Source: Spirochaetaceae bacterium (GTDB lineage Bacteria > Spirochaetota > Spirochaetia > SZUA-6 > Bin103). From it: a stretch of 37,301 bases of DNA. The notes under the pieces are model-generated. The model worked only from the letters and a program-made list of their open reading frames with translations. It was not told the origin of the DNA and made no database searches. Each line of letters opens with the position of its first letter. The first letter of the stretch is position 1. This document shows positions 1 to 37,301 of this stretch, one piece after another. A program made the position numbers and the translations under genes. The stretch spans positions 1 through 37,301 of the forward strand of contig JAPPGB010000112.1 in assembly GCA_028821475.1 (NCBI GenBank). The letters run 5' to 3'.

Positions 1-51
<51 letters not shown>

Positions 52-289
52 TTCAGACGCACCGGCTGCCTCACCGCCAGCCGGTTACTGCGCTTACTGT
101 CGTCGTGGCGCTTCATCACCATCCGTCGAATCGTGAGTTGGTAGTATGGGGCGCCGCGCAAGAAACGTCAACAGCGATTCTGGCCCAGCGTTCAACGGGC
201 GTTCACCGGGTGTCCACTTGCGTCGTCACCCCTGGCGTTGGTGCCGCCGATTCGCACACCGTGAAGGGGCGCGGTGCTACCAGTGCCGT

Positions 290-540
290 GATTATGCACG
301 CTTCCTGGAGACAGCGCTGAGTTGGCACGGTTTGATACCGGAGCGGGTCGACGAAGTCACCAGCATTACCTGCAAGCGTGGCAAGCTGTACCGGACGCCG
401 CTGGGCCGGTTCAGTTACAGTCCCATCAACGAATTCGCATACAGCTATGGTGTCGGGTTGCACGCCACCGACGGCGGGTCGTTCTTCCTGGCCCAACCGG
501 AGAAGGCGCTGTGCGACCGGATCGCGGATCAACCTCGCCC
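290..540 (+). pseudogene. AbiEi-type antitoxin fragment
   Basis: An open frame here reads ALSWHGLIPERV, then a TPLGRF motif and LAQPEKALCD. This order is typical of the core and C-terminal part of AbiEi-family antitoxins of type IV toxin-antitoxin systems. The N-terminal winged-helix part is not recognisable: the sequence upstream in the same frame (from the ATG at 146) looks non-coding. The homology stops at about 540, where family resemblance jumps to another frame and to the toxin gene. The antitoxin is therefore broken at both ends and should not work. The family call rests on the motif order only. Confidence 0.6.
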
Positions 541-1043
541 GCATCGGCACCCCGGACTACCTGCGCGCGCGTCTTCCGGAATTGCAGCAGGTACGGATCA
601 GAATCGAGCTCGACACCGATCCGCCGCCGCTGGCTCAGTACGTAGTCCTCACACTGCTCACGCCGATACCGTTCCAGGTGCGGCTGTTCGACCTGCCGTG
701 CCTGTTCGCCGGCAAGCTGCACGCCATCCTGTGCCGCAACTGGAAGAGCCGCGTGAAGGGCCGCGACTTCTACGACTTCGTCTGGTATCTCGGGCGGCAG
801 ATCCCTTGCAACGTCCGCCATCTGCAGGCCCGTATGACGCAGACCGGCCACTGGCAGCGGGAGCGCAAACTGGGCATCCCGCAACTGCGCCGGCTCCTGC
901 GGCAAAGATTCGGGCAGGTGGACTTCGATCAGGCGAGGAGCGACGTCCGCCCGTTCATCCGCGACGACGCGGAACTGGAGTTGTGGGATACCACTTTCTT
1001 CCAGTCCCTCGCCGAACGTGTCGAAGCACCTCCGTCCGTGTAG
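535..1043 (+). pseudogene. AbiEii nucleotidyltransferase toxin, C-terminal remnant
   Basis: The frame used here differs from that of the antitoxin fragment before it. The product contains IRIELDTDPP, then FDLPCLFAGKLHAILCR, then RVKGRDFYDFVWYL and RMTQTGHW. These are hallmark blocks of the C-terminal half of AbiEii/AbiGii nucleotidyltransferase toxins. The N-terminal catalytic half, with the GG(S/T) and aspartate motifs, is missing. It appears to have been deleted together with the antitoxin C-terminus, leaving an out-of-frame fusion of two gene ends. The remnant cannot be an active toxin. An intact relative should lie in closely related genomes. Confidence 0.65.
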
Positions 1044-1156
1044 TCCGCACGGCCGCCGATGATCGGAACAACCGCGGGCTCTCGTGGCTGCTGGAGCGGC
1101 GAAGGAACGTCATGGAGATCCTCGACTGTTGACCGCAGTCTGGTGCGGCTTCGACA

Positions 1157-2212
1157 TTGGTTGAAGTGGGACGTAGCGCAGGCGACAGGGCGAGCCGGGA
1201 GCGGGCGCCGGTATCGGCGTACCGGGCTCTGGCGGTCGGGACCGCCGCCAGCCTGGCGTTCACGGGGCTGATCTGGCTGCTCGCGGGACGGCTGGCCGAC
1301 GTGCCGCACGCTGCCGATGCCGGTGCGTCCTGGTACTACTGGAAGCTGATCGAGCCGACCGTGGCCAGCCGCCTGACGGCGTGGGGCTTCTACCTGCTGC
1401 ACCAGGTGTCGTTCTGGGCGCTGATCGCCTACGCGCAACGTACTGTCGGGCGCAGCCGGCCCCGCTACAGCAAGTCGCTGCGCACCGTGAACTACCTGGC
1501 GCTCGGCGTGAACGGGTTCTTCGTGGTGCTGCACCTGGTGCAGACCCACCTCTGGTATGACGGGCTGGCGCAGGATGTCTCCATCTGGAGCGCGCTCGGG
1601 TCGGTGGTGGTGATGCTGGTGTGGGTGCTGCTGATGGAGAACCCGCGCCGCGGCCTGTTCTTCGGCAAGAGGGTCGGCTTCCCGCGCCGGCTCACCGATG
1701 CGGCGCGGCGCTACCACGGCTACTACTTCGCCTGGGCCATCGTGTACACGTTCTGGTACCACCCGATGGAGGCCACCGGCGGGCACCTGATCGGGTTCCT
1801 GTACATGTTCCTGCTGCTCCTGCAAGGCAGCCTGTTCCTGACCCGCGCGCACGTGAACCGCTGGTGGACGCTCGCCCTGGAGGTGGCGGTGCTCGCCCAC
1901 GGCACCCTGGTGGCGATCAACCAGGGCGAAGGCATGTGGCCGATGTTCGCGTTCGGGTTCGGCGGCATCTTCGTGATCACGCAGATGCACGGGCTGGGCT
2001 GGTCGCGGCCGGTGCGCGCCCTGGTGCTGGCCGCCTACGTGGCCGGCGTGCTGGCGGTATACGCACCGCTCGGCTGGGGCCGGCTGAACGAGGTGCTGCG
2101 CATCCCCCTGATCGACTACGCCGCCGTGTTCGCCCTCGCCGCCATCATCGGCGGCATCCTCGGCCTGATCCACCTGCTGCGCGGAACCCGGAAGGAGGCA
2201 GAGATCCGATGA
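1157..2212 (+). CDS. polytopic membrane protein of unknown function
   Basis: This protein of about 351 residues has roughly ten hydrophobic segments spread over its whole length, beginning around residues 25-45, so it is an inner-membrane protein. Polar blocks between helices include HGYYFAW, FWYHPMEATGGHL and INQGEGMWPMFAFGFG, which look conserved, but I cannot tie them to a named family. The start is uncertain: TTG at 1157 and GTG at 1166 are both possible, and neither has a strong ribosome binding site. No partner gene suggests a role. The only transcriptional neighbour is the AbiE relic upstream, and the next gene is on the other strand. Confidence 0.75.
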   Translation: MVEVGRSAGDRASRERAPVSAYRALAVGTAASLAFTGLIWLLAGRLADVPHAADAGASWYYWKLIEPTVASRLTAWGFYLLHQVSFWALIAYAQRTVGRSRPRYSKSLRTVNYLALGVNGFFVVLHLVQTHLWYDGLAQDVSIWSALGSVVVMLVWVLLMENPRRGLFFGKRVGFPRRLTDAARRYHGYYFAWAIVYTFWYHPMEATGGHLIGFLYMFLLLLQGSLFLTRAHVNRWWTLALEVAVLAHGTLVAINQGEGMWPMFAFGFGGIFVITQMHGLGWSRPVRALVLAAYVAGVLAVYAPLGWGRLNEVLRIPLIDYAAVFALAAIIGGILGLIHLLRGTRKEAEIR

Positions 2213-2371
2213 TGACGATGGAGGTGACCTGAAGAATCCGCCTGACGGCTGGCCGAGGATTGCATCCGCCGTGTCCTACAACGACGCGGCGGCCGCGATC
2301 AATCGGTTGGCCGGCGCCTTCGGCTTCTCGGTGCGCGAGCGGGTCGAGAACGACGCCGGGCAGCGCGTCGC

Positions 2372-3391
2372 CTAATAGCCTGCTCGGTCGCCGGCCGGGC
2401 CGTCTGGCGCGGCCGGCGCTTGGCGGAGCGCGGCGGCGACGCCGGCCGCGGCCAGCGCCGCCCCGGCCAATGCGGCCAGCAGCACCGCCGCCAGCTCGGC
2501 GCCCGGCACCTGTGCCAGCTTGGAGGGCGGTACCTTGGGGATGGCGTGCAGCGGAAGGTGGCCGGTCGCGGCGGCGTCGGGCCAGTCCAGGAACGGCCAC
2601 AGGCGGCGCAGCGAGCCCAGCATGAGGCCGCTCAGCGCCGCCAGCGTGAGGCCGCGCGCGCGTTGCAGCAGCCAGGACAGGGCCTTGCTGACCGCGCCCA
2701 TGCCGATCAGCACCCCGGCCTGGAACACCATCAGCGGCACCAGTTGCGGATCGCCGGAGGTCAGCCCGCGGATCACCCCGATCAGGTAGGGGTAGGGGCC
2801 GAGCACCAGCAGCACGAAGGCGCCGCTCACCCCCGGCAGCACCATCACCGCGGCCGCCACCATGCCGCTCAGACCCAGGAACCACATTGCCGGCTCGCCG
2901 CCGCCGCCCGCCGGCAGCCCCAACAGCACCACGGCGCCGGCCCCGGCCAGCAGGAACGCCGCCACCTGCGGCGCCCGCCAGGCGCCGACCGAGCGTAGCG
3001 GCAGCACCACCGCCACCAGCACCACGCCGCAGAAAAACGCCAGCGCCGCGTGTGGCGCCGCATCGAGCACCGCCCCCACCGGGTGGCTGAACAGCAGCGG
3101 CGCACCGCCCATGCCGGCCCCGAGCACCAGCACGAAGCGCCACGGCACGGCACGCCACGCCTGCACGACCTGCGCCCGCCACGTGGCGGAACCGTCGCGC
3201 CGCGGCAGCAGCAGCGCACGCGCGACCTCGACCAGCGCGGCGATCGCCCCCACCATGCGCTCGTAGATGCCGAGAATCAGCGCCAGGGTGCCGGCGCTCA
3301 CCCCCGGCACCAATTCGACCACCCCGAGTCCCACGCCGCGCAGCAGCGTAAGCAGGTCGCCGCGCCAGCCGCCTCGGGCAGTCCGGTTCAC
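2372..3391 (-). CDS. DUF368 membrane protein, probable undecaprenyl phosphate transporter
   Basis: Near the N-terminus the protein reads LRGVGLGVVELVPGVSAGT followed by ALILGIYERMVGAI. This is the signature of the DUF368 family. A second related block, VMVLPGVSGAFVLLVLGPY, lies in the middle, so the two halves look like an internal repeat. About eight to ten hydrophobic segments follow each other. DUF368 proteins (PopT group) have been shown to recycle undecaprenyl phosphate, the lipid carrier of cell-wall synthesis, across the inner membrane. I chose the GTG at 3391, just before the family-like sequence. The frame stays open to 3535, but the extra 48 residues are arginine-rich and look non-coding. 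The gene has no operon partner. Confidence 0.82.
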   Translation of the reverse strand: MNRTARGGWRGDLLTLLRGVGLGVVELVPGVSAGTLALILGIYERMVGAIAALVEVARALLLPRRDGSATWRAQVVQAWRAVPWRFVLVLGAGMGGAPLLFSHPVGAVLDAAPHAALAFFCGVVLVAVVLPLRSVGAWRAPQVAAFLLAGAGAVVLLGLPAGGGGEPAMWFLGLSGMVAAAVMVLPGVSGAFVLLVLGPYPYLIGVIRGLTSGDPQLVPLMVFQAGVLIGMGAVSKALSWLLQRARGLTLAALSGLMLGSLRRLWPFLDWPDAAATGHLPLHAIPKVPPSKLAQVPGAELAAVLLAALAGAALAAAGVAAALRQAPAAPDGPAGDRAGY

Positions 3392-3418
3392 GACGCAGGT
3401 GACCGGCCGGAACCGGAC
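3381..3418. promoter_or_regulatory. inverted repeat over the DUF368 start
   Basis: GTCCGGTTC (3381-3389) is mirrored exactly by GAACCGGAC (3410-3418). The repeat straddles the proposed GTG start of the DUF368 gene. It could be an operator or an mRNA hairpin affecting translation. In such GC-rich DNA, chance cannot be excluded. Confidence 0.25.
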
Positions 3419-3553
3419 GGTGCGGGAACCAGAGCGCTGCCTGGCTGCACGGTCGTTGTCAATGGGATTGGTCTCGCGAAGGTCGGCATCATGCGCCGGC
3501 AGGGTACGAACACGGCCAGTTGGTTGCAACGGCATCGGGGACCGTCGGTACTC

Positions 3554-3577
3554 TCTGGCCGAAATTCTGGCCGAAAT
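3554..3577. repeat. 12-bp perfect tandem repeat
   Basis: The 12-mer TCTGGCCGAAAT occurs twice in direct succession in the divergent intergenic region between the DUF368 gene and the molybdenum hydroxylase genes. It may be a pair of binding sites. No function can be assigned. Confidence 0.4.
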
Positions 3578-3724
3578 CTGACAGTGCGCGATGCATCTGC
3601 TGGCGGAACGCGGCTATGCGGGGGCGCGCGGTGGATGCGAGCCGACGCCTCCAGACGCACTACACCGAGCGTTGCACGACGGGGTGTGGCGCGCCGCGTC
3701 CGGTATCGTTATACTCCGCTTGCT

Positions 3725-4591
3725 ATGAGTGCGCGATACGCGAGCCCGATGACCGTGAGTGAAGCCACCGAGGTGCTCGGCCAGAATCCCGGAGCCCGGG
3801 TGCTGGCGGGCGGCACCGATCTCATGGTGCAGATGAGGCTGACCCGCAACATCCCCGAACTGATCGTCGACGTAAAGAACATCGCCGCGACCCGAGAGAT
3901 TGCGCTCTCGGACGATGGGCTGGTGCTTGGCGCCGCGGTGCCGGCGGTCGACCTGACCGATCACCCGACGCTGCGCCAGGTCTATCCCGGCGTGGTGGAG
4001 GCGGCCGAACTGATCGGCTCGTCCCAGATCCAGAGCCGCGCCAGCCTGGGCGGCAACCTGTGCCACTCGTCGCCGGCGGCCGACACCGTGCCGGCGCTGA
4101 TGGCGGTGGGCGCGGTGTGCCGGATCGCCGGCCCGACCGGCGAACGCCGGGTTGCGGTGGAAGACTTCTGCACCGGACCGGGCAGCAACGTGCTCGCCGA
4201 CGGCGAGTTCCTGGTGTCGTTCGAGATTCCGGCGCCGGGCGCCGGCTCGCGCGACGCCTACCTGCGCTTCATTCCGCGCAACGAGATGGACATCGCCGTG
4301 GTGGGCTCGGGGGTGAGCGTGACGGTCGATGCCTCCGGCAACTGCACCGCCGCCCGCGTGGCGCTCGGAGCGGTGGCGCCGACCGCCATCATGGTTCCCG
4401 ACGCGGCGGCCGCGCTGATCGGAACCGCCATCGACGATGGCGACCTGGAGCGCGCCGGGGCGGCGGCTTCCGCGGCCTCCCGTCCGATCACCGACCGGCG
4501 CGGCACCGCCGAGTTCCGCCGCCACGTCGCCGGCGTGCTGACCAGGCGCGCGGCCGCCGCGGCCCGTGACCGGGCGCGCGCGTCGCTGTAG
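3725..4591 (+). CDS. FAD-binding (medium) subunit of a molybdenum hydroxylase
   Basis: This 288-residue protein matches the FAD subunit of xanthine dehydrogenase/CO dehydrogenase-type enzymes (CoxM, XdhB or CutM type). LAGGTDL at residues 27-33 is the first FAD-binding block. The SLGGNL region with SPAADT around residues 105-121 is the second. The family passes electrons from the [2Fe-2S] subunit to FAD and then to an acceptor. The start is the ATG at 3725, where family-like sequence begins; the frame is open much further upstream but reads as non-coding. It is followed 31 bases later by the iron-sulfur subunit gene. The substrate cannot be deduced, because the large subunit that sets it is missing here. 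Confidence 0.88.
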   Translation: MSARYASPMTVSEATEVLGQNPGARVLAGGTDLMVQMRLTRNIPELIVDVKNIAATREIALSDDGLVLGAAVPAVDLTDHPTLRQVYPGVVEAAELIGSSQIQSRASLGGNLCHSSPAADTVPALMAVGAVCRIAGPTGERRVAVEDFCTGPGSNVLADGEFLVSFEIPAPGAGSRDAYLRFIPRNEMDIAVVGSGVSVTVDASGNCTAARVALGAVAPTAIMVPDAAAALIGTAIDDGDLERAGAAASAASRPITDRRGTAEFRRHVAGVLTRRAAAAARDRARASL

Positions 4592-4622
4592 GGCGAACTG
4601 CCAGAGAGAAAGGGAGACAAAC

Positions 4623-5102
4623 ATGAGCCAGATGCACGTACAAACCACCATCAACGGCGAACCGACCGAGTTTCTGTGCGAGGCGCACATGAGCCTGCTG
4701 GAGGTGCTGCGCGACAAGATCGGCCTCACCGGTACCAAGGAAGGCTGCGCCACCGGCGACTGCGGCGCCTGCACCGTGGTGATGGACGGCAACATCGTCT
4801 GTTCCTGCCTGGTGTACGCCGCGGAGACCGCCGGCCACGAGATCGAGACCGTGGAGGGCGTGGCCAAGGACCAGAAGCTGCACCCGGTACAGCAGAAGCT
4901 GCTGGAGCACGCCGGCCTGCAGTGCGGAATCTGCACCCCCGGCGTCGTGGTCGCGGCCAAGGCGCTGCTGGAGCGCAACCCCGACCCGAGCGAGCACGAG
5001 ATCCGCTACTGGCTGTCCGGCAACCTGTGCCGCTGCACCGGCTACGACAAGATCGTGCGCGCGGTGCAGGACGCCGCCACGGTGCTGCAGGCGCAGAGCT
5101 GA
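4623..5102 (+). CDS. [2Fe-2S] small subunit of a molybdenum hydroxylase
   Basis: The 159-residue protein has the two iron-sulfur domains of this family. The plant-ferredoxin-type cluster uses Cys42, Cys47, Cys50 and Cys62 ([12 protein letters not shown] block). The C-terminal helical cluster uses Cys101, Cys104, Cys136 and Cys138 (QCGICTPG and NLCRCTGY). All eight ligands are present and the length is normal, so the subunit looks functional. It carries electrons from the molybdenum site to the FAD subunit encoded just upstream. A purine-rich ribosome binding site (GAAAGGGAG) precedes the ATG. The next gene starts 19 bases after its stop. Confidence 0.92.
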
Positions 5103-5121
5103 CGCGGACCGTTCCGGGACG

Positions 5122-5379
5122 ATGGCGCGCATCGAGATTCCCACCCGCCTGCTGGAGCGAACCGGCGGCGAGAGCAGCATCGAGGTGGAGGCGCACAACG
5201 TGCGCGGCGTGCTGCGCGTGCTCGACGAGCGCTTTCCGGGACTGGTCGACGAGTTGAAGGCCACCACCGCCATCGCCATCGACGGCGAGATCATCGGCCA
5301 GCGCCTCGAGGATGCCTTCCTGGAGCGCGTGCAGGCCGATAGCGAGGTGTACTTCATCCCCGCGGTCGCCGGCGGCTGA
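5122..5379 (+). CDS. MoaD/ThiS-like sulfur carrier protein
   Basis: This 85-residue protein ends in Gly-Gly, the C-terminus that MoaD and ThiS proteins need for adenylation and thiocarboxylate formation. Its size and the internal [15 protein letters not shown] segment fit the beta-grasp MoaD fold. MoaD donates sulfur to form the dithiolene of molybdopterin. The gene lies between hydroxylase subunit genes and the XdhC gene, so a role in building the cofactor of that enzyme is the simplest reading. It could instead be a carrier for another pathway, since no MoaE gene is seen here. Confidence 0.8.
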
Positions 5380-5418
5380 TCCGCCGCGCGGGTGGCCGGA
5401 GGTCGTTGCGCGCTGCAT

Positions 5419-6657
5419 ATGGACGAGCTGCAAAGCATCACTGACACACTGTCCGCGCTACCTGCGGGATCGGTGTGCGCGTTGGCCACCCTGGTGCACG
5501 TCGAGGGATCGAGCTACCGCAGCGTCGGGGCGCGCGCCCTTGCGCTACCCGGCGGCGACACCGTCGGCATGATCAGCGGCGGCTGTCTGGAGGGCGACCT
5601 GCTGGAGCGCGCCGCCGAAGTGCTGGCCGACGGCCGCTCCCGCACCGTGCGCTACGATTCCACGTCCCCGGAAGATGCTTTGCTCGGTTTGGGGCTGGGC
5701 TGCAACGGCGTGGTCGACGTGCTGCTGGAGCGGGTCGAGCCCGGAGATGAGGTCGCCGAGAGCCGCTACCTGCCGCGCATCTCGGCGGCCCGTGCGCACG
5801 GCCATCGCACCGCCCTGGCGACCGTCTACGAATCGGCGCAAGAGGCGGAGGCAGGCGCCCGTCTGGCGATCGTGGCGGCGCAAGAGGCGGCCACTCGGAC
5901 CAGCGCGAGCGGCGGCTCGGCGAAGCCAGAGATTGGGCACTCCGGCACGGATTGCAGTTCAGCGCCGGCAGCTCCAGCCGTCGCCTCCCGTGCAAGCGCC
6001 TATGGCCACTGGCGTCCCGAGTTGCGCGCCGCGGTGAGCGACGATCTTGGCCGGCTACTGGAGGCGGGCAGCTCGAGGTCCGCCTGCTACCAGGTCGACG
6101 GCGCGCCGGTGCGCGTGCTGCTGGAGGTAATCGAGCCGCCGCTGCCGCTGACCGTGTGCGGCGCCGGTCCCGACGCGGAGCCGCTGGTGGCGCTGGCCGG
6201 CGCGCTGGGCTGGGCGCCGATCGTGTTCGACCACCGCGCCGCCTTCGCGCGCCCCGAGCGCTTTCCCGCCGCCGTGCAGGTACGCACCGCGGCGCGCGAG
6301 GAGTTCACCTCCACCGTGCCGGCGCGCCACGGCGAGGTGGTGGTGTTGATGACGCACAGCTACCCCACCGACCTGCAGTACCTGGAGCAGCTCGCCGCCC
6401 GCGACGTGCGCTACATCGGCGTGCTCGGCCCGCGCCGCCGCCTGCAGCGCCTGGTGGAGGAACTCGGCGACCGAGCGCCCGCCGGCGAACTGCTGTACGG
6501 CCCCGCCGGCCTCGACATCGGCGCCGACTCGCCGCCGGAGATCGCCCTCTCCATCCTGGCTGAGATCCGCACCGCCCTCGCCGGCCGCGCCGGCTCCCCG
6601 CTGCGCGACCGCGCCGCCCCGATCCACACCGCTCATTCGTCCGCTCCCGGCGCATGA
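5419..6657 (+). CDS. XdhC/CoxF-family molybdenum cofactor insertion protein
   Basis: The N-terminal XdhC domain contains GSSYRSVGARALA and, near residue 53, the GGCLEGDLLERA block. The C-terminal Rossmann part has HSYPTDLQYLEQL, IGVLGPRRR and a GLDIGADSPPEIALSI ending. These are the usual family landmarks. XdhC proteins bind the molybdenum cofactor, help sulfurate it and deliver it to xanthine dehydrogenase-type enzymes. An Ala/Ser-rich linker (about residues 150-200) joins the two domains. The ATG at 5419 is preferred because family-like sequence starts there. The length (412 residues) is somewhat long because of the linker. Confidence 0.87.
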   Translation: MDELQSITDTLSALPAGSVCALATLVHVEGSSYRSVGARALALPGGDTVGMISGGCLEGDLLERAAEVLADGRSRTVRYDSTSPEDALLGLGLGCNGVVDVLLERVEPGDEVAESRYLPRISAARAHGHRTALATVYESAQEAEAGARLAIVAAQEAATRTSASGGSAKPEIGHSGTDCSSAPAAPAVASRASAYGHWRPELRAAVSDDLGRLLEAGSSRSACYQVDGAPVRVLLEVIEPPLPLTVCGAGPDAEPLVALAGALGWAPIVFDHRAAFARPERFPAAVQVRTAAREEFTSTVPARHGEVVVLMTHSYPTDLQYLEQLAARDVRYIGVLGPRRRLQRLVEELGDRAPAGELLYGPAGLDIGADSPPEIALSILAEIRTALAGRAGSPLRDRAAPIHTAHSSAPGA

Positions 6658-6898
6658 ACCAATGGCATCCGGCCGTGGCGGTTGCTCGGTACGGGACGGT
6701 ACCGGCGGATCGTGCCCGTGCGACCAGGACCCTGGCGTCGCCGGGCCTGCACGCACCGCCGGCGGGCTGCGCCGGTCAACCCGGCTGCTCGCAAACCGTG
6801 TCCGTCCCGCGCAATGAGCCTGCGCTCAGGCGCCGGCTCGTCCGTTCGCGTTCACCCCAACACCGGCGCACGCGGCCGGTCTCGACCGTGATCGGGGC

Positions 6899-7564
6899 AT
6901 GAGCGCGCGGGCGTCGGCACGCAGTCGAGACATCGCCGCGGTGGTCTTGGCTGCCGGCTCGTCGAGCCGCCTCGGCACGCCCAAGCAGTTGCTGCGCTAC
7001 CGCGGCGAGACCCTGCTGCACCGGACCGTGCGCGTGGCCCTGGCGGCCGGCCTCGATCCGGTCCACGTGGTGCTCGGCTGCAGTGCGCCGGTGGTCGGCG
7101 CGGCGCTGGAGGACCTGGGCAGCCGCGTGACCACCGTGTTCAACCGCGACTGGCAGACCGGCATGGGCAGCTCCCTGGCCCGCGGCATCGCCAGCCTGCC
7201 CGGCGCCGGTCCGCACGCCTGCCGCGAGCCCGGTGCTGACGTGCCCGTCGCTTCCGAGCTCGGCGCCGCGCTGGTGCTGGTCACCGATCAGCCGCACGTG
7301 TCACAGGCACTCCTGGCCGAGATCGCCGCCGCCTTCCGCACCGGCGGCGCGCCCCTGGTAGCCAGCCGCTACGCCGGCGGCGCCCTCGGCGTGCCCGCGC
7401 TGTTCGCCCGCCGCTACTTCCCGGAGCTGACCCGCCTCACCGGCGACCGCGGCGCCCGAGCGTTGTTTACCCGCCACCGCGACGACCTGCTCACCGTCGC
7501 GTTCCCCGAAGGAGACCTCGACATCGACACCCCCGCCGCCGCAGCCGCCCTCGATTCCGAGTAG
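6899..7564 (+). CDS. MocA-like molybdenum cofactor cytidylyltransferase
   Basis: The 221-residue protein starts with the nucleotidyltransferase signature LAAGSSSRLGTPK (residues 17-29). It also has GMGSSLARGI and a VLVTDQPHVS block, the metal-binding DQP motif of the MocA/MobA-like family. MocA converts molybdopterin cofactor to the cytosine dinucleotide form used by many molybdenum hydroxylases. Its place after the hydroxylase subunits and XdhC supports this over a sugar-nucleotide role. A gap of 241 bases separates it from xdhC, and I see no gene in that gap. A 4-diphosphocytidyl-type or MobA function is the main alternative. Confidence 0.83.
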   Translation: MSARASARSRDIAAVVLAAGSSSRLGTPKQLLRYRGETLLHRTVRVALAAGLDPVHVVLGCSAPVVGAALEDLGSRVTTVFNRDWQTGMGSSLARGIASLPGAGPHACREPGADVPVASELGAALVLVTDQPHVSQALLAEIAAAFRTGGAPLVASRYAGGALGVPALFARRYFPELTRLTGDRGARALFTRHRDDLLTVAFPEGDLDIDTPAAAAALDSE

Positions 7565-7682
7565 CCTGTACGGTCACTCCGTGACGTGGAAGACGATGTA
7601 GCCGATGCCCGAGCATCGCCCACCAGCCGGTTTTTCGGACCAGGTTCCGACGCTGCCGTCGGGCGGGCGCCGGAACGGCGGG

Positions 7683-8834
7683 TCAGGTGCCTTCGCTGAT
7701 GATGTCCACGTAGCGGTCGTAGGCGAACAGACGGTTACGCCTACGACCGGTCAGCTCTCGTACGATCCCTTCGCGTTCCAAGGAGCGCATCGCGTTGGCC
7801 GCGGCGGGATTCGAGAGTCTCGCGTGCCCGGCGGCCTCACGAATCGATCGGATCGGGCGTTCCTTCAGCGCTTGGTGAACTCGGAGCACCGAGCCCGCCG
7901 ACCGGCCCTGCCGTTGAATCCGAGCCTCGTCTTCCTTGAACAGGGACTGCAACTGGTGCGCGGTTGAAACCGCGCCCGCCGCGGTTTGCGCTACCCCGTC
8001 GAGAAAGAACAACAACCACGCCTCCCAATCCCCAGTGCGCCGCACCGCATCGAGCAATTCATAGTAGCGCGGGCGATGCTGCTTGAAGTACAGGCTCAGA
8101 TAGAGCAACGGTGCGTCCAGAACCCCGTGATGGCAAAGGAGAAAGGTGATAAGCAGCCGCCCGAGGCGACCGTTGCCGTCGAGGAAGGGATGGATGGTCT
8201 CGAACTGAACATGTGCAACGCCGGCGCGCAACAGCTCCGACATCCCAGGGATCGGAGCGTGCAAGAAACGCTCGAGGTCGGACATGCAATCGGCGACCTC
8301 CTGCGCCGGCGGCGGGACGAAGACCGCATTGCTCGGACGTGTGCCACCAATCCAGTTTTGCGAACGCCGGAACTGCCCTGGATCCTGGTCGCTGCCACGT
8401 CCGCTCCCCATGAGTAGACCGTGGACCTCGCGCAGCAGTCGATTCGACAGCGGGAACCCGGAGTCCATGCGGCGCAGGCCGTGCTCCATCGCCCGGACGT
8501 AGTTGGATACTTCGACTACGTCGTCTGTCGGGGCGCCGGGCCGCTCAGGCAACTCGAACAGGAGCAGTTCCTGAATCGAGGATTGGGTCCCCTCGATCTG
8601 CGATGAGAGCAGAGCTTCTTTTCGGACGTAGCTGTAGAGGAACAGCAGCGGCTCCGGCAGCAGCGTTGAAATCCCCTGCAACCTGCCGAGCGCCAGTTGC
8701 GCCCGTTCCAGCGGACCGAGCAGCGCCGCCAAGTCCAGCGCCGGCTCCGGTGGCAGCGGCGCCGGAATGAATGCCCGCACGTGCTCGCCGGCCGCGCCCG
8801 TGACGACATACCGTCCGGGTTCGTCACGCTTCAT
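7683..8834 (-). CDS. Fic-family protein (AMPylator) with C-terminal winged helix
   Basis: The Fic active-site motif HPFLDGNGRLGR starts at residue 215 and is complete, including the catalytic histidine. An inhibitory helix motif of the (S/T)xxxE(G/N) type, SSQIEG, is at residues 77-82. Its position before the Fic core makes this a class II Fic enzyme. Residues about 310-383 look like a winged-helix DNA-binding tail with an RSIREAAGHARLSNPAA segment. Such proteins transfer AMP, or another nucleotide part, to target proteins and often regulate themselves. The length of 383 is normal for the Fic/DUF4172-like group. An inverted repeat sits directly upstream and may be its own operator. Confidence 0.9.
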   Translation of the reverse strand: MKRDEPGRYVVTGAAGEHVRAFIPAPLPPEPALDLAALLGPLERAQLALGRLQGISTLLPEPLLFLYSYVRKEALLSSQIEGTQSSIQELLLFELPERPGAPTDDVVEVSNYVRAMEHGLRRMDSGFPLSNRLLREVHGLLMGSGRGSDQDPGQFRRSQNWIGGTRPSNAVFVPPPAQEVADCMSDLERFLHAPIPGMSELLRAGVAHVQFETIHPFLDGNGRLGRLLITFLLCHHGVLDAPLLYLSLYFKQHRPRYYELLDAVRRTGDWEAWLLFFLDGVAQTAAGAVSTAHQLQSLFKEDEARIQRQGRSAGSVLRVHQALKERPIRSIREAAGHARLSNPAAANAMRSLEREGIVRELTGRRRNRLFAYDRYVDIISEGT

Positions 8835-8874
8835 GTCCGCCGCCGTCTCCCGCGCGGCGAGTTAGTTAACGTTC

Positions 8875-8925
8875 TTTCATAGCGCGGCACGTTATGAATC
8901 AATATAGCCTTATCGTTTCATAACG
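8875..8925. promoter_or_regulatory. probable operator of the fic gene (three half-sites)
   Basis: CGTTATGAA (8890-8898) is mirrored exactly by TTCATAACG (8917-8925). A third, near-identical half-site TTTCATAGCG lies at 8875-8884. The block is AT-rich in an otherwise GC-rich neighbourhood and lies 40-90 bases upstream of the fic ATG. A TATATT-like sequence falls between the arms on the fic-coding strand. This is the layout of a repressor site overlapping a promoter. The Fic protein's own winged helix is a natural candidate ligand, by inference. Confidence 0.5.
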
Positions 8926-8951
8926 ACCAAGCGCCTGAACGGGTGCGGACG

Positions 8952-9902
8952 TCAGGACACGACGTTGCGAGGCGTGCCGGCGATAAAGGAGCGGATGTTG
9001 ATGGTGGTCTGGTCGATCAGGGCCTGCCGCGCTTCGCGGGTGGACCAGGCGCTGTGCGGGGTGAGGATGATGTTGGGGGCATCCAGAAGCGGGTTGCCGG
9101 CGGTCGGCGGCTCCTCGGTGAGCACGTCGAAACCGGCCCCGGCGAGGCGGCCCTCATGCAGCGCCGCGGCCAGCGCGGCCTCGTCCACGATGCCGCCGCG
9201 GGCGGTGTTAATCAGGTAGGCGGTCGGCTTCATCTTCGCCAGCGCCGCGGCGTCGATCAGGTTGCGGGTTTCATCGGTCAGCGGGCTGTGGACGGTCACG
9301 AAGTCGGCTGCCGCGAGCAGCTCGTCGAGCGGCGTGTTGCCGTAGGCGCTGCCGGTGATCGGGAACGCGTCGTTGGCCAGCACCCGCATGCCGAACCCCT
9401 CGGCGATGCGCGCCACGCCGCGCCCGATCACCCCGAAGCCGACGATGCCGATGGTGAGGCCCTTGAGCTCGAAGGTGGGGTAGCGCAGCAGGGTGAACGA
9501 GGAGCTGCGCTGCCAGTCGCCGCGCTCCACGTCGGCGGCGTACTTGTACGCCTTGGTGGCCAGGTTCAGGATCAGTGCGAAGGCGTGCTGCGGCACCGTG
9601 TCGCCGGCGTACCCGGCCACGTTGCTCACCGTGACCCCGGCGGCGCGCGCCGCCTCCAGGTCGACGTTGTTGTAGCCGGTGGCGGTCACGGCCACCAGCC
9701 GCAGCGTGGTCAGCGCCGCGAAGATCGGCGCGGTGATCTGCGCCTTGTTCACCGCGATGATCTCGGTGCCGGCGCCGTGCGCGATGATCTCGGCCTCGGT
9801 GCCGTTGGGCAGGCTCCGATACTCGCCGAGCGCCTGCAGCCCGGAAAAGTCGATGTCGCCGTTCAGGCCGATGTCGGTGTCGTCGACAAAGAAAATCCGC
9901 AT
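8952..9902 (-). CDS. D-isomer specific 2-hydroxyacid dehydrogenase
   Basis: The 316-residue protein has the NAD-binding glycine motif GFGVIGRG (residues 155-162). The catalytic triad of the family is also present: Arg235 in NTARGGIVDE, Glu264 in the EEPP block, and His283 in TPHSAW. These enzymes reduce 2-oxoacids such as hydroxypyruvate, glyoxylate or phenylpyruvate to D-hydroxyacids. The substrate is not evident. The ATG at 9902 has a strong purine-rich site (GGGAGGG) upstream. The Gfo/Idh/MocA gene ends 14 bases before it on the same strand, so the two form an operon. Fragments of this gene recur at about 14.25 and 15.88 kb. Confidence 0.92.
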   Translation of the reverse strand: MRIFFVDDTDIGLNGDIDFSGLQALGEYRSLPNGTEAEIIAHGAGTEIIAVNKAQITAPIFAALTTLRLVAVTATGYNNVDLEAARAAGVTVSNVAGYAGDTVPQHAFALILNLATKAYKYAADVERGDWQRSSSFTLLRYPTFELKGLTIGIVGFGVIGRGVARIAEGFGMRVLANDAFPITGSAYGNTPLDELLAAADFVTVHSPLTDETRNLIDAAALAKMKPTAYLINTARGGIVDEAALAAALHEGRLAGAGFDVLTEEPPTAGNPLLDAPNIILTPHSAWSTREARQALIDQTTINIRSFIAGTPRNVVS

Positions 9903-9916
9903 GGTGCCGCCCTCCC

Positions 9917-11026
9917 CTACTCGCTTGCCGGTTCGTCTGCCGGCGTCTCGCTTGCAGCGTCCCCGCTCAGGAGCACTTCCTTCCCGCTCGCCGCCGAGGC
10001 GTAGATCGCGTCGATCACGCACTGCACGGCGAGCGCCTGCTCCAGGGACACGCACGGCTCCTCGCGGCCGAGGATCACGTTCACGAAGTGGTGAAACCGG
10101 CTGGTGTGCGGGTAGGTCAGCGGGCCGGCGTCGGGCCCCTCGATGGCGTGGTACTCGCTGCCCTGCCGTCGGAACAGCTTGTCGCCGTAAGTGTCGATGG
10201 CGCCCTCCGACCCGTACAGCTCGATGTTCATCTCGCTCCGGCGCTCGTTGTGCATCGCCCACACCGCGTCGATCAGCAGCACGGTGGCGCCGCCGGCGAG
10301 CTTGATCATGGCGGTGGCGAAGTCGTCCACGTCGAACGCCGCCTCGGTGCGCTCCGAAAGCCCATAGCCGCCCTCGCCGGCGCCGCTCGGGCCGAACTCG
10401 CGGTAGGTGGCGCCGGTGACCGAGTGCACGGCGAAGTTGTCGAGGATGAACAGGGCGTTGTCGAGCATGTGCACGCCAATGTCCAGGAGCCCGCCCCCGC
10501 CGGACAGTGATTTGCGGGTAAACCAGCTCCCGATGCCGGGAATGCCCGCCCGCCGGCGCCAGTAGGTCTTGCAGTGGTAGGCGCGTCCGATGCGGCCCTG
10601 CGCCACCAGCCCGCGGGCGCGCTGCACCTGCGGGGTGAAGCGCTGGTTCATGCCCAGCATGAAACGGGCGCCGGCCCCGTGGGCGCCGGCACCGCGCGCC
10701 GCCTCCACCAGCGGCTCGGCATCGGCCCGGCTCAACGCCAGCGGCTTCTCCAGGATCACGTGCTTGCCCGCGTTCAGCGCCTGCACCGTCAGCGGCACGT
10801 GCAGGTAGTTGGGCACCGCGATGTACACCGCATCCACCGCGTCCAGGTCCAGCAACTGGTCAGCGCTCTCCAGCACGTGCGGCACCCCGAACCGCTCGCC
10901 GAACGCCGTGCGCCGCTCCCGGCTGGGATCGGCCACCGCGACCAGCTCCGCCTCCGGGTTCTCGCCAAAGTCCCGCGCCCCGCTCCCGGCCACCCCGCCG
11001 GTCCCAATGATCCCAAACCGAACCAT
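9917..11026 (-). CDS. Gfo/Idh/MocA-family NAD(P)-dependent oxidoreductase
   Basis: The N-terminal Rossmann fold starts with GIIGTGGVAG (residues 5-14). The family's EKP motif is at residues 93-95. The C-terminal half is the usual alpha/beta substrate domain, and the length (369) is normal. Members oxidise or reduce sugars, inositols and related compounds. The actual substrate is unknown. It is the first gene of the operon with the D-2-hydroxyacid dehydrogenase. A 15-bp tandem duplication (10666-10695) adds five residues, GAGAR at 117-121, just before the FMLGMNQRF block. The decayed third copy lacks this insert, so this intact copy may be slightly altered. Confidence 0.92.
   Translation of the reverse strand: MVRFGIIGTGGVAGSGARDFGENPEAELVAVADPSRERRTAFGERFGVPHVLESADQLLDLDAVDAVYIAVPNYLHVPLTVQALNAGKHVILEKPLALSRADAEPLVEAARGAGAHGAGARFMLGMNQRFTPQVQRARGLVAQGRIGRAYHCKTYWRRRAGIPGIGSWFTRKSLSGGGGLLDIGVHMLDNALFILDNFAVHSVTGATYREFGPSGAGEGGYGLSERTEAAFDVDDFATAMIKLAGGATVLLIDAVWAMHNERRSEMNIELYGSEGAIDTYGDKLFRRQGSEYHAIEGPDAGPLTYPHTSRFHHFVNVILGREEPCVSLEQALAVQCVIDAIYASAASGKEVLLSGDAASETPADEPASE
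10666..10695. repeat. 15-bp in-frame tandem duplication in the oxidoreductase gene
   Basis: Two adjacent 15-base units, both beginning GGGCGCCGGC and differing at two positions near the end (10676 and 10680 versus their partners), lie in the coding sequence. The homologous place in the third cassette copy (about 16770-16790) has one unit only. Confidence 0.6.
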
Positions 11027-11253
11027 GCGCTACGATACCCGCCCCCGCGCGCCACTGACTACCGGTTGATTGGGCCACCGGGCCACCCCGCCGCGTTCGT
11101 CGGCACATGCCGACGCTGGATTGCCGATGGAGTGTCGTGACGGTAACCTTGCGGAGCAGCCACCAGCCATGACCGCCGGCCCACATACATCTCCGTACCG
11201 ACTGCCCACCTGCACTCACGGCGGCCAGGATCTGATGCTGACTGCAGAGAGAC

Positions 11254-12498
11254 ATGACTCCGCGCGCTGAGAACATCAACCCATCTATCTTGAAATGGGC
11301 ACGCGAGACTGCCGGTATGTCGCTTGAGGAAGCCGCGCTGCGACTTGGCTTCACATCAAGGGCCAAGCGCGCTTCGGCGGCGAGACTGGAAGCTCTCGAG
11401 CGGGGCGAGACGAAGCCCACGCGGAATCAGCTGCTCAAGATCGCAGCGACGTACCGACGCCCTCTGACCGCGTTTTACCGCACCGCACCTCCCGTTCCGG
11501 GTAACCGCGGCGAGGACTTCCGGTCCATCGGCGGAGTGACCGACAAGCGTGAGCCCCTGCTCGACGCGCTTCTCCGCGCTACCCGCGTACGTCAGGACCT
11601 GGTCAGGTCGATTCTGGAAGATGACGAAGACATCGAGAGCCTCTCCTTCGTCGGATCGATGCCGATAACCGAGCCGATAGAGGGCGCGGCTGCAACGATT
11701 CGGGTCGCTCTGCACCTCGACGAAACGCGTCGCGCGCGCGTTGCCTCTTCAGGCGAGCAATTCGCTACTCTCAGGGAACGGGTCGAAGCGCTTGGTGTGT
11801 TCGTGCTGCTGGTGGGGAATCTTGGTTCCCACCATACCAATCTCGATGAACGCGTGTTTCGAGGATTTGCAGTTGCCGATCAGATTGCGCCATTCATCAT
11901 CATCAATGACCAGGATGCAACCGCGGCCCAGTCGTTTACGCTCATTCACGAACTCGTCCATGTGTACACAGGATCCACCGGTGTGAGTGCGGCTCCTACT
12001 GCAGTCCCGCCACGCACCCACCGAGCGCGTGTGGAGCGATTCTGCAACGACGTCGCCAGCGAAGTGCTTCTTCCGCACGACTCTCTTCCAGGACTTCGCC
12101 AAGGACTCACCGTGGACGCCGCCGCGGACCAGGTCAGCAAGGTCGCCGTCACCCGCAACGTGAGCGAAGCAATGGTGGCGTACCGCTACTGGCGTACCGG
12201 CGCGCTTGACGCCGAGATTTACCGTCGACTCGCAGCTTCTTACGCTGCTCGATGGCAGAGTGCGCGAGCGCGCCGCCGCGAACTACGCGAGGAGGCCGCG
12301 GGAACCGGTCCGACCTATTACACGGTGCGAAAGCACCGTCTCGGTCGACCACTGATCAATCTCGTCCGCCGCGCCCTGAGGTCCGACGAGCTGACCCACA
12401 CCAAGGCGGCCCTGATCCTTGGCGTGAAACCAAGCGGTGTAGAGCCACTGTTGGGAGGATCGATGACCGGGAGTCCAACGCGGCAGCAGTCGGGATAG
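11254..12498 (+). CDS. XRE-type DNA-binding protein with ImmA/IrrE metallopeptidase domain
   Basis: Residues about 10-70 form an XRE helix-turn-helix (LKWARETAGMSLEEAALRLG, then LEALERGETKPTRNQLLKIA). A zinc-peptidase motif HELVH lies near residues 231-235, with the ImmA/IrrE-type FCNDVASEVLLP segment about 50 residues later. Proteins of this architecture (COG2856 type) repress phage or toxin genes, and some cleave partner repressors. The next gene starts 2 bases after the stop and encodes a DUF4411 PIN-like protein. The pair therefore looks like a toxin-antitoxin operon with this protein as antitoxin/regulator. A paralogous arrangement occurs at 34.4-35.9 kb. The C-terminal 80 residues are basic and of unknown role. 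Confidence 0.87.
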   Translation: MTPRAENINPSILKWARETAGMSLEEAALRLGFTSRAKRASAARLEALERGETKPTRNQLLKIAATYRRPLTAFYRTAPPVPGNRGEDFRSIGGVTDKREPLLDALLRATRVRQDLVRSILEDDEDIESLSFVGSMPITEPIEGAAATIRVALHLDETRRARVASSGEQFATLRERVEALGVFVLLVGNLGSHHTNLDERVFRGFAVADQIAPFIIINDQDATAAQSFTLIHELVHVYTGSTGVSAAPTAVPPRTHRARVERFCNDVASEVLLPHDSLPGLRQGLTVDAAADQVSKVAVTRNVSEAMVAYRYWRTGALDAEIYRRLAASYAARWQSARARRRELREEAAGTGPTYYTVRKHRLGRPLINLVRRALRSDELTHTKAALILGVKPSGVEPLLGGSMTGSPTRQQSG

Positions 12499-12500
12499 TC

Positions 12501-12926
12501 GTGCTGTACCTGCTTGATGCGAATGTGCTGATCCGCACCCATGAGGACTACTACCCGCTCGATCGCATCCGGCCCTTCTGGGACTGGCTGATTTCCGAGG
12601 CCTCTGCCCGGCACGTGAAGATGCCCTTCGAAATCCACGACGAGATCGCCACTGCCAGCGGCCCACTCAAGGACTGGATCACGCAGCCGGACGTGAGGAG
12701 CGCACTCGTCTTGAACGAGGAAGTCGACCGACAAGTGTTCAACCATGTGATCGACACGGCATACGCGCCGGACTTGGCAGATCACGAACTGGAGGAAGCC
12801 GGACGCGATCCGTTTATTGTCACCTACGGTCTGATGCAAAGGAGTCGTACCGTTGTCACGAAGGAAATTAGTCGCCGAGCAAAACACGTGGGCGCCGAAA
12901 AGTGCCGGATGCCTGCGATATCTTGA
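12501..12926 (+). CDS. DUF4411 (PIN-like) putative toxin, frameshifted near its end
   Basis: The protein starts VLYLLDANVLI, the first acidic strand of PIN-like nucleases. It continues with conserved acidic positions in MPFEIHDEI, DPFIVTYG and VTKE. This matches the DUF4411 family, in which a PIN-like RNase is paired with XRE-ImmA/IrrE proteins. The GTG at 12501 follows the upstream stop by 2 bases. The frame ends at 12926. Adding one A to the A-run at 12898-12901 restores a typical family ending, VPDACDILNILW through YGIRNFRIT, with a stop at 12985. The gene is therefore a recent frameshift mutant, a sequencing error or a slippage product. All proposed catalytic residues lie before the shift. 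Confidence 0.75.
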   Translation: MLYLLDANVLIRTHEDYYPLDRIRPFWDWLISEASARHVKMPFEIHDEIATASGPLKDWITQPDVRSALVLNEEVDRQVFNHVIDTAYAPDLADHELEEAGRDPFIVTYGLMQRSRTVVTKEISRRAKHVGAEKCRMPAIS

Positions 12927-13052
12927 ACATTCTCTGGACGACTGACCTCGAATTCTACGGAATCCGGAACTTCCGCATCACATGACACAGACGCTTCACA
13001 ACTCGATGAAGCTGGCCAATCCGACGCGCTTGCCCAGCGTGCCCGGAGATTT

Positions 13053-13079
13053 CGAGGATGGATTGGCAATCCATCCTCG
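13053..13079. repeat. perfect 12-bp hairpin with 3-base loop
   Basis: CGAGGATGGATT (13053-13064) and its exact reverse complement AATCCATCCTCG (13068-13079) are separated by GGC. The gap between the DUF4411 gene and the next gene (12986-13267) holds no coding sequence I can support. No T-tract follows on either strand, so this is not a classical intrinsic terminator. It may still end transcription, or it may be a remnant of a mobile element. Confidence 0.6.
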
Positions 13080-13267
13080 TTTGCGGGTCGACTTACAGCG
13101 CCGGCAAGAATCGCGCCGGGGCCATCGTGGCTACCCGCCAAGCCTGTTTCTTTACGCTGAACGATTTAGTCATGACATGTATCAATTCGTGGAGGGAAGT
13201 GCCTCGGAGTATTCTATCGCACCCGCGCAATAGCGATGGCCACCCTGCTCCGTCATGATGCTCTCCG

Positions 13268-13738
13268 TCATGTCTCGTCTTGGGACAACATCTCCGATAT
13301 GCGCGGGTAGAGCGTGCGCACGAGCTTGTCCAAGTGGTAGCGCATCCACCGTACGGCCTCCCGGAATTCCGGCGTCTCGTCCTCCCCGTGGCCCGGCATC
13401 ACGCCGATCTCACATTCATAGCCGAGCGACCGCCTCTCGCCGCCCTCGTCCCAAGACTTCATCACCGGAGGCTCGCCTAGCGCGCCAAAGATGCGTCGGG
13501 CTACGTCGTCCCCCTCACGCGGCCGCACGTAGCATCCGATCTTGCGATCGTCAGGACTCCGGTAGTATGCAGCGAACGGGAGTCCGTAGCCGCCGTGGGA
13601 CGTACCGGGGGCCGGCAGCCACACGAGCGGCTCGGCGAGCCCCTTGTCGATCCGTACTCGACACGGGAGGTCAAGCCCGTTGAATACCTCGAACCAAAAC
13701 CGAATGTTCTCGGATTGCCGATCGGAGAGCGTAGCCAT
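13268..13738 (-). CDS. conserved-looking hypothetical protein, about 156 aa
   Basis: The ORF begins with MATLSDRQSENIRFWFEVF, is soluble and acidic, and has aromatic-rich patches such as GGYGLPFAAYYRSPDDRK and VRWMRYHLDKLVRTLYPRI. A GAAAGGAAA ribosome binding site lies just upstream of its ATG, and a palindrome sits 37 bases upstream. These points support a real gene. The 'FW..F' opening and size resemble DUF4268-like proteins often found near restriction systems, but I cannot confirm that. It follows the DUF4411 gene convergently and has no partner on its own strand. Confidence 0.62.
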   Translation of the reverse strand: MATLSDRQSENIRFWFEVFNGLDLPCRVRIDKGLAEPLVWLPAPGTSHGGYGLPFAAYYRSPDDRKIGCYVRPREGDDVARRIFGALGEPPVMKSWDEGGERRSLGYECEIGVMPGHGEDETPEFREAVRWMRYHLDKLVRTLYPRISEMLSQDET

Positions 13739-13774
13739 ATCGTTTCCTTTCTTACGCCGCGTCAGCGATTTCCA

Positions 13775-13787
13775 CCGATAGTATCGG
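13775..13787. promoter_or_regulatory. palindromic operator candidate upstream of the 156-aa gene
   Basis: CCGATA-G-TATCGG is a perfect palindrome around a central G, 37 bases upstream of the ATG at 13738. Its position fits a promoter-overlapping repressor site. The sequence from 13788 to about 14240 holds no gene I can support. Confidence 0.35.
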
Positions 13788-14245
13788 CTACGATATGTTA
13801 TTGCTCATGTGCTCAACTAGACAACCGCTCGTTCAACTTAATCAAGACAAAGGAATTACGACGCCGTATGCAGGGCCGTGCGCCGTCCGGGTACAAACGA
13901 AGTGCCTGGAGCACGGTGTCGAACTCGTGAGCGCAACTGTCACGCTCGTGATTCACCCCGCATCCACAACACTTGCCAATGTCCCTTGAACAACGCTTTA
14001 CCTTGTTGCGCCGCACGCAATAGCGAACCGTACCATCGCACGGCTCTCAGCCGAGGCGGGCGCGGAACAGGAGCCGGCGCATGCTGTAGTGGTCGTCCGG
14101 GAAGGCGCATCACGTCCAGGCCGAGCCGAGGCAGCGCAACGGCACGACTAACGTGGTGGTCGCGACGATGTCGTCTGTCGTAAGAGTCGCTCGCTTCGAA
14201 CCAGCACGCCCGGCGGCCCACCGGGAAGCTCACGCCGTGCTCGAT

Positions 14246-14775
14246 GGTCTCGGCCTCGGAGTTGTTGGGAGGCTCCGGTACTCGCCGAGCGCCTGTAGCC
14301 CGGAGAACCCCATGTCGCCGTTCAGCCCTCTGTCGGTGTCGTCGACAAAGAAAATCCGCGTGGTGCCGTCCTCTCCTATTCGCTGCCGGTTCGCCTGTCG
14401 GCGTCTCGCTCACCAGCGCTTCCCGCTCGCCGATGAGGTGTGGATGGACGTCGATCACGCACTGCACGGCAAGCGTCTGCTCCAGGGTCACGCACGGTTT
14501 CCTCGCGGCCGAGGATCACGTTCACGACGTGGTGGAACCGGCTGTGTGCGGGTAGGTCAGCGGGTCGGCGTCGGGGCCTTCAATGGAATGGTACTCGTTA
14601 CCCTGCTGGGAACAGCTTCTCGCCTTAGGTGTCGATGGCGCCCTCCGAGCCGTACAGCTCGGTGTTCATCTCGCTTCGGTGCTCGTTGTGCACCGCCCAC
14701 ACCGCGCCCGGATTCTCGCCGTCCCGCTCTGGCACCCCGCCACCCTACAGTCCCCAGTGATGTCGAACCGACGAT
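14246..14775 (-). pseudogene. decayed copy 2 of the dehydrogenase/oxidoreductase cassette
   Basis: This stretch aligns by eye with 9790-10265 and then 10955-11026 of the intact cassette. It contains the N-terminal part of the D-2-hydroxyacid dehydrogenase (around 14246-14363), whose start codon has become ACG. The C-terminal part of the Gfo/Idh/MocA gene follows at about 14380-14700, with several small indels. After a large deletion at about 14705 only the first bases of that gene remain. Many substitutions separate it from copy 1, so it is the oldest of the copies. No protein can be made from it. Confidence 0.8.
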
Positions 14776-14814
14776 GGCGGCACGGTTCGCCGCGTCCAAT
14801 TTGCGAGACCGCCT

Positions 14815-15705
14815 ATGGCGACGGTGGACAAGCTAGCCGGATACACGCGACATTGGCGTATGCCAAGCGATTATAGAGAGCGTGCTCGTCGCTCAGCGGC
14901 AACCGCAGTCGAGGAAATCGAGAGTGCCCTTTATCACATAGAAGAAATCGAGGCGGTCATGAAGGAGCACGAGATAGCCGATAGCGAGTTCGACAAAGCC
15001 TACAAGCTCGGTTATAGGTCGATAGAAGGGGCCATAAGTTCAATATCGAGTGCAATATCGTCTGTCGAAGTTGAAGAAAGAGTGCCATACGCTAACGACC
15101 GAGACTCTGCGGTCGAAGACCTCATGGAGAGGATTGCAAAACGAAGTCTCCCCGCCGATGAAGTGTGGAAAGAGATCGAACGTACCTATCAACAGGTTAC
15201 TCAATTGCCGTTGCACAAGGGCAACTCTATGTGGAAGGTAAATTCCCGGACAATAGTTGCACTAAAAGCTGCAAATGGAGCTGCCCAAGAGGCACTGAAG
15301 ATGGCACATAACACCTCGTATGCGATCGTTGCATATCAGCTGGAGCGAGGTGCTTTTCTTGTATCACGGGAAATCCTGAAGCGAGTCTATCTGGGATCAA
15401 GTCGAAAGAGACTCATTCTACATAGTGACGAATTGCTAGTGTCGGTAGGCGAAGGAATCGCCACCTACTTGTTTGAATCGGCTCTTGAAGTGTGTCAAGG
15501 TAGTTTGTCTGAGTACACTCCAACCATACCTGAAATCGTGAAGGAGGTGAAACGTCTAGAGCACGACTCGTATCAAAGCAAGGACGCTCTCAGACACACC
15601 ATTAGACGAGAAACAATCGAAGATCCTACACGCATCAGGAGTGCCATAAGGCTACATCGTGCGACACATAGTATTCAGCCAATACGCAACAGAATGACCG
15701 ACTGA
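14815..15705 (+). CDS. helical orphan protein, about 296 aa
   Basis: I do not recognise this protein. It is soluble and rich in Glu, Ser and Ala, with long stretches that look helical. These include AATAVEEIESALYHIEEIEA and a YRSIEGAISSISSAISSVEV segment with a heptad-like pattern, so a coiled coil is likely in residues 25-90. The second half has a VAYQLERGAFLVSREILKRV segment. Base composition is clearly AT-richer than the neighbouring cassette copies, which points to a separate origin. It sits exactly between decayed copies 2 and 3 of the oxidoreductase cassette, only 40 bases from the former. The absence of stops over 296 codons in such AT-richer DNA supports a real gene. Confidence 0.6.
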   Translation: MATVDKLAGYTRHWRMPSDYRERARRSAATAVEEIESALYHIEEIEAVMKEHEIADSEFDKAYKLGYRSIEGAISSISSAISSVEVEERVPYANDRDSAVEDLMERIAKRSLPADEVWKEIERTYQQVTQLPLHKGNSMWKVNSRTIVALKAANGAAQEALKMAHNTSYAIVAYQLERGAFLVSREILKRVYLGSSRKRLILHSDELLVSVGEGIATYLFESALEVCQGSLSEYTPTIPEIVKEVKRLEHDSYQSKDALRHTIRRETIEDPTRIRSAIRLHRATHSIQPIRNRMTD

Positions 15706-15879
15706 GCCCGTGCCACTTTGATTCGTTTCAGAGGTGGTTCCGTTCGCGAAACTATCTCGATTCGAGTCAGAGCTTTTCAGCCTTATTGGGAGGATGGCGG
15801 AAACGGAACTCGGCACGGGGTCGCGCAACCGCACCCGTCGTTGTAGTCTGGTTCGAATGATCACGAGTGTCGTGGCGTT

Positions 15880-16032
15880 GCGTACGCGGCCACGCTGCTC
15901 ACCGTGACCCCGGCGGCGTGCGCCGCCTCGAGGTCGACGTTGTTGTAGCCGGTGGCGGTGATCGCCATCAGGCGTAGCGTGGTGAGCGCCTCGAAGATCG
16001 CCCCCGTGATCTGCGCCTTATTCACCGCAATT
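15880..16032 (-). pseudogene. D-2-hydroxyacid dehydrogenase fragment (copy 3)
   Basis: This segment corresponds to residues about 48-98 of the intact dehydrogenase (positions 9607-9758). It reads IAVNKAQITGAIFEALTTLR and then TATGYNNVDLEAA. It is joined in frame to the last codons of the neighbouring oxidoreductase pseudogene. The start, the NAD-binding domain and all catalytic residues are missing. Confidence 0.85.
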
Positions 16033-17122
16033 TCGCGTGCCGGTTCGCCTGCCGGCGTCTCGCATGCAGCGTCTCCGCTCAGGAGCACTTCCTTCCCGTT
16101 CGCCGCGGGGGCGTAGATCGCGTCGATCACGCACTGGACGGCGAGCGCCTGCTCCAGGGTCACGCACGGCTCCTCGCGGCCGAGGATCACGTTCACGAAG
16201 TGGTGAAACCGGCTGGTGTGCGGGTAGGTCAGCGGGCCGGCGTCGGGCCCCTCGATGGCGTGGTACTCGCTGCCCTGCCGTCGGAACAGCTTGTCGCCGT
16301 AAGTGTCGATGGCGCCCTCCGACCCGTACAGCTCGATGTTCATCTCGCTCCGGCGCTCGTTGTGCATCGCCCACACCGCGTCGATCAGCAGCACGGTGGC
16401 GCCGCCGGCGAGCTTGATCATGGCGGTGGCGAAGTCGTCCACGTCGAACGCCGCCTCGGTGCGCTCCGAAAGCCCATAGCCGCCCTCGCCGGCGCCGCTC
16501 GGGCCGAACTCGCGGTAGGTGGCGCCGGTGACCGAGTGCACGGCGAAGTTGTCGAGGATGAACAGGGCGTTGTCGAGCATGTGCACGCCGGTGTCCAGGA
16601 GCCAGCCGCCGCCGGACAGTGATTTGCGGGTAAACCAGCTCCCGATGCCGGGAATGCCGGCCCGCCGGCGCCAGTAGGTCTTGCAGTGGTAGGCGCGTCC
16701 GATGCGGCCCTGAGCCACGGCCCGCGGGCGCGCTGCACCTGCGGCGTGAAGCGCTGGTTCATGCCCAGCATGAAGTGGGCGCCGGCACCGCGCGCCGCCT
16801 CCACCAGCGGCTCGGCATCGGCCCGGCTCGATGCCAGCGGCTTCTCCAGGATCACGTGCTTGCCGGCATGCAGCGCCTGCACCGTGAGCGGCACGTGCAG
16901 GTAGTTGGGCACCGCGACGTACACCGCGTCCACCGCGTCGAGGTCCAGCAACTGGTCGGCACTCTCCAGCAGGTGCGGCACCCCGAACCGCTCCCCGAAC
17001 GACGTGCGCCGCACGCGGCTGAGATCGGCCACCGCGACCAGCTCCGCCCCCGGGTTCTCGCTGAAGTCCCGCGCCCCGCCCCCGGCCACCCCGCCGGTCC
17101 CAATGATCCCAAACCGAACCAT
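16033..17122 (-). pseudogene. Gfo/Idh/MocA oxidoreductase pseudogene (copy 3)
   Basis: Nearly the whole gene is present, from MVRFGIIGTGGVAG to ETPAGEPAR. A one-base deletion near 16711-16720 (where copy 1 reads CGCCACCAG) shifts the frame at about residue 135. The part downstream of the shift is almost identical to copy 1 at both base and protein level, while the N-terminal third has more differences. This suggests recent duplication or gene conversion. The 3' end is fused to a dehydrogenase fragment by a deletion that removed the dehydrogenase start. This copy lacks the GAGAR insert seen in copy 1. Confidence 0.9.
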
Positions 17123-17590
17123 GCCGCAACGATTCCCGCCCCCGCGTGGACCTGCCTACCCTTCGGTGCTTGCCTTCCGGCAAGAATAGGACGGAGTGTG
17201 CGATTCTGGATCTACGTGGTCTATGTGCGGTTGATTGCGCCATCGGTTGACTAGTTAGTACGATAATCCGGTGCTGAGCTTGAGGAAGATCGACAATCCG
17301 TCCAGTAGTTGTGCGGCAGGCGAGGGCGAATCGCACTACGCTAGTTCAGGTCAGCGTGTGAACTATGGACTTGGGGCGCACTCGTGGATCGGACCTTTCC
17401 GTATAGGCCGCGGGCAGAGGATGAACGGCGCCGCGTTGTTTGAACCGGTCCATGGAGGATCTCGGTTTGGCTTCGTCGGCTCTCATAGAGTTAGTTCCGT
17501 GCATGTCCTATTTCGCTCACGCATTCGGGCTGTGGCTCTCTTGAGATACGCGACCTTTTACCGCAGGCCGGGCGGTCACATACACACTAT
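17123..17590. other. gene-poor stretch
   Basis: I see no coding sequence I can support here. One open frame (17271-17627) is low-complexity and lacks a ribosome binding site. The stretch probably contains the promoter of the small membrane protein gene downstream. Confidence 0.4.
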
Positions 17591-17601
17591 AGGAGGTGAA
17601 T

Positions 17602-18135
17602 ATGGCAGATCTTGGTGGATCGGATGAGCGCCTATACGACCGTGAGAAGCATGCTTATATGCAAAACTGCGAGTCAATGCGTAGTGTCAACGTACAGATG
17701 AATCGACTACCGACGTTTTCAGTGACTCTGACTGGAGGAATATGGTTTGGAATTGCGTTGTCATCTTCGATTGCAAACGGTGTGGCGTTCGGTGTGTTGT
17801 TGCTTGCGTGCGTCGCGAACTTTAGTCTTATCCTGATCGCGTTCCGCACGCGCGACGTGATCCAGAGCTATCTAGAAAGAATCGAATCCTTTTCGCCTAG
17901 TAGTTTCGCTGGGGGACGCCCAAAACGTAAGACACTAGGGAGGTTCGGGGACTACTCAATGATCACGGTTTATGCGCTTCTTATGGCAGCGGCGAGCTTG
18001 ATGTCTCTTGTTGGCGCCGTTTTTATCTACTGGCCCTTTGGTGAGAGTATAGGATGGAAAATCGGCGCAATTGTCGTAGCGATATGTGTTTTTGCTGCGT
18101 TCTACTTCATAGCTCGTGGACGGAAGAACACGTAG
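17602..18135 (+). CDS. small four-helix membrane protein
   Basis: An excellent ribosome binding site, AGGAGGTG, lies 5 bases before the ATG at 17602. The 177-residue protein has a charged cytoplasmic N-terminus (DERLYDREKHAYMQN) followed by two hydrophobic hairpins at about residues 36-80 and 119-172. Between them is an amphipathic basic loop (IQSYLERIESFSP, then GGRPKRKTLGRFG). I do not recognise the family. Small four-helix proteins of this layout occur as membrane effectors in several defence systems, which would suit the neighbourhood, but that is inference only. It is AT-richer than the flanks. The 400 bases after it (18136-18543) hold no gene I can support. Confidence 0.72.
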   Translation: MADLGGSDERLYDREKHAYMQNCESMRSVNVQMNRLPTFSVTLTGGIWFGIALSSSIANGVAFGVLLLACVANFSLILIAFRTRDVIQSYLERIESFSPSSFAGGRPKRKTLGRFGDYSMITVYALLMAAASLMSLVGAVFIYWPFGESIGWKIGAIVVAICVFAAFYFIARGRKNT

Positions 18136-18543
18136 ACTGTGGTCTCGCTACGGAATGGCGCTGAAGGATGGCAGGCAAAATGATCACCTCAAGTTACGAA
18201 ATGGCTGCTTGCTAGCTTGTCTCGCAACAAGACTTGCACTTTGGCCTTTCTCAGCGATTGTCGGCTTGACGCTGTACGAGTGGGTTTCCTGCAATCTTAG
18301 GCACCATGTCTGCAGGAAGGATCGGCCCCGCGGTTTCGATTGTCCGCGACTTCTCGTCGTTCGTGAGATGGCGAGCTTGTACCTTTCGGCACGTCACTTA
18401 GTCTCTGCTCGGACTTGCGACGCCTCGCAATTGTCGGCGTAACCATTGTGCAAAACGAGTTGTCGGAACGATCAGATGATTCACATCCAATATCTCGTAG
18501 AGAAATATTGGGGCGCCCGGTACGATACCGATAGGATGGTCAA

Positions 18544-19827
18544 ATGCTTGGATTGATGAGGCTGGAAAACCCTATCCAGCACTATGCGTGGGGGTCGAAG
18601 ACCGCGTTGGCCCGGTTGCAGGGGCGCCAGGCGGCCACCGAGCCTGAAGCGGAGGTGTGGATCGGTGCGCATCCGCAGGCACCGTCGGTGGTGACGGTTG
18701 CAGGGCGGCGCGTAACCTTGGACCGGCTGCTGGCGGATCGTCCGGATGAGATGTTGGGTCCGGCGGTAGAGCGCTTCGGAGCGGAGTTGCCGTTTCTGCT
18801 CAAGGTGCTGGCGGTGGCGGAGCCGCTGTCGATCCAGGCTCATCCGTCGCTGGAGCAGGCGGCGGAGGGGTTCGCGCGCGAGCAGGCGGCCGGCATCGCG
18901 CCCGATGCACCGAACCGCAACTACCGAGACCGCAACCACAAGCCGGAGTTGGCGGTGGCGCTGGAGCCGTATTGGATGATGAGCGGCTTTCGGCCCTACG
19001 CCGAGCTGGTGCACCACCTGGAGGTGGTCGGCGTGCCGGAGCTGCGAGCCGCGAATGACGGGCTGCGCCGGCAGCCGACGGGACGAGCGCTGGCCGCACT
19101 GATGGCCACGGTGCTGCAACTGAGTGATCGGGAACGCGCGGACCTGGTGTCGCGGACCGAGGAACACGCGGCCAGCCAACTCCGTCGCGAAGACCGCGGG
19201 TCAAACCCGGAGGACACGGGATCGCCGTCGTCAGCGCTGACCGAGGCAGAAACCGCGTCGCGCTGGGTGCAACGGCTGGCTGCCAGTTACCCCGGCGATG
19301 CCGGCGTGCTCAGTCCGTACCTGCTGAACGTGTTGCACCTGGCTCCGGGCGAGGGCACTTTCACCGGTGCCGGCACGCTGCACGCCGCTCTGAGCGGAAC
19401 GGCGGTCGAGTTGCAGGCCAACTCCGACAATGTGCTGCGCGGCGGACTGACGGTGAAGCACGTCGATGTTCCCGAGCTTTTGCGCGTGGCGCGCTTCGTC
19501 CCTCAGGAAGCGGCCGTGTTGAACCCGGCGGCGGACGCCAACGGCGAGCGGCGCTACCCGACTCCGGCGGCGGAGTTTGCTCTGTCGTCGGTTGCACTCG
19601 ACACGCTCCACGGGGCTCCGTTTGTGGGGACCACCGCTGGTCCCGAGATTCTTCTATTCCTTTACGGCGATGCGGCGGTGACAGGCTCAGATGGCCGCAC
19701 CGTTGGCTGCCGTCCGGGTGAGGCGTTGTTCGTTCCTGCCGCCGTCAAGGGATACCGTGTCAATGGCAAGGCCACCATGTTCCGAGCTCGCGTGCCGCTG
19801 CCATCGGATCCCGAACCGTCCCCTTAG
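18544..19827 (+). CDS. manA: mannose-6-phosphate isomerase, class I
   Basis: The opening RLENPIQHYAWGSK and EVWIGAHP are typical of type I phosphomannose isomerases. Zinc ligands can be placed at Gln98 and His100 (SIQAHPS) and Glu135 (HKPELAVAL). A further histidine lies in GAGTLHA near residue 279, and the C-terminal cupin half has GGLTVKHVD. The enzyme interconverts mannose-6-phosphate and fructose-6-phosphate, feeding GDP-mannose and polysaccharide synthesis or mannose use. An AGGA site precedes the ATG at 18544; the ATG at 18556 is an alternative. It ends 8 bases before the phosphorothioation-associated gene, but the functional link is probably accidental. Confidence 0.92.
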   Translation: MLGLMRLENPIQHYAWGSKTALARLQGRQAATEPEAEVWIGAHPQAPSVVTVAGRRVTLDRLLADRPDEMLGPAVERFGAELPFLLKVLAVAEPLSIQAHPSLEQAAEGFAREQAAGIAPDAPNRNYRDRNHKPELAVALEPYWMMSGFRPYAELVHHLEVVGVPELRAANDGLRRQPTGRALAALMATVLQLSDRERADLVSRTEEHAASQLRREDRGSNPEDTGSPSSALTEAETASRWVQRLAASYPGDAGVLSPYLLNVLHLAPGEGTFTGAGTLHAALSGTAVELQANSDNVLRGGLTVKHVDVPELLRVARFVPQEAAVLNPAADANGERRYPTPAAEFALSSVALDTLHGAPFVGTTAGPEILLFLYGDAAVTGSDGRTVGCRPGEALFVPAAVKGYRVNGKATMFRARVPLPSDPEPSP

Positions 19828-19835
19828 CCAAGCGT

Positions 19836-20411
19836 ATGGCACTTGGCACCGGCCCTCCACGGAGGAGTGAGCCGGAGTTGACGGCGGACAGACTCGCCGG
19901 CTCCGTAAGCCATCTCCCGGTTGGCAAGCGGGTGGGCGGTGAGTTCTACATCCACCGCGATGCGTTGGCAAGGCACGATCCGACGTTGTTGCGCCTTGTG
20001 GCGGACTACGCTTTCGATGGAGGCGATGCGTTCGGTTGGAACGTGTGCAAGCTTTCACCGCGCCGTCACCGGGTCTCCTTGCTGTGGTACCCTTGCTTCC
20101 GAGAACGAGCTCATCCGGCTCTTGCCGCGGCCCTGACCGTGGATCTCAGGCGCGGAACGGGCCACGTGCGTCGCTACTCGGATCGGAGCAACCGTCCGGT
20201 CCTGCACCGCAAGGAGCTCCTCGTTGGGACCGCCGACCCGGACTACCAGCGGTTCGCGGCGCTGACACAACAGGAAGAACGCGCCGGTCTGTTCGAAACA
20301 CCCTCGATCATCGGGCACGAGCGTGGATGGGCAGCGCAGCTTGAACGGCGCGGACTGTCGATCCATGATCACCACCTGTGCCACGTGGGAGACGGAACAA
20401 AGCAGCGATAG
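19836..20411 (+). CDS. phosphorothioation-associated protein, N-terminal partner of the methyltransferase
   Basis: The 191-residue product contains PVGKRVGGEFYIHRDAL, LHRKELLVGTADPDY, a QQEERAGLF segment and IGHERGWAAQLERRGL. As I remember them, such blocks form the N-terminal region of longer phosphorothioation-associated putative methyltransferases, where they precede the Rossmann methyltransferase domain in one chain. Here the reading frame ends at TAG (20409-20411), which overlaps the GTG start of the next gene. The two may be made as separate, translationally coupled chains. A recent split is the alternative. Start: ATG 19836, or TTG 19878 behind a GGAGGAG site. The exact role is unknown. 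Confidence 0.65.
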   Translation: MALGTGPPRRSEPELTADRLAGSVSHLPVGKRVGGEFYIHRDALARHDPTLLRLVADYAFDGGDAFGWNVCKLSPRRHRVSLLWYPCFRERAHPALAAALTVDLRRGTGHVRRYSDRSNRPVLHRKELLVGTADPDYQRFAALTQQEERAGLFETPSIIGHERGWAAQLERRGLSIHDHHLCHVGDGTKQR

Positions 20412-21826
20412 TGGAAGTACGTCGTGACCGAACAGCGATAGCACGCTCCGACTTCTCGCGGCCTGTGCAACTGCTGATCGGCAACGGGGTGCTCGCCCCG
20501 GAGCGCACCTTCTTCGACTACGGCTGCGGCCTCGGCGACGACGTTCGTTTCCTGCGGTCCCTCGGCTACGTCGCACACGGGTGGGATCCGGCCCACCAAC
20601 CCGACGAGACGCTGCGGCGGGCAGCGGTGGTGAACCTCGGTTACGTGCTCAACGTCATTGAACGGCCAGCGGAGCGCGCCGGCGCGCTGCGGCGGGCGTT
20701 CGACCTTGCCGAGACCTGCCTCTGCGTCTCCGTCCTCATCGGCTCGGGATCCTACGCGGGCGAAGTACAGAACTACGGTGACGGAGTGCTTACGTCACGC
20801 AACACGTTTCAGAGGTACTACCAACAGGAGGAGGTGGCCAAGTACCTCGAAGAGGCGCTCGGCATCGTGCCTATTCCGCTCGAAGCCGGTGTGTTCCTCG
20901 TCTTCAGGCGCAGTGAAGATGCACACGCATTCCTCCTGAACCGTCTGCAACGATCGGTCCCGCTCATCCACGGCGTTCCACGCCAACGCAAGCGGCTCCT
21001 GCGAGCCGCCCTCCTCGATGCGTTCCAGACGGAGCACAAGGAGGACTGGGCGGCCTATGCGAACTTCGTGGCCACCCGCGGCCGTCCTCCGGCCAACGCC
21101 GAATCATCCGCGTTGCAGGCGGCCGCCGAGCATGGCTTGGCGCCGACCGATCTGTGGGAGGCTGCCGCGAACGAGCTTGCCGGGTCGCAACTCAGCGAGC
21201 AGCGTCGCCTCCGCACCAACCAGTACATCGTGTTCATGGCGATATGCCGCTTTCGGGGGGTGCCGAGACTTGGCGAATTGGCGGTCACCGCTCGTTTCGA
21301 CATCCGCTACTACTTCCGTAGTTACAGTCACCTCAAGGAATTGAGCAACAAGCACCTGTTTGCCGCGGGGGACAACGACAAGGTAGCGGAGCTGTGTGAA
21401 GACGCACCTGTCGGAGTGAACACGACCGACGGATACTTCGTCGCCCGGCGGGACCTCCCGCAGCTCGACCCCACCCTACAGATCTACGCACGCCTCGGAG
21501 AGCTGTTCTTCGGCGACCTCGACCGTATGGATGTCGTCAAGATCCACAAGACCTCGCCGCGGCTCTCCTTGTTCTCGCTCAACGACTTGAACGAGGCCGT
21601 GCCCCGGCTGAAGACGCGCGTGAAGATCGACCTGCAGGCCCAACAGGTGCGGTTCTTCGATCACGCCACCAACGTCGAACCGGAACTCCTTATAGGCAAA
21701 CAACTTCTGGGGTTCAAGCAAGGCAATACGGACGAGAGCGCCGTTATGGCGGGTAGGAGGATACTCATGCATGACGCTCCGTTCGGCCTGATCGTGCGGG
21801 AGAAAGACCTGCGGGGGCCGGCATGA
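20411..21826 (+). CDS. DNA phosphorothioation-associated putative methyltransferase
   Basis: After a short basic start (RRDRTAIARSDFSRPVQLL) comes a SAM-binding motif, TFFDYGCGLGDDVRF, near residues 33-47. AHGWDPAHQPD and VVNLGYVLNVIERP follow, all typical of the family described as DNA phosphorothioation-associated putative methyltransferase. A long C-terminal region of some 300 residues includes FDIRYYFRSYSHLKELSNKH. The family is found beside dnd/ssp genes, but its target is not established. The GTG start at 20411 overlaps the previous stop, and the frame also stays open back to 20378. It ends 97 bases before the cysteine desulfurase gene on the same strand. Confidence 0.82.
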   Translation: MEVRRDRTAIARSDFSRPVQLLIGNGVLAPERTFFDYGCGLGDDVRFLRSLGYVAHGWDPAHQPDETLRRAAVVNLGYVLNVIERPAERAGALRRAFDLAETCLCVSVLIGSGSYAGEVQNYGDGVLTSRNTFQRYYQQEEVAKYLEEALGIVPIPLEAGVFLVFRRSEDAHAFLLNRLQRSVPLIHGVPRQRKRLLRAALLDAFQTEHKEDWAAYANFVATRGRPPANAESSALQAAAEHGLAPTDLWEAAANELAGSQLSEQRRLRTNQYIVFMAICRFRGVPRLGELAVTARFDIRYYFRSYSHLKELSNKHLFAAGDNDKVAELCEDAPVGVNTTDGYFVARRDLPQLDPTLQIYARLGELFFGDLDRMDVVKIHKTSPRLSLFSLNDLNEAVPRLKTRVKIDLQAQQVRFFDHATNVEPELLIGKQLLGFKQGNTDESAVMAGRRILMHDAPFGLIVREKDLRGPA

Positions 21827-21922
21827 AGGTGGTTTTCGCTGGCACTCGCCTCTAGCGGGTTCCAGCGGAACGAAAGATGTGGTACTTTGTGGTTGCCCTT
21901 TGGTGGTTGCGGAGACGCGGCG

Positions 21923-23080
21923 ATGATCTATCTCGATAACAATGCCACGACATTCCTGATTCCGTCCGTGCGTGAGCGAATCGAGGAGCTGATCGCAGGG
22001 CCGATCGGCAACCCGTCGAGTCCGTACCGACTCGGTGCCGAGGCCCGCTACGCGCTCGAGCAGGCCCGCGACCGGGTGGCCGATGCACTCGGGACGCGTG
22101 CTGATTGTATCCTGTTCGTGGCGAGCGGGTCCGAGGCCAACGCCATGGCCCTCGCCACTGCTCAGTCCTGCGAACAGCAGCGCGACGAGATCCTTGTCAG
22201 CGAGGTCGAGCACTCATCGGTCACCGCCAACGCGACCTTGCTCGGCGCTCGCGGTTACAAGGTGCGCTACGTGTCCGTTGATAGAAACGGACGGATCGAT
22301 GTTGGCCAACTCGCCGACACGCTCGGCGAGCGCACCGCTGTCGTATCGGCACAGTGGGTAAACAACGAGACCGGCGTTACACAGCCGGTGGAGGACATAG
22401 CCGCGCTCTGCCGCGACGCCGGTGCACTGTATCACTGCGACGCCGCGCAGGCGTTGGGAAAGATCCCGATCGACGTCGAGGGGCAGGTTGGCGTGGATCT
22501 GATGACCGTCACCGCCCACAAGATCAACGGCCCCACTGGAGTCGGCGCCCTGTACGCTCGAGATCCGGCGCTGTTGCATCCGCTGGTGGGCGGTGGTGAC
22601 CAAGAACAGGGCCTCCGCGGTGGCACCGAGAACCTGATCGGCGCAGTAGGATTCGGCGTTGCTGCCGCGGAGCGGATGAGGACCTTCACCTCCGCGACCG
22701 CACTGATCGAGGCGTGCCGCGATACGTTCGAGCAGACGGTTCTCGCCGCGGAACCCCGACTACTGGTGAATGGCGATCTTGCGCACCGCGTCGGGAACAC
22801 GTCCAATCTGCAGTTCCCGGGCATCGACGGCGCCATGCTCGTCGCCGCGCTCGACGATCAGGAGATTTACTGTTCACAGAGTTCGGCGTGCACGACGGCG
22901 CGGCCGACACCCTCCCACGTACTCACAGCGATGGGGCTCACCGAATCCGAGGCGTACGCCTCGCTCCGCTTCTCTTTCGGTGTGCTCAACAAGGTGGAGG
23001 AAGCGCAGCGGGCAGCGGAGCAAGTGGTGGCGAGCTACCGGGACTTGGTCGAGCGCCTGCATCGGCTTGGGGTAGCGTGA
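21923..23080 (+). CDS. sspA: cysteine desulfurase of the phosphorothioation system (SspA/DndA type)
   Basis: This 385-residue class V aminotransferase fold starts MIYLDNNATT, the usual desulfurase opening. The PLP lysine is Lys200 in AHKINGPTGVG. The sulfur-carrying cysteine is most likely Cys323 in QSSACTTARPTPSH. The enzyme takes sulfur from L-cysteine as a persulfide and hands it to the PP-loop protein encoded at the end of this operon. Position at the head of the DUF4007/ATPase/PP-loop cluster identifies it as the system's own desulfurase rather than IscS. The ATG at 21923 was chosen because the family starts there. The DUF4007 gene begins one base after the stop. Confidence 0.9.
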   Translation: MIYLDNNATTFLIPSVRERIEELIAGPIGNPSSPYRLGAEARYALEQARDRVADALGTRADCILFVASGSEANAMALATAQSCEQQRDEILVSEVEHSSVTANATLLGARGYKVRYVSVDRNGRIDVGQLADTLGERTAVVSAQWVNNETGVTQPVEDIAALCRDAGALYHCDAAQALGKIPIDVEGQVGVDLMTVTAHKINGPTGVGALYARDPALLHPLVGGGDQEQGLRGGTENLIGAVGFGVAAAERMRTFTSATALIEACRDTFEQTVLAAEPRLLVNGDLAHRVGNTSNLQFPGIDGAMLVAALDDQEIYCSQSSACTTARPTPSHVLTAMGLTESEAYASLRFSFGVLNKVEEAQRAAEQVVASYRDLVERLHRLGVA

Positions 23081-23081
23081 C

Positions 23082-23996
23082 ATGCGGTTCGGTGGACACC
23101 AGACGTTCTACCTCCGCGAGGGCTGGCTGGCCAAGGGGCTTGCACTGCTCCTGGAAGATGCGAGCGCGTTCGACGACCCGTTCGTTGCCGATCAGCTCGG
23201 CGTGGGCCGCAATATGGCCAAGTCGATCGAGCACTGGCTGTTGGCGACCGGGCTGGCCATCAAGGCGGAGCGCCGGCGGCGACCCGAGAGGCCGCGCCTG
23301 AAGGCGACCGAGTTCGGCCAGATCATCGCCAAACACGATCCCTGGTTTCTCGATCCCGGCACCTGGTGGTTTCTGCACATCAATCTTGTGCGCAACCCGG
23401 CGCACGCCGCGACCTGGCACTGGTTCTTCAACTTCTACGCTTCGAGCAGGTTCGAACGGGCCACGGTCGTGGCACAGCTTGAGCAACACGAGCGCATGCG
23501 CTCACAGCGGGTGCCTTCGCCGAAGACGCTCGAACGCGACGTAAGCTGCTTCCTCGGCAGCTACGCCGTCGAAGTGCCCTACCGGCGCAAGGATCCAGAA
23601 GAAGAGATCGATTGCCCCTTTCAGGAGCTGCGCATCATTCGCCATTTCCGCGCATCGGGCTATTACGAGCTGAATCGGCGGCGCAAGTCGATATCCCCCC
23701 AGGTGTTGCTATACGCGCTGAAGGTGCCCGGCCTGATGTTCGACGCGCGCACCGGGATGGTCGACATCACGCTCCACGATCTGCACCGACTGGAAGGTGG
23801 CCCAGCACAGGTACTGGTACTCTCTGCCGACGCGCTATTCGAGCACTTGGTGGAGCTTGAGACCGGCGGCAGGGACGTGCCGTTCTCGATGAGCGGCCTG
23901 GCTGGTGATCGGCAGCTCCGGTACGAGTTTGTGCCCACGCCGGAGTTGGTGTCCCGGCACTTCGAGAGTGCGGCGGCGGAGTTGGCTTATGTCTAA
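23082..23996 (+). CDS. sspB: DUF4007 protein, SspB-type phosphorothioation nickase candidate
   Basis: The protein opens with MRFGGHQTFYLREGWLAKGL, the DUF4007 hallmark, and has the normal length of 304 residues. In SspABCD systems a protein that I remember as carrying this domain, SspB, nicks DNA and recognises the site at which sulfur replaces a backbone oxygen on one strand. Conserved-looking blocks include WWFLHINLVRNP around residues 100-112 and a W-H-W-F-F-N-F-Y stretch. It is packed between the desulfurase (1-base gap) and the ATPase gene, whose ATG overlaps its stop by 8 bases. Translational coupling is therefore likely. The Ssp assignment rests on family and context together. Confidence 0.82.
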   Translation: MRFGGHQTFYLREGWLAKGLALLLEDASAFDDPFVADQLGVGRNMAKSIEHWLLATGLAIKAERRRRPERPRLKATEFGQIIAKHDPWFLDPGTWWFLHINLVRNPAHAATWHWFFNFYASSRFERATVVAQLEQHERMRSQRVPSPKTLERDVSCFLGSYAVEVPYRRKDPEEEIDCPFQELRIIRHFRASGYYELNRRRKSISPQVLLYALKVPGLMFDARTGMVDITLHDLHRLEGGPAQVLVLSADALFEHLVELETGGRDVPFSMSGLAGDRQLRYEFVPTPELVSRHFESAAAELAYV

Positions 23997-26900
23997 CAAC
24001 GGCCGCTCGCATACGGTCGACGCACAGCAGATCCTGCGCTCCATCAACGTCACGCTTGACAACGCTACGCCGGAGCGCATCGCACACTTTGTCCCCACGG
24101 CGAAGAGCACCCGGCTACTGCGTTCCTGGCTCCTGCCGGGCCAATCGTCGAGCTACTTCGTGGTTGCCCCGTACGGTACCGGGAAGTCTCTTGCCGCTGC
24201 GTTCTTCCTCCAGGCCGTCGAGAACCTTGGGCAATCGCGCGACGTGCTCGGGCGTATCACAGAGCGATTCGCGAGCGTCGACGCTGATCTCGCTGATGTA
24301 TTGAGGTCGCGCGTCCATCCGGAGCAGGGGGCCCTGTTCGCTCAGCAGGGCGCAACGGTGGTGTTGTCCGGCTTTCAGCCGGATGTCCCGGCTGCCGTGC
24401 AAGCAGCGCTGCTGGCTTCGCTGAAGCGCGTCGGTCATCAGGAAGCAGCGAACCTGGTGTCACGCGCGCGAGTTACCTCGATGGACGCGGTGATCGCGCT
24501 CCTGAGCAAAATCCGTGAGCGGTACTGCCCCAATTCCATCGACCGCTTGGCGATCGTATGGGATGAATTCGGGCGCCATCTTGAGGAACTCGTCGTCCGG
24601 GGGACCTCGGCGAGCCTTGCCGACGTTCAGACCCTCGCCGAGTTCTGCGCTAGGACCAAGCGCGTGCCCATGACCCTTGCGCTGCTGCTGCATCAGGGGT
24701 TGTCCCGCTACGCGACGAACACGTCGGTGACGGTCCAGCGCGAGTGGAAGAAGATCGAGGGCCGCTTCGAGACGATTCAATTCGTCGATGACAGCAAAGA
24801 ACTGTACCAGTTGATCGGGCAGATCATGCGCCAGATCAGATTGAAAGGACATCCGCCGCGCAAAGTGCTCGATCGAGGCTTGCGGACGTGTCGGGACGTT
24901 GGCCTGTTCGGTGACTTCTCTCTCGAAGAGACGGAGCAGATGCTCTCGGATTCATATCCGCTTGAACCGATCACCCTTTACCTGCTACCTCGCGTGTCGT
25001 CCCGCGTGGCTCAGAACGAACGCACTCTGTTTACCTTCCTCTATTCGCTCGCTACGACGGAATCCATCTCGGGGCCGGTAACGCCCGACAGGTTGTACGA
25101 CTACTTCTCCGACGCCATGAGGGCTGACTCGTTGCCGGGCGGGAGCTACCACACGTGGCTGGAGACTGAGAGCGCCCTGCACAAGGCGAACGCTGCTCTC
25201 GACCAGAAGGCGTTGAAGTGTGCCTGCCTGCTTGGGCTCGGTTTGGTCGGGGAGCGTTCGCGCGTTAGCCGGAAGCTCCTGGAGTGCGCGGTATCGGGAT
25301 ATGGCGCCGTCAGGGCCGCCCGCGATAGTGTCAGACGCCTGATCTCCTCCAACCTGTTGCTCTACCGGCGCAATGCCGACAACGTCTCGATCTGGCACGG
25401 TACCGATCTCGATCTGCGTGGCCGTCTCGACCAGGAGAAGGAGCGGCTGGGTTCCCGGTTTGACCACGTCGCGTTTCTCGCATCGGAGGCTCCGCCTGCT
25501 CCTTGGAAGTCAGTCGAATACAACGTCGAATTCGGTACCGAGCGGTACTTCGAGAGTCGCTACCTAGCCGCTCATGCCATCCTGATGGCGGCAAGCGTAG
25601 GAGAGGTGCTGCCCCCAGCCTCGACGGCGGACGGAATGCTCTACGTCGTGATTCCGGAGTCCCATGAGGAGCGGGGAGAGGTGCGCAAGTACCTTGAGCG
25701 TCAGACGCTGGAGCCAGGCGTTGTGGTTGCCGTACCGCGACAGGCCGATCACGTGGCCGAAGCCGCACTGGACGTGTATGCGCTGCAGTTGCTGCGGCAG
25801 GACACGAGCTTGCTCGCTGAAGATCCGCTGGTCGAGCCTGAACTCGCTCAGATGATCGACGATGCACAGGGCTATCTGAACCTTCACCTTGCCCGCATGT
25901 TCCATCCGTCGGTGGAAGGACCGGAGTATCGGTGGCGCGACCACTACCATGCAATCATATCCCCGAAGCAGCTCCGCCAGTTTCTCTCGTCGATCATGCG
26001 CGAGGTATATCCGCTCACCCCACGCATCAAGAATGAGATAATCGTGCGGCGCCGGCCTCGACCGGCAATCGTGAATTCCCGTAAGAAGCTGATCTTGGGC
26101 ATACTGGAACGATCCGGTACCGATAACCTCGGACTGGAAGGATTCCGGCCCGACATGTCGATGTTCCGGACGGTACTGCTCCTTACGGGCCTCTATCGAA
26201 GCGACCTCAAGGATCCTGATGGCGAGGATGCCACGTGGCGGTACGCCGTACCCGAGGAACTGCAAGACGACGGGCTGCGCCAGATCTGGGAACGTATGCG
26301 GGACTTCCTGACTACACCGTCGAGCGATCCCAAGCCGCTGCCCGATCTCATTTCGATGCTCGGTAGCGCACCCTATGGTGTCCGGGGCGGTGTCGTGCCG
26401 ATTCTGCTCGCTGCCGGCATTCGAGCGTTTCCGGGTCCGATCAGCATCACCACCGTGGACGGCTCGTACGTGAGCGACCTGTTGCCTTCAACCATTGAGG
26501 AGATGGCCGCGCATCCAAACGAATACCAAGTCCTTGTTCCCAATCTGAGAGCCGCACAGCGGGAGTTCCTCGATCGGGTGGCCACGCTGTTCGGATACAT
26601 GGACGGGGAAGGGACGGAGGCCGATCCGGTGCGGCGCTGTCACGACGCGCTCGTGAACTGGCGCAGCACGCTCCCGTACAGCGCCCTTTCGTCTCGGTAC
26701 CTGTCTGGACGCGTGCGTTCATTCGGCCGGCTAATGACTGCTGCGGTTGATCCCTATCGGCTGTTGTTCGAAGCGGTGCCCAGGGTTCTCGACGTGCCAA
26801 ACACCGAAGTGGGCGGCCTGCTGCATGCGTTGTCCGAGTGCAAAGCAGAGATCGAGGGGGTTTTGCACTGGAACTACGAAGCCGCCTCCCGCGCCATCCG

Positions 26901-27387
26901 CTCGGCCTTCCCAGTGATTAACGGCGCCGACACATCCCTTCGCGAGATTGTAGGCGCCTGGGCTAAGTTCTTTCCGGGGACCGTCGTTCAAGAGATCAAA
27001 GATGGCATCGCCCAGGCTCTAATCTCCCGAGCTCGGATGCGCTATGATACGGACCAGGCTCTAGCTGACGCTCTGGCGGCGCTGCTCGTAGGTAAGCGCA
27101 TCAGCCGCTGGGAGGACAGTTCTATCGTCGTTTTCGAGCGAGAGCTCGGCGCTGTGATAAGACGCGTGGAGGACACAGTACTTAGCCTTTCGTCCGTCGC
27201 TGACGGACTCCGTACTCAATCGGTCGTCGATATAGCGACTTCACGGCTACAGACGTCGTTACGCGCAATTGCTAACGCCGTCGGAAGCGACGAGGCCCGT
27301 ACTATCGCCGTTCGCACACTAGAGCAGATCACCAAGGAGGGCACTGCCAATGGCTCACATACAAGAAGCGCTCGAAGCGCTCGCTGA
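23989..27387 (+). CDS. sspC: large P-loop ATPase, SspC-type
   Basis: This 1132-residue protein has a Walker A motif APYGTGKS at residues 60-67 and a Walker B-like LAIVWDEFGR near residue 188. Two thirds of the chain show no motif I know, apart from mixed helical segments. In SspABCD systems the ATPase SspC supports the modification reaction with SspB and SspD. Gene order (A-B-C-D), size and overlaps fit that. The ATG at 23989 overlaps the SspB stop; the frame is open further upstream but lies inside the sspB gene. The end overlaps the start of the PP-loop gene by 38 bases. Confidence 0.8.
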   Translation: MSNNGRSHTVDAQQILRSINVTLDNATPERIAHFVPTAKSTRLLRSWLLPGQSSSYFVVAPYGTGKSLAAAFFLQAVENLGQSRDVLGRITERFASVDADLADVLRSRVHPEQGALFAQQGATVVLSGFQPDVPAAVQAALLASLKRVGHQEAANLVSRARVTSMDAVIALLSKIRERYCPNSIDRLAIVWDEFGRHLEELVVRGTSASLADVQTLAEFCARTKRVPMTLALLLHQGLSRYATNTSVTVQREWKKIEGRFETIQFVDDSKELYQLIGQIMRQIRLKGHPPRKVLDRGLRTCRDVGLFGDFSLEETEQMLSDSYPLEPITLYLLPRVSSRVAQNERTLFTFLYSLATTESISGPVTPDRLYDYFSDAMRADSLPGGSYHTWLETESALHKANAALDQKALKCACLLGLGLVGERSRVSRKLLECAVSGYGAVRAARDSVRRLISSNLLLYRRNADNVSIWHGTDLDLRGRLDQEKERLGSRFDHVAFLASEAPPAPWKSVEYNVEFGTERYFESRYLAAHAILMAASVGEVLPPASTADGMLYVVIPESHEERGEVRKYLERQTLEPGVVVAVPRQADHVAEAALDVYALQLLRQDTSLLAEDPLVEPELAQMIDDAQGYLNLHLARMFHPSVEGPEYRWRDHYHAIISPKQLRQFLSSIMREVYPLTPRIKNEIIVRRRPRPAIVNSRKKLILGILERSGTDNLGLEGFRPDMSMFRTVLLLTGLYRSDLKDPDGEDATWRYAVPEELQDDGLRQIWERMRDFLTTPSSDPKPLPDLISMLGSAPYGVRGGVVPILLAAGIRAFPGPISITTVDGSYVSDLLPSTIEEMAAHPNEYQVLVPNLRAAQREFLDRVATLFGYMDGEGTEADPVRRCHDALVNWRSTLPYSALSSRYLSGRVRSFGRLMTAAVDPYRLLFEAVPRVLDVPNTEVGGLLHALSECKAEIEGVLHWNYEAASRAIRSAFPVINGADTSLREIVGAWAKFFPGTVVQEIKDGIAQALISRARMRYDTDQALADALAALLVGKRISRWEDSSIVVFERELGAVIRRVEDTVLSLSSVADGLRTQSVVDIATSRLQTSLRAIANAVGSDEARTIAVRTLEQITKEGTANGSHTRSARSAR

Positions 27388-28165
27388 TCCGTCGATCCGC
27401 CACATCGTTCCCGTGTCCGGTGGAAAGGACTCGGCTGCGCTTGCCATATACATGGCTCAGACGTACCCACAGATCCCGACCGAGTACGTATTCTGCGACA
27501 CCGACGCCGAACTGCCCGAGACCTACGACTACCTCGACCGTCTTGAAGCCCTGCTCGGAAAGCCAATCCAACGGATCAACGCCCTAGACTACATGAACGT
27601 GACTCGCAAACCTAGCCGGAAGGCTTTTGATTTCGTGCTCAACGAGATGTATTCGGGATTCTTGCCAAGCCCGCAGGCACGGTGGTGTACCCGAAAGCTA
27701 AAGATCGAACCATTCGAGAAGTACGTGGGGGCAGACACCGCGTTTAGTTACCTCGGCATTCGCGCTGATGAGGACCGTCAGGGCTATACCTCTTCGAAAA
27801 AGCCGCCGGCGTTCTCCGATCAATCCAATATCATTCCTGTATATCCACTCAAGGATGACGGCTTGGAACTTAGCGCCGTGGGGGACCTTCTCGAAACTTC
27901 AGGAATTGGGTTTCCGAGTTACTACCGGTGGCGCTCGCGTTCTGGTTGTTACTTTTGTTTTTATCAGCAGCTCGGGGAATGGCAAGGTCTACGGCAAAGA
28001 CATCCAGATCTGTTCGAGCGCGCAAAAAAGTATGAACGAGATGCTGGAACTAAGAAGTACACCTGGGTACAAGGTCGCACGTTAGCCGATATCGAGACGA
28101 TGCAGAGAAGGTACCCGGCTCCCTCAATCGATGATGTCGAAGGCTGTGCGATCTGTCACCTATAG
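27350..28165 (+). CDS. sspD: PP-loop ATP pyrophosphatase/sulfurtransferase, SspD type
   Basis: The PP-loop motif SGGKDS (residues 23-28) marks the ATP pyrophosphatase/PAPS reductase fold. Cysteines at 113 (RWCTRKLK), 200 and 203 (SGCYFCF), and 266 and 269 (CAIC) could hold an iron-sulfur cluster, as known for DndC. The enzyme would adenylate the DNA backbone and pass on sulfur from the desulfurase. The 271-residue length fits SspD better than the longer DndC. A GGAGG site inside sspC precedes the ATG. The gene is AT-richer than sspA-C. It ends 13 bases from the converging PLD gene. Confidence 0.85.
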   Translation: MAHIQEALEALADPSIRHIVPVSGGKDSAALAIYMAQTYPQIPTEYVFCDTDAELPETYDYLDRLEALLGKPIQRINALDYMNVTRKPSRKAFDFVLNEMYSGFLPSPQARWCTRKLKIEPFEKYVGADTAFSYLGIRADEDRQGYTSSKKPPAFSDQSNIIPVYPLKDDGLELSAVGDLLETSGIGFPSYYRWRSRSGCYFCFYQQLGEWQGLRQRHPDLFERAKKYERDAGTKKYTWVQGRTLADIETMQRRYPAPSIDDVEGCAICHL

Positions 28166-28178
28166 ATACGCCGAATAC

Positions 28179-29096
28179 TCAAATCCGCTTAGCTTGACCA
28201 AGTTTCACCGACTCTGTGGTGATACCATAGTGACCTGGCAAGAAATACTCTAGCCATCTTTGCAATGCCGTCATCACCTCTTGTAGAGCATACTTATCAG
28301 GATCTGCCCCAATCTGAACAAGCATTTCGCGAAACATATTCTCGTTGATATCCTCTCCTTGTTGTATACGCTTCGTCGTAAGTTCGACGATCCGAGAGTG
28401 TGAGAGTATACACGCGACCCACGACCGAAAGTCGGACTCGTTTAGCCCGACAGGTACCGAAAATCTACCAAGTTCAGCCCGCATTGCGGCGATAGCTGTC
28501 CGTAACACAAGGTTCTCTGCTCCACTGTATAATAGATACATTTCCTCCGGATTCTTTATAGCAGGCACCCAACTAGTAGGCAGCAGCACGGAATCATCGG
28601 AATCTCCTAGCAAAGCAGACAGGAATTGCGGGTCTTTATCGGCGCTAAGGACAAGGTCTTGAAGACGATCCCGATGGGCGTCCGTAGCTTCGACCGCATG
28701 ATCAAAAAGACGCTCAAGGAACGCGGTGACAGCTGGATCTCTCCGCTCCGTACGCACGAGAAGTTCGAGATTCGCGGGCTGTCTCCACCCGAGCGCGGTA
28801 TCAGTTATGTTCGCCGACCCGACTAGGCAAGCATCGTCCGCCAAATACAACTTCGCGTGCAGGTCGTTCTGTAATAGAAGGGGTATATTCCGAGAGCGCG
28901 TCGCAAGCAATACATCTATATCTGACACACCAGCAATTACCTCGGTAGGGCGCCATCGCGTGACGACCCGGACGCAAATATCCGGGTGAACGGCATCAAT
29001 CAGCCGTTGGAATGGAGACAGGCGAATAAACGGCGCGGCGATCAAGACTTCTCGACGAGCTCCGGCAAGGAATTTGAGGAGGTCGGCGCCAAGCAT
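28179..29096 (-). CDS. PLD-family nuclease, third gene of the convergent module
   Basis: The 305-residue protein carries one HKD motif: His80 and Lys82 in LHAKLYLADD, then GSAN at residues 93-96. A single HKD motif implies a dimer, as in Nuc-type endonucleases. The N-terminal part has the usual strand and helix pattern (EVLIAAPFIRLSP). The C-terminal 150 residues are helical and unassigned. It would be the DNA-cutting part of the three-gene module encoded from 32548 downwards. Its ATG follows the GHKL ATPase stop by 3 bases. The link to the phosphorothioation genes is positional, since the two operons converge. Confidence 0.82.
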   Translation of the reverse strand: MLGADLLKFLAGARREVLIAAPFIRLSPFQRLIDAVHPDICVRVVTRWRPTEVIAGVSDIDVLLATRSRNIPLLLQNDLHAKLYLADDACLVGSANITDTALGWRQPANLELLVRTERRDPAVTAFLERLFDHAVEATDAHRDRLQDLVLSADKDPQFLSALLGDSDDSVLLPTSWVPAIKNPEEMYLLYSGAENLVLRTAIAAMRAELGRFSVPVGLNESDFRSWVACILSHSRIVELTTKRIQQGEDINENMFREMLVQIGADPDKYALQEVMTALQRWLEYFLPGHYGITTESVKLGQAKRI

Positions 29097-29099
29097 ACG

Positions 29100-30962
29100 C
29101 TATTCGTAGGTACGTAGAAAGTCGCGGGCTTCGCGGCCCCAATCCATCCTAACGTCTTCTGCGGCCGACTTCTGGTCAAGCGGCAACTTGTCTTCATAAC
29201 GCGCCCACGCGATAAGCAGCATTTTTAAGGAGAAAGACGCTTTGTTGAGCCGGTCGGAGAGGTCGTTGTCCGAATCGTCGTCGAGAACGTCGAAGAGGTG
29301 CGCATGGACGGGGTGATGGGCGTTCAAAAAGACTTCGATTACATCCCCGACTGATTTGACATGGAAAAACGCTTGGGTGTCGGTGCCGGGGACAGATTGA
29401 AAGAGGACCCGTCGGCCTTCAATGACCGTCTGGTGAGCTCGACCTTGGGCGACCTCAGGAGTGACTTGTTGATCGGTTAGCGATTGGGCGATCTGGGCCT
29501 CTTTTTCTTCCGGCGGCAGTGGATCGGCGTGATCGGTGGTGCCGGTGCGTCCTTGAGTGTTGATGACGTCAGTGCCTACCTGCTCAACATCAGTCCCGGT
29601 ATCGGGATGACGAGTCCCACCTCTTGCGCCTCGCACGATGCTTTTTCGCTCGTCTCGCATTGCGGAGATCTGTTCCTTGATCCACGTCCAGACTTCCATC
29701 AGGTGGGCTCGGTGATCGCCTGTTTCGCGTAATCGATCGAGGACTGACCCGTAAGTACGCTCGTCGTCGTAAGCGATGTCTCTCCAGTCAAAACCAGCGC
29801 CGTTTACGAAACCGTGCGCGTGTTGTTTGTTGTTCACCACGCCAAAGACCTCGTCAAGAGATGGGTCGAACGTCACTTCGACCGACCACCAGCGTTCCTG
29901 TGGCTCATGGTTGTTGACCCACGCGGTGCTTAGCTCAAGTTCCCGCCGGCCACGTACGATCGACACACCTAAGTTCCGGTTAGCATCCTTTCCCCATGGT
30001 GAATCACCCGGATTTCTATAGGAGCTTGGCCAACGGACGCTTGATCTCTGCTGGTTGATGGCATCAGTGAGTGCCATAGAACAGACCACTCGAATTTCAC
30101 CGCCCTGAACTTGCCCGTTGTCGTCGGAAAAGGTCACCGGCCACCGCCTTTCACTGAAGTTCCGGAACATTGGACGATCATGGAATGGAGCGGCGTTGGA
30201 TGACGGATACATTAGGTAGAGGGGATCGTTCGGTTTACACTCATTCACCGCGTCGTCCTGCAAGCGATAACTGCCGTCCTCATTCCGAGTTGCGAGTGCG
30301 AGCGTTATAGTGCAAGCGTTCCGTGGATCCGAGATGTAATGCCTGTACAAGCGTCCACACAAGCGACCTGTATGTTGAAGGGTCGTCTTTCCACCTTGCC
30401 ACTTTACCCTGTCCAATCGACTCCAGACCACCAGAGTCCCGGTCAGCTCTTCGGTCGCGGAAACAACAGATCTCCAACGTTGCGGCACGGAATCGTGGAC
30501 TGGTTCAGATACTTCCGTGGCCCCGCGCTTGATCTCATCAAGATCAAGATAACATCTCCACGCGTTATCACATCCATTTTGCCACGTCCAGATATCGACC
30601 CGTCGGCACTGTGACATAGACGAGTTTGGTAGCCCAACTCCGAACCGTCCGATCCTCGTGCGCGCAGCCCTAGTACCATCGCCAAACCGAAGAGAACGCC
30701 GCAACGTCCGTTGATCCATTCCGGTACCATCATCCGCGACTGCGATCTCATTCGTGCGAGCCCGCGAAAAAGGAATCGTGGGATCCCGAGGCGCGTCGAC
30801 TACTATCACTTCAACGTGCCCAGCGTCGGCGTCCAGTGAATTATCAATTAGCTCCGCTAGCGCATGATCTGTGTCCTTGTAGCCGCTATCTCGCAGCGCA
30901 TCCGCGATCAACGTTGACGGAAAGATCGCAAAATCAAGCTCTCGTTGATCTATTACGCCCAT
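29100..30962 (-). CDS. GHKL (Hsp90-like) ATPase, second gene of the module
   Basis: The Bergerat ATP-binding fold is clear near the N-terminus. The N-box ELIDNSLDA is at residues 37-45, VADDGTGM at 75-82 and the glycine lid GRFGVGLPNSS at 105-115. Members such as MutL, Hsp90 and MORC proteins use ATP-driven clamp closure. The remaining 450 residues probably form transducer and C-terminal coiled regions, and I can assign no nuclease to them. I chose the ATG at 30962 because GGGAGGA lies 4 bases upstream. This start overlaps the helicase stop by 10 bases, so expression is coupled. The gene is AT-richer than the chromosome around it. Confidence 0.87.
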   Translation of the reverse strand: MGVIDQRELDFAIFPSTLIADALRDSGYKDTDHALAELIDNSLDADAGHVEVIVVDAPRDPTIPFSRARTNEIAVADDGTGMDQRTLRRSLRFGDGTRAARTRIGRFGVGLPNSSMSQCRRVDIWTWQNGCDNAWRCYLDLDEIKRGATEVSEPVHDSVPQRWRSVVSATEELTGTLVVWSRLDRVKWQGGKTTLQHTGRLCGRLYRHYISDPRNACTITLALATRNEDGSYRLQDDAVNECKPNDPLYLMYPSSNAAPFHDRPMFRNFSERRWPVTFSDDNGQVQGGEIRVVCSMALTDAINQQRSSVRWPSSYRNPGDSPWGKDANRNLGVSIVRGRRELELSTAWVNNHEPQERWWSVEVTFDPSLDEVFGVVNNKQHAHGFVNGAGFDWRDIAYDDERTYGSVLDRLRETGDHRAHLMEVWTWIKEQISAMRDERKSIVRGARGGTRHPDTGTDVEQVGTDVINTQGRTGTTDHADPLPPEEKEAQIAQSLTDQQVTPEVAQGRAHQTVIEGRRVLFQSVPGTDTQAFFHVKSVGDVIEVFLNAHHPVHAHLFDVLDDDSDNDLSDRLNKASFSLKMLLIAWARYEDKLPLDQKSAAEDVRMDWGREARDFLRTYE

Positions 30963-32548
30963 ACGTCCTCCCAATTTAAAAACGCATCCGATACATCACC
31001 AAATCCTGGTAAACTCGTATCTACAACTGTAACTACTTCGCAACGGCTAGCTCCGCCCGCCTTAGGGCCACGCAACACTCGACCGACCATCTGACTATAT
31101 AGTACCAACGACTTGGTTGGTCGATCAATGATCGCCGCTGTTGCACGTGGCGCGTCGAATCCTGTAGTCAACACGCCTACGTTTACCAAGACAATCGGCC
31201 TACCCCCAGGTCGCCTAAAACGACTGATTATCCGATCTCGCTGGTTGACGTTCGTGTTCGCCGACACGACGTCCGATCTACATCCGGTGGCACTACAAAC
31301 TCTAGATAACAGCTTTGCATTTTGTACGGAATATGTAAACACAAGAACCCGATTGTGTGCTCGTATCAGGTGTAGAATCCGTCGAATAACCGCTAGGTTA
31401 CGATGCATATCGCTATCGACGATTCTGCGTATCCGGCTAGGAACATCGCGGGACCGTGCTACCTCCGATCTATCCTCTTCAGACAACGGAGTAGTCACCT
31501 CCATCCGTGTGAACGTCACGGAGGCCAAATAACCAGTTTCGATGAGCCTTGTCACCGGATTGACTCCATCGCCGAAGTCGATAGTAGCCTTGTTATTCCC
31601 AAACATTTCGGCAACTCGCACGTCTTCGTCTGGATCATTCCATGTTCTCCCAGGCGTGGCTGACAATCCGAGTAGACCGGTTCGGAGATTACGGCGAACT
31701 AACGTGTCAACTAGATCCTTGTACGTGGGTGCGGTCGCGTGGTGAGCTTCGTCGAACACGACAAGGCTCGTGCGGTCTCCAAGGGACCAAAGCATTGAGC
31801 GGTCGGTTGCATAAGATCGGAGCTTTGCCAAGCCGGCCACAACTATGCCGTCTATAGTGTCTTGAGGCGGCGGTGGATGCCGTCCCCAGAATCGATGGCA
31901 ACGAACGGGCCGGTCACCAACATCTTTCCACGTATCGTCAAACTCTGAAGCGGCTTGCTCAAGAAGTTCGCGTGTCTCGGCAACCCAGATTACCAGAGTG
32001 GGTGTGCGAACTCGTAGGTGCGACGCTACGATGCTCATTGCGGTTCGTGTTTTCCCGCACCCGGTGGGGAAATGGAGCAATATGTGAGGAGGAACGTCAT
32101 TGTACAGAATGTTCTCAACGGCAGAAGCAGCTCGCTTCTGGTGAGGGAACAGCGGTCGTCTGACATCCACAGGGGAGGGGTCGTAGTGATCTACTGAGTC
32201 GAGGACTTCGACTTGTCCAAAGAACTGAAGTATCGCCCGCCGTTGGCTGTTGGGGAGTGGGTCTACACTTCGCAGTTTCGATATGCTTGCTCCTACACGG
32301 CCTTCGAACTCAGATGCCTTGTGGGGCGGGAGTGCTTCGAGCAACAATTCACGTAGTGGCGGGTGGGAAACGACGGTGTCTATATCGACAAAGTGGCTCA
32401 GCGTTTGGTATCGTCGAGGGCTTTGAAGCAGGTCAGGACGTATGGCACGAACTAGCGCGACGGTACCTGGCATAGTTAAGCTTTCTACGGTATGTTCGCT
32501 GGCGCGTTCAAGCAATGCCGACACGCGCATACCTGGGGAGTTGTTCAT
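30953..32548 (-). CDS. SF2 DEAD/DEAH helicase, first gene of the module
   Basis: Motifs in order are the Q-like RPLFPHQ (131-137), Walker A FPTGCGKT (160-167), DEAH (266-269), LSATPGR (from 295) and motif VI QMVGRVLRG near residue 485. The 531-residue length and motif set resemble type I/III restriction and DISARM-like helicases that translocate on double-stranded DNA. It heads an operon with a GHKL ATPase and a PLD nuclease. That combination fits the restriction arm of a phosphorothioation defence, possibly the SspFGH type. I cannot assign the SspF, G or H names gene by gene. The start is ATG 32548. Confidence 0.87.
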   Translation of the reverse strand: MNNSPGMRVSALLERASEHTVESLTMPGTVALVRAIRPDLLQSPRRYQTLSHFVDIDTVVSHPPLRELLLEALPPHKASEFEGRVGASISKLRSVDPLPNSQRRAILQFFGQVEVLDSVDHYDPSPVDVRRPLFPHQKRAASAVENILYNDVPPHILLHFPTGCGKTRTAMSIVASHLRVRTPTLVIWVAETRELLEQAASEFDDTWKDVGDRPVRCHRFWGRHPPPPQDTIDGIVVAGLAKLRSYATDRSMLWSLGDRTSLVVFDEAHHATAPTYKDLVDTLVRRNLRTGLLGLSATPGRTWNDPDEDVRVAEMFGNNKATIDFGDGVNPVTRLIETGYLASVTFTRMEVTTPLSEEDRSEVARSRDVPSRIRRIVDSDMHRNLAVIRRILHLIRAHNRVLVFTYSVQNAKLLSRVCSATGCRSDVVSANTNVNQRDRIISRFRRPGGRPIVLVNVGVLTTGFDAPRATAAIIDRPTKSLVLYSQMVGRVLRGPKAGGASRCEVVTVVDTSLPGFGDVSDAFLNWEDVWA

Positions 32549-32581
32549 CCGATGTGGTTCTCACAGGTAGACGGACGACAT

Positions 32582-32591
32582 CTTACGTAAG
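32582..32591. promoter_or_regulatory. palindrome upstream of the helicase operon
   Basis: CTTACGTAAG is a perfect 10-base palindrome 34 bases upstream of the helicase ATG, in a good position for a repressor site. The rest of the 32549-33098 gap is AT-rich, with likely promoters for both flanking genes, and holds no gene I can support. Confidence 0.3.
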
Positions 32592-33098
32592 GGGTCGCAG
32601 AATTCCGATTGTAATGCACAGAATGGGCACGGTGAGAAGTACGATCAGCGAAAGCTTCAGATCGCGATGTCGAGAATGAACGAGCCCGACGTGCAAGGTC
32701 GAAGGATCTTGTCCTTAGTATATTTATATTCAAAGCGGGTTTCAAACTACACTAATCCCTCCAGGATCATACGATTGGTGAATGTCCGACGTAGCGCAGA
32801 TGCCTCAGCAAGGGGTAGCGGAGATGCCCTCGTCAGTGCTATTGTCACGTGATCGTCGCTTCTTGACAAGTGGTCCACTCAATTTATCTCTGGTGCGTGA
32901 GGGTCGAATGCGAGGCGCTATTAGGAGTGTCACCGGGCCGTTCGACTTGTGCCGGGCAGTTGGGCTGATCGAGCGGGATCGCCCCTTGGCGGCTGCGCGG
33001 ATCGGTTGGCGCGGATGGACGAGTGCCTAGTCCGAGGACGTACTTCGGGACAGATTGCGTTGGACTGCTTGCGAAGTTCATGTAATATTCAAGTTATC

Positions 33099-34250
33099 GT
33101 GGGAAGATACACGCGATTACTCGGGTTGCGGAGCGATCCGCGGGCGACGTTCTTCCTATGGGGGCCGCGGCAGGCGGGCAAGAGCACGTTGCTCCGAGCC
33201 GAGTTTCCCGATGTGCCGTGGGTCGACCTGCTGTTGCCGGCGACCTACCGGCGCTATCTGCAGGCGCCGGAGCTGCTGATCGAGGAGCAGCGCCGGCACG
33301 GTGCCGGCTTCATCGTGATCGATGAGGTGCAGAAGGTGCCGGAGCTGCTCGATGTGGTGCACTGGCTCATGGAGCGGCGCGGCGTGCACTTCGCGTTGTG
33401 CGGATCGAGCGCCCGCAAGGTGCGGCGCGGGCAGGCCAACCTCCTGGGAGGGCGCGGCGAGCGGCGTGAACTGCACGGGCTGTCGGCGATGGAGATCGGA
33501 CCGGGAGTGGACCTGGTCAGGCTGCTGAACCACGGCTACCTGCCGCCCATCTACGACGCGGAGCGCCCGCTGCCGCTGCTCGACGCGTACGTCTCCCAGT
33601 ACCTGAAGGAGGAAATCGCCGCCGAGGGGTTGGTCCGGCGCCTGCCTGCCTACGCGGATTTCCTCGCGCTCGCCGCCCTCTCCGACGGAGACGTGGTGAA
33701 CTACACGACCATCGCGCGCGACACCGGCACCTCCAGCCAGACGGTGCGGGGCTACTTCGAGATCCTGGAGGATACGCTCCTGGGACGGTTCCTGCCCGCG
33801 TATCGCAGGCGGCCGAAGCGGCGGGTGGTGGCGGCGCCGAAGTTCTACTTCGGGGACGTGGGAGTGGTGAACTTCCTGGCCCGGCGCGGGGCGCTGCAGC
33901 CGGGCGGCGAGCTGTTCGGCAAGGCATTCGAGAACTGGGTGTTCCACGAACTGTGCTGCTACAACTCGTACCGCGCGCGCTACGCCGACTTCTTCTACTG
34001 GCGGCTCAGTTCGGGCATCGAAGTCGACTTCGTGGTCAATCACATCGATTGCGCGGTGGAGGCGAAGGCGGTCAGCCGGGTGCGCGCCGATCACGCCAAG
34101 GGGCTGCGCGAACTGAAGGCCGATCACCCGGAGACCGGCCGCCGCATCGTCGTGTCCCTGGACCCCCACGACCGCACCACCGAAGACGGCATCGACCTGC
34201 TCCACCACACCACCTTCCTGCAGCAACTCTGGGACGGCGCGCTGTTCTGA
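33099..34250 (+). CDS. AAA ATPase with DUF4143 nuclease-like domain
   Basis: The Walker A motif GPRQAGKST is at residues 22-30 and Walker B FIVIDEVQK follows about 50 residues later. The C-terminal half has FGKAFENWVFHEL and then IEVDFVV with EAKA, the PD-(D/E)xK-like core of the DUF4143 family. Length is about 383. The family is widespread in accessory regions, and its role is not known. The start is uncertain: GTG at 33099 fits the family's opening, while ATG at 33015 is also in frame. Codon use is GC-rich like the chromosome and unlike the helicase operon beside it, so it probably did not arrive with that operon. Confidence 0.85.
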   Translation: MGRYTRLLGLRSDPRATFFLWGPRQAGKSTLLRAEFPDVPWVDLLLPATYRRYLQAPELLIEEQRRHGAGFIVIDEVQKVPELLDVVHWLMERRGVHFALCGSSARKVRRGQANLLGGRGERRELHGLSAMEIGPGVDLVRLLNHGYLPPIYDAERPLPLLDAYVSQYLKEEIAAEGLVRRLPAYADFLALAALSDGDVVNYTTIARDTGTSSQTVRGYFEILEDTLLGRFLPAYRRRPKRRVVAAPKFYFGDVGVVNFLARRGALQPGGELFGKAFENWVFHELCCYNSYRARYADFFYWRLSSGIEVDFVVNHIDCAVEAKAVSRVRADHAKGLRELKADHPETGRRIVVSLDPHDRTTEDGIDLLHHTTFLQQLWDGALF

Positions 34251-34436
34251 GGCTTCGGAACGCGGGCAGGCGGGGTCAGTGGTGCCTGGGGAGTTCGGTG
34301 CGCGCAAGCAGGCGATCATTGATAAGATAGTTCCGAGGTCCGCCGGAATGACCGTGATCGTCCAAGAGTCGCGCAAGGACTGCGGCGGTGCGCTCCTCGT
34401 CCGGTCCAGTCGGGTTGGTGCCGCGGGGAGACGGGT

Positions 34437-35591
34437 ATGACGCGCGTCCCAGTGTCCCCGGAGATGCTGCGCTGGGCCTGTGAACGTGCCGGCTTCGACG
34501 TTGCGCGCCTTGCCAAGCGCATCCCACAGCTCCCGGCCTGGGTCCGGCGCGAGAGACAACCAACGCTGAAGCAGCTTGAGAAGCTTGCCAAACTCACTCA
34601 TACGCCGCTCGGCTACCTCTTCCTTCCCGAGCCCCCGGCCGAACGCCTTCCCGTGCCTGACTATCGCACCGTGGCGGGCACGACGCGAGGCACGCCGAGC
34701 CCCGATTTGCTCGATACGCTCTACACGATGCAACGTCGACAGGAGTGGCTACGGGAATCCCTCGTCGAGAACGACGTGGCCCCACTGACTTTCGTGGCAA
34801 GTGCCCGCCTTGCCGATGAGCCGGAAGTTGTGGGTCGCGAGATGCGACGGACGCTCGGTCTCGGCGAAGGATGGGTGCTGGCAGTGGCCACTTGGCAGGT
34901 CGCAGTGAGCGAGTTGCGTCGCACGATCGAGCAACTCGGCGTGATGGCGGTGATCAATGGGGTCGTGGGGAACAACACCTCGCGCCGGCTGAGCGTAGAG
35001 GAATTCCGTGGCTTCGCGCTTACCGACTCCTATGCGCCGCTGATCTTCGTGAACGGTGCCGATGCGAAGTCGGCACAGATGTTCACGCTTGCTCACGAGT
35101 TGGCTCACGTATGGCTCGGCTCGGAAGGCGTTTCCGGCTTTGACGGCCTTCTCCCCCGCGGCACGGACGTGGAGGACTGGTGCAACCGGGCGGCGGCGGA
35201 ATTCCTTGCACCAGCACAGGAGGTTAGGGCGCATTGGGCGGAAGTCAGACGCCGGGCCAAGCCCTTCGATGCTCTCGCCCGGGCGTTCAAGGTGAGCCCC
35301 GTGGTGGCCGCCCGCCGTGCTCTCGACCTGCATCTCGTTGAGCGCAGCACCTTTGCCGACTTCTACGAGCGTTACGTCAATCGCGGCCGCAAGGAGAGTG
35401 GCGCCGAACCGAGTGGAGGCGGCGATTTCTACAACAACCAGAACACGCGTATAGGCGAACTGTTTGCGACCCAGGTGCTGCGCGCGGCGATCGAGGGCCG
35501 TGTCGGTTTCAAGGAAGCCTATGACCTGACAGGGCTGCGCGGAGGAACCTTTCAGAAGTACGCCCGTAGGCTAGGCGTGAATCTCCCGTGA
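34437..35591 (+). CDS. second XRE-ImmA/IrrE protein
   Basis: A helix-turn-helix region near the N-terminus (LRWACERAGFDVARLAKRI) is followed by KQLEKLAKLTHTPLGYLFLP. The zinc-peptidase motif HELAH lies near residues 220-224 and a WCNRAAAEFLAP segment comes about 40 residues later. The order and the spacing match the protein at 11254, but the sequences differ well beyond a recent duplication. GGGGAG precedes the ATG. The downstream DUF4411-like gene starts almost at its stop, so this is the antitoxin/regulator of a pair. The toxin partner here is truncated, so the regulator may be left on its own. Confidence 0.87.
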   Translation: MTRVPVSPEMLRWACERAGFDVARLAKRIPQLPAWVRRERQPTLKQLEKLAKLTHTPLGYLFLPEPPAERLPVPDYRTVAGTTRGTPSPDLLDTLYTMQRRQEWLRESLVENDVAPLTFVASARLADEPEVVGREMRRTLGLGEGWVLAVATWQVAVSELRRTIEQLGVMAVINGVVGNNTSRRLSVEEFRGFALTDSYAPLIFVNGADAKSAQMFTLAHELAHVWLGSEGVSGFDGLLPRGTDVEDWCNRAAAEFLAPAQEVRAHWAEVRRRAKPFDALARAFKVSPVVAARRALDLHLVERSTFADFYERYVNRGRKESGAEPSGGGDFYNNQNTRIGELFATQVLRAAIEGRVGFKEAYDLTGLRGGTFQKYARRLGVNLP

Positions 35592-35598
35592 GGGTGGT

Positions 35599-35880
35599 CT
35601 GACGTACATCGTAGATTCGGACGTCTTCATCACGGCGAAAAATCTGTACTACTCGTTCGACATCTGCCCCGGATTCTGGAAGAGCGTGGTTCATCACCAC
35701 CGGGCCGGCCGGGTCTTCAGCGTCGACAGGGCTCGCAGTGAATTGCTTGCGACGCTGGACCCACATCATGACGTCCGTGTACGCGAGCATCACCTCGGCG
35801 ACATCCGAGGGGACGAAGAACCCTTCCGGGACTTGTTCCTTTACCCATCGGACGAGATCCTCATCGGGGTGACTCGATGA
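35599..35880 (+). pseudogene. truncated DUF4411 (PIN-like) gene
   Basis: The frame reads YIVDSDVFITAKNLYYSFD, then CPGFWKSV and RAGRVFSVDRARSELL. This is a clear DUF4411 beginning with its first acidic residue. After about 50 residues the resemblance stops, and the frame ends at 35880, giving 93 residues where the family has about 160. There is no ATG, GTG or TTG before the conserved start; CTG at 35599 is the nearest candidate. A GTG at 35588 would fit if five bases (GACGT, 35601-35605) were removed. The gene is probably dead. The remaining tail is of unknown origin. Confidence 0.65.
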
Positions 35881-35966
35881 GCAGGGAGAAGAACGTGGCT
35901 ACGGTGAGGACTGACAGACCGGCATGCGCGAAAGCCGCCTACGACTAGTAGCCCGAAGCGATCGAG

Positions 35967-37301
35967 TCAAGAAAGCTGGTGAGAACTATCGGCTCTCCAC
36001 CGATTTGATCCCATGATCTCCTCTACTCCGACGATGATGCGAATAGATTCGTCTCTGGTAACTGTCGAATTCGTGTGTGCAATATTATTTCGTACCTTCA
36101 ACCAACTCAAGATCTGCTGAGTCTCGTACTTGGCGAGATAACCTTGCGCCTTAGCCGTCTCTACTAGTTTCCTAAGGGACATAAATCGGTCGCTTTTCGG
36201 TGACGGAATGTCGATCCGGTACCGCAACTTTGTTTCCAGGTATGTTATGGCTGACAGGACTGCTGCACTGTATTCCTGTTGATTGAACAAGCGATGCGCA
36301 TCCCGCGCCAAGGCTGGGTCGGTCTTCTCCAATCCATCTCGAAACCAACGATCCAGTTCGCGGAGGAAATTCTCTGTATCTATAACTTCCGGAGCTGGTC
36401 TTTGAATTACGTCGATACCTCTCATGTACGTCGGCGTCTTCGTTCCGTCTTCTATGACAGCGAGTACTGATGAAGAATCTCTCCGCAGATCTGCGACAAG
36501 AACTGTCTCCAGTGACGCTCCATTGGACGCATCTATCACGACGTAAGCCGCTTGATGAATAAGGGCTTCCTGCATAGCCACCTCGCTTCCAGGTGGAGAA
36601 ACGACATCGTTAACCGTAACCGGTACAAGCCCGAGAGATCGAATAACCGGGAACACATGTTGGCGGTAGAATGGCCGGACGGTTAGCGGTAGAACGAAGT
36701 GACACAGGTTGTTTGCGGCGTCGGCAGGAAGCTGAGATTGTTGCAGCAACTGCTCTTCAAGGATGTGACTATGAGAAATGATCTGTTGGAGCCAATGTTG
36801 CTTCAACTCCTGAAATGTGTTACGAAGCACCTCACCGTATCTGTTCTTATCCTGAGCCAAGTTGATTGCGGTTATCCCACGGCGTTCAAAACGGGCCACT
36901 TCCGCCAAGCTAGCTCCGACACACAACGCGTAGGCGCGAGGTCTATCTCTGCCCAAACGCTCGCCAATCATTTCCCATAACTGTCGGAAGTCAGGGTCGT
37001 CGAAGCTATACCCAATTAGTACTGGAGTTCTCGTAATAAGAAGATTCGCAAGAAACGTCGCGACAATCGGAAAGCGAGAAAGAAATGTATCGTAATCACG
37101 CTCGGTGACGATCAAGCGTTGGGAGTGGCTGAGGTCGCCGTGTAGTTTTAACAGGTTTACTTGTGAGCCCGCGAAGTTCGTTGACAATTGATCTTCGCCA
37201 ATTAGCGGATTACAGCGTCTCGAAACGAGTGCATACTGTTGCTCAAGTAGAGTCGAGGAGAGGCGCGCTCTGCCGCAGGCGGAGGGAGTAGCTGTTGCCG
37301 G
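35967..37301 (-). CDS. SIR2-domain defence protein with HEPN-like C-terminus (5' end outside the window)
   Basis: The frame is open to the window edge, giving 444 visible residues without a needed start. At 37100-37230 it reads RRCNPLIGEDQLS and LLKLHGDL, then VLIGYSFDDPDFRQLW, typical of bacterial SIR2-like NAD-cleaving domains. The middle part, with VFPVIRSLGLVPVTVND and AAYVVIDASNGASLETV, resembles a nucleotide-binding alpha/beta domain (TIR/deoxyribosyltransferase-like). The C-terminal 130 residues are helical and contain RNNIAH, an Rx4H motif of HEPN RNases. Known SIR2 defence proteins kill infected cells by destroying NAD. The missing 5' end holds the catalytic N-terminal part. It is AT-richer than the chromosome. 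Confidence 0.82.
   Translation of the reverse strand, partial: PATATPSACGRARLSSTLLEQQYALVSRRCNPLIGEDQLSTNFAGSQVNLLKLHGDLSHSQRLIVTERDYDTFLSRFPIVATFLANLLITRTPVLIGYSFDDPDFRQLWEMIGERLGRDRPRAYALCVGASLAEVARFERRGITAINLAQDKNRYGEVLRNTFQELKQHWLQQIISHSHILEEQLLQQSQLPADAANNLCHFVLPLTVRPFYRQHVFPVIRSLGLVPVTVNDVVSPPGSEVAMQEALIHQAAYVVIDASNGASLETVLVADLRRDSSSVLAVIEDGTKTPTYMRGIDVIQRPAPEVIDTENFLRELDRWFRDGLEKTDPALARDAHRLFNQQEYSAAVLSAITYLETKLRYRIDIPSPKSDRFMSLRKLVETAKAQGYLAKYETQQILSWLKVRNNIAHTNSTVTRDESIRIIVGVEEIMGSNRWRADSSHQLS

Follow-up and report, generated by a model that had tools for sequence, protein, structure and literature searches.

A helicase, MORC-like GHKL ATPase, and PLD nuclease trio linked to sspBCD is probably a further restriction arm of Ssp phosphorothioation systems

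In a survey of 2,678 sspBCD sets, 2,211 were without sspE and sspFGH, and further restriction partners were asked about (PMC8092258). The locus described here raises this question in concrete form: what is the role of three genes, encoding an SF2 helicase, a GHKL ATPase, and a PLD nuclease, that end beside Ssp phosphorothioate (PT) modification genes in a 37,301-nucleotide stretch of DNA from a Spirochaetaceae bacterium (contig JAPPGB010000112.1; hereafter the window)? The initial annotation had proposed that the trio is the restriction partner of these genes, either as SspFGH or as a new variant that pairs a MORC-like GHKL ATPase with a PLD nuclease. Because the trio accompanies the same sulfur-tagging genes in every relative that we found, it probably belongs to a known anti-phage defense, as an attack arm not described before. 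We consider it likely that the Ssp PT system has in it a dedicated restriction arm, distinct from both SspE and SspFGH and probably the third such arm, in which a translocase and a nuclease would be gated by a MORC-like clamp.

The Ssp modification core is complete in the window, where PADLOC identified together, all on the forward strand, sspA (cysteine desulfurase; 21887-23080, 1e-110), sspB (DUF4007; 23082-23996, 2.8e-94, and 9e-60 with Pfam DUF4007), sspC (ATPase; 23989-27387, 1.2e-149, with an ATG start and an 8-base overlap with sspB), and sspD (PAPS-reductase family; 27350-28165, 1.5e-92), the single SspD match of the genome. A gene for a phosphorothioation-associated putative methyltransferase precedes them (20378-21826, forward strand; NCBIfam TIGR04096, 1.1e-110, 370.6 bits against a cut-off of 150), and this type of methyltransferase is also annotated near trio and ssp genes at locus L014 and at L040, a more distant set described below. 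The trio lies on the reverse strand, with the GHKL gene (29100-30962, 620 aa counted from the ATG; one copy in the genome) between those for the helicase (30953-32548, 531 aa) and the PLD nuclease (28179-29096, 305 aa). The helicase stop and the GHKL start share a 10-base overlap (30953-30962, reverse strand, ATGGGCGTAA) with a GGAGG ribosome-binding site shortly upstream, an arrangement by which translation of the two genes appears to be coupled; 3 bases separate the GHKL gene from the PLD gene, and the converging stops of the PLD gene and sspD are 13 bases apart (28166-28178). Direct reading of the sequence confirmed this tight coupling, the coordinates, and the proximity to sspD, as initially annotated. 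Promoter and terminator scans gave results at chance level.

The GHKL protein matches HATPase_c_3 above the Pfam cut-off (4e-21), and human MORC2, MORC3, and MORC4 were the only PDB matches to its profile. Its layout comprises a GHKL domain (residues ~15-195), an S5-like region extending to ~395, and a C-terminal region (~395-620); the N, G1, G2, and G3 boxes and the S5 lysine, K379, are intact and were present at each of the 18 loci compared. The segment GVSIVRGRREL fits the MORC S5 signature GhXhhpXXRhl (Iyer 2008) except that a glutamate follows the arginine where the signature has a hydrophobic residue. On its sequence, taking the four GHKL ATP-binding motifs and the S5 catalytic lysine as the criterion, we classify the protein as a MORC-like GHKL ATPase. 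Its AF2 model, built with a 5-row alignment, reached a pLDDT of 57.8 and was left out of the fold search. The helicase matches Pfam ResIII (7e-18) and Helicase_C (2e-13), both above the Pfam cut-offs, carries intact motifs I, II (DEAH), III, V, and VI (K166, D266-E267, R490) behind an N-terminal stretch of ~130 residues without a known domain, and its profile retrieved RadD (1.5e-39) and then SauUSI (1e-18) from the PDB; these matches assign it to the SF2 DEAH helicases/translocases of the RadD/SauUSI/PbeA-like kind. The PLD protein (PLDc_2, 3e-8, above the Pfam cut-off) has a single, intact HKD motif of the HxK/GSxN type plus E111 (H80, K82, N96, E111) and would therefore be expected to work as a dimer. 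In its AF2 model (pLDDT 82.8) the C-terminal half is helical, and a VIA-align comparison covering residues 1-147 matched SauUSI best (Z 15.6, 138 residues, 2.2 A), followed by Nuc (Z 14.8), with Z values of 12.9 for BfiI and 11.3 for the NgoAVII R-protein. All key catalytic motifs are thus in place, as had been noted from the sequence, and helicase and PLD protein both resemble SauUSI, as if SauUSI had been split over two proteins with a MORC-like ATPase gene placed between them.

The resemblance of the trio to SspABCD-SspFGH of Vibrio anguillarum FF-93 is one of arrangement, the latter likewise consisting of three genes, including one for an ATPase, beside sspBCD in a mobile, PT-linked setting. 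No homologous proteins are shared: models for SspF, SspG, and SspH gave no match to the trio, although the same models hit their positive control, the Agrobacterium plasmid pAtCFBP7129b (locus L015), at E<1e-200, and SspH is FtsK-like (PMC8092258), an ATPase type missing from the trio. This one plasmid, covered by loci L015 and L127, carries a helicase-GHKL pair with an exchanged nuclease, SspFGH, and sspABCD within ~20 kb; the trio-type module and SspFGH are therefore different and compatible. The reading of the trio as SspFGH is thus almost certainly wrong, and this part of the initial annotation has to be given up. Among plasmid records, SspG-type modules occurred in 33, all also SspD-positive, and the trio in 12, with an overlap of 1 record against 4.6 expected (P 0.018, uncorrected for phylogeny), which resembles what alternative arms sharing a single modification core would show.

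Other known systems share parts of this architecture. SspE and DndI are NTPase-controlled nucleases answering to PT, as we propose by analogy for the trio, but each is a single DUF262-HNH protein and absent from the window; SspE models found no match among the window proteins scanned and, elsewhere in the genome, nothing beyond weak DUF262-type matches (best 1.3e-11), all on contigs other than that of the window. DndCDEA-PbeABCD is likewise PT-linked, and PbeA combines PLD and SF2 helicase; there, however, the two are fused, the partners are a CxC ABC ATPase and the DndE-like PbeD, no GHKL protein is present, and the modification is Dnd, not Ssp (PMC6459918, PMC10853773). In the trio they are separate genes with the GHKL gene between them, the helicase finds its best PADLOC match in PbeA but only in the helicase part (6e-23), and the 16 window proteins scanned, which do not include every small ORF, gave no match to PbeB, PbeC (the CxC ABC ATPase), or PbeD. 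SauUSI is an SF2 plus PLD endonuclease that translocates by ATP and cleaves and shreds DNA (PMC7913695), as the helicase and PLD protein might; unlike the trio, it is a single polypeptide that includes a methyl-reading domain, and no GHKL protein takes part. CglI/NgoAVII, as in the trio, has PLD nuclease and SF2 ATPase in separate proteins, which act as a complex, the trio being known from separate genes; it differs in having B3 DNA-reading and Z1 domains and a C5 methyltransferase and in lacking a GHKL protein (PMC4267653), and Pfam found neither B3 on the trio PLD protein nor Z1 on its ATPase. In prokaryotic MORC/paraMORC restriction-modification neighborhoods, too, a GHKL-S5 ATPase stands beside an SF2 helicase and a nuclease, in some cases HKD; these were described with DNA methylases, in a text that does not mention phosphorothioate (Iyer 2008, PMC2292703). 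Named-family models remained far from their cut-offs: MzaB of MZA (73.8 bits against an equivalog cut-off of 850, ATPase domain only), the PT restriction enzyme TIGR04095 (41.6 bits against 600, helicase core only), and the DrmC equivalog of DISARM (23.8 bits against 133). No model in Pfam, NCBIfam, or PADLOC describes the trio as a system, and the literature searched, outside subscription papers, held nothing tying sspBCD or PT to a GHKL/MORC-helicase-PLD trio.

The distribution of the trio argues for its association with Ssp. Of 72,556 plasmid records, 12 held a GHKL homologue covering at least 80% of the query and 86 were matched by SspD, and all 12 fell among the 86 (chance estimate ~3e-36, a naive figure that ignores shared ancestry); a 13th plasmid with a partial GHKL match, from Treponema saccharophilum, also carries the trio and sspBC. 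The window PLD protein as query retrieved exactly 10 plasmid records, every one within the same 12. Across 393 genomes of the phylum, GHKL was found in 3 and SspB in 16, the 3 lying within the 16 (P 6e-5). In IMG/VR, helicase, PLD, and sspBCD accompanied the GHKL gene at all four full-length loci, and a separate helicase scan returned sspB, sspC, and sspD at 6/6 close loci (four on the same contigs as the GHKL loci) and sspB or sspC at 0/74 distant SF2 helicase loci. The PLD alignment was too variable for use as a query. A single cyanobacterial GHKL as the IMG/VR query gave no matches, and a single-sequence GHKL scan of genome contigs gave only distant GHKLs. When independent loci were counted once, sspB and sspC stood alongside a full-length GHKL gene in 18 of 18, spanning Spirochaetota, Alphaproteobacteria, Cyanobacteria, Bacteroidota, and uncultured sources, the SspD-type gene being divergent at the two Treponema loci. 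All 18 of these GHKL proteins fall into a single clade (support 99/98), and at the four loci inspected for related GHKLs outside it neither the trio nor sspBCD was present. Levels of co-variation, uncorrected for shared ancestry, were r 0.57-0.77 among the trio proteins and r 0.64 between GHKL and SspB.

The genetic link between the trio and Ssp is therefore strong, and the co-occurrence expected from the initial annotation was borne out, the trio never having been seen without phosphorothioation genes in the three collections. The convergent orientation, on the other hand, holds at the window locus without being conserved in the module: trio and sspBCD converge in the window, L007, and L012 but are co-directional in L009, L011, L013, and L014, a variation showing that the linkage outlasts rearrangement. 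A restriction or abortive system independent of Ssp, ATP-dependent and of the PbeA/SauUSI/CglI-like or MORC restriction-modification kind, which merely shares defense islands with sspBCD and does not read PT, would be in line with the known MORC/SF2/nuclease neighborhoods without PT, with the fact that no PT-reading domain was recognized by Pfam in the three proteins, and with base composition, the GC content of the trio (0.53-0.54; positions 28001-32000 compared with the rest) being below that of sspBCD (0.59-0.64) and of the flanks (0.66-0.73 on the left), which hints at a separately acquired module. Chance sharing of islands, however, would not yield linkage of 12/12, 3/3, and 4/4, nor confine one GHKL clade to Ssp loci while its relatives, where inspected, are found without sspBCD, and we regard this alternative as quite improbable. 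Within the clade, the window GHKL groups with proteobacterial and cyanobacterial copies and not with those of Treponema, which suggests horizontal transfer. A genome from the class of the window MAG (G194) also has a trio/ssp locus, with scores equal to those of Treponema saccharophilum plasmid pTS1. DndB/DGQHR-like proteins are encoded between or beside trio and sspBCD at L010 (8007-10343), L014 (7848-10154), and L007 (14761-16014).

Variation within the clade bears on what the third gene does. At two alphaproteobacterial loci, L015 (9028-10107) and L018 (13798-14877), it encodes, in place of a PLD protein, a product of 359 aa that shows a D...QxK pattern and in its L015 copy matches a PADLOC "Endonuclease effector" model (1.7e-10); we take it to be a putative Cap4-like, PD-(D/E)XK-type endonuclease. 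The helicases of both loci are degenerate, having lost the DEAH box and other motifs, whereas the GHKL motifs are intact, which means that not every member can depend on translocation. Because this pair is nested among PLD-type members in the tree, nuclease replacement is the simplest reading, and the swap supports a view of the third gene as the effector and of the GHKL protein as the constant core. If the trio instead maintained PT DNA, by repair or by clearing damage at PT sites, its composition would be familiar from mismatch repair, which also uses GHKL, helicase, and nuclease, and the solved helicase closest to that of the trio, RadD, functions in DNA repair; the exchange of the PLD nuclease for a Cap4-like effector, a mobile, plasmid-borne distribution, and near-exclusivity with SspFGH all fit a phage-directed effector better, and such a role seems very unlikely. 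A variant of our preferred explanation, with overlapping confidence, is that the trio holds or blocks phage DNA without cutting it, arresting replication as reported for PbeABCD. MORC proteins compact DNA, and PbeABCD was reported to act without viral DNA cleavage despite the PLD domain of PbeA (PMC6459918), but the HxK/GSxN residues are retained at all 16 PLD-type loci and the PLD nuclease has been swapped for another nuclease rather than lost; we consider arrest without cutting unlikely, if somewhat less so than an independent system.

GHKL ATPases close as dimers upon ATP binding, and SspE is an enzyme that PT switches on. PT switches off both SspFGH (PMC8092258) and DndI (PMC11662687). VcSduA, a GHKL-nuclease fusion, needs both its ATPase and its nuclease for phage defense and has been modeled as a clamp (PMC12137116), and CglI, an R2N2 enzyme assembled from PLD and SF2 proteins, requires extensive ATP hydrolysis for cleavage (PMC4267653). 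These precedents lead to a model with the helicase and a PLD dimer as the engine, a MORC-like clamp as its gate, and PT as the mark of self. In such a model, SspABCD would tag the backbone of host DNA with sulfur, and an ATP-driven translocating endonuclease, like SauUSI but distributed over two polypeptides, may assemble from the SF2 helicase and the PLD nuclease. The MORC-like protein could close on DNA as a dimeric clamp when it binds ATP and, depending on whether PT is encountered, license or block the nuclease. Unmodified phage DNA would then be entrapped, tracked, and cut, and PT-marked self DNA would release or stall the complex. The restriction partnership proposed in the initial annotation accordingly stands in its genetic part, through exclusive linkage in several phyla, and in its second form, a new variant combining a MORC-like ATPase with a PLD nuclease, which agrees with all data; PT-dependent restriction itself we infer. 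Which protein would sense PT, and whether PT would inhibit or activate cleavage, is at this stage conjecture, candidate sensors being the regions without a known domain, namely the helicase N-terminus (~1-130), the GHKL C-terminus (~395-620), and the C-terminal half of the PLD protein. We tentatively suggest, without giving it the better chance, that the clamp and not the nuclease reads or transmits the PT signal and can license exchangeable nucleases, either PLD or, with a degenerate helicase, Cap4-like.

The trio is a concrete and widespread candidate for a further restriction partner, being found in 12 of the 86 SspD-bearing plasmids and 3 of the 16 SspB-bearing genomes of the phylum. With it, the question of whether such partners exist can be tested directly. 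The locus further offers a bacterial setting in which a MORC-type ATPase is linked to a mark on the DNA backbone, which is relevant to how action on marked DNA arose among MORC proteins; should the clamp read or transmit the PT signal, this would be the first case of a MORC-family ATPase linked to such a mark. Recruitment to sspBCD may have happened more than once, since in Rhodobacteraceae SC52 (L040, 8135-13054) a distant GHKL-hypothetical-helicase-PLD set with a different gene order, its GHKL outside the clade, lies beside sspBCD and is possibly a second, independent recruitment. The window holds further genes around the Ssp locus. An ATPase gene matching the PADLOC candidate family PDC-S01 (32949-34250, forward strand; 4e-53) adjoins the trio, and a SIR2-type protein with a ThsA/Dsr2-like NADase part and a HEPN-like C-terminus, likely another defense gene, is encoded at the window edge (35967-37187, reverse strand). 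Two M78 (IrrE-like) metalloproteases and a Fic protein (SoFic, 2e-118) are encoded at 11254-12498 (forward), 34437-35591 (forward), and 7683-8834 (reverse), both metalloproteases being RmrA-like and one carrying an XRE-type HTH.
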